Assembly (NCBI GenBank): GCA_028823485.1
Contig: JAPKBG010000010.1
Coordinates: 1 to 64,000, forward strand
Origin: Methylophilaceae bacterium
GTDB lineage: Bacteria > Pseudomonadota > Gammaproteobacteria > Burkholderiales > Methylophilaceae
DNA length: 64,000 nucleotides
Direction of reading: 5' to 3'
Part shown: in pieces, positions 1 through 64,000 of the stretch
How positions within the stretch are numbered: position 1 is the first letter of the stretch
How the letters are laid out: every line of letters starts with the position of its first letter
Program-made: the position numbers and the translations under genes
The notes under the pieces: generated by a model
Databases searched by the model: none
What the model was told of the DNA's origin: nothing
Seen by the model: the letters and a program-made list of their open reading frames with translations, nothing else

Positions 1-335
1 AAACCTTTTGCCCTTAACTCATAAGGGTCACCTAGCTCGTTAAGAACGACTTCAGGTTGAGTGTGGCCCTGTAACTCACGAGGCAATAGGTCAATCGACA
101 CAAGGTAATTTAACATGCGCTGCTTACGGCGTGAACGCCGTTGTATAACGCGTCTACCTAGCCTACAATCTCGTCGTTTTACATTTTTTGGCGTGGGAAC
201 TTTCTCTTCTACTGCTTTAGTAAATATGCGACTACCAATATCAACAATACTGTTAGCTTTTCCATCAACCTCTTTAAGCAAGGCCCAGCCCAGTGAGTTA
301 CTGCCTAAATCCAAACCTAGAATTTTCTTGTTCAT
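1..335 (-). CDS. cas9: Cas9 endonuclease, N-terminal part (cut by window edge)
   Basis: Reverse-strand translation from ATG at 335-333: MNKKILGLDLGSNSLGWALLKEVDGKANSIVDIGSRIFTKAVEEKVPTPKNVKRRDCRLGRRVIQRRSRRKQRMLNYLVSIDLLPRELQGHTQPEVVLNELGDPYELRAKG. RuvC-I motif (ILGLDLGSNSLGWAL), Arg-rich bridge helix and DPYELRAKG are Cas9 hallmarks. Open at the left edge, so absent from the ORF track. Confidence 0.92.
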   Translation of the reverse strand, partial: MNKKILGLDLGSNSLGWALLKEVDGKANSIVDIGSRIFTKAVEEKVPTPKNVKRRDCRLGRRVIQRRSRRKQRMLNYLVSIDLLPRELQGHTQPEVVLNELGDPYELRAKG

Positions 336-363
336 ATTTAATTCCTTATGTATAATTCTATTA

Positions 364-639
364 TTAGTGTAATCGACTAAGGTCTATTAATTGCTTTTCA
401 TACCAATGAAATTCTTTTTTCGTAGGCTCCGCTTCTGAGCGACCAAAGCCCTCCCAGTGGGGGCTTTTTATCATCCAAAACAATACCCCCCCTAAAATGT
501 ATTGTGCACTAGCATCCCCTTGCTCTGTCTTCACTCGATAACCGGCAACAGCATCCTCATCCTTAAGACAATCCTATGCATAAGCACTTGAGAATACTGA
601 GAATAGTAGAGCTAAATCTATCGTTTGTAGTGTTTTCAT
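364..639 (-). pseudogene. Secreted Sel1-repeat-like small protein, interrupted by an in-frame TAG
   Basis: One reverse frame reads MKTLQTIDLALLFSVFSSAYA*DCLKDEDAVAGYRVKTEQGDASAQYILGGVLFWMIKSPHWEGFGRSEAEPTKKEFHWYEKQLIDLSRLH*. Signal peptide, then a Sel1-like repeat (EQGDASAQYILG...WYEKQ). Confidence 0.6.
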
Positions 640-718
640 TTGGTTTGTTTTTCTAATTAGACATCAGTGTTTACCAATATATACCAACTCACTTTATATA
701 GGTATGCCTTTGCTTAAC

Positions 719-2182
719 TCACGGAGTGTCTACATCAACAAATGGCTCAAAATTAACACCTAGATTATTAGCCCAGGCTTTCTTCAAAGCATTCTCTGCT
801 TCACCGATATTAGCTTGCTCAACATATAAGGCATCATGGATTGGCAATGACACTATCCCCCTATCTACCAATTCACACATGGCATCAAGTAAGATATCAC
901 CCTCCATCGCTTGGAGTACAACCCCAATGTCATTGTAAAACTCCGTACACAGGTCTGGGAATTGTCTTTGAATAGCAGCTTCAATTAAGCCTCGTTCTTT
1001 TTTAGTCATTACGAATTTTGACTTAAAGTAGTCTTCCTCATCAACCTTTGCAGCAAGTGTAATGGCTCTTTCTTTAGCACCAATCATCTTTATAACTAGC
1101 CATTTAACTTTATCTCTGGCTTGGCCAGATTCCTTAGCTATTAAGTCATAAAAATCCCTAGGAAGTTGTTTCCCTTTTAAGGCGTAGAGCATTGAGGAAT
1201 GATTGGCTTTCAAATCCACTTCAGCGACAGGGTTGCCATTTAAGAGAGTGTTAATTCTAATTCTGGCTTTTCTATCTGGTAGATTTGCTAGAGGAGTATA
1301 TAACCTACCTCCCGTCATTACGTGACCACGACTGTAGATTCTTTTCACTGGTGCTTTTAGAGCATATGAAGCGTCTTTTAGTGCATCATTAATCTTTACT
1401 AACTGCTCCCAATCCTCTTGATAGGTTCTTTCTATATCAAATGGGGGGGTTACCCGCATAATGTGCTTGTCTTGTATGCTTTCAAGTTTACTTCCAGAGT
1501 AAACTATCTTAATAAACTCTTTGTTATCCTTGTTCTGGATAACTATTAATTCAGTATCGTCGGTATATTCTTCATATACCGAATAAAGTAATGGTATTAA
1601 TTTAAGCTGGAACAGCTGATTAGGTTCATAGCTATCAACTTCCTTTGTAAACGTGTTTCCAGGTTTACGAATCAAATATTTATCCAGTGCTTTCAGAGCA
1701 GCTTTTACTGAATTTCTTGTGAAGTGTAATTCCCTATAGTAAGTGCCTTTGTCATATGCTTCTTTACTTCCTGGGAGTGACAGCCTGCTTCTAGTAAATG
1801 TACAAACTACTAAGTTGTAGATTAACAGTCTAAATGTATCCTTAGCTCTGCGTTCCAACTGTGGGTCTAGTGCGTTAAACAACTCTTTAGATTCCTCAGT
1901 CATCCCTTTAATTAGGTCATTTGCATAGCGTATATCTGCAAGTTTCATGAATCTAGGCAGCTCACCTTTACCAAACTCTTTACTAATTAACTTCTTAAGT
2001 TCTTGTTCAGGAATTGCTGTTTGTTCTGATATTAATTCCATTTGCTCTTGTGAAGCTTTTTTATAGTTAATATCTCTATATATCAATGGGTTATTAGATG
2101 ATAAGGCTTTACTTATGGTGTTTGTGCTGGACTCTCTAAGATGAGTCCCACTAAAGACTTTCTTCATTGAACCTTGATTCAT
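719..2182 (-). CDS. Family-A DNA polymerase-like protein of an integrative element
   Basis: 487 aa with GGRLYTPLANLP, motif A-like VAEVDLKANHSSMLYAL, O-helix-like RDKVKWLVIKMIGA and motif C-like SLPIHDALYV in the correct order. Confidence 0.6.
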   Translation of the reverse strand: MNQGSMKKVFSGTHLRESSTNTISKALSSNNPLIYRDINYKKASQEQMELISEQTAIPEQELKKLISKEFGKGELPRFMKLADIRYANDLIKGMTEESKELFNALDPQLERRAKDTFRLLIYNLVVCTFTRSRLSLPGSKEAYDKGTYYRELHFTRNSVKAALKALDKYLIRKPGNTFTKEVDSYEPNQLFQLKLIPLLYSVYEEYTDDTELIVIQNKDNKEFIKIVYSGSKLESIQDKHIMRVTPPFDIERTYQEDWEQLVKINDALKDASYALKAPVKRIYSRGHVMTGGRLYTPLANLPDRKARIRINTLLNGNPVAEVDLKANHSSMLYALKGKQLPRDFYDLIAKESGQARDKVKWLVIKMIGAKERAITLAAKVDEEDYFKSKFVMTKKERGLIEAAIQRQFPDLCTEFYNDIGVVLQAMEGDILLDAMCELVDRGIVSLPIHDALYVEQANIGEAENALKKAWANNLGVNFEPFVDVDTP

Positions 2183-2484
2183 ACAGCCTCCTTAATAGTG
2201 ACAAACTTTCTGGTCATACGTGATGATGTATTTTTAGCTAACTCCATCTTGGAACCTATGCGTTTGAAGCGTTCGGCGATGTCACCCCTTACATTGACTA
2301 TGCTTTCATACAACTCCTCCAGCTGGGCCCCATGGAAATGCATCTGACTGTCCTCTTTGACTGACTCTAAGAGGTAATAGCAAGTTGAGTCTTCACTAAA
2401 ATACACTCGCTTTCTCCATTGGTCATCTAATGGGCATATTGGTGCGTTACATTGTTGGTATTTTGGACATGAACTTATTTTCAT
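2179..2484 (-). CDS. Small Cys-rich hypothetical protein (CPKYQQCNAPICPLDDQW motif)
   Basis: 101-aa ORF overlapping the polymerase-like gene by 4 nt; N-terminal C-x5-C-x4-C cluster suggests metal binding. Confidence 0.6.
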   Translation of the reverse strand: MKISSCPKYQQCNAPICPLDDQWRKRVYFSEDSTCYYLLESVKEDSQMHFHGAQLEELYESIVNVRGDIAERFKRIGSKMELAKNTSSRMTRKFVTIKEAV

Positions 2485-2708
2485 TGAGCCACCTCCAGTA
2501 CTTCACGTAGCTTACCTACGTTCCAACAGGTCACTCTTAATGATAGCTTAAACGGCTTGGGGATATGGCCTGACTTAACTCGTCTCCAAATGGTTGCTGC
2601 AGAGCATGCAAACAATGCCATAACTACTGGTAGCCTTACACTTGCTGAGTTAGGAAGTTGGTCAAAGAATTGTAGTGCTGGATTGATTGAATTTACAGTT
2701 TGAATCAT
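2481..2708 (-). CDS. AlpA/MerR-like helix-turn-helix regulator (excisionase-like)
   Basis: LPVVMALFACSAATIWRRVKSGHIPKPFKLSLRVTCWNVGKL matches the AlpA family pattern; overlaps the next gene by 4 nt. Confidence 0.65.
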   Translation of the reverse strand: MIQTVNSINPALQFFDQLPNSASVRLPVVMALFACSAATIWRRVKSGHIPKPFKLSLRVTCWNVGKLREVLEVAQ

Positions 2709-2713
2709 TAATG

Positions 2714-2736
2714 CATCTCCGTAAGTGGTGGAGATG
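2714..2736 (-). promoter_or_regulatory. Hairpin sequestering the Shine-Dalgarno of the AlpA-like gene
   Basis: Minus strand CATCTCC-ACCACTTAC-GGAGATG followed by CATTAATG(start): perfect 7-bp stem whose 3' arm contains GGAG 8 nt from the ATG. Confidence 0.5.
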
Positions 2737-2763
2737 TTAGATTCCCATATCTGGCTTTTTTCC

Positions 2764-2801
2764 TCACCGCAACTGCGGTAGAGTAATACAATCTGCGGTG
2801 A
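2764..2801. repeat. Inverted/direct TGCGGT repeat cluster (operator-like)
   Basis: TCACCGCA-AC-TGCGGT then TGCGGTGA: perfect 8-bp outer inverted repeat plus an inner ACCGCA/TGCGGT palindrome. Confidence 0.55.
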
Positions 2802-2807
2802 AGCTAC

Positions 2808-3473
2808 CTACTGGTCTAACTCTCTTTTTGCTTGAGGGAAAATGTCTTCTAACTGCCTTTTGCTAAGTCCTGCTATACCATTGTATTTGTACTCAATAAA
2901 GTTAATTAACTCAGCCTGAGTATTAAAGACGGGGTTGTTTAAGTCACCTGTAACTGCATTAGATGTCTTATTGTCACTTCGTTCATGTCTAAGGGTTTGA
3001 ATCGGGTAGCTGAGCAAGATTTCATTTAACGCTCCTATTGTTCTCAACAAGTTGTTACGAGTTTTTGTTGAAATTTTCTTATTATCATCTAGCTTAGTTC
3101 TATCAAAAGTTTCTTCATAAAACGCAAGCCATGGTATAGATATATTCTTCTTTTTCGCCCAGTCAATGTAAGTAGCTGGTGGACTCTTACCCTCAATGCT
3201 ACTGTGCTTCCATATTTCAACTAATCTTTCCGTTTCTAGCTGAAGGTATGCTATTAATTCTGAGTTTTCAGTTTCACTGATGATTTCACCACTTAGAGTA
3301 GTAATCGTATTTTCTTGAGAGTCATATGGATTCAATTCAAATATACCCAGTAAATAGTTAATAGCCTCTCTATAATCCCAATGCTCATAACCCAAAACTT
3401 GTGTAAGGTACTCATCATTACTTTTATCAAACTTAATAGCATTAACAATCTTTTCGTTTACTTCAATACGCAT
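2808..3473 (-). CDS. Hypothetical protein of the integrative element
   Basis: 221-aa ORF between int and alpA; C-terminus GLSKRQLEDIFPQAKREL could be HTH-like. Confidence 0.55.
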   Translation of the reverse strand: MRIEVNEKIVNAIKFDKSNDEYLTQVLGYEHWDYREAINYLLGIFELNPYDSQENTITTLSGEIISETENSELIAYLQLETERLVEIWKHSSIEGKSPPATYIDWAKKKNISIPWLAFYEETFDRTKLDDNKKISTKTRNNLLRTIGALNEILLSYPIQTLRHERSDNKTSNAVTGDLNNPVFNTQAELINFIEYKYNGIAGLSKRQLEDIFPQAKRELDQ

Positions 3474-3478
3474 AACTA

Positions 3479-4693
3479 TTATTCCTTATTAACCTTGAGT
3501 TCATCTAAATAATCAGCCCATTTTTGCATCATCACTGAACGTTGTTTTAAGTAAAGCGCATGATTGTAAGAGGCACTAACTTGATTGCGTTCTTGATGTG
3601 CTAATTGCAACTCTATGTGTTGATGGTCAAACCCTTGCTCATGCAATGCGGTAGAAGCCAGTCCTCTAAATCCATGACCTGTCATTTTATGTTTGTAACC
3701 TACAACGTCTAGAGCTTTTAGAATTGTGTTGTTGCTCATCGTTTTAGTATGATTAGTTTGATTAGGGAAAATATAATCATAACTCCCTGAGATAGCATGT
3801 AAAGCTTGCAAGGTTTGTAATGCTTGCATAGATAATGGCACGATATGCGGAGTTTTCATCTTCATCCGTTCTGCGGGTATGCGCCATTGCTTAGAATCAA
3901 AGTCTACCTCTTCCCATTTTGCTTCAATTAGCTCTGTGGTACGAACAAAAGTTAATCCCATGAGTTTAACCGCCAGTCTAGTCAATGGTTGGGAGTTACT
4001 TGCATCAAGAGCACGTAAAAGTGCTGGCAACTCTTTTAACTCAACCCTTGCATAGTTTTTCTTTTGACGGCTCTCAATAATGTCACTTGGTTTAATGTCA
4101 GTAGTAGGGTTTCGTGTGGTTTTGCTATCTTTGTTATGAGCAATTGCATATCTAAACACTTGTCCCATCATTTGGTGTGCGCGTTTAGCAATGTCTAGTG
4201 CTCCACGAGATGCAATCTTTTTGATTGTATCAACCACCTCATGTGCTTGTATTTCGTTTATTGGAAGTTTGCCTATGCTTGGAAAAATGTCTGCTTCCAG
4301 CCTTCTCATAACGTAATTAGCATGGCGAGGGCTTTTATCTTTATGCCAATTCTGCCACCACTTATCAGCCCATATTTCAAAGGTGTTCTTTGTATTAGCT
4401 TCTTTTTCTGCTTTGATGTCTTTGCGCTTATCACTAGGGTCAATACCTTCAGCAATAGATTTGTGAGCGTCTCTTACTTTTTCTTCTGCACCAGCTAACG
4501 ACACATCAGGATAACGCCCCATCGACAAGCTATTCTCTTTACCCTCAAAGCGATAACGGAACACCCAAAACTTTGCGCCCGTTGGTTTTATAAGTAAGTG
4601 CAAACCTCTACCAGCTGCCACCTTATATGGCTTGTCTTTAGGCTTTTTATTCCTGACTGATACATCTGTTAATGTTGCAGCTAGCTTAGGCAT
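3479..4693 (-). CDS. int: P4-type tyrosine integrase
   Basis: N-terminal MPKLAATLTDVSVRNKKPKDKPYKV (DUF4102-like arm-binding domain), catalytic region with FVRTTEL, HGFRGLAST, HQERN, SYNHALY. Start set at the internal ATG (4693) rather than the track start at 4756. Confidence 0.93.
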   Translation of the reverse strand: MPKLAATLTDVSVRNKKPKDKPYKVAAGRGLHLLIKPTGAKFWVFRYRFEGKENSLSMGRYPDVSLAGAEEKVRDAHKSIAEGIDPSDKRKDIKAEKEANTKNTFEIWADKWWQNWHKDKSPRHANYVMRRLEADIFPSIGKLPINEIQAHEVVDTIKKIASRGALDIAKRAHQMMGQVFRYAIAHNKDSKTTRNPTTDIKPSDIIESRQKKNYARVELKELPALLRALDASNSQPLTRLAVKLMGLTFVRTTELIEAKWEEVDFDSKQWRIPAERMKMKTPHIVPLSMQALQTLQALHAISGSYDYIFPNQTNHTKTMSNNTILKALDVVGYKHKMTGHGFRGLASTALHEQGFDHQHIELQLAHQERNQVSASYNHALYLKQRSVMMQKWADYLDELKVNKE

Positions 4694-4730
4694 ATTTAAG
4701 CATCCAATTAGCGTTTTGCGGGTAAGGCTA

Positions 4731-4768
4731 TGAGGGTATCTAGTGCGTACCCTCAAAAGTTACCCTCA
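4731..4768. repeat. Candidate integrase/excisionase arm-type sites
   Basis: TGAGGGTA (4731-4738), TACCCTCA (4748-4755), TACCCTCA (4761-4768): one inverted and two direct copies between int and tRNA-Ser. Confidence 0.35.
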
Positions 4769-4881
4769 TAACGCTAAGATGTCAAGATGTGGTCTGATGC
4801 GCCCTGATGCAATTAGATGGCTTTATTACTAGGGTATGGAAGAGGTTTTGATACGATTTGATGCGATGTGATTACAACTTT

Positions 4882-4974
4882 TGGCGGAGAGCGAGGGATT
4901 CGAACCCTCGATACAGGTTGACCCCGTATGCTTCCTTAGCAGGGAAGTGCCTTCGACCACTCGGCCAGCTCTCC
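4882..4974 (-). tRNA. serX: tRNA-Ser(GCU)
   Basis: GGAGAGCTGGCCGAGTGGTCGAAGGCACTTCCCTGCTAAGGAAGCATACGGGGTCAACCTGTATCGAGGGTTCGAATCCCTCGCTCTCCGCCA; long variable arm, anticodon GCT, encoded CCA. Confidence 0.95.
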
Positions 4975-5109
4975 GTTTTGAAACTTTTTAATGCTATTGC
5001 AAGGCCGCGATATTACTCGAAACTCATCTTAAAATCAATTAAAACAGGTTAATCAATGAAAACTAATTCATCGGTGATTAAAGCGATAGTAAAACCAATG
5101 ATGATTATT

Positions 5110-6342
5110 TTACGCTTCTTCTAACTCAAATGCCTTGTGTAAGGCTCGTACAGCTAGTTCCATATACTTTTCTTCAATCACAACTGCGACTTTAATTTCG
5201 CTCGTAGAGATCATTTGGATATTAATGCCTTCTTCTGATAATGTACGGAACATCTGGCTAGCAACGCCAACATGTGAGCGCATACCAACACCAACAGCAG
5301 ATACTTTAGCAATATTGTCATCACCAATTATTTCCCGTGCATGAATGTCTGGTTGTACTTTTGTGTTGAGAATTTCAAGCGCCTTTTTCATTTCATTCTT
5401 ATGCACAGTGAAAGTAAAGTCTGTCGTTTTTGCACCTTGGTTTTGAATAATGATATCTACATCAATATTCGCATCAGCAATCGGACCTAAAATTTGGTAA
5501 GCAATACCTGGTGTGTCTGGCACGCCAAGCACCATAATTTTCGCTTCATCGCGATTAAATGCGATGCCTGAAATGAGTGGTTGTTCCATATTATCGTCCT
5601 TACTGTCTTCTTCAAACGTAATGAGTGTACCGTTTCCTTCTTCTTCAAAACTAGAAAGTACACGTAATTTAACTTTATATTTTCCTGCAAATTCAACTGA
5701 GCGCGTTTGCAGTACCTTGCTGCCTTGTGATGCCAGCTCTAGCATTTCTTCAAACGTGATTCTGTCTAAACGGCGCGCTTCTGGTACGACACGAGGGTCT
5801 GTTGTGTAGACACCATCTACATCGGTATAGATTTGGCATTCATCAGCGCCTAATGCGGCAGCTAAGGCAACACCAGTCGTATCTGAACCGCCACGACCTA
5901 ACGTCGTGATGTTACCATCTGCATCACAGCCTTGGAAGCCTGCAACGACAACCACATAGCCGTTGTCTATATCTTTTTTCATGCTTTGGCCATCAATGTC
6001 AATAATCCGCGCTTTACCATTGGAGGCATCGGTTAATATTTTGACTTGTGAACCCGTATAGCTCTTCGCTTTTAAGCCTAGTTCTTGTAACGCTAATGCT
6101 GTCATGCCGATGGAAACTTGCTCACCAGTTGAGATAATGACATCTAACTCTCTTAGGCTTGGAGTGGTTGTAATTTCGTTGGCAAGCGCAATCAAGCGGT
6201 TCGTTTCGCCAGACATGGCTGAAACGACGACGACAATTTGATGCCCTTGTTTTTTAAAGCGGTTAACCCTGTTTGCCAGACTTTTAATACGTTCTGGAGT
6301 TGCAACAGATGTACCGCCGAATTTTTGTACGATTAATGCCAT
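5110..6342 (-). CDS. lysC: Aspartate kinase
   Basis: MALIVQKFGGTSVA..., two ACT-type C-terminal repeats. Confidence 0.95.
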   Translation of the reverse strand: MALIVQKFGGTSVATPERIKSLANRVNRFKKQGHQIVVVVSAMSGETNRLIALANEITTTPSLRELDVIISTGEQVSIGMTALALQELGLKAKSYTGSQVKILTDASNGKARIIDIDGQSMKKDIDNGYVVVVAGFQGCDADGNITTLGRGGSDTTGVALAAALGADECQIYTDVDGVYTTDPRVVPEARRLDRITFEEMLELASQGSKVLQTRSVEFAGKYKVKLRVLSSFEEEGNGTLITFEEDSKDDNMEQPLISGIAFNRDEAKIMVLGVPDTPGIAYQILGPIADANIDVDIIIQNQGAKTTDFTFTVHKNEMKKALEILNTKVQPDIHAREIIGDDNIAKVSAVGVGMRSHVGVASQMFRTLSEEGINIQMISTSEIKVAVVIEEKYMELAVRALHKAFELEEA

Positions 6343-6375
6343 AATTTTAGCTCTTAACTGTTAAATTTTAATGCT

Positions 6376-9006
6376 TTAAATTCTCTCTTTTACCCATGCT
6401 TCAACACTCGCTAGTGCTTGTGGTAAGTGGGTGGCATCCGTGCCGCCTGCCATCGCCATGTCAGGTTTGCCGCCACCTTTTCCACCCACTTGGGATGCAA
6501 CATGGTTGACGAGTTCGCCCGCCTTCATTTTGCCGATTAAATCTTTCGTGATGCCAGCGGCAATGCTCACTTTTTCACCATTCACAGCGGCTAAAACGAT
6601 GGCTGCTGATTGCAGTTTGTCTTTTAGTTTGTCCATGGTTTCACGTAGCGTATTAGCATCAGCACCTTCTAATGTTGCCGCTAATACTTTAATGCCGTTA
6701 ATATCAATTGCCTGTGTGGCTAAATCATCACCTTGTGATGAGGCAAGTTTACCCTTGGCTGCGGTTAGATCACGTTCTAACTTTTTAACTTGATCCAATA
6801 AGCCGTTAATTCTGGTTGGCACTTCTGCGGGTAACACTTTTAATGTGCCCGCTACGCCACCTAATGTGGTTTCCATATCCTGCATATAACTCAACGCATT
6901 AGTGGCTGTCACCGCTTCTACACGGCGTACACCAGCTGCCACGCCACCTTCTGCCACAATCGTGAATAAACCAATGTCACCAGTACGTTTCACATGGGTG
7001 CCGCCGCAAAGCTCACAAGATGAGCCAATGTTTAATACACGCACTTCATCACCATACTTTTCACCAAACAACATGAGGGCGCCAGTTTCTTTAGCGGCGT
7101 CAATCTCCATCACACGGGACTGGGTTTCTAAGTTGGCAAATATCTCTGCATTGACGAGTGATTCCACTTGGCGAATTTCTTCGTTGGTCATGGATGCATT
7201 ATGCAAGAAGTCAAAACGTGTTTTTTCCGTATCAACCAAGCTGCCTTTTTGCTGCACATGGTCGCCAAGCACTTCGCGTAATGCTTTGTGCATTAAGTGC
7301 GTAGCAGAGTGGTTACGCATGGTAGCACTACGGGCTTGCATATCCACCTGTGCAGTAATGCTTTCACCGACTGATAACGTCCCTGTTTTCAATGTGCCAT
7401 GATGGCCGAATACCATTGCTTGTACTTTCTGTGTGCCTTCTACTGCAAATAGAGTATCTCCAGCTTTTAGTTCGCCAATGTCACCGACTTGACCGCCAGA
7501 TTCAGCGTAAAAAGACGTGTTGTCTAAAATGACAACACCTTGCTCGCCTGCTGATAATTGTTCTACAGCTGTCCCGTCCTGATATAAGGCGGTAATCTTA
7601 CCAGTTGTTTCGAGTTGGTCATAACCATGAAATATCGTAGCGATGCCATCGTATTCCAAGTTGGTTGCTATTTTGAACTTGCCAGCGGTACGTGCTTGGT
7701 CTTTTTGACGCGCCATCGCGGTATCAAAGCCAGCAGTGTCGACTGTGACATTACGTTCACGACAAATATCAGCGGTTAAATCAAGCGGGAAACCGTAGGT
7801 GTCGTGTAACTTAAATGCAGTTTCACCGTTGAACTGACCCTTGGTTTCTTTAAGCTCAGCATCTAGAATCGCCATCCCATTTTCAATGGTTTCGAAGAAA
7901 CGTTCCTCTTCTTTTTTGAGCGTGGCATTGATTCGTTTTTGCTCAGAGACGAGCTCGGGATAAGCTTCGTCCATCTCATTCACTAAGTCTTGTAACATTT
8001 GGTTAAAGAAGGCTTTGCGCGCACCGAGCTTATAACCATGACGAACGGCGCGGCGAATAATGCGGCGCAACACATAACCACGACCTTCGTTACCTGGAAT
8101 CACCCCGTCAGCAATCAAGAATGAACAAGCACGAATATGGTCGGCTAATACTTTTAAGCTAGGATTCGCTAAGTCTGTTGTTTTAGTTTCACGCGCGGCT
8201 GCGGCAATCAGTTTGGTAAACAAATCAATCTCATAGTTGGCGTGCACCCCTTGCAAAATAGCTGAGATGCGTTCTAACCCCATACCAGTATCAACGCTAG
8301 GTTTTGGCAATGCATGCATCACACCCGCTTCATCGCGGTTGTATTGCATAAATACATTATTCCAAATCTCGATAAAGCGATCGCCATCTTCATCAGCGCT
8401 GCCTGGTGGGCCACCTGGAATATGTGCGCCATGATCGTAAAATATTTCAGAGCATGGGCCGCAAGGGCCAGTATCGCCCATCATCCAGAAGTTATCAGAT
8501 GCGTAACGAGTGCCTTTATTATCACCAATGCGAATGATTTTTTCAGCAGCCACGCCAATGTCCTTTAGCCAGATGTCATAAGCTTCATCATCCTCAGCAT
8601 AGACGGTAACAAGCAGTTTTTCTGTTGGGAGTTTGTAGACTTCTGTTAGTAGTTCCCATGCGTATTTGATAGCATCTTGTTTAAAGTAATCGCCAAAACT
8701 AAAGTTGCCGAGCATTTCAAAAAAAGTGTGATGACGGGCTGTGTAGCCGACATTCTCTAAGTCATTATGTTTGCCACCAGCACGCACACATTTTTGGCTA
8801 GAGGTCGCACGGGTATAAGCACGTTTATCAAAGCCCAAAAACACATCTTTAAATTGGTTCATGCCTGCGTTAGTGAAGAGCAGGGTAGGGTCCTCGTGCG
8901 GTACTAAAGAAGCAGACGCAACAGCGGTATGGCCTTTAGACACGTAAAAGTCTAGGAAGGCTTTTCTAATTTCATTACTGCTTGGCTTGTTACTTAATTT
9001 AATCAT
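6376..9006 (-). CDS. alaS: Alanyl-tRNA synthetase
   Basis: 876 aa; [40 protein letters not shown]. Confidence 0.97.
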
Positions 9007-9487
9007 TATCGTTTTCTGCTGCTTTTAGTACTTGTTTAATCGTATCGAAACCAAAACCACGGCTCTGTAAAAACCGCGCTTGTTTTGCCCATTCATTACG
9101 GTCGCTGGCGATCTGATTATATTTTTTACGCCATACTTCCGCCGCATTTTCTAATTCACTGGTTCTTACTTCTGAAACTGCTTCAGTGATTAGCTCTTCT
9201 GATACGCCTTTTTCTCTTAATTCATTCGCTATTTTGGCGCTGCCAAATTTAACTTGTCTAACACGGACGATATGCTCTGTGAATCGGGCATCCGATAACC
9301 AGCCTCGTTCTTTGAAATCAGTGATTAAGACTGGAATATCATCGGCTTCGTCCGCGTAGGTTTTAAGCTTGTTGGCTAGCTCAAACGCTGAGTATTCACG
9401 TTTCCCCAAATACTCTAGCGCCCGTTGACGCAAGGACTTTTCTTGCGTGTTTTTCAGATTACGCGTCATCCTCTTCGCGAGGCGCAA
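8999..9487 (-). CDS. recX: Regulatory protein RecX
   Basis: [20 protein letters not shown]...[22 protein letters not shown]; directly downstream of recA. Confidence 0.9.
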
Positions 9488-10490
9488 TCATGCCCTCTAG
9501 TAGTACAGATGAATTAGCGCGGATTTTCGCGTCAATCTCAGCAGCAATGGCAGGATTCTCTTTTAGGAACTCACGAGAGTTATCCTTACCTTGCCCAATT
9601 TTCTCGCCATTGTAGCTATACCATGAGCCTGATTTTTCGACGATTTTCAAATCAACGCCTAGCTCAATCATTTCACCTTCAAGCGAAATACCTTCGCCGT
9701 AAAGAATGTCGAACTCAGCTTTCTTAAATGGTGGCGCCACTTTGTTTTTAATCACTTTGACGCGCGTTTCAGAACCAACGACTTCATCACCACGTTTAAT
9801 TGCGCCAGTACGACGGATATCTAAACGAACAGATGCGTAGAATTTCAAAGCATTACCACCCGTAGTCGTTTCTGGATTGCCAAACATCACACCAATTTTC
9901 ATGCGGATTTGGTTAATAAAGATCACTAAAGTGTTTGTGCGTTTGATATTGCCAGTTAACTTACGTAAAGCTTGACTCATCAAACGGGCTTGCAAGCCCA
10001 TGTGTGAATCACCCATGTCGCCTTCAATCTCGGCACGTGGCGTTAATGCCGCAACAGAATCGATCACCACAATATCAACAGAGCCAGAACGCACGAGCAT
10101 ATCGACAATTTCTAATGCTTGCTCGCCTGTGTCGGGCTGAGAGATGAGTAAGTCAGGTACGTTAACACCTAGTTTTGCCGCATATTGTGGATCGAGTGCA
10201 TGCTCCGCATCAATAAATGCGGCGGTGCCGCCAATTTTTTGCATCTGTGCAATCACAGAAAGTGTTAGCGTTGTTTTACCTGATGATTCCGGACCATAGA
10301 TTTCAACAACACGGCCACGTGGTAAACCACCGATGCCTAGAGCAATATCCAAGCCTAAAGAGCCTGTTGATACAGACTCGATGTCTGTGATCACATCCTT
10401 ATCACCCATGCGCATAATAGAGCCTTTACCAAACTGTTTATCAATTTGTGCAAGGGCTGCTGATAACGCTTTGCTTTTATTGTCATCCAT
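9459..10490 (-). CDS. recA: Recombinase RecA
   Basis: [64 protein letters not shown]. Confidence 0.98.
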
Positions 10491-10603
10491 GTTGTTTTTA
10501 CCTTTAATTTGAGCTACTTTAATTAACTTGCAATTATTTCACAGTTTGGCATTTAAGGTAAGCGTTAAGGTTGTGTGTTAGCGTACTAAAAACTAATAAA
10601 AAG

Positions 10604-10619
10604 ACATTGTCAACAATGT
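10604..10619. promoter_or_regulatory. Interrupted palindrome ACATTGT-CA-ACAATGT
   Basis: Perfect 7-bp arms, 2-nt spacer, between divergent recA and an exported-protein gene. Confidence 0.35.
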
Positions 10620-10678
10620 GAGTGGTGGCTCGTTATCTGCTAGTAGCGAGTAGTATTTAGCAAGAAGGAGTACGAGGA

Positions 10679-11053
10679 ATGAAAGTGATTAATACGATAG
10701 TAGCGACAATTGCGATTGTCGCTACAACAGCAACGACAGTACAGGCGCGAGATTCGTTTAGCATAGGCATTAATATTGATGGGCAAGGCCATACAAGACA
10801 TTCAATGGGCACACATCACCATGCGTCAGCATTCCGTGGCTATTATGGCGCACCAATTATCTATTACAGTTCACGACCAGTGGTTTATTACGCACCGTCA
10901 AACCGTTACAGCCAGTTCAGCTCTTACATTTCATATGGACGACATATGGCGAGGGATAACTACAGGCATAGTGAAAGCCGACGTGATTACAACAGGCGTG
11001 GCGAAAGACATCATAACCGTCGTGGTAATGGCCACCGTTATGGTAGGCGCTAG
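10679..11053 (+). CDS. Small exported His/Arg/Tyr-rich basic protein
   Basis: Signal peptide MKVINTIVATIAIVATTATTVQA followed by low-complexity basic sequence; RBS aaggag upstream. Confidence 0.65.
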   Translation: MKVINTIVATIAIVATTATTVQARDSFSIGINIDGQGHTRHSMGTHHHASAFRGYYGAPIIYYSSRPVVYYAPSNRYSQFSSYISYGRHMARDNYRHSESRRDYNRRGERHHNRRGNGHRYGRR

Positions 11054-11066
11054 TCTGTTAGTTTTG

Positions 11067-11567
11067 TTAAGACTGCATTAAGTCCATTAGTCCGTTTAGT
11101 AATTGAATAACCGATTGATAGCGAATGGCTTGGCGATCGCCAGCAAACTGTTTCGTTACGGTTATTAACTGACCATTCTTGGTTAAGTAGGCGAAACAAA
11201 CCATGCCGACAGGCTTGTTGGCAGAGCCGCCAGATGGGCCTGCAATACCGGTAATGCTACCTGCAATATCTGCACCACTATTACTGAGTGCGCCCATGGC
11301 CATTGCCTGCGCAGTTTCTTCGCTGACAGCGCCATATTGGGATAAGGTTTCTTTTGATACACCTAACATCTGTTGTTTGGCTTTATTACTATAAGTGATA
11401 AAGCCTCTGTCAAACCATGTAGAGCTGCCTGAAATGTCAGTAATGGCGGCTGAAGCCAAGCCGCCAGTACAAGATTCAGCTAATGCCAGTGTGAACTGCT
11501 TTTCTTTGAGTGCTTGCCCTAGTTGCGCACTAAGTTTTGTGATGTTGTGCGCTATGAGAGTATCCAT
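11067..11567 (-). CDS. pncC: CinA C-terminal domain / NMN amidohydrolase
   Basis: LALAESCTGGLASAAITDISGSSTWFDRGFITYSNKAK, ITGIAGPSGGSANKPVGMV. Confidence 0.93.
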   Translation of the reverse strand: MDTLIAHNITKLSAQLGQALKEKQFTLALAESCTGGLASAAITDISGSSTWFDRGFITYSNKAKQQMLGVSKETLSQYGAVSEETAQAMAMGALSNSGADIAGSITGIAGPSGGSANKPVGMVCFAYLTKNGQLITVTKQFAGDRQAIRYQSVIQLLNGLMDLMQS

Positions 11568-12034
11568 AATAGGCCTTTTAAACTAATCATGGCGTAGACT
11601 GCTGCAAGGATGTCATCAAACATCACGCCAAACCCGCCTTTAAGTTTTGCATCGCATTGGCGAATTGGAAACGGTTTCCATATATCAAATAACCTAAATA
11701 AACCAAACGCAATTAGCCACCACTGCCATTGGTTTGGTGTGATTGTTAGCACTAGCATCATTGCGACAATCTCATCCCAAACAATGCTGCCGTGATCGCT
11801 AACAGCTAAGGCTTTTCCTGCAACTTCGCAAAAGTAAATGCCAATGATAAACAGGCCAGCAATAATGGCTAGTTGAACGTTGAGAGAGTAGCCTGCAATT
11901 AAGTAAAAAAGCGGAAGGCCCGCAATGGTGCCAAATGTTCCAGGTGCTTTTGGCGGCAGACCGCTGCCAAAGCCTAAAGCTAAAAAGTGAGCGGGATGTG
12001 CGAGTAAGAATTTAAAATCCGGTTGTTTAATCAT
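11552..12034 (-). CDS. pgpA: Phosphatidylglycerophosphatase A
   Basis: GFGSGLPPKAPGTFGT, FRLFDIWKPFPI, GGFGVMFDDILAA. Confidence 0.93.
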   Translation of the reverse strand: MIKQPDFKFLLAHPAHFLALGFGSGLPPKAPGTFGTIAGLPLFYLIAGYSLNVQLAIIAGLFIIGIYFCEVAGKALAVSDHGSIVWDEIVAMMLVLTITPNQWQWWLIAFGLFRLFDIWKPFPIRQCDAKLKGGFGVMFDDILAAVYAMISLKGLLWILS

Positions 12035-12052
12035 GTTGTTGCGCTAAGCTGT

Positions 12053-13018
12053 TTAAATCTTAAAGTGCTCATATCCTAACTGTGAAGTATTGAGTATTTT
12101 GTTATCAAGTGTCACGGTGAGATTGCCTGTTGTATTGGTTTCACCGATACGCGTGATATTAATGCCTAGCTTTTTGCCTAAAGTTGTAATCGCCTCTCGT
12201 TGTTGCGATGATGCTGTAAAGCATAGCTCGTAATCATCACCACCAGCTAAGATGGCTTGTTGTATTTTGGGCTCTTGATTACGTGCTTTTATAGCATTTA
12301 AGCATGGCATTGCTTCTAATTGTAATATTGCGCCTATTTCATTAGGACGCGAAGCTTTTAGAATATGGCTTAAGTCGGCAAGTAGGCCGTCGGAAATGTC
12401 GATGCAACTATGTGCAATGTCACGCAAAGCCAACCCAAGCGCAACACGTGGTTGCGGTTGATTTAAGGCGAGCAAACAAGTGCTACGTGCTTCGTCATCT
12501 AATGATACTTTGTCTTGTAAATACGCTAACCCCAAAGCGGCATGACCAACTTCTCCGCTCACCCAAATATCATCTCCTGCTTTTGCATTGTTGCGTGTGA
12601 TGGCTTTTCCAACAGGGGTTTCGCCCATAATAGTCACACTGATATTGAGTGGTCCGCGGGTTGTATCGCCACCAATTAAATCAACGCTAAACTGGTCAGC
12701 ACAGTCAAAAAAGCCAGTTGAGAAAGCAGCTAACCAGCCATGATTGATTTCAGGTAGTGCGATTGAAAGTGTGGTCCATTTTGGGTTTGCACCCATTGCA
12801 GCCATGTCTGAAATATTAACAGCCAGTGACTTCCAACCAATGTCATAAGATGCAGCATCTTGAAAGAAGTGAGTGCCGACCACTGACATGTCAGATGAAA
12901 TGGCTAATTGATGGCCTGTTGAGACTTTAATGAGCGCAGCATCATCACCGATCCCTAAGTCGGTTTGAGCATTAGGTCGCGTAAAATATTGTTTAATGAG
13001 GTTGAATTCAGCGGACAT
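12053..13018 (-). CDS. thiL: Thiamine-monophosphate kinase
   Basis: GIGDDAALI, SDMSVVGTHF, GGDTTRGPLNISVT, DISDGLLADLSHI. Confidence 0.93.
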   Translation of the reverse strand: MSAEFNLIKQYFTRPNAQTDLGIGDDAALIKVSTGHQLAISSDMSVVGTHFFQDAASYDIGWKSLAVNISDMAAMGANPKWTTLSIALPEINHGWLAAFSTGFFDCADQFSVDLIGGDTTRGPLNISVTIMGETPVGKAITRNNAKAGDDIWVSGEVGHAALGLAYLQDKVSLDDEARSTCLLALNQPQPRVALGLALRDIAHSCIDISDGLLADLSHILKASRPNEIGAILQLEAMPCLNAIKARNQEPKIQQAILAGGDDYELCFTASSQQREAITTLGKKLGINITRIGETNTTGNLTVTLDNKILNTSQLGYEHFKI

Positions 13019-13373
13019 GGTGTTTTTGACGGGGTGACTTTAGCTTGTTAATGATGAGTATACACAACAGTGCGCCCGTGATGTCTGCAAACCATTCATA
13101 TAAGCTAGCTGACCGTGTGCGGGTGTAAGCCCTTTGTAAAATTTCTGTGACTACTCCGTAGCTAATGAGGCCTAGGAAAAGTAATGTGTGATGTTGTGCG
13201 TAAGCTACGTAACCGATAGCCATGAGTGTGGCAAATAAGCTTGCGTGGATGAGTTTATCTACATAAGGAAAGACGGGTGTAGATGGTCGTTGTTCCATTA
13301 ATAGCAAAAAAGTAACTAGACTGATTAATAGCCAAAATATAACGGATGAGATTCTGGTGTAGTAAGGCAGCAT
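13008..13373 (-). CDS. VanZ-like family membrane protein
   Basis: Four hydrophobic segments, PYVDKLIHASLFATLMAIGY, EILQ...R..ASLYEWFADITGALL. Confidence 0.7.
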   Translation of the reverse strand: MLPYYTRISSVIFWLLISLVTFLLLMEQRPSTPVFPYVDKLIHASLFATLMAIGYVAYAQHHTLLFLGLISYGVVTEILQRAYTRTRSASLYEWFADITGALLCILIINKLKSPRQKHHVR

Positions 13374-13380
13374 GAAGAAG

Positions 13381-13956
13381 CTATTTTTTCTTAGGACGGA
13401 ATGCTTTTACAAGCGCCTCATTTGTTTCAATGAAAGGTGCGCCAATTAAATCCAAGCAATAAGGCACTGCGGCAAAAATGCCGTGGACTTGGGTGTTGCC
13501 AGACTCATCTTTTAAGCCTTCAAGTGTTTGTGTAATTGCTTTTGGTTGTCCTGGTAAGTTGAGGATTAAACACTGATGGCGTATGACGGCAACTTGGCGC
13601 GACAAAATGGCCGTGGGAACAAAATTTAAGCTGATTTGTCGCATTTGTTCGCCAAATCCGGGCATTTCCTTATCACCAACCGCTAACGTGGCTTCTGGGG
13701 TGACATCTCGTAATGCAGGCCCAGTGCCGCCAGTTGTGAGTATTAAATGGCAACCTTCATCATCGGCTAGCTCGATGAGTGTGTTTTCTATTAACGCTTG
13801 CTCATCTGCAATTAAGCGCATTTCTAGTGTAAAAGGGGAACTCAGCACTTTTGACAGCCATGCTTGTAAACTTGGAATGCCTTTGTCTTCATACACGCCT
13901 TGTGAAGCACGATCGCTAATGGAAACTAAGCCAATTTTAATTATTTTGTCTTGCAT
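13381..13956 (-). CDS. mog: Molybdopterin adenylyltransferase
   Basis: IGLVSISDRASQGVYEDKGIP, LTTGGTGPALRDVTPEAT, LNLPGQPKA. Confidence 0.92.
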   Translation of the reverse strand: MQDKIIKIGLVSISDRASQGVYEDKGIPSLQAWLSKVLSSPFTLEMRLIADEQALIENTLIELADDEGCHLILTTGGTGPALRDVTPEATLAVGDKEMPGFGEQMRQISLNFVPTAILSRQVAVIRHQCLILNLPGQPKAITQTLEGLKDESGNTQVHGIFAAVPYCLDLIGAPFIETNEALVKAFRPKKK

Positions 13957-14030
13957 ATGAATTGTTTGTTTAATATTGTGTCAATAGCATTACTAGATTA
14001 TAACGATAAACTTTCAAGGATATTGGAACA

Positions 14031-14774
14031 ATGATGAAAAAAATGCTGAGCTCGGCTTTGCTTGCTTTATGCTTTATTCAAGCGGTACAAACAGTACAAG
14101 CAACTGAGAATTTATATGAGCAACATTATAAGGCGCAAAATGGCGGCAACCTAAAGTCCATGGAAGCCAAGCCAGATACTAAGATGTATGTTAGTAATCA
14201 TCACGATGAAGACAATATTAGTATGCTGGAAACTGGCTATGACATGATTGGCAGTAGCGGTTTTGAGGCTGGTGGCATTGTGGCAGACTTGGCATTGGCG
14301 CATGCAAAGTCGATTAAAGCAGATGTTGTATTGGTTTACAGCAAGTATGCTTCAAAAAAATCACCACTTTCAAAATTAACTTTGATTAAAGAAGCGGCAA
14401 AAACGACGGGTGAAATTGAACCTGAAGCGATGGAGGATGAACCCACTTATCAATACTACGCGAGTTATTGGGCGAAGTTGCCCACGCCATTACTCGGCTT
14501 GCATGTGATTAAGTTGAAGCATAAAGCAAAAGACAGTGAAACGATTGTTGCCGATGAAGGCCTAAAAGTGTTAGCCGTCATTAAGGGTTCTCCAGCTTTT
14601 AAGGCCGGCTTAAAGCGTGGAGATGTGTTGTTGAGCTTGGCTGGTATTACCTTAGAGCAACCTCAAGCACTGGCTCAGGTGGCTAGCAAACATAAGGGTA
14701 AAAGCGTCGATATTGTTTATGAACGTAATGGGCAGTCTATGGAATCCCAAGCTACGCTTAACAGTGGTCATTAG
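14031..14774 (+). CDS. Exported PDZ-domain protein
   Basis: Signal peptide; C-terminal LKVLAVIKGSPAFKAGLKRGDVLLSLAGITLEQPQAL is PDZ-like. Confidence 0.7.
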   Translation: MMKKMLSSALLALCFIQAVQTVQATENLYEQHYKAQNGGNLKSMEAKPDTKMYVSNHHDEDNISMLETGYDMIGSSGFEAGGIVADLALAHAKSIKADVVLVYSKYASKKSPLSKLTLIKEAAKTTGEIEPEAMEDEPTYQYYASYWAKLPTPLLGLHVIKLKHKAKDSETIVADEGLKVLAVIKGSPAFKAGLKRGDVLLSLAGITLEQPQALAQVASKHKGKSVDIVYERNGQSMESQATLNSGH

Positions 14775-14777
14775 CGA

Positions 14778-15320
14778 TTAGTCGCTATCGTTCTCGTTAA
14801 GGCCTTCTTGACCTTCTGTAATCTCACGAATCAGCTTGAACAGTTCTCTGCTGCTTTTAAGGGTTTTGTTCGCGGCTTTCTCTTTATTCGCATTACGGAC
14901 TAATGTGCGTAGTTTTTGAATTTCTGCATGCGGATACTTTGTGACAAATTCTTGTAAGCTGTCCGATTGTGAGGTGGCTGCTTCTTCGATTAAACGGTCA
15001 CGCCAGCGCTCTAATACATGAAACCGCGCATTTTCAGTATTGTTTTTACCTTCCCAGCCAGCCAACTTCTCTTTAATGGGTTCGATGTCTGTGGACCGCA
15101 TTAAACGACCAATATATTGCAGCTGACGTTTAATCGCGCCATTTGAATTAAGGCGCTTTGCCTCAATGACTGCCTCGTGTAGACTCTCATCAAGATTCAA
15201 CTTAATCAATTGGCCTTTAGTTAGGTCGAGCAATTTCTTGCCTACCATTTGCTGAGCCTCAGCTTCAGCCTTGAGCTGGGTTTTACTAATATAGTCTAAA
15301 TCTTCGTCTTCATTCTGCAT
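14778..15320 (-). CDS. yjgA: Ribosome-associated protein DarP/YjgA
   Basis: ISKTQLKAEAEAQQMVGKKLLDLTKGQL, QLQYIGRLMRSTD, conserved position before pmbA. Confidence 0.9.
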   Translation of the reverse strand: MQNEDEDLDYISKTQLKAEAEAQQMVGKKLLDLTKGQLIKLNLDESLHEAVIEAKRLNSNGAIKRQLQYIGRLMRSTDIEPIKEKLAGWEGKNNTENARFHVLERWRDRLIEEAATSQSDSLQEFVTKYPHAEIQKLRTLVRNANKEKAANKTLKSSRELFKLIREITEGQEGLNENDSD

Positions 15321-15447
15321 GGTATGAGTACTCTTATTTCAGGTTTTCTGTAAGTCTTTTAGGTTTTCTTTGACTCAAAGCGCCGATGAATGGCTGATGC
15401 AAGGTATCATAACATTTTTAGCAATTTAATTTAATGATAGAAGCGCG

Positions 15448-16770
15448 ATGAATCAGCATACTTTAAAACAAATCAGTGAAGATACTATAAAGCTAGCTAA
15501 GCAAGCTGGCGCATCAGATGCAGAAGTGGATGTGAGTTTTGGCACGGGACAAAGCGTCTCTGTGCGTAAGGGTGAAACTGAAAATATAGAATATAACCGT
15601 GACAAAGGCATCTCTGTTACTGTGTTTTTTGGTTATAGAAAAGGCTATGCAAGTAGCTCGGATTTTAGTCCAGAAGCGATTAAGGACACGGTTGAGGCAG
15701 CTTGTAATATTGCTAAATATACAGCAGAAGACACATTTTGCGGCTTAGCCGATGCTAATCTCATGGCGCAGGATGTAACTGATTTAAATTTACATCACCC
15801 ATGGCAAGTCAGCGTTGAAGAGGCGCTTGAGATTGCAAAACGCTGTGAAACTGCCGCATTGAATGTCGATAAAACACGTATTAAAAACTCAGAAGGCGCT
15901 AGCGTTTCAACGAATGAAGGGCTGTTTGTCTATGCCAACACGCATGGTTTTGTTGGTGGTTATCCAAGCTCTCGACATAGTATTAGTTGTTCGGTAATCG
16001 CCGAGCAAGGTGGTGCGATGCAACGTGATTATTGGTATACCAATGCCAGAGATGCGAATGATATGCGCTCGGCTGAGTCGGTTGGTCAGTTGGCAGGTGA
16101 GCGTACAGTACGCCGTTTAGGCGCTAAGCCGATTAAAACTGGCCAATACCCTGTGTTATTTGAGGCGGCGTTATCGAGCAGCCTGATTAGTTCGTTGGTG
16201 AGTGCTATTTCTGGCGGAAATTTATATCGAAAATCATCTTTTTTACTTGATAGCCTTGGGCAGCAGGTAGCCTCTTCATTGCTCAATATTGAGGAGTTGC
16301 CACATGTTGAGAAAGGGATTGCAAGTAGTCCATTCGATAATGAAGGCGTTGCAACTAAGTCGCGTATGCTGGTGGAGAATGGTGTATTGCAAGGCTACAT
16401 GCTATCTAGTTACTCAGCGCGAAAATTAGGCCTTCAGACAACAGGCAATGCTGGTGGAGCACATAATTTAGTAGTGCAACATACACAGCAGTCTTTTGCC
16501 GAGCTATTATCCATGATGGGCACTGGGCTGTTGGTAACAGAGTTGTTGGGTCATGGCTTGAATATGGTTACTGGAGATTACTCACGTGGTGCTGCTGGGT
16601 TTTGGGTAGAGAGCGGTGTTATTGCACATGCGGTAGAGGAGATTACGATTGCAAGTAATATCAAAGAAATGTTGAATCAGATTATTGCGATTGGTGATGA
16701 TGCGTTAGTGCCTAGTTCAAAACAAACAGGCTCCATCCTAATTGAGCGAATGACAGTGGCGGCTGGATAA
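15448..16770 (+). CDS. pmbA: Metalloprotease PmbA/TldE
   Basis: VSVRKGETENIEYNRDKGISVTVFFGYRKGYASSSD, NMVTGDYSRGAAGFWVESG. Confidence 0.95.
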   Translation: MNQHTLKQISEDTIKLAKQAGASDAEVDVSFGTGQSVSVRKGETENIEYNRDKGISVTVFFGYRKGYASSSDFSPEAIKDTVEAACNIAKYTAEDTFCGLADANLMAQDVTDLNLHHPWQVSVEEALEIAKRCETAALNVDKTRIKNSEGASVSTNEGLFVYANTHGFVGGYPSSRHSISCSVIAEQGGAMQRDYWYTNARDANDMRSAESVGQLAGERTVRRLGAKPIKTGQYPVLFEAALSSSLISSLVSAISGGNLYRKSSFLLDSLGQQVASSLLNIEELPHVEKGIASSPFDNEGVATKSRMLVENGVLQGYMLSSYSARKLGLQTTGNAGGAHNLVVQHTQQSFAELLSMMGTGLLVTELLGHGLNMVTGDYSRGAAGFWVESGVIAHAVEEITIASNIKEMLNQIIAIGDDALVPSSKQTGSILIERMTVAAG

Positions 16771-16885
16771 TGCTGGATTGAGTGACTATTTAGTTTGCAG
16801 GCACAAAGTCTGGTAAAGGCGTGTAGTCAATAGTTGATGCTCCTTCTGTTGCAGCAACTTCTTCAGATGCAGGTGTTTCAATATC

Positions 16886-17659
16886 TCAATCCGCTGGCTG
16901 AAATATATCCTCAAGTAAGTCATCAGAGACTAAGCCATCTTGTACTTGGCTTGCTCTACTCTGTAAATAAGCATCACGCATAAAAGCATAAGAATCTAGT
17001 GATGCACTGTCTAAAATGTCAGTAGCATTTAGCAACTCAGCACGCTTGTCTATAAAGCTAACAACGCGTAATTGATTGTGTAGACGTACCTGACCAATAT
17101 TGTGTGCATAGGTGATTGGGTCACTTGTTACTGTATCAAAACCAAAGCCAGCTGCATCACGTACAGTGCTTGGGCCTAGGAAAGGAAGTACGATATAAGC
17201 ACCGCTTCCCACACCCCAGTGACCAAGTGTTTGGCCAAAATCTTCACGGTGGACTGGAATGTTATCCATACTTGCGACATCAATAAACCCAGCTAAGCCA
17301 AAAGTACTGTTGATGACGAATCGACCTGCATCTTTAAATGCATGGGCGAACTTCAGCTGTAAAACGTCATTCAACACAGTGGTGAGAGATTTTAGGTTGT
17401 TAAAGAAGTTATTAATACCCTTACGAATGGGGGGTGGTGTAACTGCCTTGTACGCGCCAGCTACAGGTTTAAGAACAACACCGTCTATGGCATCGTTAAA
17501 TTTATATACACCACGATTGACTGACTCTAATGGATCATTATTTTCTAACGTAGCACAGCCTGTGGCGATGATTGCCAAGAAGCAGCTAAGTAATAGTTTG
17601 GTGAGTTGTAATCGCATATGTTCGTTCTTTTTTATAATGTTGTTATTTAGTTGACGCAC
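16886..17659 (-). CDS. mlaA: MlaA (VacJ) outer-membrane lipid asymmetry lipoprotein, probably C-terminally truncated
   Basis: NDPLESVNRGVYKFNDAIDGVVLKPVAGAYK, REDFGQTLGHWGVGSGAYIVLPFLGPSTVRD. Same frame continues open for 31 codons past the TGA. Confidence 0.93.
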   Translation of the reverse strand: MRQLNNNIIKKNEHMRLQLTKLLLSCFLAIIATGCATLENNDPLESVNRGVYKFNDAIDGVVLKPVAGAYKAVTPPPIRKGINNFFNNLKSLTTVLNDVLQLKFAHAFKDAGRFVINSTFGLAGFIDVASMDNIPVHREDFGQTLGHWGVGSGAYIVLPFLGPSTVRDAAGFGFDTVTSDPITYAHNIGQVRLHNQLRVVSFIDKRAELLNATDILDSASLDSYAFMRDAYLQSRASQVQDGLVSDDLLEDIFQPAD

Positions 17660-17832
17660 ATGTTTTCTTCAAGTCGAAAACCTTCAATAAAAATTTATTA
17701 TCCCTTAATAGACTGCTCTCTGTCTATGAATTATGCAAACTGTTTTTTATACGCGTGCAGGTGTTGTAAAAACCCCACTTAATACTATTGAACATAACAG
17801 TGCATGTTGTGTTGCGATTGCCTGTGGTTATA

Positions 17833-18300
17833 TTACTCACGATGATAAGGGTGATTCTGTATAACCGTATGCGCACGGTAGAGTTGCTCTGTGAGCAGTA
17901 CCCGTACAAAAGCATGGGGTAAAGTGAGCTTGGAGAGTGACCAGCAAAAGTCAGCCTGTTTGATGAGTGCAGGGTCTAAACCGTCAGCACCACCGACAGC
18001 GATGCTGACATCACGTCCCATTTCTTGCCATTTTTTCATCATGGTTGCTAATGCAACCGTCGTTTTTTCTTTGCCATTTTCATCGCAAGCAATGAGATAA
18101 TCTTTATTCGCCGCTTTTAAAATCCGCTGCGCTTCAGCTGCTTGGACTACTGGATTTTTTTTGCCATCAGAGCGTTTGTCTGGCTTGATTTCAATGATTT
18201 CAACACTTAACTCACGCGGCATACGTTTAATGTATTTAGCGCAAGCCGTCTCAACCCAGTTTGGCATTTTGTGGCCAACTGAGATGATTTTGAGTTTCAT
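17833..18300 (-). CDS. rlmH: 23S rRNA (pseudouridine1915-N3)-methyltransferase
   Basis: MKLKIISVGHKMPNWV, IAVGGADGLDP, LPHAFVRVLLTEQLYRAHTVIQNHPYHRE. Confidence 0.96.
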   Translation of the reverse strand: MKLKIISVGHKMPNWVETACAKYIKRMPRELSVEIIEIKPDKRSDGKKNPVVQAAEAQRILKAANKDYLIACDENGKEKTTVALATMMKKWQEMGRDVSIAVGGADGLDPALIKQADFCWSLSKLTLPHAFVRVLLTEQLYRAHTVIQNHPYHRE

Positions 18301-18322
18301 GTATGGAAAATAAAGCTAGGCT

Positions 18323-18700
18323 TTATGATACGGTAGTATCTAGGTCGCTTGCAGTATCTGCTGAGATATGACCACCTTCGCCACCCCATAGTTGCTCTAG
18401 ATTATAGTAGGTTCGCGTAGCTGTCGTCATGATGTGGATAATGATGTCGTCTAAATCAACTAGCACCCATTCACCCTCTTTTTCACCTTCCATGCCACGT
18501 GGTTCGAAACCTTTAGCTTTCACATCGACATAGATATTGTTGGCGATGGCTTTGGTTTGACGTGATGAGTTTGCGCTACAAACAATCATGTAGCTCGTCA
18601 TTGATGTGAGTTTTGTCACATCCAAAACAGTAATATCAAAACCTTTGATATCTTCGATTGCGTTAATGACCGTATCTTTCATTGTGTTTAAATCGGACAA
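18323..18700 (-). CDS. rsfS: Ribosomal silencing factor RsfS
   Basis: DITVLDVTKLTSMTSYMIVCSANSSRQTKAIA, EGEWVLVDLDDIIIHIM. Confidence 0.95.
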   Translation of the reverse strand: MSDLNTMKDTVINAIEDIKGFDITVLDVTKLTSMTSYMIVCSANSSRQTKAIANNIYVDVKAKGFEPRGMEGEKEGEWVLVDLDDIIIHIMTTATRTYYNLEQLWGGEGGHISADTASDLDTTVS

Positions 18701-18726
18701 ATTATTACCTTCTAACTAATTGTTTA

Positions 18727-19110
18727 TTAAGCAGCTTGTGCTGGGATGTTCTGTTTGAGTTCTTTGATGCAATTTTGGTCATCGACATAAACCAAATCTG
18801 GTTTATAGCTCTCCAACTCAAGCTCTGTGTAGTCTGAGTAAGTGGCAATAATGACAATGTCACCTGGTGCAGCTTTATGTGCGGCAGCACCATTAGTCGA
18901 GATAATACCTGAATTACGCTCGCCGCGGATGGCATAAGTGCTAAAACGCTCGCCATTCGTCACATTATAAATCTCAATTTTTTCATACTCACGGATATTA
19001 GCCGCTTCCAGCAACACTTCATCAATGGCACAACTGCCCTCATAATGAAGCTCACTATGGGTGACGGTTACGCGGTGAAGTTTGGATTTAAGCATCGTTC
19101 TTTGCATCAA
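18727..19110 (-). CDS. panD: Aspartate 1-decarboxylase
   Basis: [44 protein letters not shown]. Confidence 0.95.
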
Positions 19111-19146
19111 GTATTACCATTCAACCTTACAAAGATAGCATTGTAA

Positions 19147-20007
19147 TCAATTCAAGGGTTTAGCGCAAAACTCAATGTTGTCGATTAAACGGATATTGGC
19201 TAATGTGGCCGCGCCTAAAATGACCAATTGTTCATCATCTTCAAGGGCAGGCTTTAGCGTTAATGCAGAACGAATCGAAATGTAATCGACCTCCCAGCCT
19301 TGCTTGGTGAGTGCTTCAGTCGTTTGCTTTTCGATGTTCATGAAAGTCGTTGGTGTGGTTTGTGCGCCTGCTATAGCTGACTTAAGCGCTTGATTTAGTT
19401 GCTCTGCTTGTGTTTTTTGTTGGGCAGTAAAGTGACCATTACGTGAACTCATGGCGAGCCCACTGGCTTCGCGCACAATGTTGCCTGCAATAATTTCGAT
19501 TGCAAAGTTAAACTGTTTAACTAGCTCACGGATGATGGCTAACTGCTGAAAATCTTTTTTACCAAATACGGCAACATCGGGTTGGACGAGGTTAAATAGT
19601 TTGGCAACAATGGTCGCAACCCCAGAAAAATGACCTGGTCTGCTCGCACCACACAATATACTGGCCATGGGTGGCGGTGTAATTATCATGGTTTGGTTGA
19701 GTGATGTGCCATCAAAGTCAGGATACATTTCTTCAACACTAGGTGCGAAAACAATGGTCGCACCGATAGCCTCTAGTTTTTTACAATCTGCTTCCAATGT
19801 GCGCGGGTATTGTTCTAAATCTGCACTGGAATCAAACTGTAATGGATTCACAAAAATGCTGACGACAACACAGTCTGCTTGTTGTTTTGCAAGCTCGACA
19901 AGTGTGAGGTGACCATCATGAAAATTGCCCATCGTCGGTACAAAAGCGACTTTGTTGTGTGCTGCTAATGCGTGTTTTAGTACCGCGCTGGTATGAACAA
20001 CTTTCAC
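19147..20007 (-). CDS. panC: Pantothenate synthetase
   Basis: VAFVPTMGNFHDGHLTLV, SIFVNPLQF, FGKKDFQQLAIIREL. Confidence 0.96.
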   Translation of the reverse strand: MKVVHTSAVLKHALAAHNKVAFVPTMGNFHDGHLTLVELAKQQADCVVVSIFVNPLQFDSSADLEQYPRTLEADCKKLEAIGATIVFAPSVEEMYPDFDGTSLNQTMIITPPPMASILCGASRPGHFSGVATIVAKLFNLVQPDVAVFGKKDFQQLAIIRELVKQFNFAIEIIAGNIVREASGLAMSSRNGHFTAQQKTQAEQLNQALKSAIAGAQTTPTTFMNIEKQTTEALTKQGWEVDYISIRSALTLKPALEDDEQLVILGAATLANIRLIDNIEFCAKPLN

Positions 20008-20837
20008 TAGTAGCTATGCTCTTCAGCAGGGAATGATTGGTCTTTAACTGCTTTGATATAAGCCGCAATCGCCTCTTGTATGCTGTTGGTTTCTTTTAAA
20101 AAGTTACGAACGAAGCGAGGTGATTTAAAGTCACTCGGGGCTTTATCAGCAGGGCCAGTATAGATGCCAATTAAATCTTGTAATACTAAGACTTGGCCAC
20201 TGCAGTTGACCCCAGCGCCAATGCCGATGGTAGGCGCTTTAATTGTATTGGTAATTTGTTCAGCCAGTGTAGCTGGTACCATTTCTAACACCACCATACT
20301 CACACCCGCTTCATCCATGGCTTTGGCATCATTCATGATTTTCTGGGCTGAAGCTTCTGTCTTACCTTGAATCTTATAGCCACCAAGCTGGTTCACTGAT
20401 TGCGGTGTAAAGCCTAAATGTGCACAAACAGGTACGCCATGCGACGCTAAGTAGCGTGCTGTTTCAACACGGTCACCACCACCTTCAAATTTCACCATGC
20501 TCGCACCAGACTTGATCAGCCATTGTGCATTTTTCAGCGCCGCTTCATTGTCATGCTCATAACTACCGACTGGCATATCCGCAACAATGAAGGTATTGGG
20601 CGCACCAGCAGCAACGCTTTTGGTGTGGTAAGTCATGTGGTGCATACTCACATTCAATGTGTTATCTGCACCTTGTAACACCATGCCGAGTGAATCGCCA
20701 ACCAGTAACACATCAACACCTTCAAGCTCCATGACTTTAGCAAACGAGGCGTCATAGCAAGTCAGCATGGTGATTTTTTCACCAAAGGCAGTTAGCTTGC
20801 TTAGATTGTTTATTTTGTTACTTGAGTTAGGTTGCAT
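20007..20837 (-). CDS. panB: 3-methyl-2-oxobutanoate hydroxymethyltransferase
   Basis: ITMLTCYDASFAKVMELEGVDVLLVGDSLGMVLQG; start set at the internal ATG (MQPNSS) rather than 20903. Confidence 0.95.
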   Translation of the reverse strand: MQPNSSNKINNLSKLTAFGEKITMLTCYDASFAKVMELEGVDVLLVGDSLGMVLQGADNTLNVSMHHMTYHTKSVAAGAPNTFIVADMPVGSYEHDNEAALKNAQWLIKSGASMVKFEGGGDRVETARYLASHGVPVCAHLGFTPQSVNQLGGYKIQGKTEASAQKIMNDAKAMDEAGVSMVVLEMVPATLAEQITNTIKAPTIGIGAGVNCSGQVLVLQDLIGIYTGPADKAPSDFKSPRFVRNFLKETNSIQEAIAAYIKAVKDQSFPAEEHSY

Positions 20838-20853
20838 GGTTAAATTAGCGTGC

Positions 20854-21501
20854 TTATTCGAAATTAGGGTTGAAATACTCACGGCGACCTTGAAATTGGT
20901 CAATACGATCGACGAGTAAGTTTAACGCAGCCTCGTCTTTAATAATATTGAGTTTTTCATTGTTAACAATTAGCACAGGCGCGGCATCATAAGTGTGAAA
21001 GTATTCGCTATAAGCGGTGGCAAGCCGTTCTAAATATTCTGGCTGAATATTGTTTTCATACTTAATATTACGTTCTGCAATACGTTCGGTTAATGCACTC
21101 ACAGGGGTTTGTAAATAAATCACCAAGTCTGGCTTAGGCGATTCTAACTGTAAGTGCTGAAAAATCTGATGGTAGAGCGCGTACTCCTCATCATTTAAGT
21201 TCAAACGCGCAAATAGCGGATCTTTTTCTAAAAAGAAATCAGCCGTAATCGGCTGCGAAAACATATCAATTTGGCTGATGTCTGCAATTTGACGGGCGCG
21301 TTGAAACAAGAAAAAGATCTGTGTTTGTAGTGCATAACGTTTCGGATCGTCATAAAAGCGCGCTAAAAAAGGATTCTCTTCTGCTTTTTCTGTCAGCAAC
21401 TGTGTCGAAAACTTCTCCGCAAGCATGCGCGCCAAAGTGGTTTTTCCGCTACCAATCGGGCCTTCAACAACGATAAATGGGAATTTATTAAAAATGCTCA
21501 T
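20854..21501 (-). CDS. Deoxyadenosine/deoxyguanosine kinase family
   Basis: FIVVEGPIGSGKTTLARMLAEKF, DFFLEKDPLFARLNL, YLQTPVSALTERIAER. Confidence 0.88.
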   Translation of the reverse strand: MSIFNKFPFIVVEGPIGSGKTTLARMLAEKFSTQLLTEKAEENPFLARFYDDPKRYALQTQIFFLFQRARQIADISQIDMFSQPITADFFLEKDPLFARLNLNDEEYALYHQIFQHLQLESPKPDLVIYLQTPVSALTERIAERNIKYENNIQPEYLERLATAYSEYFHTYDAAPVLIVNNEKLNIIKDEAALNLLVDRIDQFQGRREYFNPNFE

Positions 21502-22013
21502 ACAGAATGATTGCTCAGTTTTTCAATGCCTTGGTTTTGGAAAAGTCGTGCTAATTTTACAACATTACAGGACTTGGGCATCACATCAAGGTAGCTAATT
21601 GTTAAGTCTGGTACAATTTCTGCTAGCGGCAATAAGACAAAGCCACGCAAATGCATACGTGGATGTGGCAAGGTGAGAAATGCTGTTTTTTGCTCGACAT
21701 CGTCATAGCACAGTAAATCTAAATCCAGTATGCGCGGCGCATTTGGGAAAGGGCGTTCGCGTCCAAAGTCTTGCTCGATATCCAGCAGTGCTTTTAATAA
21801 GCTTTCTGGACTCGCCTCGGTATGCACTTCCGCGACGGCATTAATAAAATCAGGTTGGTTATCGTAACCAACAGGCTCTGATTGATACAAGCTAGAACGT
21901 TGTATGACTTTCGTTCTCGGTATCTTTTCTAGTGCGGTAAAAGCGTTTGTGACCTGTAAAGCAGGGTCGCATAAGTTGCTACCTAATGCGACAAACGCTT
22001 TATGCACTGCCAT
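21498..22013 (-). CDS. folK: HPPK (2-amino-4-hydroxy-6-hydroxymethyldihydropteridine diphosphokinase)
   Basis: VALGSNLCDPALQV, RERPFPNAPRILDLDLLCYDD, LPHPRMHLRGFVLLPLAEI. Confidence 0.95.
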   Translation of the reverse strand: MAVHKAFVALGSNLCDPALQVTNAFTALEKIPRTKVIQRSSLYQSEPVGYDNQPDFINAVAEVHTEASPESLLKALLDIEQDFGRERPFPNAPRILDLDLLCYDDVEQKTAFLTLPHPRMHLRGFVLLPLAEIVPDLTISYLDVMPKSCNVVKLARLFQNQGIEKLSNHSV

Positions 22014-23439
22014 TGTCCGTGGCGACTGGTTTCTTTTTCGGCATGCGTTTACGTTTTCTTTTCGGCGCTGTTTCAGGCATTAACATAGCAGTACGTTCTT
22101 CTGATTTTGCATCGGAAAATTTCGTCCACCACTCACCAATTTCCATTGGAATCTCACCAGACTCGCAACGTAATAACATAAAGTCATAAGCCGCACGGTA
22201 GCGTGGGTTGGCGAGTAGAGCGAATGGACGCTTTCCAGCCCGTTGCTCAAAGCGTGGTTGCATGGCCCAAATTTCTTTCATGGTCGCCACAAAGCGATTA
22301 TGAATAGCGAGTTTCTTCGCTTGAATTTGAATCACTTCATCCATGGCGTTATATAAAGCAGGAATCATCGGCGCGTTTTTTTTCTGCACTTCCCACTCTT
22401 TTAACACTTCGTGCCAGAGCAATGTCGCGAATAAAAAGCTCGGGTTAGATGATTTGCCTTGCATGATGCGATCATCCGTATTTTTCAGTGCCAACATAAC
22501 GAATTTCTCACCCATCGGTTGTTCTAATACCACATCCAATAGCGGCAATAAACCATGATGTAATTTTTGTGCACGTAAAACGTTAATGCTTTCAATCGCA
22601 TGCCCAGATAGGAACAGTTTTAACATCTCATCAAACAAGCGGCTAGGCGGCACGTCGTGCAATAAATCCGCTAGTTTAGAGATTGGCTGTTCAGTCGCTT
22701 TATCAATCTTCAAGCCTAGCTTTGCTGACAATCGCACAGCACGTAGCATACGTACAGGGTCTTCTTTATAGCGAGTGACGGGATCACCGATCATGCGTAA
22801 TACGTGCGATTTCACATCAGCAACACCGTTATGAAAATCTAACACATCTTGTGTTTGTGCATTGTAGTAAAGCGCATTGGCAGTAAAGTCACGTCTCGCC
22901 GCATCATCTTCTATGCTACCGAAAATGTTGTCACGCAAAATGCGGCCGCTTTCATTGGTTTTAGCATCACCTGCTTTAGGATTAACAGTGTCGTGATGCC
23001 CACGAAAAGTCGAGACTTCAATAGTTTCTCTACCCCACATCACATGTACGAGGCGGAAACGTCTGCCGATAATACGAGAGCGGCGGAAGATTTTATTCAC
23101 TTCCTCAGGTTCTGCATTGGTGGCAATGTCGAAATCTTTTGGTTTGGAGTTGAGGAGTAAGTCCCTCACCGCCCCGCCAACGATATAAACATCAAACCCC
23201 GCTTTGTGTAATCCTGCGCAGGTTTTGTGCGCCGCATCGCTAATTAAGCTAGGGTCGATTTTATGTTTTTTAGCAGGGATGACTTTTGCCATACTTGGCA
23301 AGGAGTTTTCTGCTTGATTGATGGCATCTATTGCATGCGCACGCTTTTTAAATACTTTGTTCAGAAATTTTTTAATCATCGATTTGAGCTGTCTAATTTT
23401 AAGTCGTCTATTATTTAGACTCGTTATTCCATAGCACAT
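22000..23439 (-). CDS. pcnB: Poly(A) polymerase I
   Basis: GFDVYIVGGAVRDLLLNSKPKDFDIATNA, RRDFTANALYYN, basic C-terminus. Confidence 0.94.
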   Translation of the reverse strand: MCYGITSLNNRRLKIRQLKSMIKKFLNKVFKKRAHAIDAINQAENSLPSMAKVIPAKKHKIDPSLISDAAHKTCAGLHKAGFDVYIVGGAVRDLLLNSKPKDFDIATNAEPEEVNKIFRRSRIIGRRFRLVHVMWGRETIEVSTFRGHHDTVNPKAGDAKTNESGRILRDNIFGSIEDDAARRDFTANALYYNAQTQDVLDFHNGVADVKSHVLRMIGDPVTRYKEDPVRMLRAVRLSAKLGLKIDKATEQPISKLADLLHDVPPSRLFDEMLKLFLSGHAIESINVLRAQKLHHGLLPLLDVVLEQPMGEKFVMLALKNTDDRIMQGKSSNPSFLFATLLWHEVLKEWEVQKKNAPMIPALYNAMDEVIQIQAKKLAIHNRFVATMKEIWAMQPRFEQRAGKRPFALLANPRYRAAYDFMLLRCESGEIPMEIGEWWTKFSDAKSEERTAMLMPETAPKRKRKRMPKKKPVATDNGSA

Positions 23440-23959
23440 CAGGCTCGCCAGCTTCTTTGTTTAAAACGCGACACAACACGAAGAGCAAGTCTGATAAGCG
23501 GTTAATATATTGTAAGGAAGTTGCAGTCAACTTCTCTTCCGAATGTAGTGTGTGCATCTCGCGTTCAGCACGTCTACACACTGTTCTAGCTAAATGGCAA
23601 TAGGCTGCAGCACGACTGCCGCCCGGTAAAATAAATTCTTTCAACGGCGCTAGACTATCATTAAACGCATCCAGTGTCGTTTCTAATGAGGTAATACGCT
23701 CAGCTTTAATTAATTCCATATTAGGCATGCAGATTTCACCGCCAAGGTTGAATAAGTCATGTTGCACGGCAGTTAAGCAATCAGTGATTTGGTCAGATAT
23801 TGGCTCAGTTAACATGATGCCAATCACCGAGTTCAATTCATCAACATCGCCCATGGCATGTATGCGTAAGCTATCCTTAGGCACACGAGTGCCATCACCT
23901 AAGCCTGTAGTGCCGCTGTCGCCAGTGCGAGTGTAAATCTTACTTAATCGATTACCCAT
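23411..23959 (-). CDS. Cob(I)alamin adenosyltransferase (PduO type)
   Basis: KIYTRTGDSGTTGLGDGTRVPKDSLRIHAMGDVDELNSVIG. Confidence 0.94.
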   Translation of the reverse strand: MGNRLSKIYTRTGDSGTTGLGDGTRVPKDSLRIHAMGDVDELNSVIGIMLTEPISDQITDCLTAVQHDLFNLGGEICMPNMELIKAERITSLETTLDAFNDSLAPLKEFILPGGSRAAAYCHLARTVCRRAEREMHTLHSEEKLTATSLQYINRLSDLLFVLCRVLNKEAGEPDVLWNNESK

Positions 23960-23996
23960 TGTTGATCTTTCTCACTATAATTAGCCATTATAAATC

Positions 23997-24842
23997 ATGC
24001 ATAACTATTTACAGAAAAATAAGCAGACTAATATCAAAGCGATAAAAGCCAATGCAATCGCAATCGGCGTCATGGATTCTGGCGTGGGCGGCCTGACAGT
24101 GATGCAACATATTCATCGCTTATTACCACATGAACATCTCAATTATGTAGCAGATAGCCAATATGCGCCTTATGGCAGCTTAAGCCCTGAATCCATTACC
24201 GACCGCTGTTTTACGATCGCTGACTTTCTAATTGAGCAAAACGTCAAAGCCCTAGTTGTTGCTTGTAACACCGCCACTGCTGCTTCCATTCAATTAATGC
24301 GCGCTAAATATGCATTACCGATTATCGGTATGGAACCAGCCGTTAAACCAGCCGCATTAGCCAGTAAAAATGGCATCATCGGCGTGCTGGCTACAGTAGG
24401 CACACTCAAAAGTGCTCAGTTTGCTGCTTTGTTAACCAACTATGGGCAAGATATTCAAGTGCATACGCAAGGTTGTATTGGCTTGGTGGAGTGTATTGAG
24501 CGTGGTGAAATCCATGCGGCTAGTACGAAAGCGTTGATTGCAGAATATTGTGCGCCATTGTTAGAAGCTGGGGCAGACACGATTGTGTTGGGTTGTACGC
24601 ACTATCCGTTTGTTCGGGACGTGATTCAAGGTGTTGTGGGTGAGGGTGTGACAGTGATTGATACTGGGGAAGCTGTTGCTAAGCATTTGCAGGCGACTTT
24701 GGAGGTTCAGTCGTTATTAACCTCAACAGAAGAAGAGGCTGATGTTTTGGTTTGGACGAATAATACAGCTGCGTACAGAGATGCAGTGATTCAGCAGCTG
24801 TGGGGTGATAATGCAGTTGTTCGGCGTATTGCGCTTCGCTAA
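23997..24842 (+). CDS. murI: Glutamate racemase
   Basis: IGVMDSGVGGLTVMQHI, ADSQYAPYG, VVACNTATAAS, VLGCTHYPFV. Confidence 0.94.
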   Translation: MHNYLQKNKQTNIKAIKANAIAIGVMDSGVGGLTVMQHIHRLLPHEHLNYVADSQYAPYGSLSPESITDRCFTIADFLIEQNVKALVVACNTATAASIQLMRAKYALPIIGMEPAVKPAALASKNGIIGVLATVGTLKSAQFAALLTNYGQDIQVHTQGCIGLVECIERGEIHAASTKALIAEYCAPLLEAGADTIVLGCTHYPFVRDVIQGVVGEGVTVIDTGEAVAKHLQATLEVQSLLTSTEEEADVLVWTNNTAAYRDAVIQQLWGDNAVVRRIALR

Positions 24843-24857
24843 TACGCCCTATGCGGG

Positions 24858-26060
24858 CTATGGGATGAGTTGGGTTAACTCTTCAATCAACACATGATAA
24901 GCCCGAACATCCAGCTTTTCTAAAGCCGCTGTCATTGCTTTATCTTGAAGAGGTAGGAACGAAGCGCCGCCTAAATCACTAAGTACGACTTGCTCGTCAT
25001 TCCATAAAATATTATGTGCATAGAGATCGCCATGTACTAGGCCTTGGGCGTGTAGGTGAAGCATGGCGCTCGCGACGCCGTTGGTGATGTGTTTCACTTG
25101 TGCAGCTGTTAGTGAGGTGTCTACTGGATAGACATCACGTGAGCAAGTCTCAAAGCTTGGTGGGTTTGCGAGTATGGTTAAATCAGAATTGAGTAAGGGC
25201 ATGACTAAGCCTTGCAAACCTTCTGGGTGGTTTTTAATAATGCCTTTTACACCAACTAAATTTTGATGTTCGCCTGCGACGACATTGGCGTGCATTTCAG
25301 AGATGGGTAGGCCGTCACTGGTTAAACCGCTTTTAAATAATTTAACTGCTACAGGCTCAACTTTTCCGCCGTGTTTCCAGTCTGCTTGATAGGAGGTACC
25401 AGAAGCGCCTTGACCTAATACTTTTCCTAGCGTTAATGTTGACCAATCGATTTCCAACACTTTCTGCTGTTGCATATGGGCTGCTTCAATCGGCGTGGAG
25501 AATGGGTTGCCCGCGTAGGCTAGCCATGTCAATTTCGGCAGGTTAAATAACCACCGCGGTAGTTCGTTGAATTGATTGGCTGAGATTCTGATTAATTCTA
25601 ATGTATCACAATTCGCCATTGAGGCAGGCAGGGTAGTTAGCTGATTGCCTGCTAACATGAGCTTTTGTAGTTTTTTGCATTGGCCTAATGCATCTGGCAC
25701 TTTGTTTAATGCATTATCTGTGACGATAAACCATTGTAGATTTTTTGTTGGGATGGATTCTTCAGGAATATGCGTGATTTGGTTGGCTTTGAAGCCAATC
25801 ATGCTCAAGCTAGGACACTTGCCTAAGACGGCTGGTATTGTTGTAAATTGATTCGATGAGCAGAATAGAATACGCAGTTTGGTAAAGCGATCTAAATCAT
25901 CGGGGAGTGATGATAGGGCATTACCTGATAAGTCGAGTATTTCTAGCGTGTCAGCTAAGTCGTATAGTTCAGTCGGGAAGGTGGTTAAGCCACAAGACAG
26001 TGTTAGTTCGGTACTGCCTTGCAGCTTGCCAGCTTGTAGTTGCGTGAGGGTTGAATCCAC
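24858..26060 (-). CDS. Leucine-rich-repeat protein kinase
   Basis: Repeated LxxLxLxxNxLxxLP units then a kinase domain: LGQGASGTSYQADW, VAVKLF, LVHGDLYAHNILW, LSDLGGASF. Confidence 0.9.
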   Translation of the reverse strand: MDSTLTQLQAGKLQGSTELTLSCGLTTFPTELYDLADTLEILDLSGNALSSLPDDLDRFTKLRILFCSSNQFTTIPAVLGKCPSLSMIGFKANQITHIPEESIPTKNLQWFIVTDNALNKVPDALGQCKKLQKLMLAGNQLTTLPASMANCDTLELIRISANQFNELPRWLFNLPKLTWLAYAGNPFSTPIEAAHMQQQKVLEIDWSTLTLGKVLGQGASGTSYQADWKHGGKVEPVAVKLFKSGLTSDGLPISEMHANVVAGEHQNLVGVKGIIKNHPEGLQGLVMPLLNSDLTILANPPSFETCSRDVYPVDTSLTAAQVKHITNGVASAMLHLHAQGLVHGDLYAHNILWNDEQVVLSDLGGASFLPLQDKAMTAALEKLDVRAYHVLIEELTQLIP

Positions 26061-26081
26061 TAATGATTAACGTGTCTTCGC

Positions 26082-26297
26082 TTAGTGGTGTGAAACCACT
26101 TCACCTACTTTTAATGTGTATTTTGTCCCGCAGTAAGGGCAGGCGACTTCACCTGTTTTGACTATATCTAAAAACACGCGCGGATGCGATGCCCATTGCG
26201 CGACTTCTGCTGTTGGGCAATGTAGTGGTAAATCTTTTGCTGAGACTTCTAATTTTTTCACATCAGACATGGCGTCCCTTAAATGTAGGTCAACCAA
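26082..26297 (-). CDS. Zinc-finger CHCC-domain protein
   Basis: Short protein with HPRVFLDI....VACPYCGTKYTL, NDUFS6-like CHCC pattern. Confidence 0.8.
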   Translation of the reverse strand: MVDLHLRDAMSDVKKLEVSAKDLPLHCPTAEVAQWASHPRVFLDIVKTGEVACPYCGTKYTLKVGEVVSHH

Positions 26298-27211
26298 TCA
26301 CTGTGTTTTACAGAGCGACCATGAACCACATCAAAAAACATCGCTTGTAGTTTTTCAGTAATCGGGCCCCGTGTGCCAGTGCCAATTGCGCGGTTATCAA
26401 GCTCGCGAATTGGTGTGACTTCAGCAGCCGTGCCTGTGAAGAATGCTTCATCTGCTGTGTAGACTTCATCACGTGTAATGCGTTTTTCAATCACTGTTAG
26501 GCCTATTTCTTCAGCAAGCTGAACAATGGTGTCGCGCGTGATGCCTTCTAGTGCACTGGTGAGGTCCGGTGTATACATTTTTCCTTTACGGATAATGAAA
26601 ATGTTCTCGCCAGAACCTTCAGCAACAAAGCCATCAACGTCTAATAATAACGCTTCTTGGTAACCATCTTGAGTCGCTTCTTGGTGCGCTAAAATGCTGT
26701 TCATGTAGTTGCCATTCGCTTTGGCTTTACACATCGTGATGTTCACATGGTGACGTGAGAACGATGATGTTTTCACGCGAATACCATTCTTTAATGCATC
26801 ATCACCCATGTAGGCGCCCCAACTCCAAGCTGCAACAATCACATGAGTTGATAATGTAGTAGCAGAAATACCCATGGCCTCAGAGCCGTAAAAAGCCATT
26901 GGACGCATATAAGCAGACTCTAAGTTATTTTCACGCACAGCGGCTTTTTGTGCCTCAATTAACGTCGCTTTGTCATAAGGTATGCTCATGCCTAAGATTT
27001 TAGCACTATTAAATAGGCGGTCTGTGTGATCCGCTAAACGAAAAATCGCAGGGCCTTTGTCTGTTTTATACGCGCGGACACCTTCAAATACACCTAAGCC
27101 GTAATGTAATGTGTGTGTGAGTACATGCGTGGTGGCATCGCGCCAGTCAACTAGTTTGCCATCGTACCAAATAAGACCATCGCGGTCAGACATTGAGGTT
27201 GGTATTGCCAT
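26279..27211 (-). CDS. ilvE: Branched-chain amino-acid aminotransferase
   Basis: LIWYDGKLVDWRDATTHVLTHTLHYGLGVFEGVRAY, EALLLDVDGFVAEGSGENIFI. Confidence 0.96.
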   Translation of the reverse strand: MAIPTSMSDRDGLIWYDGKLVDWRDATTHVLTHTLHYGLGVFEGVRAYKTDKGPAIFRLADHTDRLFNSAKILGMSIPYDKATLIEAQKAAVRENNLESAYMRPMAFYGSEAMGISATTLSTHVIVAAWSWGAYMGDDALKNGIRVKTSSFSRHHVNITMCKAKANGNYMNSILAHQEATQDGYQEALLLDVDGFVAEGSGENIFIIRKGKMYTPDLTSALEGITRDTIVQLAEEIGLTVIEKRITRDEVYTADEAFFTGTAAEVTPIRELDNRAIGTGTRGPITEKLQAMFFDVVHGRSVKHSDWLTYI

Positions 27212-27313
27212 AATGCAACTTTCAATAATTCATAAAAGGTCTATTGTAAACTAAAGGTCGTTTTTTTTTAGTATGTTAAAATCAAAAAATTAATATTTAT
27301 TGGAATTTTTGCT

Positions 27314-27913
27314 ATGATTGCCTCTTTTTTTAAGTTTGGCCGTTATTTACTGTTAATGTTGACGCTATGTTTGTTAGTCGCGTGTGATGGAAACCAAGCT
27401 GTTAAGGGCTTTGTAGGAACGGATATTACGGGCGCAGATTTTCCGAAACCACTAGCATTAACTGATCACACGGGTACACCGCGCACGATGGCTGACTTTA
27501 AAGACAAGGTGGTCGTCATGTTCTTTGGCTTTACCCACTGCCCAGATGTTTGCCCAACCACAATGTTGGATTTAAAAAATACGATGAAGCTCTTAGGCGA
27601 TAAAGCCAATGAGGTGCAAGTATTATTTGTGACTGTGGACCCAGCGCGTGATACCCAAGAAGTGCTAGCAAAATTTGTACCTTCTTTTGATGAGCGATTT
27701 ATTGGTTTACGCGGCACTGCTGGACAAACAGCAGAAACCGTAAAGAACTTTAAAATCTATTATGCAAAAGTGCCGGGTAAGAGTGAGAATGATTATTCTA
27801 TTGATCATAGTGCCGGCATGTATATGTTTGATAAGCTAGGCAAGTTAAGAGTGTATTTGAGCTATGCACAAAAGCCTGAAGATATTGCCAGCGATATTCA
27901 GAAGATTTTATAA
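27314..27913 (+). CDS. SCO1/SenC-like copper chaperone
   Basis: Lipoprotein signal; FFGFTHCPDVCPTTMLDL (CxxxC), VDPARDT, DHSAGMYMFD. Confidence 0.92.
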   Translation: MIASFFKFGRYLLLMLTLCLLVACDGNQAVKGFVGTDITGADFPKPLALTDHTGTPRTMADFKDKVVVMFFGFTHCPDVCPTTMLDLKNTMKLLGDKANEVQVLFVTVDPARDTQEVLAKFVPSFDERFIGLRGTAGQTAETVKNFKIYYAKVPGKSENDYSIDHSAGMYMFDKLGKLRVYLSYAQKPEDIASDIQKIL

Positions 27914-27937
27914 CGACGGTGCACGAATGTACGAGCG

Positions 27938-28648
27938 TCACATTCGATGCAATTGATGTGATAATTGTTTGAGCGCTTTCTCAGCCACTTTGTAATCAGG
28001 GTAAATTCTGCCAACAACTGCCCAGAATTGGGCAGAGTGATTCATTTCTTTTAAGTGTGCCAACTCATGGCATGTGACGTAGTTGATAATACTTGGTGGT
28101 GCTTGTAGTAAGCGCCAGTTCAGGCGGATGTTGCCACGACTCGTGCAACTACCCCAGCTAGATTGTGCGTTAGATAACTTAAGTGACGGTGTGTCCACGC
28201 CTAATTTGGCGGCGAATAGTTCAATGCGCCGACTATAGTCAGTGAGCGCTTTTTTTTTATACCACTGAATCACTTTACGCTGTATCACTTCCTCGTTATC
28301 AGACTCTGGCGAGGTAATCGTTAAGCTATCGTGGTTGAACTGTGGCTGCTTGTTTTTTTTATCGTTTACAACATAAAGCGTAATATCCATGCCGAGTAAT
28401 GACATTGTTTCGCCATCTTGCCAAACAATCGGCAGCACATGATTTTCCTTGCGCTTTTCTAGTTTGTTGAGTATCCAGTTTGATTTCTCTTGGATTAACT
28501 TTTTTAACTGGATTTCTAGTATGTATTTTGGCGCATGGACGACTAGGCCATCTGCTGCGACTTTTAAACCGACGGTACGCCGCGCTCTGCGCTCTAATTG
28601 GTATTCAATCATTTCGCCATTGAGTAGTGTGATGTATTTCTTTTTCAT
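27938..28648 (-). CDS. YgjP-like zinc metallopeptidase
   Basis: SSWGSCTSRGNIRLNWRLLQAPPSIINYVTCHELAHLKEMNHSAQFW. Confidence 0.92.
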   Translation of the reverse strand: MKKKYITLLNGEMIEYQLERRARRTVGLKVAADGLVVHAPKYILEIQLKKLIQEKSNWILNKLEKRKENHVLPIVWQDGETMSLLGMDITLYVVNDKKNKQPQFNHDSLTITSPESDNEEVIQRKVIQWYKKKALTDYSRRIELFAAKLGVDTPSLKLSNAQSSWGSCTSRGNIRLNWRLLQAPPSIINYVTCHELAHLKEMNHSAQFWAVVGRIYPDYKVAEKALKQLSHQLHRM

Positions 28649-28680
28649 CAGGACTTTTTGCAGCGCATTTTTACCAAGGC

Positions 28681-29481
28681 TTAATCAAGCGCCGACATTG
28701 TTGTTTCTATCCACGCTTCGACTTGCTTATTTACTTGGTCTGGTTTTAAACCAGCCGTTTCGATTGGTTTGCCAATCACGACTTGAATCGTACCAGGATG
28801 TTTGATGAATGCATTTTTGCGCCAGTATTTTCCAGCGTTGTGGGCAACGGGCACAACAGTCGTTTCGGTCTTAGCAGCCAACCAAGCGCCGCCAATATGG
28901 TATTTACTTTTTTCACCTGGCATCGTGCGCGTGCCTTCAGGGAAAATTACCACCCATAAGCCACGTTCCAATCGGTCTTTACCATTCGCCACCAGTTTTT
29001 TAAGCGCTTCACGACCTGCGCTACGATCAATTGGAATGGCTGCCAAAGCGACAAAAGCCCAACCTAAAAAAGGAATCAGTAATAATGAACGTTTCATGAC
29101 CCACACTTGCGGTGGAAAAATGATTTGTAAGCCAATGGTTTCCCAAGCAGATTGGTGCTTGGATAAAATAATGGAAGGGTGGTCTGGCATGTTTTCTTGA
29201 CCACGCACTTGGTAATCTAAGTTGCAAGTCAATCGCAACCAAAACATCACAAAGTGCGCCCAACCACTAGCAATACGCGAGCGCATTACGTCCGGGAGCG
29301 GAAATAATAGAATCACTAAAATTGAGAATATTGGCGTGACAATGAGCAAGCCTAGTAAGAATAGAATCGATCGAATCCACAACATACGCTTACTCCGAAA
29401 CGATATGCTGAACAGCTTCAGCAAGGTCGCTAAATATAAGAGTGTTTTCTGGCAAGTCGCCGCCAGATAACGTTTTTTCAC
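28681..29481 (-). CDS. plsC: 1-acyl-sn-glycerol-3-phosphate acyltransferase
   Basis: ILSKHQSAWETIGL, VVIFPEGTRTMPGEKSKYHIGGAWLA; true start probably internal (MLWIRSIL). Confidence 0.9.
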   Translation of the reverse strand: MKKRYLAATCQKTLLYLATLLKLFSISFRSKRMLWIRSILFLLGLLIVTPIFSILVILLFPLPDVMRSRIASGWAHFVMFWLRLTCNLDYQVRGQENMPDHPSIILSKHQSAWETIGLQIIFPPQVWVMKRSLLLIPFLGWAFVALAAIPIDRSAGREALKKLVANGKDRLERGLWVVIFPEGTRTMPGEKSKYHIGGAWLAAKTETTVVPVAHNAGKYWRKNAFIKHPGTIQVVIGKPIETAGLKPDQVNKQVEAWIETTMSALD

Positions 29482-29926
29482 CGTTGCCAGTAAGCACTAA
29501 CATTGGCTGGCAGCCTGCATTAGCAAATGACTGTAGATCGCGTAATGAATCACCAATACCAGCAACATTGGCTAAATTAACATTAAATTGCTGACCAATG
29601 TCGATGACCATTTTACTTTTTGGTTTTCTACAGTCGCAATTATCTTCATTGATATGAGGACAATAGTAAACGGCATCAATATGACCACCAACCGACTCAA
29701 CGGCTTTGTGCATTTTGTTATGAATAGCACCTAATGTGGCGATGTCATACAGGCCACGTGCAACGCCAGACTGATTGGTGGCAACAGTGATGGTAAATCC
29801 GTGTTCGTTAAGCAAGGCAATTGCCTCTAGACTGCCATCAATTGGCATCCATTCATCAGGGCTTTTAATAAAGTCATCGCTGTCTTTATTAATCACACCA
29901 TCTCTGTCTAGAATCACCAGCTTCAT
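29390..29926 (-). CDS. gmhB: D-glycero-beta-D-manno-heptose 1,7-bisphosphate 7-phosphatase
   Basis: LVILDRDGVINKDSDDFIKSPDEW, TNQSGVARG, CPHINEDNCDCRKPKSKM. Confidence 0.93.
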   Translation of the reverse strand: MKLVILDRDGVINKDSDDFIKSPDEWMPIDGSLEAIALLNEHGFTITVATNQSGVARGLYDIATLGAIHNKMHKAVESVGGHIDAVYYCPHINEDNCDCRKPKSKMVIDIGQQFNVNLANVAGIGDSLRDLQSFANAGCQPMLVLTGNGEKTLSGGDLPENTLIFSDLAEAVQHIVSE

Positions 29927-29935
29927 TAGCAGCGC

Positions 29936-32041
29936 CTAGGTCGCTAGTTTAGATAAATCAGCAACGCGGTTCATGGCTTGATACAGCGTGGCTAATAGGC
30001 CTTGGCGGTTGGCTTTTAATGCAGAATCATCTGCATTCACCATTACGTTATCGAAGAAAGCATCAACGGGTTCTCTCAATGTCGCTAACGCTTGCAGTGA
30101 GGCCGTGTAATCGCCCGCTTCAAACAATTTATCGGCTTCTGCTTTAGTTGTGTTCAGTGCAGTAGCCAAAGCCTGCTCGGTTGGTTCTTGCAGTAAGCTG
30201 TTATCAACCTTGGCTTCAACGACACCTTCGACTTTGCGTAAGATATTGCTCACACGTTTATTCGCCGCAGCTAATGCAGGTGCTTCAGCTAAAGTGGCAA
30301 ACTTTTTAACCGCAGCTAGTCGTTGCGGAATTTCGCTGAGTAATGCGGGTTCTAATGAAAGTACCGCGTCTACCTCTTGCGCACTCGCGCCTTGGTCACG
30401 TAGGTTCACGCTTAAGCGGTCAAAGCAGAAGGCTTTAATGGTTACTAAAACGTCAGTATCACCATTAAATTGTTTCAGGGCTAATTCGATTAATGCATCA
30501 AATGGCAAGGGTAGTTTTGCATCGATCAACATGCGAATAATACCGAGTGCTTGGCGACGGAGTGCAAATGGATCTTTGTCGCCCGTTGGTTTTTCACCAA
30601 TGCTAAATAAGCCGACTAAGGTTTCTAGTTTGTCTGCTAATGCGACACAAATGCCGACTTGGCTACGCGGTAATTCATCTCCTGAAAAGCGCGGTTTGTA
30701 ATGGTCTTCAATTGCAAAAGCGACTTCATCATCCAGGCCTTCATATTGCGCATAGTAGCGGCCCATGATGCCTTGTAAGCCTGGGAATTCACCGACCATG
30801 TCCGTGATTAAATCGGCTTTTGATAAGTACGCTGCTTGTTCGGTTTTAGTTACTATGTTTGCATCACCCAGCTGCTTAGCAATATCGCCAGCCAGTTTCA
30901 CAACGCGTTTATTACGTTCACCTTGTGAGCCAAGCTTGTTGTGATAAACCACTTTATCTAAGCTTTCAATGCGGCTTTCCAATGTCTTCTTACGGTCTTG
31001 GTCGAAGAAGAATTTTGCATCGGCTAAACGAGGGCGAACCACACGCTCGTTCCCACCAATCACAGAGCTAGGGTCGGCTGGATTGATGTTCGAGGTGATT
31101 AGGAATTTATTCGTCAGTTTGCCCTTGCTATCGACAAGCGGGAAGTATTTTTGGTTGGCTTTCATGGTCAATACCAAACACTCTTGCGGCACGTCTAAGA
31201 ACTCAACTTCATATTGACCGAGCAATACATTCGGCAACTCGACTAATGCGGTGACTTCATCTAATAAGCCTTCGTCCTCAACGGTAATTAAGCCTTCTTT
31301 ATCTGCCGCGGCTTTGAGTTGTGCCGCGATGTCTGCCTTACGCTCTTCAAAGCTGGCAATCACCGCGCCTTCTGTTCTTAGTTGTTCAGCATAGCTATCA
31401 GCGTTATTTAACGTGATGACGGATTTTTGCGCTTCAAAACGATGACCTTTTGTTGTGTTGCTTGCGGTTAAGCCTAATGCCGTCACTGGTACGATTTGGT
31501 CATTATGTAGTGCAACTAAACCATGAGCAGGGCGAACAAAGTTCACGGACTCCCAACCATCATTAATTTGGTAAGTCATGACTTTAGGAATTGGTAGTTT
31601 GGCTAATGCTTCATCAATGGCTTTTTGTAAGCCTTCGCTCAAAGTAGCACCTGTTTTCGTGATGTCTAAAAACATACTATCGGTTTTGCCATCGCTCTCT
31701 GTTCTTAGGTTTTCAACCACAGAGTCATCTAAGCCCATGCCGCTTAATCGTTTGAGTAAAGCAGGTGTCGGTTTGCCTTCCGCGTCTAAGCCAACTTTGA
31801 CGGGCATTAATTTTTGCACGACTTGTTTATCCGTTGCTTTAGCTTCTACATCAGTGATGTGTGCGGCTAAGCGACGTGGTGTTGCAAAATTGGTGACAAC
31901 TGAACTGCCGCTGCTTAAGCCTTGTTCTTTTAGTGTTTCTGCTAATAAGCTAGCAAACGATAAGCCTAATTTTTTAAGCGCCTTTGGCGGCAGCTCTTCT
32001 ACAAATAATTCTACTAATAGGTTGCTACTTAAATCATTCAT
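29936..32041 (-). CDS. glyS: Glycyl-tRNA synthetase beta subunit
   Basis: [18 protein letters not shown]; 701 aa, adjacent to glyQ. Confidence 0.96.
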
Positions 32042-32979
32042 CCTGCGGCCTTCTTGTTTTTTTTCTCTTGCTGTTGTTTCAACTGTGCAAGGACTTCATC
32101 TGCATAGTCTTTTTGCGCCATCGGGAAGCCTAATACGGCACGGCTCTCTAAGTAGCTGGTTGCGACACTACGTGACAGGTTGCGAATACGACCCATATAG
32201 GCAGCACGCTCAGTCACGGAAATCGCACCACGTGCATCTAATAAGTTAAACGTATGCGCGCTTTTTAATATTTGCTCATAAGCAGGTAATGCTAATTGAT
32301 TATCGATCAAGTGCTTCGCTTGTTTCTCATGTGCGTCAAACGCCATCAGTAAGAAGTCGACATCACTATGTTCAAAGTTATAAGCTGATTGCTCTATTTC
32401 GTTCTGCAAGAACACATCGCCATACTTCACGTCGAGTGAATACTCTAAGTCGTAAACGTTTTCGACGCCTTGCAAGTACATGGCTAGACGCTCTAAACCG
32501 TAAGTAATCTCTCCTGTGATGGGTTTGCAGTTAATGCCACCCACTTGTTGGAAGTAAGTAAATTGCGTCACTTCCATGCCATTCAGCCAAACTTCCCAGC
32601 CCAAGCCCCAAGCGCCCAATGTTGGGTTTTCCCAGTCATCTTCCACAAAACGCACATCATTTTCTTTCAAGTCAAAGCCGAGTGCTTCTAATGAACCTAA
32701 ATACAAGTCCATAATGTTCGCTGGTGCAGGCTTCAGCACCACTTGGTATTGATAGTAATGCTGCAAACGATTTGGGTTTTCACCATAGCGGCCATCATTA
32801 GGCCGGCGACTTGGTTGCACGTAGCCCGCTTTCCATGGCTCTGGGCCAATGGCGCGTAAGAAAGTAGCTGTGTGGCTAGTGCCCGCGCCGACTTCCATGT
32901 CGTATGGTTGCAACAGTGTGCAGCCTTGTTTATCCCAATAGTCTTGGAGTTTTAAAATGATTTGTTGAAAGGTTAACAT
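32038..32979 (-). CDS. glyQ: Glycyl-tRNA synthetase alpha subunit
   Basis: [58 protein letters not shown]. Confidence 0.97.
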
Positions 32980-33012
32980 TGAGAGTGCTTCAGCATTTGC
33001 AAAGGGTTGATT

Positions 33013-34500
33013 TTACTGTTTTTTGCGACTTACCACAAAGGCAATTACACTAAAACTAAAGATGATAAACGGCCAATTACCCCAGAGGACATAAGGTGTC
33101 GTTCCTTCATAGCCTTGTGCCGTTACATTTAAGGTGGTTTGTTTGTCATGTGGCGCATGCGCTAGCACATAACCATGCGGGTCTATCATAGCGGTCGCGC
33201 CGGTATTGGTTGAACGTAATACCATGCGGCCAGTTTCTAAAGCGCGGGCTTGTGAGAATTGCATGTGTTGGTCAGCAGCGTAGGACTGACCATACCAAGC
33301 GTCATTGCTAATGTTTACTAATACCGTGGCTTCAGGTAATTGCCTGATAATCTCTTCGCCAAAAACATCCTCATAGCAAATATTGACGGCGATTTTTTGG
33401 TCTTTCAGCAGCATGGGTTTTTGGTGTGTGCTACCACGAGATAAATCACTGAGTGGGATATTGAGCCAATCACGATATACCCAGCCGAGCATGCTTTTTA
33501 AGGGGATAAATTCACCAAATGGGACCAAGTGATTTTTGCTGTAGGATTGCGTCGGCGCAGTGCCAAGGCTAAAGGCGCTGTTAAAGTATTCTTCCGTACT
33601 ACGGCTGTAATCCACCATGCCGACAATAATATTGCTGTTATTTTGTTTGGCATGTGAATCAAGCGCAGTGTAGATGTCTGGGCCAAGCTGACTGGCAATG
33701 ACAGGCAGTGCTGTTTCTGGCAAAATGATTAAATCGGTTCGATTGTTTAGTATCATCGCAACGTATTGCGCAATGGTGCGCTCTACTGCATCAGGCCGCC
33801 ATTTAATATCTTGATCAATATTGCCTTGAATTAGACTGACGCTAAAAGGTTCGCCAATCGGCGATGACCACGGCACCACTTTTAAAACACCACCGAAAGC
33901 AATCAGTAAGGTCATGGAGGTAATAACATTGCGGCGGCATGTTAAGTTAACAGGCTGATTTTTATTCGCTAACCAAATAGCAATACAAGCTGCGATAGCA
34001 ACAGTGATGATTGATACGCCATAAACGCCTACGATTGGCATGTAACCCGCTAATGGACTATACGGTGTTTGACTATAACCAATGGTGAGCCAAGGGAAAC
34101 CTGTAAAAATCCAACTGCGAATCCAGTCCGACAAGCCCCACAACACAGGCGCGCTAATGGTTAAGAAGGCGAGGCGTTTGCTTAAATAACCAACTAAGGC
34201 TGGAAACAGCGCCATAAAGGCACATAAACAGAACGTGCAAAAGCCAGCAAACCACCAAGGCATACTGCCAAAATCATGCAGGCTAATGTAAATCCAGTAA
34301 ATACCGACGCTATATAAACCTAAACCAAATTGGAACCCCAGTTTTAAACAGGCTTTGGCAGTCGGTGCTTTTTCCCACAGGTAAATAATGCCGATAAGGG
34401 CAACAATCGTGGCTGGGAAAATATAAAATGGTGCAAAACCAAGTACGGTGAGCGCGCCGAGTAAGAAAGCAATGAGTGGTTGGAGCAATAGTTTTGGCAT
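33013..34500 (-). CDS. lnt: Apolipoprotein N-acyltransferase
   Basis: Membrane N-terminus, ILPETALPV, NHLVPFGEFIPL, NICYEDVFGE, NISNDAWYG. Confidence 0.94.
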   Translation of the reverse strand: MPKLLLQPLIAFLLGALTVLGFAPFYIFPATIVALIGIIYLWEKAPTAKACLKLGFQFGLGLYSVGIYWIYISLHDFGSMPWWFAGFCTFCLCAFMALFPALVGYLSKRLAFLTISAPVLWGLSDWIRSWIFTGFPWLTIGYSQTPYSPLAGYMPIVGVYGVSIITVAIAACIAIWLANKNQPVNLTCRRNVITSMTLLIAFGGVLKVVPWSSPIGEPFSVSLIQGNIDQDIKWRPDAVERTIAQYVAMILNNRTDLIILPETALPVIASQLGPDIYTALDSHAKQNNSNIIVGMVDYSRSTEEYFNSAFSLGTAPTQSYSKNHLVPFGEFIPLKSMLGWVYRDWLNIPLSDLSRGSTHQKPMLLKDQKIAVNICYEDVFGEEIIRQLPEATVLVNISNDAWYGQSYAADQHMQFSQARALETGRMVLRSTNTGATAMIDPHGYVLAHAPHDKQTTLNVTAQGYEGTTPYVLWGNWPFIIFSFSVIAFVVSRKKQ

Positions 34501-34717
34501 TGTTGTGGTTTAGTTGTTCGTTATTGGAGCAGTAGCAGTATAAGTATAAGTGAAAGCCGGTGAATGTTAAAAAAAGTTAATGCTTGTGTGATTGTACTGC
34601 GCTGTTTTGACAATTTTTTGACTACAGTAGACTATGGGTGCTGCAATCTAAGGCTTGGTGGATAAGACTTAGGGTATAAAAATATTGATTAAGAACAGAG
34701 GAGACTAAGTAATAGGA

Positions 34718-35134
34718 ATGCGTTCGGAGTTTAAAGAGTTTGCCCTAAAAGGCAATGTAATGGATTTGGCCGTTGGGGTGATTATTGGTGCAGCATTCGG
34801 GAAGATTATTGATTCGCTAGTGAAGGATATTATTATGCCTTTCGTTAGCAGTATCTTTGGCAACCTTGATTTTGCTAATATGTATACGGTATTAGGTGAT
34901 GCTTCTGGTGTAGAAGACAATTTGGCAGCGTTAAAAGAAGCAGGTGTGCCAGTGTCGGCTTATGGTAGCTTTATTACAGTGACTATCAATTTTGTGATTT
35001 TAGCGTTCATCATTTTCCTAATGGTGCGTCAGATGAACAAGATGAAAAAAGAAGAGGCTGTAGTGGCGCCGAGAGCACTAGCGGAAGATATTGTGTTATT
35101 AACAGAAATTCGCGATTCGCTTAAGAAAAAGTAG
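34718..35134 (+). CDS. mscL: Large-conductance mechanosensitive channel
   Basis: [38 protein letters not shown]. Confidence 0.97.
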
Positions 35135-35151
35135 GCTTTAGCGATGTTACA

Positions 35152-35178
35152 AAAAAGGGCGATGATAGCGCCCTTTTT
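35152..35178 (+). terminator. Rho-independent terminator after mscL
   Basis: AAAAAGGGCG-ATGATAG-CGCCCTTTTT. Confidence 0.85.
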
Positions 35179-35210
35179 ATTACTCGTTGGTATGACAGAC
35201 GACTTAAGTT

Positions 35211-35618
35211 TTATTCTGGAAACTCATAAGTATGGTCATCACTCGTTACGTCTTCAGAACCATCGTTATTCAAAAACACCACTTGCACCACTTTGTCATC
35301 AATAAAATCTAACTCTGTAGTTTCATAGTACTGGCCATTTTCATCAGTGTTGATATTGTGATACTGCCAAATAGAAGCAACAATCCGATTGGAGCCTCTA
35401 ATTTTCACATCGTCAGCTTTAGCAGGTTCGCCTAGTTGGGCGACGATGGTTTTTTTATTGAATTGTTCAATGGCTTTTACGAAGGCTTTTTCTTCTGTCG
35501 GTAAAGTGGTGTTAGCGCTACTCTCAGGCGCAGTTAGTGGCCCAGCTTGCTTCGTATTGACAGACGAGCAGGCAGTGCAAAAAGCCACTAAAACAAAAGC
35601 GATTAACAATTTCATCAT
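35211..35618 (-). CDS. Hypothetical lipoprotein
   Basis: LIAFVLVAFCTACSS lipobox. Confidence 0.75.
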   Translation of the reverse strand: MMKLLIAFVLVAFCTACSSVNTKQAGPLTAPESSANTTLPTEEKAFVKAIEQFNKKTIVAQLGEPAKADDVKIRGSNRIVASIWQYHNINTDENGQYYETTELDFIDDKVVQVVFLNNDGSEDVTSDDHTYEFPE

Positions 35619-35662
35619 TTACTTCCTCAAATGTATGTGTATTCAGTTTGGAGTGAGATTGC

Positions 35663-36520
35663 TTAAGTTAGTTCAACTGAATCCGTTGTCATCGGCAAGA
35701 CTTCAACCAAAATAGAGTGTAAGCGCCTGCTATCGGCACGCACAATCGTAATGCTTAAGTTGTCGATTTGGACATGGTCATCACGCTTCGGTAGATGGCC
35801 AAATTTATTCACCACTAAACCACCAATGGTTGAAAATTCCTCATCACTAAAACGGGTGCCTAATGCTTCGTTGAAGTCTTCAATTTCAGTAAGTGCTTTA
35901 ATACGGTATTTTGTGGCCGATTGTTGAATGATATTATCCTCATCTTGATCGTAGTCATACTCATCTTCAATATCGCCGACAATCTGCTCAAGCACATCTT
36001 CAATAGTGACCATGCCAGCAACACCACCATACTCATCCACCACCATGGCAATATGATTGCGGTTGCTTCTAAACTCTTTAAGTAAGACATTTAGACGTTT
36101 GGATTCGGGGATAAATACAGCGGGGCGCAGCATATCGCGCACTTCGAATTCTTCACCCGCGTAATAACGGAGCAAATCTTTAGCGAGCAAAATTCCTATG
36201 ACATCATTCTTATCGTCTTCAATGACGGGGAAACGGCTATGCGCAGTTTCAATCACATGTGGGATAAATGTCTTTGGAGAGTCCGTAATGTCGATGACAT
36301 CCATTTGTGAGCGCGGAATCATGATGTCCCGCACCTGCATTTCACTTACTTGTAATACACCTTCTATCATCTCAAGTGAATCGCCATCCATTAACTGGTT
36401 TTCGTATGCACTGTGTAACAGCTCGACAAGCTGCTCGCGATCTTCAGGTTCGCGTAATAAAAAGTGACTTAGACGTTCTAATAAACTAGGTTTGTTACTT
36501 GTTTCCGACTCGGAAGCCAT
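35663..36520 (-). CDS. corC: CBS-domain transporter-associated protein CorC
   Basis: [46 protein letters not shown]. Confidence 0.94.
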
Positions 36521-36530
36521 GCAGGGTACT

Positions 36531-36968
36531 CTACGTAATAATATAAGGGCTAGGATACCCTAATTTCATTAGGGTTGTCACTTCAATAGACTCCATTAAC
36601 CCTGCTTGATCATCATTTAGGTGGTCATAACCATGCAAATGTAGCGTGCCATGTACGGTCAAGTGGGCAAAGTGGGCTTCTATTGGCTTGTTTTGTTCTT
36701 TGGCTTCCTGAATCACCACTGGTGCACAAATAACAATATCCCCCATTAAATGCGGTTCTTCTGTTATTGGAAACGTCAATACATTGGTCGCATAATCTTT
36801 GCCACGATAAGCTAGATTAAGGGCGCGGCTTTCTTTCTCATCGACAATGCGAACCGTCACTTCCGTATCGACGCGCAGCGCTGCTTTAACCCATTTTCGG
36901 AACTGGCTTCTTGAGGGGAGTTGATCCTCTTTTGAAGCGAACTGAACGGATAAGCTGAGGTTGGGCAT
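36531..36968 (-). CDS. ybeY: Endoribonuclease YbeY
   Basis: YRGKDYATNVLTFP, LMGDIVICAPVV, HLTVHGTLHLHGYDHLND. Confidence 0.95.
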   Translation of the reverse strand: MPNLSLSVQFASKEDQLPSRSQFRKWVKAALRVDTEVTVRIVDEKESRALNLAYRGKDYATNVLTFPITEEPHLMGDIVICAPVVIQEAKEQNKPIEAHFAHLTVHGTLHLHGYDHLNDDQAGLMESIEVTTLMKLGYPSPYIIT

Positions 36969-36981
36969 GGGATTAATGTTG

Positions 36982-37423
36982 TTAGCTTCTATTATTAGTA
37001 AAGGTTTGAATTATATAATTAATCGCATGTGGATGGCTTGATTTAGTTAATTCCCCTATATTCAAGTGAATAAACCCTGAATATAAGCTTTCTACTAACG
37101 CATAAGCAACAAGTGCGATAAATGAGACGCCAAACATGATATACAGCGATATTAATAAGATAAACCAATAAGAAATAGACGATAAAGCCAAAAATACTTG
37201 GCATTTCTATTGCTGGCAAACTCAGCAAGCCATATTCAACGATGCTTGAAATGGGTGGTGCTAAGTAGCTTGATAAGACGCAATTAGCTGCATAGGCAAC
37301 GAAAATAAGAATGGGTATTGCTTGGAAGCGGGGTGTGAAGAGACTTGTTGGCTTGTTTTTTACATTCAATCGCCGAGAAAAAAATAATAGATAACAGTGG
37401 GAGAAACCAGATGATCGATCCAA
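36982..37423 (-). pseudogene. Small membrane protein, apparent frameshift
   Basis: Reading passes from ...EYGLLSLPAIEMPSI in one frame into FLALSSISYWFILLISLYIMFGVSFIALVAYALVESLYSG in the next at an A5 run (37190-37194). Confidence 0.5.
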
Positions 37424-37432
37424 CTGATACAG

Positions 37433-38383
37433 TTAACTACTCTTTCCTTCTTCATATTTTTCATAGGCATTCACAATTTTCTGCACTAAGGGGTGGCGCA
37501 CAACATCTTGACTTAAGAAGTGTGTCATGGCGATACCTTTAATGTTTTTTAGAACCTTTTGTGATTCAACTAAGCCGCTTTTTTGACCGCGTTGTAAATC
37601 GATCTGCGTCACATCACCTGTAATAACCGCTTTCGTGCCAAAGCCGATACGGGTTAAAAACATTTTCATTTGTTCAGGTGTTGTATTTTGCGCTTCATCC
37701 AAAATAATAAAGCTTTGATTCAATGTGCGCCCACGCATGTAAGCCAGTGGTGCGACTTCAATCGCGCTGCGTTCAAACATTTTATTGACGGTGTCATAAC
37801 CCGCTAAATCATATAAAGCATCGTAAAGCGGGCGTAAATAAGGGTCAACTTTTTGGCTTAAATCACCAGGTAAAAAACCTAAGCGTTCACCAGCCTCGAC
37901 AGCAGGGCGGACCAGTACGATACGTTTCACACGGTCACGTGTCATGGCATCCACTGCACTAGCAACAGCTAAATAAGTTTTACCCGTACCAGCAGGGCCG
38001 ATGCCAAAGGTAATGTCATGGTCTTGGATTTGTTTTAAGTATTCGACTTGGCGTGGCGTGCGGCCATGCAGGTCGCCACGTCGCGTCATCAATACTGGCA
38101 TATCTGTCGTTGCATGGACTTCATCCGGTGTTAGCTTCTCAACCTCGACTAAGCCGAGTTGCACATCTTCTAACTCAATCGGTTTTTTAGCGCGCAGGTA
38201 GAAGTTTTCAACCAATTGCGCGGCCATACGCATATTTTCTTTTTTCCCCGTAATGCTAAACGTTGCCCCGCGGCGGTTGATGTTCACCTCCAGTGCGTTT
38301 TCTATTTGCTTGATGTTTTCATCAAGGGGGCCGCAGAGGTTGGCTAGGCGGGTATTGTCTTCAGGTTGTAGTGTGATTTCCAT
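37433..38383 (-). CDS. phoH: PhoH-like ATPase
   Basis: FGIGPAGTGKTYLAVASAVDAM, RGRTLNQSFIILDEAQNTTPEQMKMFLTRIG. Confidence 0.95.
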   Translation of the reverse strand: MEITLQPEDNTRLANLCGPLDENIKQIENALEVNINRRGATFSITGKKENMRMAAQLVENFYLRAKKPIELEDVQLGLVEVEKLTPDEVHATTDMPVLMTRRGDLHGRTPRQVEYLKQIQDHDITFGIGPAGTGKTYLAVASAVDAMTRDRVKRIVLVRPAVEAGERLGFLPGDLSQKVDPYLRPLYDALYDLAGYDTVNKMFERSAIEVAPLAYMRGRTLNQSFIILDEAQNTTPEQMKMFLTRIGFGTKAVITGDVTQIDLQRGQKSGLVESQKVLKNIKGIAMTHFLSQDVVRHPLVQKIVNAYEKYEEGKSS

Positions 38384-38406
38384 GGTCTATGTATCTTAAC
38401 TCTGTC

Positions 38407-39741
38407 TTAAACTAATTCGCCTTGTAAGCGTCTTGGGTTGTCTGTATTAGTGATTTTAACGCTCACAAAGTGACCCGTTAACGCTTCATTTTTCGCAATG
38501 GTTACAATGCGATTGTTATCTGTTTTGCCCACCATCTCTTCAGGGTTTTTTTTAGAAATACCCTCAACCATTAAGCGCTGCGTTGAGCCTAACATGGCAC
38601 GACTAATCGCCTCGCCTTGGGTGGTGTTAATGGCTTGTAGCCTGGCTAAACGGTCGAGTTTGGTTTGATGGGGTGTATCATCTGCGATAAACGCAGCTGG
38701 CGTCCCAGGGCGTGGGCTGTATAAGAAGCTGAAGCTGTAATCAAAACCGATGTCCTCCATCAGCTTAACTGTCGCTTCAAAGTCTTTCTCTGTTTCACCT
38801 GGAAAGCCAATAATGAAATCAGAAGTAAACGTTAAGCTTGGGTTGGCAGCTTTTAGTTTGCGAATGATGCTTTTATATTGCAACACGGTGTGATTGCGCT
38901 TCATTGACATTAACACGCGGTCGCTACCTGCTTGCACAGGTAAATGAAACTGCACGGCTAATTTCGGTACAGTGGCAAAGCAATCAATGAGCCGGTCGCT
39001 CATTTCATTCGGATGGCTGGTAGTGAAACGAATACGTTCAATTTGTGGAATTTCAGCAATGGTTTCAATGAGCATGGCCAAATCGGCTTCTACATTTTCG
39101 TACGCGATACGGTAAGCATTTACGTTTTGACCTAATAAGGTGATTTCTTTCACACCTTGCTCCACTAGTTGAATCGACTCAGTCAGAATGTCTTCAAATG
39201 GTCGTGAGACTTCTTCGCCACGGGTATACGGTACGACGCAAAAACTGCAATACTTGCTACAGCCTTCCATGATGCTGAGGAATGCACTAGCACCTTCCAC
39301 TTTTGGTGGCGGCAAGTGATCGAACTTCTCAATTTCAGGAAAGCTAATATCGACTTGTGATTTGCCTGAAGTTTGCTTGTTTTTAATCATGTCAGGCAAA
39401 CGGTGGATCGTTTGTGGCCCAAAGACCACATCCACATAAGGCGCCCGCGCGATAATATTTTCGCCTTCTTGCGTAGCTACGCAGCCACCAACACCAATCA
39501 CTAAGTTAGGGTTTCTCTCTTTGAGCGGAATAAAGCGACCAAGGTGACTAAACACTTTATCTTCAGCCTTTTCTCGGATAGAGCACGTGTTGAGCAGAAT
39601 TACATCCGCATTTTCTGGTGTGTCAGTTTCTACCATGCCATCACTAGCACTTAGCATGTCTTTCATGCGCGCAGAATCGTAGGCATTCATTTGGCAGCCA
39701 AAGGATTTAACAAATAACTTTTTTGGTGTGGGCTTTGTCAC
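38407..39741 (-). CDS. miaB: tRNA-2-methylthio-N6-dimethylallyladenosine synthase
   Basis: [51 protein letters not shown]. Confidence 0.97.
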
Positions 39742-39869
39742 TGGTTTGAATATTCGCTTGCAGATTGATTAATTCGACATTTTAACGCATTTGGCCGTGC
39801 TAAGGTAAATTGGGGAAAGCCCAGTTAGCAAGGTAAAATGTAATTACCTTATTCAAAATAAAGCGTTAT

Positions 39870-41258
39870 ATGCAAGCCCTACCGATTTTTATTAATATTA
39901 TTAACCAGCACTGTGTTGTGATTGGGGGCGGTGAAGTTGCCTCACGTAAAGTGCTGATGCTGTTAAAAGCACAAGCTGCCATCACCTTGGTTTCGCCAGT
40001 CGTTAATCATGAATTACAAACATTGATTGATGCAGGAACAATTAAACATTTGCAGGCTAGCTTTGCGCCATCTCAATTAGATGGCGCACGCTTAATCATT
40101 GCGGCGACGGATGATAAAGCTGTGAATGAAGCGGTTTCTATTGCATCCCAAAATGCGAATATCCCTGTCAACGTTGTTGATGCGCCAGCGTTATGCACAT
40201 TTACAATGGGATCAATTATTGAACGTAGCCCGATTGTTATTGCGGTTAGTTCTGAAGGGAATGCACCTGTTCTTGCACGCTATATCCGCACAAAAATTGA
40301 AACCATGTTGCCTGCGGCTTATGGAAGAATTGCAGGTATTGCAGGCGATTTTCGTGATCAGGTGAAGGCTAAATTTACGACCACCCAAACGCGCCGTATT
40401 TTTTGGGAAGGCATTTTACAAGGCCCCTTTGTCGAGCGCGTATTGTCTGGTCAAGAGCAAGCGGCACGGACTTTTCTTAAAGAATCGCTACAACAAGCCG
40501 ATAACAATATGCAACAAGGCGAGGTGTATCTGGTTGGAGGTGGTCCAGGCGACCCTGATTTGCTTACGTTTAGGGCGTTAAGGCTCATGCAGCAATGCGA
40601 TGTTTGTGTGTACGATAAGCTGGTGAGTCCAGAAGTGATGGAGCTGGTACGGCGTGATGCAGAGTTGATTTATGTCGGTAAAGCGCGCGATCAACATACC
40701 ATGCCGCAAGAGCAGATTAACGAGCTGTTAGCTAGTTTAGCACTTGAGGGTAAGCGAGTATTGCGGCTAAAAGGTGGTGACCCTTTTATCTTTGGTCGCG
40801 GCGGCGAAGAAATTGATACGCTGATGCAACATGGCGTCCCTTTTCAAGTAGTACCAGGTATTACTGCTGCCAGTGGTGTCTCTAGTTATGCGGGTATTCC
40901 GCTAACACATAGAGACTACGCGCAAGCTTGTTTGTTTATAACAGGGCATCTGAAAGATGGGGCTGTTGATTTGGATTGGGATGCGATGATGAGACCCAAT
41001 CAAACATTAGTGATTTATATGGGGTTAGTTAGCTTGGATACGATTTGTCAGCAATTAATCAAAAATGGCATGTCAGCGGATATGCCAATTGCCATTGTTC
41101 AGCAAGGAACAACACCGAGGCAGCGTGTTGTTGTCGGGACGTTATTAGATATGCCAGATAAGGTTAAGTTGGCACAATTGAAAGCCCCTTGTTTAACGAT
41201 TATTGGTGAAGTTGTTAGATTGAGAGAGAAATTAAATTGGTTCAACCCAGAAAAATAA
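39870..41258 (+). CDS. cysG: Siroheme synthase
   Basis: CVVIGGGEVASRKVLMLL, VYLVGGGPGDPDLLTFRALRLMQQCDVCVYDKLVSPEVM. Confidence 0.96.
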   Translation: MQALPIFINIINQHCVVIGGGEVASRKVLMLLKAQAAITLVSPVVNHELQTLIDAGTIKHLQASFAPSQLDGARLIIAATDDKAVNEAVSIASQNANIPVNVVDAPALCTFTMGSIIERSPIVIAVSSEGNAPVLARYIRTKIETMLPAAYGRIAGIAGDFRDQVKAKFTTTQTRRIFWEGILQGPFVERVLSGQEQAARTFLKESLQQADNNMQQGEVYLVGGGPGDPDLLTFRALRLMQQCDVCVYDKLVSPEVMELVRRDAELIYVGKARDQHTMPQEQINELLASLALEGKRVLRLKGGDPFIFGRGGEEIDTLMQHGVPFQVVPGITAASGVSSYAGIPLTHRDYAQACLFITGHLKDGAVDLDWDAMMRPNQTLVIYMGLVSLDTICQQLIKNGMSADMPIAIVQQGTTPRQRVVVGTLLDMPDKVKLAQLKAPCLTIIGEVVRLREKLNWFNPEK

Positions 41259-41318
41259 ACGTTGTTTCATCTGTTGCTACTCCCCTATTAAACGCTGATT
41301 TAATCGGCTTCTTTAAAG

Positions 41319-42636
41319 ATGGAAACAAAAAAACATACGCGTAAACTAAGGCGGTCTAGTAAGCCAGCACAGTTTTATGTCTTGGTTTTGGAACAAGATG
41401 TTAACTTCACGCAGACGTTAAAGTATGATTTGGAAAAGTATTTGCCTGTGAGTGTGGTTACCTTACACTCCCTTAGTGCTGCGCGGATGCTGTTCAAAAG
41501 AAATCCACGCCAGTTCTTTTTAGGGGTTAGTAGTGTTATGTCAGATTTCAAGCAAGCTGATTTGCTTAAAGCCGCTAATATTCCTGTAATCGCCTTTATT
41601 AACCAATATGAAGATGAGTTGCGTGACGAGTTGATTAAGCGGCATGTGCTTGATTATGTCGTTAAAACGACAGATACCGACACGACTTATGTTTGTGATT
41701 TAGTGGTCCGCCTCTTTAAAAATATTGCAATCAAAGTACTCGTTATCGACGATTGAAAAGTTTCTCAATTTGTGATAGCTAGAGAACTCGCATTGTAAAA
41801 ATTTAAAGTATTGCGAGCTGACAACGCTTCAGCTACAACGCAGGTGCTAGAGAATAATCCCGATATCAAATTGATACTGGTGGATTACCAAATGCGTGGC
41901 GTTGATGGTATTCCCTTTGTGAAAAAAGCAGGGAAATTCTATCCAAAAGATGAGGTGCTCATCATCGGTATGTTGATATCTTCAGACCCTAGACTGGCAG
42001 TGACGTTTCTAAAAGCGGGGGTGAATGACTTTATTCATAAACCGTTTAATTATGAAATGATGCTGTGTCGGATTAATCAGAATTTACATATGTTGGACGC
42101 GTTAGAATATGCGAAAGAATTGTCTAGTGTTGATTACTTGAGTAATGTTTTTAACCGACGCTACTTCTTTGAGCGTGGTAATCAGACGCTCAAAGCATTG
42201 AATGCTGGTGGAGCACTGACTGCCATGATGATGGATATTGATAAATTCAAAGCCATTAATGATGTGTATGGTCACGATGTGGGAGATGAAGTCATTAAAG
42301 ATATTGCAGTAGCCTTGAAACAACATTTTCCCAATGATATTGTGGCCAGAATGAGGGGGGAGAGTTTGCGGTGTTAAGTGTGGATACTCAGTATCAAACG
42401 AGTTTTGATTATATTGATGCATTTAGAGAAAAAATTAACAATCAAAAGTTGAACATTAAAGGACATGCCATCAGATACACATGCAGTATTCGTGTGAGTG
42501 GCTATAGGATAAAAGCTTAGATGAGGTGATGGTGTAGGCTGACAAGCTACTGTACTTAGCTAAGCAAAGTGGGCGCAACCGTTTGGAGGGCAACCCACTA
42601 GGCGCTGAGGGAGCCATTGCTACTGATGTCGAATAG
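41319..42636 (+). pseudogene. Decayed response regulator / diguanylate cyclase (REC-REC-GGDEF)
   Basis: Same frame carries IAIKVLVIDD*KVSQFVIARELAL*KFKVLRADN...ILVDYQMRGVDG...LSNVFNRRYFFERGNQ; stops TGA 41754-41756 and TAA 41796-41798; frameshift at the RGE(E)F stretch near 42360; C-terminus interrupted again (ADKLLYLAKQSGRNRLEGNP). Confidence 0.88.
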
Positions 42637-43933
42637 GAAGTGATAGCCGTGCTTCTAGACCACCACTTTCACGGTTAATTAATTGTAAACTGCCGTGATG
42701 CAGTTTTGCAATGCGGTTACAGATGGCGAGCCCTAGCCCACTACCACCTTCATTTTTGGTGCGCGCACTATCCAAACGTTCAAATGGTCTGAGCAAGCGT
42801 TTGGCTTGATCTTTAGGAATGCCAGGCCCATGATCTAATACGCTAATGATAATTATACTTGCTGTTATTTTACTTTCAATCAGCACTTCACCTTTCGTGT
42901 AAGCATAAGCATTCCCAACTAAGTTATCGAGTAAGCGCTGCATGGCTAGTGGGCGAAGTGGAATGAAGTAACTAGCGCTTAATTTAACCTCAAGTTGACG
43001 ACCTGCGCGTGCTTGGCGCTCGGCAAGCGCTCTTAGCAATACATTAATATCCATCATTTTAGTAGATTCGCCTTCAATACCGCGAACAAAGTCTAAAAAC
43101 TGATGAATGATATTATCCATGTCCGCAATATCCTCAATCATGCCTTCTTTCATTTGGGCAGACTCATCGTCAGATAGCATTTCTACGGCAAGACGTAAAC
43201 GCGCTAGTGGGGTACGGATATCATGTGAAACACCAGCCAGCAATAAGCTGCGCTCACTGTCCATCCTGACCAAGGCATCAGCCATTTCATTAAAGGTTTG
43301 GTTCACCTCACTTAGTTCATCCAAACTGTCCTCAGGAAGCCTTGGGGCGAGTTCACCATTACGCAGCTTGTCGGCTGCATGCACTAGAAAACTCAGTGGG
43401 CGATTGATACGAGCCGCCGTAATGTAAGCGCCGGCTAAGGATAGTAATCCAATTAATGCGCCCCAGCCTAACCAATGCCACGGGAAAGGGCGGTCTGCCT
43501 GGATGTTAGGAACCACCACCCAAAAGTCATCCAGTGCTACATTAAAGCTAATCCACAAGCCGGGAATGCCATAGTGATTAACCGTAATAATGGTTTCCGG
43601 CCCTAAACGTTGACGTATTTTTTGCACAAGCAGGTACACAAAGGGGTCGCTGGGGAGCGGCTCTATTTTCTCCATGAAATCGGCTGAATAAACACGCACG
43701 CCTTCACGGCCAGATAGTTCGGAAAGTAATGCGCCTCTTCTGTTTTCATGAGAGGCAATGAGCGATGCACGGGTATAATTAACAATGGTGACTGCCTGTA
43801 ATGCAGCCATCTCCGCACGTGGTTCACGCCCAAAGTAATCAAAGATTTTTAACGAGCCATAAATGCTAATTGCCAATAGAATAGCAATCAGTAGCATTAG
43901 CCTAGCTAAAATTGTGCGGGGAAGTAGTCTCAA
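42620..43933 (-). CDS. envZ: Sensor histidine kinase, EnvZ-like
   Basis: HAMP region, LLLAGVSHDIRTPLARLRLAVEML, GSGLGLAICNRIAKLHHGSL. Confidence 0.9.
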   Translation of the reverse strand: MRLLPRTILARLMLLIAILLAISIYGSLKIFDYFGREPRAEMAALQAVTIVNYTRASLIASHENRRGALLSELSGREGVRVYSADFMEKIEPLPSDPFVYLLVQKIRQRLGPETIITVNHYGIPGLWISFNVALDDFWVVVPNIQADRPFPWHWLGWGALIGLLSLAGAYITAARINRPLSFLVHAADKLRNGELAPRLPEDSLDELSEVNQTFNEMADALVRMDSERSLLLAGVSHDIRTPLARLRLAVEMLSDDESAQMKEGMIEDIADMDNIIHQFLDFVRGIEGESTKMMDINVLLRALAERQARAGRQLEVKLSASYFIPLRPLAMQRLLDNLVGNAYAYTKGEVLIESKITASIIIISVLDHGPGIPKDQAKRLLRPFERLDSARTKNEGGSGLGLAICNRIAKLHHGSLQLINRESGGLEARLSLPIRHQ

Positions 43934-43973
43934 CTTAAACTATTAATATAACGTCAGTAATAAACCCAAGTGC

Positions 43974-44696
43974 TTAAGCGCTAGCTTCGCCATCAGGAAT
44001 AAACACATAGCCAAACCCCCACATGGTTTTCAAAAAGCGTGGTTGCGCTGGGTTTGGTTCGATTAAGCGACGTAAACGTGATACTTGCACATCAATACTG
44101 CGGTCGAAAACATCAAGTTCTCGTCCTCGTGCCAATTGCATTAAACGGTCGCGGGATAGCGGCTGTCTAGGGTGTTCAGCAAACACCTTTAATAAAGAAA
44201 ATTCACCGCTAGTAATTGTGATGTTGGCACCATCTTTACTTAAGCTGCGATTCGCTGCATCAAATACAAAATCGCCAAAAGGGAATGTTTCTTGTGTGGT
44301 TGGCCCGCCTGAGTCAGTATTTTGGACATGGCGGCGCATAACTGCATTAATACGAGCCAGTAGCTCACGAGGGTTAAATGGTTTCGGTAGATAATCGTCA
44401 GCGCCCATTTCCAAACCAATAATGCGATCCACTTCATCACCACGGGCTGTGAGCATAATAATCGGAGTGGTCACGTTGTTTCCACGTAGTCTGCGGCATA
44501 TCGCTAAGCCATCTTCGCCAGGCAACATTAAATCTAATACGAATAAGTCAAACTGCTCGGATTCTAGAGCAGTGTCCATTTCTGCTGAATCAGACACCGT
44601 TTTAATATCAAAGCCTTGTTCCGTTAGGTATCGCTGTAATAATTCACGCATACGCGCATCATCATCGACCATTAATATTTTTTTGTTTCTAGACAT
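43974..44696 (-). CDS. ompR: Response regulator, OmpR-like
   Basis: KKILMVDDDARMRELLQRYL, winged-helix C-terminus ending TMWGFGYVFIPD. Confidence 0.93.
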   Translation of the reverse strand: MSRNKKILMVDDDARMRELLQRYLTEQGFDIKTVSDSAEMDTALESEQFDLFVLDLMLPGEDGLAICRRLRGNNVTTPIIMLTARGDEVDRIIGLEMGADDYLPKPFNPRELLARINAVMRRHVQNTDSGGPTTQETFPFGDFVFDAANRSLSKDGANITITSGEFSLLKVFAEHPRQPLSRDRLMQLARGRELDVFDRSIDVQVSRLRRLIEPNPAQPRFLKTMWGFGYVFIPDGEASA

Positions 44697-44959
44697 TTTT
44701 ATTGTCTCTTCTAAGTCAGTTGAGTTGTTTTGTAATTTAACAATGGATTAGTATAGGTGTTCGGAAAGGATAAGTCTATAATTTAGAAGAGATTTTATGC
44801 ATAAAATCCTTCGAATTATTGACATTAATCAACAAGCAGCCAAGTTACAATTTTTTACAATTTGGCTTTTTTATGAAACATTCCACTTACAAAGTGGTCT
44901 CATTATACATATCCGGTGTTCAAGTCCAGTCGATTGATTGGGATATGAAATAACGAAAT

Positions 44960-45538
44960 ATGCTAATAAATAAACTCTTTTTTTGGTTACAGATGGCACT
45001 GCTCGTAGTATTAGGTGCGGTTTTTATTTTTCCGTCACTTGCTGTGTCAAACACGGCTTTAGAGGCGAGCGATGTGGCGCCAGAGTTAGACGATACAGAT
45101 GACCCTCGCTATGGCTTGGGAAAAGCACTTGAGTATAATTTTAGTCCAGTTGATCGTGCGCGGCTGCGCAAAGCATTAACTGACTTTGCTAGAAACAACG
45201 ATCCAGAGCATATTAAAATCAAACGTCAGCGTCAGTTGATGAGAAACAGCCTAAAACAACGATTTGTGGGTTGCAATAATGATTTGGATGACTCCTTAGA
45301 CCGACAAGAAGTCACAGAATGTCTCCCACAGGTTGCACGTCACTTTAATGCGGTTGATGTTGACAAGGATAATGTCATTACTTTTGATGAACTTGAGTTG
45401 GCACAAGCTAAATGGAGTAAACGTCACAGAGCCGCTGAAGCAAAATTAGAAGCGCAACGTATTAAAGCAGTAGAAGCTGAAATTAAGAAAAAAGCAGCAC
45501 AACCTAAAGAGTCTAAGCAAGCGGGAACGATGGAATAA
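44960..45538 (+). CDS. Exported EF-hand-containing protein
   Basis: N-terminal hydrophobic segment; DVDKDNVITFDELELA EF-hand loop. Confidence 0.7.
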   Translation: MLINKLFFWLQMALLVVLGAVFIFPSLAVSNTALEASDVAPELDDTDDPRYGLGKALEYNFSPVDRARLRKALTDFARNNDPEHIKIKRQRQLMRNSLKQRFVGCNNDLDDSLDRQEVTECLPQVARHFNAVDVDKDNVITFDELELAQAKWSKRHRAAEAKLEAQRIKAVEAEIKKKAAQPKESKQAGTME

Positions 45539-45635
45539 CATCCAAGCTAGTCACCCTTCTCAGTATTACACCAGTAGGAAGACTTTAATATGAAGTCTTT
45601 TTTGTTTTTATAAGCATCTAAGCTAAAGTAGAGGC

Positions 45636-46772
45636 ATGGCTAGTCCCAATCAAACTGTTGTACAAATCGTTGGCTCTATTGCCGAATTTGATGCGAGTGA
45701 GTGGAATGCATTAAGTGCAGGGATGCCACTACTCAGCCATGCATTCTTAGCCGCGTTAGAAACCTCAGGTTCTGTTGGCGAAGGCACAGGCTGGAACCCC
45801 TCCATCATGATTATTCGCGAACAAGAAACACTGATTGGCGCTATTCCGCTGTATATCAAATCACATTCCTATGGCGAGTATGTCTTTGACTGGGCATGGG
45901 CGGATGCTTACGAGAAAAGTGGCTTTGCTTACTATCCTAAATTACTCACTGCTATTCCATTTTCGCCCATTACCAGTACGCGCTTACTTGCAAACAATAA
46001 CGAAACTAAATTGCATCTAATTGAAGCGCTTGAATCTGTGATGCGACAACATGAGTTATCTAGTGCACATGTATTATTTCCTGATGATGCCGATGCCGCG
46101 CTATTGGAGCAAGAGGGCTGGATAAAACGGACTGGCGTACAGTTCCGATGGGAGAATGAAGCGTATGAGTCCTTCGAACACTTCTTGCAGAGCTTAAGCC
46201 ATAACAAGCGTAAAAAAATCCATCAAGAGCGTAAGAAGGTTGCACAAGCAGGCGTGACTTGCCGTTTGATTAAAGGCGCAGAAGCGACGCAAGCGGATTG
46301 GGATTTTTTCTATCAGTGTTATTGCAAAACGTATGAAGAGCATCGCTCAACGCCGTATTTAACGCGTGCCTTTTTTGAAACAATCGCGCAAACCATGTCA
46401 CAGCATATCTTGCTCATCATGGCAGAAATTGAAGGTGATCCTGTCGCCAGCACCTTGAATTTTTATGATGATACGACCTTGTATGGACGCTATTGGGGCG
46501 CGACGCAGTTTGTCTCAGGTTTACACTTTGAACTTTGCTATTACCAAGCGCAACAATTTTGCATCGCTGAAAATATTCAATACTTTGAAGGCGGCGCGCA
46601 AGGGGAGCATAAGTTGGCGCGTGGCTTCAAACCGCGGCCAACCTGCTCGTATCATAAAATTGCCCACCCAGATTTTGAAATCGCGATTAAAGGCTTCTTA
46701 GCCAGAGAAGCGAATGGTATGGAAGTCTATACATCAGAGCTAGAAGATCGTGCCCCCTTTAAGGCTAAGTAG
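45636..46772 (+). CDS. GNAT/FemAB-like peptidogalycan-type acyltransferase (COG3146-like)
   Basis: HNKRKKIHQERKKVAQAGVTCRLIKG, GRYWGATQFVSGLHFELCYYQAQQFCI, GGAQGEHKLARGFKP. Confidence 0.88.
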   Translation: MASPNQTVVQIVGSIAEFDASEWNALSAGMPLLSHAFLAALETSGSVGEGTGWNPSIMIIREQETLIGAIPLYIKSHSYGEYVFDWAWADAYEKSGFAYYPKLLTAIPFSPITSTRLLANNNETKLHLIEALESVMRQHELSSAHVLFPDDADAALLEQEGWIKRTGVQFRWENEAYESFEHFLQSLSHNKRKKIHQERKKVAQAGVTCRLIKGAEATQADWDFFYQCYCKTYEEHRSTPYLTRAFFETIAQTMSQHILLIMAEIEGDPVASTLNFYDDTTLYGRYWGATQFVSGLHFELCYYQAQQFCIAENIQYFEGGAQGEHKLARGFKPRPTCSYHKIAHPDFEIAIKGFLAREANGMEVYTSELEDRAPFKAK

Positions 46773-46939
46773 CTAGTTACCAACCGACTTCCTTGCCGTC
46801 GTAAGCAATAAAATGATTACGTAAAGTCACTAGGCAGCATTACGTGATGCGCGTAGCGATAAAAAATCGCTTTGTCAGTAATATAGTACTCATACCAACA
46901 GATCACACGGATATGTTGTAAAACCAAAGGAGAATTATT

Positions 46940-47011
46940 ATGTGGACAACACCAGCAGCTACAGAAATGCGTTTTGGCTTTGAAGTAACAATGTACGTAA
47001 TGAACAAATAA
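46940..47011 (+). CDS. pqqA: PQQ precursor peptide PqqA (absent from ORF track)
   Basis: ATG...TAA encodes MWTTPAATEMRFGFEVTMYVMNK, with the conserved E-x3-Y pair (EVTMY) and W2; preceded by aaaggag. Confidence 0.95.
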   Translation: MWTTPAATEMRFGFEVTMYVMNK

Positions 47012-47057
47012 GCTAGCGTAAAAAATAACTTGCAGATTTATCCTCTGCAAAAACTAA

Positions 47058-47084
47058 AAAGTTCAACTTCGGTTGGGCTTTTTT
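47058..47084 (+). terminator. Rho-independent terminator after pqqA
   Basis: AAGTTCAAC-TTCG-GTTGGGCTT then T run; stable tetraloop. Confidence 0.85.
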
Positions 47085-47197
47085 GTGTCCGCACGATTGG
47101 TATCGTTGGACTGCATCGCTCACAAAGGTAAAGGCGGAAGGTGTGGTAAAGTCACCCTTTATTTGAAAGTGCTTTTAAAAAAGCGATAACAATACAA

Positions 47198-47869
47198 GTG
47201 ACACAAGCAAACAAAAAATCAGTCATCAGAGCAGCCATCTTCGATATGGATGGACTATTAATCGACTCAGAGCGCATGATTATGCAAGCCTGCATTGCGG
47301 CAGCTAAAGAAATCGATATTACCTACACGCAAGCCGAGTATGCGGAACTCATTGGCAGAGCGTGGCCAGATGCTACCCGCATCATGACCAAACAGCTTGG
47401 TGGAGACGATAACTTTCAACATGTGATGCATTGCATCAATGCAGGCTTGGATAAAGGCGGCAATGTCTTCCCGCTCAAAACAGGCGCATTAGCTTTATTA
47501 AAGCACTATCAAGAGCGCGACATCATTTGCGGTGTTGCTTCATCTTCCCCCATTAGCCATATCGAAGAACGCCTAAGCGCAGTTGGCGTACGCGACTACT
47601 TTACTATTGTCAGTAGTGGTCATGAAGTCGAAAACGGTAAACCGCATCCTGATATCTATCTGTTAGCCATGGAGCGTCTACAAGACCATGTTAAGTTTGC
47701 AGCACATGAATGTATTGCTTTTGAAGATAGCGAGCCTGGTGCGCGCGCAGCGATTGCGGCTAATTTAGATGTCGTTGTCGTACCAGATTTAAAACAGCCT
47801 AGTGACTTTGTGCGAGAGAATAGCTTTAAGGTAGTTGAATCGTTGGATCATTTTTTAAAGGGTTTGTAG
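47198..47869 (+). CDS. HAD hydrolase, beta-phosphoglucomutase-like
   Basis: AAIFDMDGLLIDSERM, GVASSSPISHIEERL, AFEDSEPGARAAIAA; GTG start. Confidence 0.92.
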   Translation: MTQANKKSVIRAAIFDMDGLLIDSERMIMQACIAAAKEIDITYTQAEYAELIGRAWPDATRIMTKQLGGDDNFQHVMHCINAGLDKGGNVFPLKTGALALLKHYQERDIICGVASSSPISHIEERLSAVGVRDYFTIVSSGHEVENGKPHPDIYLLAMERLQDHVKFAAHECIAFEDSEPGARAAIAANLDVVVVPDLKQPSDFVRENSFKVVESLDHFLKGL

Positions 47870-47950
47870 GGCAACAATAAACGGAGTGCATTGCGCCGTA
47901 TGAAAAAGTGGCAACATGCGGCGCAATGCCTTGCAGTTGTTGCGCCCTAC
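47866..47950. repeat. MITE/REP-like imperfect inverted repeat
   Basis: GTAGGGC...GCGCCCTAC outer arms and GCATTGCGCCGTATG (47887-47901) / CATGCGGCGCAATGC (47914-47928) inner arms. Confidence 0.7.
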
Positions 47951-47959
47951 ATGAGGCGA

Positions 47960-49180
47960 CTAACCGAAAGCACCATCAGCCCTAGGCTTTAATAATATAG
48001 GCATGTAAATGCTGACAAAAATAGTAAAAGCCAGCACCCAAAAAATAGCGGCGACTAGTACCCATAACGTGTAAAACTGTGACGTTATCATCGGTATGAA
48101 CACGCGGAATAAAACGCTTGCGATGATGCTAGCGAAAGCAACGGCAATCCAAGGTGAAGGCTTTCTAATATCGCGGCCTGTATGACCTAATGCCACTCGA
48201 GACATCATACCAATGGTGATTAAGCCAATTTCGCCGATGGTAAATAGATGTAATGTTAAAATAGACATGTTGCTATTGTCGGCTTTTAAGGCAAAGAACA
48301 TAAAGCCGAGATTAATGAACCAAGCAGAACAATATAAACCCCATAGCAGTGGTACACGCCAGATGCCTATCGTATGCCAGTTGTATAAACGGAAGCCGTT
48401 TAAGGCAAGTAAAGTCCAAGCGAATAAGGGCGTTAAGTAAGGTGCTTGTACAAAGATAACATTGATGAATAACGCGAGAAAGACAAATAAAATGCTAATG
48501 TCTAACGCATTTATATTGCGTTAATTGTACTCTGGCTTCACTTTCACGCATCGTCACACCACGTTCAATAAAGAATGGAATAATGAGGCGACCAATCATC
48601 AAAATTAAGCTAATAAATAATAGCGCGGCACCAGTAATCGCATAGAGCATGCCGTTAGCAATCACATCAAAGTAACCAAGAAAAAACACAAGGTTACCAA
48701 TACATAACAGCAGCACTTTACTCACAACAGCTAGTTGCATCCAAATTTTAGCTTTGAAAATAGGGATACTAATAGAGACAAGCAGCATCAATCCAAGTAG
48801 CAAGTCTACGGGAGCCACCCATGGTAAAAAGGCGGTGCCGAATAAAAATAATATTCTTACCGCAGCCCAAAGTGCAAACAGTAACATGAGCGGCTTACCA
48901 AAAATGGTAGGAGCACCCGTCCAGTTTTTAACAGCCGTTAATAAAAATCCAGCCACCACCGCCATGCCATAACCATATAGCATTTCATGCGCATGCCATT
49001 GGCTAGCTGAAATGTGATTAATCGTAATTAAACCACTAGATCAATAAACCGCCATTCACAAGGCAATAGAAACAATGCTAAAAATATCTGCGCCTAAGAA
49101 AAAAGGTCGAAAGCGAAGGTTAAATAATGCACATTGATGAGCGTTTCTTGCGTGGACTTATTGATTGGGATTTGCATATT
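47960..49180 (-). pseudogene. nnrS: NnrS family heme-copper membrane protein, inactivated
   Basis: NLRFRPFFLGADIFSIVSIAL*MAVY*SSGLITINHISASQWHAHEMLYGYGMAVVAGFLLTAVKNWTG...ERGVTMRESEARVQLTQYKC / frameshift / NALDISILFVFLALFINV...LHLFTIGEIGLITIGMMSRVALGHTGR. Two in-frame TGAs and frameshifts. Confidence 0.85.
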
Positions 49181-49344
49181 AATCTGATGTTGAATACTGA
49201 ACTGAGCTGGCTCTAATCATAGCCTTATTTCTAATTATGGTGCTTGATTCAAGGCCAGTTTAGACAATCATTACTGCAAGTATTTAGCCTTGTATAATAG
49301 CCGCTGACATTAAAGATCCTAATCAATTTTAATAACTGCACAAT

Positions 49345-50253
49345 ATGCTCACTTACCCAATACTAACCCCATCAGAACAAGCGAACCTACCGCGATTAAT
49401 CATAGCTCCCACTGCGCTACCAAGCCAGTTCGAAGACAGTACGCATCAAGTGTTTTTATGCGATACAGCTGATGGGCGCATGGTGTTGAAGGTGTGTGAT
49501 GAAGCAGCGGTGGTTCAATCAGGTTTTTGGCAGGGGTTAAACCTATTGTTTGGCGCTGACTTCCCGAATAACTTAGCGCAGATTCAGCACACACATGAAT
49601 TGCTAAGCAAGCAAGGGTTGTATGCAGTGCCAGATTTCGTTGCATCTAGCCGTGGTGAATCTGCACATGATTTTGTATTGACGCGTTTTATTGAGGGTGT
49701 TGATGTTGAGGCTTCGCAAGTAACGGATTCGATGGTGGTGCAGTTGGCAAAACATATCACGCAGTTACATCAAATGACGCATTCAACTTGGGGAGGCTTC
49801 TATGCACCAACGTATCAAGCTGCTGAGTGGGGTGAACGTTTACATGACACACTATCAGCATTAGCTGCTAAAAATGCGGTTAGCGTTCCAGAAGCGTTAT
49901 TACAGGATGTATTATCGCAGGCTAGTCAGTTACAAGAAACGACATTCGTGCCGATGATGTTGGATTTGCGTTGGGATCAATTTAGACGGGTAGACCATGC
50001 GCAGGCTGGTGTACAGGCTGATACATTGGCGTTGATTGATTTAGATGCTTTTGTGATGACGCCTCGCGCCTTGGATTTAGTGCTGTTGGCATACATTTTA
50101 ACGCCGCCACAATTTGCTTTGTTTAAAACGACTTATACAACAACGCATGACTGGCCTGATTACTCAGCGCAGAAGCCATGTTATCAATTACTGTTGTTTT
50201 TAATGCAGGTGTTGGGCAAGACGGATTTAGCGCAATGGATGAAACGGGCTTAA
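49345..50253 (+). CDS. Aminoglycoside phosphotransferase/kinase-like protein, candidate thiamine kinase
   Basis: APH-like fold features (LTRFIEGVDVEA, LAKHITQLHQMTH, LALIDLDAFVMTPRALDLV); next to a thiamine uptake operon. Confidence 0.6.
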   Translation: MLTYPILTPSEQANLPRLIIAPTALPSQFEDSTHQVFLCDTADGRMVLKVCDEAAVVQSGFWQGLNLLFGADFPNNLAQIQHTHELLSKQGLYAVPDFVASSRGESAHDFVLTRFIEGVDVEASQVTDSMVVQLAKHITQLHQMTHSTWGGFYAPTYQAAEWGERLHDTLSALAAKNAVSVPEALLQDVLSQASQLQETTFVPMMLDLRWDQFRRVDHAQAGVQADTLALIDLDAFVMTPRALDLVLLAYILTPPQFALFKTTYTTTHDWPDYSAQKPCYQLLLFLMQVLGKTDLAQWMKRA

Positions 50254-50262
50254 CTATTGTTA

Positions 50263-50874
50263 TTAAACCGCTTTCTGCTTATGCAACTTAACCCAACTGA
50301 TATAGCCAGCAATGGCTAGGATGGTATTGAGGACGAATAAAGCGGCTGTAGCGTAATAACTGGTTTCAACATACAACACGACTGCGGCGGCATCGATAAT
50401 CACCCAATAGAGCCAATTCTGTAGAATCTTCTTCGCCATTAGCCATGTGTTCATGACAGCAAACACAGTGGTATAAGCATCTAGCGTAGGGCTTTGTGAT
50501 TGGTTATTTATCGTTAAGTAATAAGTAGCGGCGGCACTGATAATAAGACCAATGGCGATAAAGGCGAGGTTCTTAGGCCATCCCCAACTGGTAATCGCTA
50601 ATGTGCCTTCGGTTTTGCCATGCTTGCGCCATAGCCAATAGCCATAAACCGCCATGCCGATATAGTAGAAATTGAGCAAGGCCTGCATGGGAAGCTGACC
50701 TTCCCAAAACAGGACGGTGTAAATAATCGTGCTGAAAAATGCAAACGGCCAACACCATTGTGATTCTTTTGACGCGAGCAGAATATAGGCCACGCCCATC
50801 AAGGCTGCGGTAATCTCCCAGCCTGACATTTGTGCAAAGCCAGTGATGATGGTGTTGAGCGTTATGTTTTCCAT
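50263..50874 (-). CDS. pnuC: PnuC-family vitamin transporter (PnuT-type candidate)
   Basis: WEITAALMGVAYILLASKESQWCWPFAFFSTIIYTVLFWEGQLPMQALLNFYYIGMAVYGYWLW. Confidence 0.9.
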   Translation of the reverse strand: MENITLNTIITGFAQMSGWEITAALMGVAYILLASKESQWCWPFAFFSTIIYTVLFWEGQLPMQALLNFYYIGMAVYGYWLWRKHGKTEGTLAITSWGWPKNLAFIAIGLIISAAATYYLTINNQSQSPTLDAYTTVFAVMNTWLMAKKILQNWLYWVIIDAAAVVLYVETSYYATAALFVLNTILAIAGYISWVKLHKQKAV

Positions 50875-50887
50875 GATGATTAAACCG

Positions 50888-51148
50888 TTATACGTCTACA
50901 ACATCAGCACGATCAGTACCGATAAATTTCATAGCAAATACACTGTGTGGCAATACTTCGAATACCGCTTCGATTTCGCGATCAATACAATCCATCACGT
51001 CACGGTATTCACCAAACACTTGGGTGCTTAAACTATTACGCTTCACCACTAGTTTCTCATTGGATTCTAACTGTAGTATAAATTCTAAAATTGGCTCAAT
51101 ATAATCTTCAGTTAATGGGTAAAGACTAATGTCTAAAGAAATACGCAT
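50888..51148 (-). CDS. YkoF/MTH1187-like small thiamine-binding-type protein
   Basis: MRISLDISLYPLTEDYIEPILEFILQLESNEKLVVKRNSLSTQVFGEYRDVM; between TonB receptor and PnuC behind a TPP riboswitch. Confidence 0.6.
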   Translation of the reverse strand: MRISLDISLYPLTEDYIEPILEFILQLESNEKLVVKRNSLSTQVFGEYRDVMDCIDREIEAVFEVLPHSVFAMKFIGTDRADVVDV

Positions 51149-51208
51149 GTTCTTATTCCTGAAATTATTTTAAAAGAAGAGGGCGTTGCCACCCTCTTTG
51201 ATTAACGA

Positions 51209-53296
51209 TTAATAGTCGTAAGTGACTGTTACGCCACCGACACGTGGCTCACCAAGTTGCTGATAACCTTGAGGGTTAGTACCGCCGGAAAGGTCAAAGA
51301 AGAAACCGCGTGTTGCATAATCTTTATCAAACAAATTCCGGACCCATAGTGTTGTTTTCCAGTGTTTAGTTGTGTAATCAACACTGGTATTCACTAATGC
51401 ATAAGCGTTAGATTTTGAGTCATGGCTGTCAGAAAAGTATAAGGCATCTTTACCTTCAACATTAGCACGCAGTGTCCATTTAGACGCGATATACCATTCA
51501 GACCCTAAGCTAAATTGATAGGAGGGTGCATTGGCAACATTACGGCCTTTAGGACTAAAAGCACCAGTTTTTGGATTTTTATAATCATCAAACTCAGTGT
51601 CAAGTAAGCCAAGTGAACCAATCACACGGAATTTATCCGTTAAGAACCAATCTAGGTCGGCTTCGATACCCATGTGTGTTGCTTCGGATGCATTGGCAGT
51701 AAACAAAATAAATTCAGGCCCACCAACTTCTTGAGTAGAACTTTTTGTTTGTGCATCTTTACGTTTCGCATAAAAAGCGGAGAAATTAGTCATTAACGTG
51801 CCATCCAGCCAGCTAGATTTCACACCAGCTTCAAGATTCCACATATATTCGGTATTAAATTCTCGCGCGTTAGCAGCAATTCTATTATCGTCATTAATAC
51901 CGCCTGGCTTATATCCGCGTGTCAATGAAGTGTAAAGTAACTGTTCTTTGTTTGCTTGGTAGTTCAAACCTAATTTGGCGCCGTATAGGACCTCACTAAT
52001 ATCTGTTTTAAGACTACTTGCAGTACCTCTAACAATACCTGCATCATCATATTGTGCTTCAAAGCGCTCAATACGTGCACCAGTGACTAACGTTAACTTG
52101 TCTGTTAAACGGCTATCTAATTGACCAAATACTGCTGTGTTCTCTGTATTGTAATCACCGTCAACCTGCGTTAAAGGACAGCATCCACCAAAAACTGTGT
52201 AGTCTACGCGTGAGTTAAATGATTCATCTTGATTGAAGTGATATACCCCTATTGTCCAATCTGTTGATTCATTAAAAATACGACCTGCTTTGTCGGATAA
52301 TGCTCGCACTTCAAAAGAGTAGTTATCTCGGTCACGTTTATATTGTTCACCACTATTAATAGTGGACCAGTCACCATCAAAGCTATAAGTAGAGGCAGAG
52401 TTTAGATAAGTCGCTTCAGATTGCATGATGACAGCATCTGAAAGTTGCCAATTTGCTTTAACCGAAAAAGCATTGGTGTTTTGAGTGTCTACACCAGGCT
52501 GATTTGACTTGCTGTTACGCGTGTTGTCAGATGTAAATGCATCGTATCCATTATTAATATCTAAATGCATAAAGGTAAAGTCAAGCGTTAAATCTTCAGT
52601 TGCGAATAACTTAAATTTACTGCGAAAGGTTAACTCATCTTGGTTTTGCGTATTATCACGGCCTAAGGTGTCGTTATCCATATAGCCGTCTGATTTATGG
52701 CTATAAATTGAAGCGCGACCAAGTAGTTGGTCTTCAACAATTGTACCGCTTACAGCAGCACCAAAGTTACGGGTATTGTATTCAGCAAAGCCTGTCTGCG
52801 CACGCATTTTAAATTCTTTTGTTGGTTCCGCACTGCGCATCGTAATTACACCAGCGATTGCATTTGGTCCAAACTTAGTCCCTTGAGGGCCGCGCAATAC
52901 TTCAACAGAATCAATATCAAACAGAGTAGAGGCGCCACCAATGCGGCTGAAATCAATGCCATCAATAATTAAACCAACGGAAGGGTTAATAGGGCTGGTA
53001 TATTGACTGCGAATGCCCATGCCTCGTATTTGGTAGAATCTACTGCGTGATGCGCCGCTAGATACATTTACATTCGGTGCAAGATTCAAAACTTCTTCAA
53101 GGTGCTGCGCACCACGTGATTGAATGGTTTCTTTATCAATTTCGGTCAAACTAACAGGGGTTTCAGCAGCTATGCTAGGGCGGAAATCTGCACTAGTAAT
53201 CACAGCAGGTACATCGACTGTTAACTCATCCGCTGCAAAAGCAGGGCTGGTTAATAAGAGGCCAATTAGCGTTAAACGCTTAGTAATCGGTTTCAA
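51209..53296 (-). CDS. TonB-dependent receptor, candidate thiamine transporter
   Basis: Plug and barrel motifs (VEVLRGPQGTKFGPNAIAGVI, C-terminal VGGVTVTYDY); TPP riboswitch upstream; TTG start. Confidence 0.9.
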   Translation of the reverse strand: MKPITKRLTLIGLLLTSPAFAADELTVDVPAVITSADFRPSIAAETPVSLTEIDKETIQSRGAQHLEEVLNLAPNVNVSSGASRSRFYQIRGMGIRSQYTSPINPSVGLIIDGIDFSRIGGASTLFDIDSVEVLRGPQGTKFGPNAIAGVITMRSAEPTKEFKMRAQTGFAEYNTRNFGAAVSGTIVEDQLLGRASIYSHKSDGYMDNDTLGRDNTQNQDELTFRSKFKLFATEDLTLDFTFMHLDINNGYDAFTSDNTRNSKSNQPGVDTQNTNAFSVKANWQLSDAVIMQSEATYLNSASTYSFDGDWSTINSGEQYKRDRDNYSFEVRALSDKAGRIFNESTDWTIGVYHFNQDESFNSRVDYTVFGGCCPLTQVDGDYNTENTAVFGQLDSRLTDKLTLVTGARIERFEAQYDDAGIVRGTASSLKTDISEVLYGAKLGLNYQANKEQLLYTSLTRGYKPGGINDDNRIAANAREFNTEYMWNLEAGVKSSWLDGTLMTNFSAFYAKRKDAQTKSSTQEVGGPEFILFTANASEATHMGIEADLDWFLTDKFRVIGSLGLLDTEFDDYKNPKTGAFSPKGRNVANAPSYQFSLGSEWYIASKWTLRANVEGKDALYFSDSHDSKSNAYALVNTSVDYTTKHWKTTLWVRNLFDKDYATRGFFFDLSGGTNPQGYQQLGEPRVGGVTVTYDY

Positions 53297-53421
53297 AGGT
53301 AATCCTTTCTATATATACATCATAAAAAGGACAGGAGAGATTAGCAGTAGAAGTGCAGTCGATTTGGTGCCACAAAAAACGAGTGAACGCCAAAAGACCA
53401 AATTGCTATAGTAGTAATGCT

Positions 53422-53510
53422 CTGCCTGTCCCTACGCCAGTATTAACTGGATCAGGTTCATTGGGTCCCTCACTTAAGAGATCTCAGGCAGTAAAGCCAC
53501 CCCAAGGCGT
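53422..53510 (-). promoter_or_regulatory. TPP (thiamine pyrophosphate) riboswitch, THI element
   Basis: Minus strand CCTTGGGGTGGCTTTACTGCCTGAGATCTCTTAAGTGAGGGACCCAATGAACCTGATCCAGTTAATACTGGCGTAGGGACAGGCAG contains CTGAGA, ACCC..TGAACCTGATC and CGTAGGGA core motifs. Confidence 0.96.
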
Positions 53511-53617
53511 TTTGATTTTGCAATCAAGTGCGTATTATACGAGGAAATTCCGGAATCCGCTAGTGCTAGCCAGGGGTATGAATCAAAAAGGCCAACATCG
53601 CTGTCAGCCATATATAT

Positions 53618-53662
53618 TGGTGGCCCAAACTGGAATTGAACAAGTGACACGCGGATTTTCAA
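53618..53662 (-). other. tRNA-Phe 3' half fragment (relic attachment site)
   Basis: Minus strand TTGAAAATCCGCGTGTCACTTGTTCAATTCCAGTTTGGGCCACCA: anticodon loop TTGAAAA, 3' anticodon stem, T arm, acceptor and CCA, with no 5' half. Confidence 0.75.
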
Positions 53663-54215
53663 GAAGAAAGTTAAAAATTAAATTCATTAAATCAATAGCT
53701 TGTAACGCTCGAAAATTATACAGTTAGTCTAACTTAGTATGAGTTAGTTATGTATAGTGTAAATTAGTTACGATTTGGCTATGTTAATTAATTCAGCTAG
53801 CAACTTACTTAGTTTGTCATATAGTCGTGTATTAAGTATTGCCCTGCCTAATTATTGCCCTACTAATCCAGAACTCACTAGTTACGAACAGACGGCTGGA
53901 ATATCCGCATAGCGGACATTCAAAAAACATTCTACGCGCTAAAAAACACTAAAAATTCCGTAGGCACCTGCGTCCGCTTTTGCGATTTATGATACTGTAA
54001 TAAAAATACACCTAACTCTGAGAAATAAAAAAATTAGTATGAATCACATCGAATCGTCAATCACGTTATACACTGTTGTAAGATCTTAATAATCACCACT
54101 ATTCAATATTGAGCAACACCTTTTAGTCAACAGTTTCTAATACTAATTTTAGGCCCGATTTTTAATATTTTTAATTGACTAGTAAGGGAGTATCTAAAGC
54201 ATCAACGTCCTTGAT

Positions 54216-55709
54216 ATGAGTCACCTGTCTAGTGATGTGGATATCACAGAGCAAATAAATAAAAGGTTATTTTTGAACAAAAGCATCGTCATTCATTGGT
54301 TTCGTCAAGATTTGCGGCTTACCGATAACCCAGCTTTATCTGAGGCTGCAAAAAATGGACTTCTTCTTCCAATTTACATTTACGATGAGAAAAATTCTGG
54401 CGACCAACATCTTGGTGCAGCAAGCCGTTGGTGGTTACATAACTCGCTTAGCGAACTCAATAAGTCACTTAATGGTAAATTATCTGTTTTTAGCGGTGAC
54501 CCTAAAATTATCCTCAGTGATTTAGTCGACAAACATAACGTAACCGCCGTTTATTGGAACAGATGCTATGAGCCTTGGAGGATTGCTCGAGACACGCAGA
54601 TAAAAAAAGAGCTAGAAAATCGCAATATTGAAATTCATAGTTTTAATGGATCACTACTTTGGGAGCCTTGGCAGACGCTCAAGCAAGACGATACGCCCTA
54701 TAAGGTATTTACCCCTTTTTATAAAAAGAGATATTTATATTCTGTTCCACCACGAGAACCAATAGCTGCTCCCGCTAAACTTGATTTGTGTGATTGTAAG
54801 TCTGATAAATTATCGATAAGCGAACTGGGGCTCAAGCCAACAATAAATTGGCATGACAAATTCATACCTCTCTGGAAAGTCGGTGAAGTTGGTGCGCGAG
54901 AGAGATTAAGTGCTTTTCTAGAAGGTGAACTGACCAACTATGAACAAGGGCGAGACTACCCGGCCTTAAAAAGCGTATCGCGATTATCACCACATTTACA
55001 CTTTGGCGAGGTGTCGCCCAATCAAGTGTGGTACGCGTCAAAATTCCTAGAAAGTAGTGATGATCAAGAACATTTTCTTAGAGAGTTAGCTTGGAGAGAG
55101 TTTTCTTATAATCTGCTATATCACTTCCCGGCGCTACCTACTGACAACTTACAGACTAACTTTGATAGCTTCCCGTGGGTAGAAAATGAGGAGAGTTTAC
55201 GCCGCTGGCAAGAAGGAAAAACTGGATATCCGTTGATTGATGCTGGTATGCGCGAGCTTTGGCAAACGGGCTATATGCATAATCGAGTGAGAATGGTTGT
55301 CGGGTCATTTTTGGTAAAAAACCTGCTTTTGCATTGGCACCAAGGTGAAAGGTGGTTTTGGGACTGTCTGTTAGATGCTGACTTGGCAAATAATAGCGCT
55401 AGCTGGCAATGGGTCGCTGGTTGCGGAGCTGATGCTGCGCCTTACTTTCGTGTATTTAATCCGACAACTCAGGGCCAAAAGTTCGACGCTGATGGCGAAT
55501 ATACAAAACGTTTTGTGCCTGAGCTAAAGGCAATGCCCAATAAGTATCTCTTCAACCCATGGGATGCACCGGAAGAAGTCTTAAATAAAGCAAAAGTAAA
55601 ACTTGGCACAGACTACCCTAATCCAATTGTTGATATTAAGTTGTCACGCTTGCGTGCGATAGAGGCATATCAGTTTTTGCGTGACCAGTTAAGCACCATA
55701 GATTCATGA
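54216..55709 (+). CDS. phrB: Deoxyribodipyrimidine photolyase
   Basis: IVIHWFRQDLRLTDNPALSEAA, FLRELAWREFSYNLLYHFP, WQEGKTGYPLIDAGMRELWQTGYMHNRVRMVVGSFLVKNLL. Confidence 0.95.
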   Translation: MSHLSSDVDITEQINKRLFLNKSIVIHWFRQDLRLTDNPALSEAAKNGLLLPIYIYDEKNSGDQHLGAASRWWLHNSLSELNKSLNGKLSVFSGDPKIILSDLVDKHNVTAVYWNRCYEPWRIARDTQIKKELENRNIEIHSFNGSLLWEPWQTLKQDDTPYKVFTPFYKKRYLYSVPPREPIAAPAKLDLCDCKSDKLSISELGLKPTINWHDKFIPLWKVGEVGARERLSAFLEGELTNYEQGRDYPALKSVSRLSPHLHFGEVSPNQVWYASKFLESSDDQEHFLRELAWREFSYNLLYHFPALPTDNLQTNFDSFPWVENEESLRRWQEGKTGYPLIDAGMRELWQTGYMHNRVRMVVGSFLVKNLLLHWHQGERWFWDCLLDADLANNSASWQWVAGCGADAAPYFRVFNPTTQGQKFDADGEYTKRFVPELKAMPNKYLFNPWDAPEEVLNKAKVKLGTDYPNPIVDIKLSRLRAIEAYQFLRDQLSTIDS

Positions 55710-55875
55710 CGCATTTCTATATGAAGCAATAACGAAACTATTTGCTTACATATGGTAATAACTGATGAAAGTGAAAAAGCCTTGCATCTATGTAAGATTT
55801 TTATATATTTTGGCAGCAAGTACTGTTCTATTTATACATTGGCGAATTGCTAAAATAGCTCGAGAATCAAACAAT

Positions 55876-55917
55876 GTCTAACCCATCACTCAAGCGGGCG
55901 ATGGACTTGCCTTAAAA
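55876..55917 (+). other. attC-like half site (integron cassette remnant candidate)
   Basis: GTCTAACCCATCACTCAAGCGGGCGATGGACTTGCC resembles the R''-L'' half of attC sites; no matching GTTRRRY half nearby. Confidence 0.3.
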
Positions 55918-56133
55918 AAGCAGACACACCACACTAACTTTAAACGTATGCTTTGTCCCCAAAGCTGCCATCCAAATTATTTTCTGAATGCGGAGTAGGG
56001 GTGAAAACGATATATTGTCACGCCGCCAATTTAACTGATTGATATTATTGTTTATTTTTAGGATTTTCAATTTATGGTAATTTTTTTGAGAAGGTTAAAA
56101 ACCTACATTACCTCTACATACTAAGGATAAACA

Positions 56134-56167
56134 AAGGGCTTACGAGTGATTAAACTCATAAGCCCTT
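56134..56167 (-). terminator. Terminator-like hairpin downstream of tRNA-Met
   Basis: AAGGGCTTACGAGT-GATTAA-ACTCATAAGCCCTT with one mismatch. Confidence 0.75.
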
Positions 56168-56175
56168 GTTTGTAT

Positions 56176-56252
56176 TGGTGGTGAAGGAGGGACTTGAACC
56201 CTCGACCCCAGCATTATGAATGCTGTGCTCTAACCAACTGAGCTACATCACC
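56176..56252 (-). tRNA. tRNA-Met(CAU)
   Basis: GGTGATGTAGCTCAGTTGGTTAGAGCACAGCATTCATAATGCTGGGGTCGAGGGTTCAAGTCCCTCCTTCACCACCA. Confidence 0.94.
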
Positions 56253-56484
56253 AGATAAACCTTTTAAATTTTTTAGTACTTTAAAATCAGCTTTAAAAAC
56301 TGTTCGATTTCAGCAAGCTCGCAATTCTAGTGTTTTCGAGGTGAATTGTCAAAGAAATTGTGGGGTGATTACGATGTTTTTAAACGCGGCTAAGAATCAC
56401 AAAATCCTAGGCAAATCTGCACAGACAGTGCACTAGCTCGGCAAGCAGATCTAACGACGGAGTTTGCGATTGTTATTAGTGTAT

Positions 56485-57570
56485 TTAAACGTTGAAGCGG
56501 AATAGGGTTACATCGCCATCAGCCATCACATACTCCTTACCTTCTAAACGCATTTTCCCAGCCTCTTGCGAACCTTTATGGCCTTTATTAGCCACAAAGT
56601 CATCATAGGCTGTAATCTCTGCACGAATAAATCCGCGTTCAAAGTCAGTATGAATGACACCAGCTGCTTGTGGTGCTGTGAAGCCTTTTTTAATCGTCCA
56701 TGCGCGGACTTCTTTTACGCCAGCGGTAAAGTAGGTTTGTAAGCCTAATAGTCTGTAAGTAGCGCGAATCACACGGTTTAAGCCCGGTTCTTCTTGCCCC
56801 AGCTCTTCTAGGAAGAGGATTTTATCTTCTTCATCTAGCTCTGAAATTTCACCTTCGACTTTTGCACAGATACAAACAACCGGTGCATTTTCTTCTTTGC
56901 CTAGTGCAACGACTTTGTCTAAGTATGGGTTTTTTTCAAAGCCAGCTTCGTCCACATTGGCTAAGTACATCACTGGTTTAACAGTAATTAGGCAAAGTGG
57001 TTTCAGTAGTTGCGTTTCATCTTCATCTAAATCCAGCGTACGCACAGGTGCGCCAGTGTCGAGATGGGCTTGTACTTTTTCGCATAGTTTGGTGAGCGCA
57101 ATGGCATCTTTATCACCAGACTTAGATTTTTTACTTTCGCGCTGAAGCGTTTTACTAACCGTTTCCATATCGGCTAGTGCTAACTCAGTATTGATCACTT
57201 CAATATCTGAAAGGGGGTCAACCTTGCCTGAAACATGGATGACATTGCCATCATCAAAGCAGCGCACGACATGCGCAATGGCATCAGTTTCGCGAATGTT
57301 AGCTAAAAATTTATTGCCTAAGCCTTCACCTTTTGATGCGCCAGCCACTAAACCTGCAATATCGACAAATTCAACAGTTGCTGGTTGTACATTTTCCGGT
57401 TTGACAATATCAATAAGTGCTTGCATGCGGGTGTCAGGGACTTCTACGATGCCAGTATTTGGCTCAATAGTACAGAAAGGATAGTTTTCTGCCGCAATGC
57501 CTGCTTTGGTAATGGCGTTAAATAAGGTTGATTTGCCTACGTTTGGTAAGCCAACGATTCCACACTGCAT
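56485..57570 (-). CDS. ychF: Redox-regulated ATPase YchF
   Basis: [38 protein letters not shown]. Confidence 0.97.
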
Positions 57571-57818
57571 ATGAATTTTGCCTTTGGTAATACGCTTTTT
57601 GAGCGACTGTTTTGATTTAAATTAACAAGCTATTTTAACCTTTTATTGAATTTACAAAAAGGAACTTAATGGGAATAAGCGCTTAGTTCTTATTTATGGA
57701 GTTATGTCATGCCATTATTGACATGGCACATCATTTGGGAGTGGCGGAGATTGCTGAGGGAATAGAAACGAAAGCACAGAAAGATATTTCTTTTAAAAAG
57801 ACATCTGTTAAATAACCA

Positions 57819-58397
57819 TTAAGGCTGAGGTTTGGTATGCAGCTTTAACATGGCGTGATCAAAATCACCCGCTAACAAGTAATCAAATACTTTGCTACTA
57901 TCATCAACACTGTCATCGATGGCTTTTTGTTCATCTTTGCTAGGCGCTTTCAGCACATAATTAACGACTTCGTTTTTATTGCCCGGATGACTAATACCGA
58001 TGCGTAAGCGCCAATAGTTTGGTGTTCCTAGTGCAGAGTGAATGTCACGTAAGCCATTATGACCGCCATGGCTGCCACCAAATTTTAGTTTGCTTTGTCC
58101 TACTGGTAAATCTAGTTCATCGTGAACGACTAATATTTCTTCAGGTTTTATTTTGTAATAGTTAGCCAGTGCTGCAACGGATTTCCCGCTACCATTCATA
58201 AAGGTCGTTGGTTTAAGCAGCCACTTGTTTTCATTGCACTTTGCGACGATACCAAACATTTTGGCGTCTATGCTCAAGCTACTACCTATTTGTGCTGCTA
58301 TTAAATCCACCCACCAAAATCCGGCATTGTGCCTTGTGGCCATATATTTATCACCAGGGTTGCCTAAGCCTACAAATAATTTAATTGCTGGTTTCAT
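57819..58397 (-). CDS. pth: Peptidyl-tRNA hydrolase
   Basis: [38 protein letters not shown]; start set at internal ATG. Confidence 0.95.
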
Positions 58398-58444
58398 GAT
58401 GTTAATTTCATAGTATTGATTCGCTATTGTTTGCCTTATAGGCA

Positions 58445-58481
58445 TAAAAAAACGCGCACCCCGTTTAAGGATACGCGTTAT
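58445..58481 (-). terminator. Terminator-like hairpin after rplY
   Basis: AACGCG...CGCGTT with A run at the lower-coordinate side (T run on the minus strand). Confidence 0.6.
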
Positions 58482-58497
58482 TTTACTACTGTTTTAC

Positions 58498-59163
58498 TTA
58501 CTCAGCGTCAGCTTCTGGTGCACCACCATCTTCAGCAGGCGCTTCGCCCACTACTTTTGTTGTCGGTGCTTCCATAGCTGTTTCAGCAACGGCAGCACGC
58601 GGTAGGTTGATTGAGCTTACCGCAGGGTCAGCGCCATGTGCCAATTGCGTAAACTCAACGCCTTCAGGCATTGTGATTTCAGATAAGTGAATTGATTCAC
58701 CGATTTCTAACGCACCTAAGTCGACTTCAATAAACTCTGGCAAGTTTTTCGCCAAGCAGCTTACTTCAGATTCATTTAGGATATGACCAACAATACCGCC
58801 GCCAGTTTTAACGCCAGGACATGTTTCAGCATTAACAAAGTGGAAAGGCACTTTAACGTGAATTTTCTCAGTTGCAGAAATGCGTTGAAAGTCAACGTGT
58901 TGAATTGTGTTGCGCACTGGATGTAGTTGGTAATCACGTAATAACACATCCTCTTTTTTGCCATCAACTTCTAGGCTTAAGATAGATGCGTGAAAAGCTT
59001 CATGACGAAACTCCATAAATAATGCTTTGTGATCAAGCTCTAGTGGTTGCGCTGGATTGCTACCACCATAAACGACACCTGGCACAACACCAGCGCGACG
59101 TAGGCGGCGGCTCGCACTCGTACCTTTTACGTCACGTTTGGTTGCTTTAATTTCAATACTCAT
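58498..59163 (-). CDS. rplY: 50S ribosomal protein L25/general stress protein Ctc
   Basis: RRLRRAGVVPGVVYGG, QHVDFQRIS. Confidence 0.95.
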   Translation of the reverse strand: MSIEIKATKRDVKGTSASRRLRRAGVVPGVVYGGSNPAQPLELDHKALFMEFRHEAFHASILSLEVDGKKEDVLLRDYQLHPVRNTIQHVDFQRISATEKIHVKVPFHFVNAETCPGVKTGGGIVGHILNESEVSCLAKNLPEFIEVDLGALEIGESIHLSEITMPEGVEFTQLAHGADPAVSSINLPRAAVAETAMEAPTTKVVGEAPAEDGGAPEADAE

Positions 59164-59226
59164 TGTATTACTCCTAAATGTACTACATAAAAATCTGCTA
59201 TCCGCGACCAGATAACAGGGAAAAAT

Positions 59227-60180
59227 CTATTCTTGGAATAGGGAAGAGACTGACTCTTCTTGGCTAACCCGTTTAATCGTTTCTGCTAACAAAGCACCAG
59301 CGCTTAGTTGGCGAATTTTTTTACTTGCTTTTGCATCATCTCTTAGAGGGATGGTATTGGTCACCACTAGTTCGTCTAATTCAGATGCTTCAATACGTTC
59401 TACTGCATTACCCGATAAAATTGGGTGTGTTGCATAGGCGACTACTTTAACAGCGCCTTTTTCTTTTAAAGCGGCAGCGGCTTCGCAGAGGGTATTGGCC
59501 GTATCAACCATGTCATCCATCAGCACACAAGTAAAGCCAGATACTTCACCGATAATATTCATCACCTTGGCCACGTTTGCTTTAGGGCGACGTTTATCAA
59601 TGATGACTAAGTCAGCACCAATGTATTTGGCCGCTGCACGGGCTCGCACTACACCACCAACATCCGGTGATACGATGATTAAGTTGTCGTATTTTTGTGC
59701 TTTAACATCATCGAGCAATAACGGCGTACCGTAAATATTGTCAACTGGAATGTCAAAGAAACCTTGAATTTGATCCGCATGTAAATCCATCGTTAGTAAG
59801 CGGTTAACGCCTACACTAGTCAACATGTTAGCCACTACTTTTGCCGTAATTGCCACACGTGCTGAACGTGGGCGACGGTCTTGTCTTGAATAGCCGAAGT
59901 AAGGGATAGCAGCCGTAATACGACCTGCAGAAGATCGACGTAGCGCATCGACCATGACCATGACTTCCATTAGACTTTCATTGGTTGGGTGGCAAGTAGA
60001 TTGCAATACAAATACATCACGACCACGTACGTTTTCAAGAATTTCTAGGCTAATTTCACCATCCGAAAAACGGCCAACGTCGGCTCTGCCTAAAGGGATA
60101 CCAAGGTTACTAGTCACTTCTTCTGCTAATGCAGGATTGGCATTGCCTGTGAATACCATCATGTTGCTAGTCGTTGACAC
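59227..60180 (-). CDS. prs: Ribose-phosphate pyrophosphokinase
   Basis: [56 protein letters not shown]. Confidence 0.97.
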
Positions 60181-60200
60181 ATGTATCCTTTTAAAATTAG

Positions 60201-60234
60201 AAAAGCGTGTAAATCAATTAATCTACACGCTTTT
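60201..60234 (-). terminator. Terminator downstream of tRNA-Gln
   Basis: AAAAGCGTGTA...TACACGCTTTT, perfect 11-bp stem. Confidence 0.8.
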
Positions 60235-60247
60235 AGCTGTTGAAACT

Positions 60248-60324
60248 TGGTTGGGGAGGAAGGATTCGAACCTTCGCATGCATGGATCAAAACCATGTGC
60301 CTTAACCAACTTGGCGACTCCCCA
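60248..60324 (-). tRNA. tRNA-Gln(UUG)
   Basis: TGGGGAGTCGCCAAGTTGGTTAAGGCACATGGTTTTGATCCATGCATGCGAAGGTTCGAATCCTTCCTCCCCAACCA. Confidence 0.94.
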
Positions 60325-60348
60325 ATAAACTGTTAACTGCGCTGAACT

Positions 60349-61200
60349 TTAATTCGCTAATGCATGCAAAGGATGCTGATTTAACCCTTTTGCAACAAAA
60401 CCGCGTATATTAGCTGGCTTTTGTGCAAAAATAGCATTTGCCTTTGCTAGTGAATTAACTGTTACAAAAACAGATGCACCCGATCCACTCATACGTGCCT
60501 GACCATACTGATTAAGCCATTCGAGGGCAGATGCTACTGCTGTAAATTCTTCACAAACTATCTTTTCAAGGTCATTTCTAAACTGGTTAGAATATGCACT
60601 GTTTGAAAAGTCAGCTATTTTCAATGGTTTCGTGTCTTTTGTCAATCGCGAATGTGTAAATATTTCAACAGTTGATACATGTATTTCTGGGGTTAAAACG
60701 ACATAGTATTGTGACGGTAATGACAGCGGCGTCAAAATTTCACCAATTCCTTCGGCCCATGCATTCTGGCCAAAGATGAAAAAGGGCACATCTGCACCTA
60801 GGGTTAAACCAATTTTAATCAGCGCTTTGCGACTTAAATTCAATGCCCATAAGTGATTTAATGCTAATAATACAGTCGCTGCATCAGAGCTTCCACCACC
60901 CAGCCCGCCGCCCATTGGAATGCGCTTTTCTATTCGAATGTCTACACCTTGTGTACAACCCGTGGCTTGTTGTAAGGCTCGTGCCGCACGTACGCATAAG
61001 TCTTCACGTTCAGGGACAGCCACAATTTGCGTGACGCGGTTTATTTTATCCGTGCTTGTTGGTTTTAATGCAATGGCGTCGTAAAAATCTAGCAGTTGAA
61101 ATACACTCTGTAAGGTATGGTAGCCATCTGCACGCTGCCCTGTGATGTGTAAAAAAACATTCACTTTTGCAGGGGCTAGAAACGTTTGAAAGTCTGACAT
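60349..61200 (-). CDS. ispE: 4-diphosphocytidyl-2-C-methyl-D-erythritol kinase
   Basis: APAKVNVFLHITGQRADGYHTLQSVFQLLD, IPMGGGLGGGSSDAATVLLALNHLW. Confidence 0.95.
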   Translation of the reverse strand: MSDFQTFLAPAKVNVFLHITGQRADGYHTLQSVFQLLDFYDAIALKPTSTDKINRVTQIVAVPEREDLCVRAARALQQATGCTQGVDIRIEKRIPMGGGLGGGSSDAATVLLALNHLWALNLSRKALIKIGLTLGADVPFFIFGQNAWAEGIGEILTPLSLPSQYYVVLTPEIHVSTVEIFTHSRLTKDTKPLKIADFSNSAYSNQFRNDLEKIVCEEFTAVASALEWLNQYGQARMSGSGASVFVTVNSLAKANAIFAQKPANIRGFVAKGLNQHPLHALAN

Positions 61201-61217
61201 GCCTTGGGGTTTAAAGC

Positions 61218-61856
61218 CTATCGCGTTTTGATGTCAGACCACTTTTCAGTAATCAATTTGATAATCAGTGTGTCTGTTCTTAAGGTTACTTTTTTTGGTA
61301 AGAAGTAACCTTCCTGCATACTATAGTCTTTGTAGGTGATATCCCAACCGTTTTGTTGCATTCTGTTAATTCTGCCATTTTGATCCCAAGTGACATAGTT
61401 GACTAAGCCTGTATTGCTTGGCTTGCCTAAGACCCAATGACTCAAACCACTTAATGGTAATCTGAAGCCTAATGTTTTCTCGGTGAGTGTTTCAGCATCC
61501 TCTGCTGACACTTGCTCACCTTTGTTGTTTGTTAATGCCACATCTTGAGATGTTTTTGTTATATAAGCGACTTTGCCACCTAAGGGTGAAAATATATCAA
61601 TATGATCATTTTCTGACGTATGTTGCCAAGCAACTCTACCGGAGAATCCTTTAGGGTTCGTCATCACTCCTAAGCGACCTTTTATTGAAAACTGCTGGAT
61701 ATTATTGACTAACACCATATGGCGGCCATGTAATATGGATGACTCGATTGACGTATCTGCTTGTGGTTTCTGATTAAACAGAGCGCAACCATTTAAAGTA
61801 AAAGAAAGTGTTAGAGCAAGCCACAAGAGCGGTGTGCGGCTGGCATAAGTAGGCAT
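61218..61856 (-). CDS. lolB: Outer-membrane lipoprotein LolB
   Basis: Lipobox LNGCALF, FSIKGRLGVMTNPKGFSGRVAWQH; adjacent to ispE. Confidence 0.9.
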   Translation of the reverse strand: MPTYASRTPLLWLALTLSFTLNGCALFNQKPQADTSIESSILHGRHMVLVNNIQQFSIKGRLGVMTNPKGFSGRVAWQHTSENDHIDIFSPLGGKVAYITKTSQDVALTNNKGEQVSAEDAETLTEKTLGFRLPLSGLSHWVLGKPSNTGLVNYVTWDQNGRINRMQQNGWDITYKDYSMQEGYFLPKKVTLRTDTLIIKLITEKWSDIKTR

Positions 61857-61870
61857 AATTAAGTGAGGAT

Positions 61871-63568
61871 TTAAGAGTTGAATTTTTTATAAGTGCTTAC
61901 GAGGGTGCTGTTTTCCGGGAATGCTTTTAGTGCTTTCCCCCAAATGTTCTTGGCTTCTTCTTCCAAGCCTTGCTTCCATAAAACCTCACCTAAATGCGCT
62001 GATATTTCAGGGTCCTCTTGGACGCTGTAAGCCTTGCGTAAGTGTTCTACAGCTACGGCGTAATTACCGAGTCTATACTCAACCCAACCTAAGCTGTCTA
62101 AAATATAATGGTCGCTTGGCGATAATTTCTGTGCTGTTTCTATGAGTGTTTTGGCTTCTTTTAAGTTGATGTTGCGGTCTGCAAAGGAGTAACCTAAAGC
62201 GTTGTAAGCGGCTGAGAAATCAGGCTGTAATTGAATCACTTTTCTTAGCTCATTTTCCATTAAATCTAGTTTGCCAATACGCTCTGCAGCCATTGCGTAG
62301 TCATAAATGAGCTGCGGTGTATTGGGAATGGTGTTAATGGTTTTTTTGATTAACTCAAAAGCTTCTTGATGGCGCTTATCTTGTACTAATAGGCTGGCTT
62401 GCGCTTGCGCAACAACGATTTCTTGTACCGCAGTGAGTTCGGTCAAATTGTCGAGCATGCTGATAGCCGCATCTGTGTTTTTTGTCTGTGCGATGATGCT
62501 GGCTGTTGCTAGTTGCGCTTCTAAATAGTGTTGATTACTTTTGTCAATCTTGCCATACCATTCTAAAGCTTTCGATTTGTTTTTCTTACGATCAGCAGTA
62601 ATGCCGAGATACATATAAATTTTCTCTGGATCTTTAAAACCGTTACGCATCGATTGTTGGAGATACTGCTCCGCCATATCCAATTCGTTCGCTTCCAGTG
62701 AGAGTAAGCCAACGACTGCATTCGTATCAGGGTTGTCCTTTTCGAGCTCAGTGAGCTTGATGAACTCGGGTTTTGCTTCTTCATAACGTTTCAAACGAAC
62801 GAGCAACTTGGCGTAATCCATGCGTAAATTGTTCGCTATTGGGTTTTTATTTAAAAAGCCTTTATAAAAGTCGACGGCCTTCTCAGGGGATTTTTTAGCT
62901 AAAATCTGACCTTGCATTTGTGCACTGGCTTCCCAGTCTGGGCGTAATTGACTGGCTTGCTTAATAGCGCTTTCAGCGGCATCCACATCCTGTGCAAACC
63001 AGGCAGCTTCTGCAACAGCAAAGTGCGCTTCAGCTGATACTGGGTAAGGCTGAGCCAGTTCTTTAATGGTTGTTAATACTGCTTTTTTGTCTTGTTGGTT
63101 TCTTAATAAATCATTGAGGTATAAAAAGGTAGCAGCGCGCGATTCTTCTTTGCTTAATAATTCTTTTATATGAGGCACTGCACTTTGTATGTCGCCAGTA
63201 GAAATCATCATTTGGCTAGTGGCCTGTTGCGCCTCCACTGAGCTAGGGTCAAGTTCCGCCCATAAGGTGGCAGCATCTAACGCCAGTCGTTGTTGGCGAC
63301 CATAGGCGGCTGTTTTTGCAGCACGCTCGGCAAGGCGAGGGTCACGTGTCTTATTTGCTAAGTCTAAGAATAGCTGGCTGGCTAATGATAAGTCGCCACG
63401 TTGACCCGCAATTTCTCCCAGCAGATACTTATATACAAACTCTGCATTAGCTTCTGTGATTGATGGTTTGACGCTGCTTTGCGCTAAAGCGCTGTTGATG
63501 CTCATCACGCTTAAGTAAAGTACTACAATTAGTTTTATCATTTTCGTCATTTTGTTAATATCCAGCAT
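61871..63568 (-). CDS. TPR-repeat protein
   Basis: Repeated TPR helices, e.g. PDFSAAYNALGYSFADRNINLKEAKTLIETAQKLSPSDHYILDSLGWVEYRLGNY. Confidence 0.88.
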   Translation of the reverse strand: MLDINKMTKMIKLIVVLYLSVMSINSALAQSSVKPSITEANAEFVYKYLLGEIAGQRGDLSLASQLFLDLANKTRDPRLAERAAKTAAYGRQQRLALDAATLWAELDPSSVEAQQATSQMMISTGDIQSAVPHIKELLSKEESRAATFLYLNDLLRNQQDKKAVLTTIKELAQPYPVSAEAHFAVAEAAWFAQDVDAAESAIKQASQLRPDWEASAQMQGQILAKKSPEKAVDFYKGFLNKNPIANNLRMDYAKLLVRLKRYEEAKPEFIKLTELEKDNPDTNAVVGLLSLEANELDMAEQYLQQSMRNGFKDPEKIYMYLGITADRKKNKSKALEWYGKIDKSNQHYLEAQLATASIIAQTKNTDAAISMLDNLTELTAVQEIVVAQAQASLLVQDKRHQEAFELIKKTINTIPNTPQLIYDYAMAAERIGKLDLMENELRKVIQLQPDFSAAYNALGYSFADRNINLKEAKTLIETAQKLSPSDHYILDSLGWVEYRLGNYAVAVEHLRKAYSVQEDPEISAHLGEVLWKQGLEEEAKNIWGKALKAFPENSTLVSTYKKFNS

Positions 63569-63750
63569 ATTGAACTAAAGTCTTGTTTAGTCCGTGACAG
63601 TTTGTACAAGTTCATCCATAATTAAAGGTTGTGAATAATTGACCTTACATTAGGCATCCATTAATCGTACTATAACTTTTTGCATGAAACTTATCCAGCG
63701 GTTTAGTTTCATAGCATAAGTTATTACAAGAGTGTAACAAATGAGATTTT

Positions 63751-64000
63751 ATGAGTGATTTTACAGTAGAAGCAATTGAGTTGACGCGCCTATATGGCGG
63801 CAGAGCAGCAGTGAGTGATGTGAGTTTTAACCTCAAAAAAGGGCAAGTGTTAGGCTTTTTAGGGCCTAATGGTGCGGGTAAATCAACCACCATGAAAATG
63901 CTCACTGGTAATTTGGCACCTAGTCTTGGCAGTGTCAAAATTTGTGGTGTGGATATGATCGAAAACCCGAAAGAGGCGAAAAAGCTGATTGGGTACTTGC
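63751..64000 (+). CDS. ABC transporter ATP-binding protein, N-terminal part (cut by window edge)
   Basis: MSDFTVEAIELTRLYGGRAAVSDVSFNLKKGQVLGFLGPNGAGKSTTMKMLTGNLAPSLGSVKICGVDM; Walker A GPNGAGKST. Confidence 0.95.
   Translation, partial: MSDFTVEAIELTRLYGGRAAVSDVSFNLKKGQVLGFLGPNGAGKSTTMKMLTGNLAPSLGSVKICGVDMIENPKEAKKLIGYL

Follow-up and report, generated by a model that had tools for sequence, protein, structure and literature searches.

The N-terminus of a compact type II-C Cas9 and its tracrRNA gene, probable cargo of an integrative island at tRNA-Ser in a Methylophilaceae bacterium

The Locus

The window, i.e., the whole stretch of 64,000 nucleotides analyzed here, comprises positions 1-64000 of contig C20 of genome G000, a 1.64-Mb, 86%-complete assembly of a Methylophilaceae bacterium. 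Base 1 of the window is the end of the contig, and, therefore, the cas9 gene that lies there is cut by the assembly. It is followed by a divergently oriented tracrRNA gene at a distance of about 30 bp, by several genes of an integrative island, and by a tRNA-Ser gene (Table 1). A remnant at positions 470-640 of the minus strand, which by eye resembles a secreted Sel1-type protein and contains an in-frame stop, abuts the tracrRNA terminator. Elsewhere in the window, a TPP riboswitch is found at positions 53411-53514 of the minus strand.

Table 1. Features at the start of the window.
Feature	Position	Strand	Remarks
cas9, first 111 codons	3-335	-	RuvC-I with catalytic Asp9, bridge helix, start of recognition lobe; ends at contig end
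Possible -35 box, TTGTTC (weak)	328-333	+	Spacer of 17; overlaps the cas9 start codon
Probable -10 box of tracrRNA promoter, TATAAT	351-356	+	9 nt before the anti-repeat
tracrRNA gene	366-469	+	Anti-repeat, internal-loop and lower-stem pairing region, short hairpins, rho-independent terminator
tracrRNA anti-repeat, AGTGTAATCGACTAAGGTCTAT	366-387	+	Agrees with the L007 and L008 CRISPR repeat in 21 of 22 nt
tracrRNA terminator	Stem-loop about 448-465, T run to 469	+	Rho-independent
Island gene, 487 aa, phrog_4756	719-2182	-	Weak fold match to, and motifs of, the palm of family-A polymerases/single-subunit RNA polymerases
Small island gene, 101 aa	2179-2484	-	Has a counterpart with 59% identity in another island of this genome (L048)
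AlpA-family regulator/excisionase	2481-2708	-	PF05930, 21.7 bits (cut-off 21)
Island gene, 221 aa	2808-3473	-	ORF; function unassigned by profile searches
Tyrosine integrase	3479-4756	-	PF00589, PF22022, and PF13356 far above cut-off
tRNA-Ser(GCT)	4882-4974	-	Integration site; integrase adjoins its 3' end

A Genuine Cas9 N-Terminus

The reading frame at the contig end starts with an ATG, and its 111 codons are free of stops up to the point where it runs off the window. The encoded fragment contains KILGLDLGSNSLGWAL, with an Asp at residue 9, KRRDCRLGRRVIQRRSRRKQRMLNYL, and GDPYELRAKG; RuvC-I and the Arg-rich bridge helix occupy residues 5-20 and 53-78, respectively. It is matched by the NCBIfam Cas9 profile TIGR01865 (E 1.5e-22) and the Cas9 profile of PADLOC (E 2.1e-14), with nothing matching better, and by solved Cas9 chains in the PDB (E 9e-8), among which HpaCas9 and Nme1Cas9 rank first. 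These results confirm that positions 335-3 of the minus strand encode the N-terminus of a genuine Cas9, as had been proposed in a sequence-only reading of the region from the intact frame and the same three motifs, all of which were found. The gene is indeed unlisted in the ORF track, from which the same reading considered it missed, but only for the reason that the track does not list an ORF that extends past the end of the sequence. Comparison of the fragment with its counterpart in the relative L008 (dN 0.07, dS 0.56, dN/dS about 0.13) indicates that it has been under purifying selection as a protein.

Relatives and Subtype

A scan of 85,488 species genomes yielded 41 related loci. More than 25 matches, in named genomes, are close relatives of the fragment with 64-86% identity, and their hosts include Methylococcales, SUP05/Thioglobus, Cycloclasticus, Bathymodiolus symbionts, Thiotrichaceae, a Nitrosomonas MAG, and a few others. 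No close relative was present in IMG/VR or in phage and plasmid collections. The Cas9s of loci L007 and L008 are both 86% identical to that of the window over the N-terminal stretch, and in a tree of this stretch the window groups with these two inside a supported set of 12 rows.

In the relatives, the gene order is cas9, cas1, cas2, array. Their Cas1 belongs to the type II family TIGR03639, their Cas2 likewise scores above the cut-off, and neither csn2 nor cas4 is present between cas2 and the array. Because the window does not include the rest of cas9, the HNH and RuvC-III domains, the lack of which, like a better match to IscB or another RuvC protein, would have spoken against Cas9, were sought in the relatives. 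There, the full proteins match TIGR01865 with E about 1e-183, HNH_4 and RuvC_III are both found above their cut-offs, and an alignment of 17 Cas9 proteins shows no variation at D9, E510, D590/H591, N614, H726, and D729. That the window encodes IscB or another RuvC-containing protein instead of Cas9 is scarcely credible. The Pfam family RRXRR, the N-terminal family of IscB, does touch the window fragment, but below threshold (16.1 bits versus a cut-off of 25), whereas the same residues are matched far better by Cas9 profiles, close relatives with a complete gene encode Cas9 beside type II cas1, cas2, and an array, and a tracrRNA is present. The IscB reading is already refuted, unless the continuation of the gene departs from all relatives.

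The gene content of the relatives and their nearest solved enzymes fit a compact type II-C system in the window. Among PDB structures, the L007 Cas9 is best matched by ThermoCas9/GeoCas9, Nme1Cas9, and HpaCas9, with SaCas9 and St1Cas9 ranking behind; since the AlphaFold model of this protein is weak (pTM 0.35), the fold matches merely support the sequence result. The tentative assignment to type II-C made in the sequence-only reading thus stands, but its suggestion of a long form is rejected, as the Cas9s of the complete close relatives measure 1016-1058 aa. The long Cas9s that were found, of up to 1520 aa, are from Bacteroidota and are mostly only 32-39% identical to the window over the 111-aa stretch. 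Also the view that the protein looks less like Neisseria Cas9 is not supported, since its relatives are nearest to the compact, Neisseria-like group. The Cas9 of the window appears to be an ordinary enzyme of a compact II-C family. It is apparently unstudied: literature searches found no paper on this clade, which does not rule out that one exists.

The tracrRNA Gene

The gene divergent from cas9 had escaped the sequence-only reading. Its anti-repeat is the single match in the window to the CRISPR repeat of the closest relatives, and no such match arose in 100 shuffles. About 25 relatives have a similar sequence ahead of their cas9 gene, and folding of the repeat with the tracrRNA gives a duplex in which an upper helix of >20 bp is separated from a lower stem by a U-rich internal loop. 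The anti-repeat and the repeat of the array covary among 12 relatives: 99.6% of the cells are paired, as compared with at most 42% in control alignments that were slid, and seven pairs are changed on both sides. The covariation score (0.286 versus 0.129 in shuffles) was reached by 0 of 500 shuffles, a count that is not to be read as a probability since the 12 rows are kin.

Taken together, the anti-repeat, its covariation, the conserved core, the terminator, and the -10 box identify positions 366-469 as a complete tracrRNA gene with a covarying anti-repeat. TATAAT or TATACT is found 7-10 nt ahead of the anti-repeat in 15 of 25 loci, and the gene is probably transcribed. A generic promoter scan reported no tracrRNA promoter at its threshold, and Rfam at gathering thresholds did not recognize the RNA. 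With the tracrRNA readable, a guide RNA can be derived for the Cas9 of the window. In three other loci (L012, L025, and L026), the tracrRNA upstream of cas9 shares the core, whereas its anti-repeat (CATTGTATCTAACG...) is unrelated, which suggests that these loci use a different CRISPR repeat.

The intact tracrRNA gene also bears on whether the contig end lies near a real breakpoint, i.e., whether this strain has a II-C system with a truly truncated or decayed cas9. In the 86%-complete assembly, the rest of cas9 was found neither with Cas9 profiles nor with a full-length relative as queries, and no CRISPR array was found. Furthermore, decayed members of the family do exist, as the gene is split in L010 and broken in L032 and L035, and cas1 and cas2 of L007 each contain one frameshift, either real or a sequencing error. 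However, the frame is open to the last base of the contig and shows the low dN/dS ratio mentioned above, the tracrRNA is intact with its terminator, and contig breaks are common near CRISPR arrays and mobile elements. Hence, true truncation is quite improbable, and it is because cas9 is unreadable beyond codon 111 and the assembly lacks an array that a truncated or dead system retains this small probability.

Horizontal Acquisition of the Module

Bases 1-471 show 87% DNA identity to L008, which is from a Methylococcales MAG, and the alignment ends at the tracrRNA terminator. The hosts are far less similar. The alanyl-tRNA synthetase AlaS encoded in the window is 56% identical to those of the L007 and L008 hosts and 61% identical to that of the Nitrosomonas MAG, as compared with 86% within the genus, and cas9 is absent from all five same-genus genomes inspected. 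The ranking of the AlaS identities weakly points to a betaproteobacterial host. The discrepancy between Cas9 (86%) and AlaS (56%) in the comparison with the L007 and L008 genomes shows that this genome acquired the cas9-tracrRNA module horizontally, and illustrates how CRISPR-Cas9 spreads between hosts. The sharp start of this module of foreign origin near base 471 could also be expected of an assembly chimera, in which a foreign Cas9 fragment was joined to the island of this genome. This is very unlikely, as the boundary coincides with the tracrRNA terminator, just as expected of a transferred module, and the G+C content fits (41% for bases 1-471 versus 39% for the island).

The Island at tRNA-Ser

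An integrative island signature is present at tRNA-Ser: the integrase adjoins the 3' end of the tRNA gene, and together with AlpA it lies 2-5 kb from the cas9-tracrRNA module. In the sister genome G005, the same tRNA-Ser gene is followed by ordinary genes without an island, and the similarity to the window ends at base 4879, three bases beyond the tRNA gene. The integrase is 37% identical to that of an island that carries the L007 system.

The protein of 487 aa encoded by the island matches no Pfam family. The top 50 PDB fold matches of a low-confidence model of this protein are exclusively family-A DNA polymerases and mitochondrial RNA polymerases (best E 3.6e-3), and its invariant residues D323 and H449-D450 are reminiscent of motifs A and C of polymerases. 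Distant homologs are found in L076-L078, and in L077 the gene is located directly after an integrase gene. The genome harbors a further island (L048, positions 6152-9500 on G000:C27), which has a related integrase and AlpA, the small gene in common with the island of the window, and a gene with weak primosomal similarity.

The L007 system, with an array of 11 repeats, is located on an 895-kb contig. Here, 28 bp of the 3' end of the tmRNA gene occur in two identical copies, at 7465 and 19606, and these att repeats bound a 12.2-kb element (7465-19633) that encloses cas9, cas1, cas2, and the array. The element further encodes a terminase small subunit (PF03592, phrog_51), AlpA, an integrase, and the PADLOC candidate defense gene PDC-S21 (DUF4917). 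No tRNA-linked att repeats were detected within the fetched flanks of the other relatives examined, and, thus, carriage on islands seems occasional. The neighboring genes checked in these relatives are ordinary ones or, in the case of L009, transposase-like.

These observations bear on whether cas9 in the window is located inside the island or in an ordinary chromosomal II-C locus with an unrelated island nearby by chance. A chromosomal location would conform to most relatives with long flanks (L008, L011, L012, L014, L016, and L018), the flanks of which contain ordinary genes and lack att repeats at tRNAs. Yet, it is unlikely: no recognizable host gene is present between the integrase and cas9, DNA with relatives elsewhere in the same genome, beside other island genes, extends to about base 618, the system is absent from same-genus genomes, and in L007 it is enclosed by att repeats. 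Most likely, therefore, the cas9-tracrRNA module is cargo of the island beside tRNA-Ser. As the far att site, i.e., the other end of the island, was found neither in the window nor in the genome assembly, we infer rather than observe that the island continues to base 1.

Proposed Function

The reading we prefer, with a probability of roughly 80%, is that the window contains one end of a compact type II-C system, the module of which was acquired horizontally and is most likely cargo of the island at tRNA-Ser. By analogy with the closest relatives, the remainder of cas9, as well as cas1, cas2, and the CRISPR array, would be located in the missing sequence past base 1, and the repeat of this array is expected to be close to GTTGTGATTTGCAGATAGACCTTAGTCGNTTACACT. 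The anti-repeat of the tracrRNA would pair with the repeat of the array transcript, resulting in a dual guide RNA that would be loaded by Cas9, the RuvC and HNH domains of which would then cleave DNA of invading phages or plasmids. The integrase presumably inserts the island at tRNA-Ser, and AlpA is the probable excisionase of an island that may still be mobile.

In the simplest reading, such a system would provide ordinary adaptive immunity against phages. A 30-nt spacer in the array of L008 (positions 17095-17124) shares 28 of its 30 nt with a Microviridae replication gene, and the match covers exactly the whole spacer; with E 0.07 for the whole array, it is suggestive. Four inspected records of Microviridae/gokushovirus replication genes match at 26-28 of the 30 positions, and the target would be an ssDNA phage. 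The core of the spacer is absent from IMG/VR. Because the matched sequence belongs to a coding motif that is conserved, we do not take its flank for a PAM. Spacers from five further relatives yielded no convincing protospacer for PAM inference.

Comparison With Known Systems

The relatives of the window share with the Neisseria group (Nme1Cas9, HpaCas9) and with ThermoCas9/GeoCas9 the length class, the HNH and RuvC residues, and the cas9-cas1-cas2-array order without csn2 or cas4, and these enzymes are their best PDB matches in both sequence and fold. However, they are only 22-25% identical to them in the fold alignments, and they have a distinct repeat and tracrRNA with a long upper duplex of 21 bp or more.

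CRISPR systems are less commonly seen as cargo of islands. A precedent is CampyICE1, which likewise is an integrating mobile element, in this case integrative and conjugative, with a type II-C Cas9 (PMC8743540). CampyICE1 measures 70-129 kb and contains Cas9 alone with three short arrays (PMC8743540), whereas cas1 and cas2 are, or once were, part of the systems in the relatives of the window, and the L007 element, which encodes AlpA and a terminase small subunit, measures 12.2 kb.

Another resemblance is with phage satellites. In Gram-negative PICIs, an integrase, AlpA, and a terminase small subunit recur (PMC6092414). A tyrosine integrase with AlpA at a fixed site, a feature of PICI-type satellites (PMC6092414) and PICMIs (PMC10803314), is present in both the window and L007, and L007 additionally shares the terminase small subunit and the size of about 12 kb; such satellites are known to carry defense genes. 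In contrast to PICI-type satellites, no satellite primase was recognized, the window having the polymerase-like gene instead. By definition, PICIs are, moreover, induced and packaged by a phage (PMC6092414). Carriage of CRISPR-Cas9 by satellites is possible, though unproven. It may even be speculated, tentatively and with more doubt than confidence, that II-C CRISPR-Cas9 travels between distantly related proteobacteria on small satellite-like islands, which would provide satellites with a programmable immunity to phages that compete with them. In E. coli, P2- and P4-like elements were reported to be devoid of large systems such as CRISPR-Cas (Rousset et al., PMC9122126), and a complete type II system in a satellite-like element of 12 kb would test the size limit reported for those satellites.

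Follow-up and report, generated by a model that had tools for sequence, protein, structure and literature searches.

In a Methylophilaceae contig, close to one end of the 64,000-nucleotide stretch that we analysed (the window), a 487-aa reading frame lies a short distance from an integrase gene. What kind of protein does it encode, and what might that protein do for the element that carries it? The original prediction saw a compact family-A polymerase, either serving the element as replicase or repair enzyme or representing a repurposed fold. On sequence and predicted structure, the product (P0001) is of the TV-Pol kind, a minimal family-A polymerase of integrase- or resolvase-bearing elements. 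The reading frame is real and lies on the minus strand, the plus strand being full of stops here, and the three proposed segments are present in PolA order as motif A (EVDLKANHSSML, with D323), motif B (RDKVKWLVIKMIGA, with R356 and K360) and motif C (SLPIHDALYV, with H449-D450). P0001 alone gave no match to Pfam, NCBIfam or PDB sequences and no nuclease domain match; its N-terminal part, already suspected to differ from the PolA exonuclease, gives no hit to any model in Pfam or NCBIfam, not even to those for exonucleases. P0001 does match phrog_4756 ("unknown function") with an E value of 4.5e-22. Coordinates are collected in Table 1.

Table 1. Features of the polymerase-bearing element (positions in the window unless another contig is named) and the basis of each call.
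Feature	Position	Strand	Basis or remark
TV-Pol gene P0001, 487 aa	719..2182	-	ORF (ATG at 2182, stop ends 719), conservation, model
Palm/fingers core of P0001, residues 280-487	722..1345	-	Conservation and model; coordinates computed from ORF
Key codons of P0001	R293 1304-1306; D323 1214-1216; K360 1103-1105; D450 833-835	-	Computed from ORF
P0002, 101-aa Cys-containing protein (CPKYQQCNAPICPLD)	2179..2484	-	4-nt overlap with polymerase start (ATGA)
P0003, AlpA-type excisionase/regulator	2481..2708	-	Pfam Phage_AlpA, 21.7 bits (cut-off 21)
Intergenic region upstream of alpA	2709..2807	.	CTGCGGT direct and inverted repeats (sequence)
P0004, 221 aa, no assigned function	2808..3473	-	Starts 5 nt after int stop; position of PICMI iolg/icg
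P0005, P4-type tyrosine integrase	3479..4756	-	Pfam Phage_integrase (2.9e-25), Arm-DNA-bind_3, Phage_int_M
tRNA-Ser(GCT), presumed integration site, 3' end toward element	4882..4974	-	ARAGORN, Rfam
Decayed second polymerase copy	Genome G000, contig C23, 10578-10766 (L002 1498-1734)	-	

Structure prediction bore out the proposed fold. The AlphaFold model of P0001, made with 82 relatives, has an overall pLDDT of 76 that exceeds 90 in most of the palm, and that of a compact 406-aa relative (Methylophaga locus L063) has a pLDDT of 93.2 and a pTM of 0.90; for both, the best PDB matches are family-A DNA polymerases (Foldseek, E 2e-5, probability 1.00), with low whole-chain TM-scores of 0.2-0.4. Among viral models (BFVD) the top eleven matches are proteins of 400-450 aa, including those of Aeromonas phage 4L372D (TM 0.80) and Rheinheimera phage Barba31A; ordinary PolA comes next, after a steep fall in the match. 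In the P0001 model a single long helix (residues 250-269) is clear before a hairpin (280-283/291-295) that contains R293. A winged-helix N-terminus, suggested by weak PDB profile hits (E 0.1-1), was rejected when these hits vanished with a deeper alignment. Fold matching and alignment together support placement of the putative catalytic Asp pair in a superfamily-A palm, and P0001 would consist of palm and fingers with two metal-binding Asp residues, a short N-terminal region replacing the exonuclease and the Pol I thumb. Profile comparisons by hhalign, with a score of 39 (P 0.001) against PolA and of 33, over motif C only, against T7 RNAP, are too weak to decide ancestry.

No related loci were found with P0001 as a single query. 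A single degenerate peptide pattern, derived from a narrower alignment since the broad alignment has no searchable stretch, retrieved 296 loci in public genomes, and a 15-member profile detected the family in 25 of 399 sampled Pseudomonadota genomes and in 5 of 187 from the Methylophilaceae. Relatives are also carried by 26 phages and three alphaproteobacterial plasmids (tblastn). No Pfam or NCBIfam model finds this family, and PHROGs lists it as unknown. In a FastTree phylogeny the six phage members group together (support 0.92), and P0001 is a weakly placed neighbour of their clade. The phage proteins bring the family into contact with divPolA2 of the Caudoviricetes, described by Yutin et al. 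in 2024 as a palm with no homologous thumb and no exonuclease, of unknown role and perhaps an RNA polymerase (PMC11348598). Against a family profile from which the phage rows were left out, the divPolA2 representative AUR84708 scored 134 bits (E 3e-38) in an alignment that spans almost all of it, and by this sequence measure divPolA2 and the P0001 family are the same family.

Residue conservation, counted over 130 non-redundant relatives, is concentrated on the predicted active site. R293, R309, D323 and Y345 are invariant (130/130) and K360 is present in 129/129; D450 is found in 127/127, so that both metal-binding Asp residues are kept as originally proposed, and H449 (126/127), R356 (127/129) and D343 (121/130) are nearly as constant. 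The Ala (A451) that follows the motif C Asp in place of Glu had been singled out as a departure from PolA; it is indeed present, but it is a family trait and not a peculiarity of P0001, as this residue is Ser, Ala, Gly or Cys in 126/127 relatives. The position five after D323 (motif A +5) is His in 93/130 relatives, as in P0001 (His328), and that eight after K360 is Asn in 99/129. Our Pol I reference set has Glu at motif A +5, usually Glu after HD, and Tyr at K+8, and the T7-type RNA polymerase set has Gly at motif A +5 and HDS in 77/80 sequences. From this comparison we conclude that the active site of the family mixes features of both enzymes, and that the missing Glu, being the family norm and common to T7-type RNA polymerases, is no pointer to inactivation.

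This mixture raises the question of whether P0001 might be a small RNA polymerase of the single-subunit type, whose task would be to transcribe genes of the element or phage or to supply RNA primers. The HD[SAG] form of motif C, a D-x-Y between motifs A and B and a GR-x-Y all resemble the T7-type enzymes, and there are marginal matches to RNA_pol (PF00940, E 0.001; two of the 15 members, P0001 not among them) and to RNA polymerase PHROGs; the authors of divPolA2 raised the same possibility (PMC11348598). Nevertheless we consider it unlikely, because His rather than the RNA polymerase Gly is found at motif A +5, the fingers Tyr is replaced by Asn or Gly, there is no promoter-recognition domain and the fold search ranked DNA polymerases first.

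P0001 itself is a divergent member, in which the WWQ motif is absent and the residue eight after K360 is Gly where relatives usually have Asn. These differences at the WWQ and fingers positions count against a working element polymerase and would be in keeping with a palm that has lost catalysis and now serves in DNA binding or regulation. We judge the latter very improbable, since the catalytic residues are invariant in the 130 relatives and the sequence was evidently maintained by selection: the genome also contains a decayed second copy, of which the last 78 codons are left (75% identity over 63 aa), and over 60 shared codons the two copies differ with dN = 0.14 and dS = 1.02 (dN/dS ~0.14), which indicates that P0001 was under purifying selection. 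The second-copy remnant is joined to an apparent IS3-type transposase remnant. Between the two outcomes envisaged originally, structure, conservation and context thus favour the element's own family-A polymerase, and the invariant catalytic residues disfavour a repurposed fold.

The integrative setting was recognised correctly, the P4-type tyrosine integrase gene starting 126 nt from tRNA-Ser(GCT); its true start may be the ATG at 4693. Reading inwards from the tRNA, the order is int, P0004, a gap, alpA, P0002 and pol, followed after 383 nt by the start of a cas9 gene. The stop of alpA and the start of P0002 share 4 nt, and P0002 has one homologue, located upstream of a TV-Pol in another locus (L070). 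The repeats in the gap suggest that it is a possible control or origin site. The G+C content of the element is ~39%, compared with ~45% in neighbouring host genes. As the contig begins at base 1 of the window, it does not include the far end of the element; a search for the far att site with the 3' end of tRNA-Ser found as its sole other match another tRNA-Ser, which counts against the element polymerase reading. Rfam reported only the tRNA, plus one below-threshold match on its opposite strand, and a PADLOC hit to SduA (E 0.001) was dismissed as single and marginal. The cas9 fragment, downstream of pol, encodes the N-terminal 111 aa of a type II Cas9 (3-335, minus strand) and is cut by the contig end; the remaining part is absent from the assembly. 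If cas9 does lie inside the element, the element would carry a CRISPR effector.

Related loci provide the ends that the window lacks. An integrase or serine resolvase gene is found within 5 kb of pol in 42 of the 52 loci that have 5 kb on both sides. We identified 27 candidate elements of about 5-14 kb bounded by repeats of a tRNA 3' end (17-50 bp), from which L091 and L103 were dropped, their integrases being distant from either end. The 25 retained elements (5-13 kb) have TV-Pol and integrase at one end, with the integrase less than 400 nt from the element end in 24; in the exception, L141, an over-long integrase reading frame crosses the tRNA end. Repeats of at least 17 bp occur in ~3% of random windows of the same loci (35/1080), so single cases with short repeats are less certain than those of 36-50 bp. 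The genes shared among bounded elements are int and pol, with a serine resolvase in some, and no other gene is widely common. A 4-nt overlap between int and pol is present in L261, from another Methylophilaceae genome, and in L066, and it links the polymerase with the mobility module. Some loci contain two TV-Pol genes (L053, 3087-4397 and 7816-8835; L067, 6993-8741 and 12855-14534; L115), reminiscent of the two or three divPolA2 paralogues of some phages (PMC11348598). In about ten loci a ~240-aa Cys/His-rich protein is encoded near pol on the same strand (upstream of pol in L061; 8682-9395 in L263), which may be the standalone domain that Iyer et al. mention in connection with TV-Pol.

The cargo of these elements includes type I and type III restriction systems and SMC-like and STAND NTPases. 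The presence of restriction and other defence genes in many of them, together with the variable places that phage relatives occupy, could be taken to mean that P0001 is itself an anti-phage or counter-defence cargo polymerase, comparable to the defence-associated reverse transcriptases. This seems unlikely to us: pol adjoins the integrase instead of lying among the cargo, and even overlaps it in places, there is no shared effector partner, and no credible PADLOC model was obtained. A reading frame with a canonical P-loop is absent from 20 of the 25 tRNA-bounded elements, which counts against a polymerase that works with a helicase in the manner of CcPol (see below). The scan used the pattern GxxxxGK[ST], which covers the D5/AAA+ type but does not detect SF2 motors, type III restriction subunits among them, and the statement that there is no helicase is therefore limited to canonical GxxxxGK[ST] motors.

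A possible function is suggested by the PICMI satellites, in which the order is int - iolg/icg - alpA - up1 - prim, alpA triggers excision and deletion of prim lowers satellite copy number (PMC10803314). The window has the same order, int - P0004 (221 aa) - alpA - Cys-rich P0002 - TV-Pol, with 4-nt overlaps and with pol in the place of prim. The two differ in that PICMI encodes a primase of the DUF3987/DUF5906 type and uses a site at fis, whereas the window has a TV-Pol without Pfam match and tRNA-Ser. The Methylophaga locus L063 repeats the order of the window, with 4-nt overlaps at int/201-aa gene and at alpA/Cys-rich gene; its integrase is 40% and its polymerase 18% identical to those of the window. 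By the logic applied by Iyer et al., an unrelated polymerase that displaces a primase from the same slot would be expected to have the same job. We therefore think that P0001 probably serves a small tRNA-targeted element as its own primase and/or polymerase, acting after excision, and the fold match, the invariant catalytic residues and the operon and integrase linkage all support the element polymerase reading.

In the sequence of events that we propose, AlpA and the integrase would excise the element from tRNA-Ser; TV-Pol, expressed from the same coupled operon, would synthesise DNA on the excised or unwound element, starting or extending strands, with P0002 possibly delivering it to single-stranded DNA; and the copied element would re-integrate or leave with a putative helper. 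De novo priming, a preference for dNTPs, the timing after excision, the partner role of P0002 and the helper are inferred components of this scheme. A minimal palm without exonuclease might belong to a polymerase for repair or gap filling, which would complete the synthesis that recombination or damage calls for and take no part in replication, and large phages already own a replicase. Tyrosine recombinases need no gap filling, and P0001 fills the slot of a satellite primase, so that we regard this alternative as quite improbable. Returning to the element primase or polymerase, it is possible, although we lean against it, that a class of tRNA-targeted satellite-like elements of Pseudomonadota replicates by a coupled integrase and TV-Pol module without its own helicase, that TV-Pol displaced the primase in a PICMI-type order and that virulent phages acquired the same polymerase as divPolA2. 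If this were true, TV-Pol would add another, mostly unexplored type to the satellite primases.

The TV-Pol enzyme and its presence in integrase-bearing elements are already known. What is new, to our knowledge, is the identity of divPolA2 with element-borne TV-Pol-type proteins, the set of tRNA-bounded elements, the overlap of int with pol and, for a Methylophilaceae element, a gene order like that of PICMI; in the searched passages of a 2024 study of Methylophilaceae islands no polymerase is mentioned (PMC10872708). Two literatures, on the mobile-element TV-Pol (2008) and the phage divPolA2 (2024), are thereby joined, Yutin et al. having referred to TV-Pol in their background only and not connected it to divPolA2 (PMC11348598). 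With this operon and several precisely bounded elements of 5-8 kb, the predicted function as a primase is open to direct testing, and active-site residues between those of Pol I and T7-type RNA polymerases bear on the origin of both enzymes.

Among known polymerases, canonical PolA (PF00476) differs in having Glu where P0001, which lacks a Pfam match, has His328 and Ala451, and the single-subunit RNA polymerases (PF00940), likewise unmatched, differ from P0001 at motif A +5 (His) and at the fingers Tyr position (Gly/Asn). The A-family polymerase CcPol of SCCmec, counted as a TV-Pol by Iyer et al., primes de novo with its partner MP (PMC7581432, PMC10061031). P0001 resembles CcPol-MP and PolA-SSB in being an A-family polymerase that belongs to a recombinase-bearing island and has the gene for a small protein as its neighbour. 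However, CcPol is much closer to housekeeping Pol I than P0001, which counts against transferring its activity to the window; the CcPol-MP system has an OB-fold partner and a helicase, neither of which was found here, and the PolA-SSB group of Bacillota elements retains the 3'-5' exonuclease domain in whole or in part, of which none was found for P0001.

The closest likenesses are to TV-Pol and divPolA2. TV-Pol (transposon-virus polymerase) was described in 2008 by Iyer, Abhiman and Aravind as a minimal family-A core of 400-600 aa without nuclease, either standalone or with an N-terminal domain or D5 helicase, and defined by an absolutely conserved hairpin Arg, two Asp residues, a fingers Asp with RxxxK and a two-helix coiled-coil thumb; it occurs in proteobacterial elements with a lambda-type integrase or gamma-delta resolvase, near restriction systems (PMC2579912). 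P0001 has the corresponding hairpin R293, D323 and D450, D343 and R356xxxK360, no nuclease match and a length of 487 aa. No D5 helicase was seen here, and the window adds alpA and the PICMI-like order. The sequence link to the named carrier, Microcystis phage Ma-LMM01, is weak: its candidate TV-Pol, gp030, gave no HMMER hit and an hhalign P of 0.006 over hairpin and motif A, but contains NYDVVKCH, KTAVLAVIN (Asn eight after Lys) and QHDG, residues typical of the P0001 family. As for divPolA2, AUR84708 has FDE at motif C, and the large phages that encode divPolA2 also have a regular DNA polymerase and place divPolA2 in variable neighbourhoods (PMC11348598), which counts against a role as element replicase; the phages of 80-140 kb possess a replicative polymerase of their own, whereas P0001 resides in a small integrative element.
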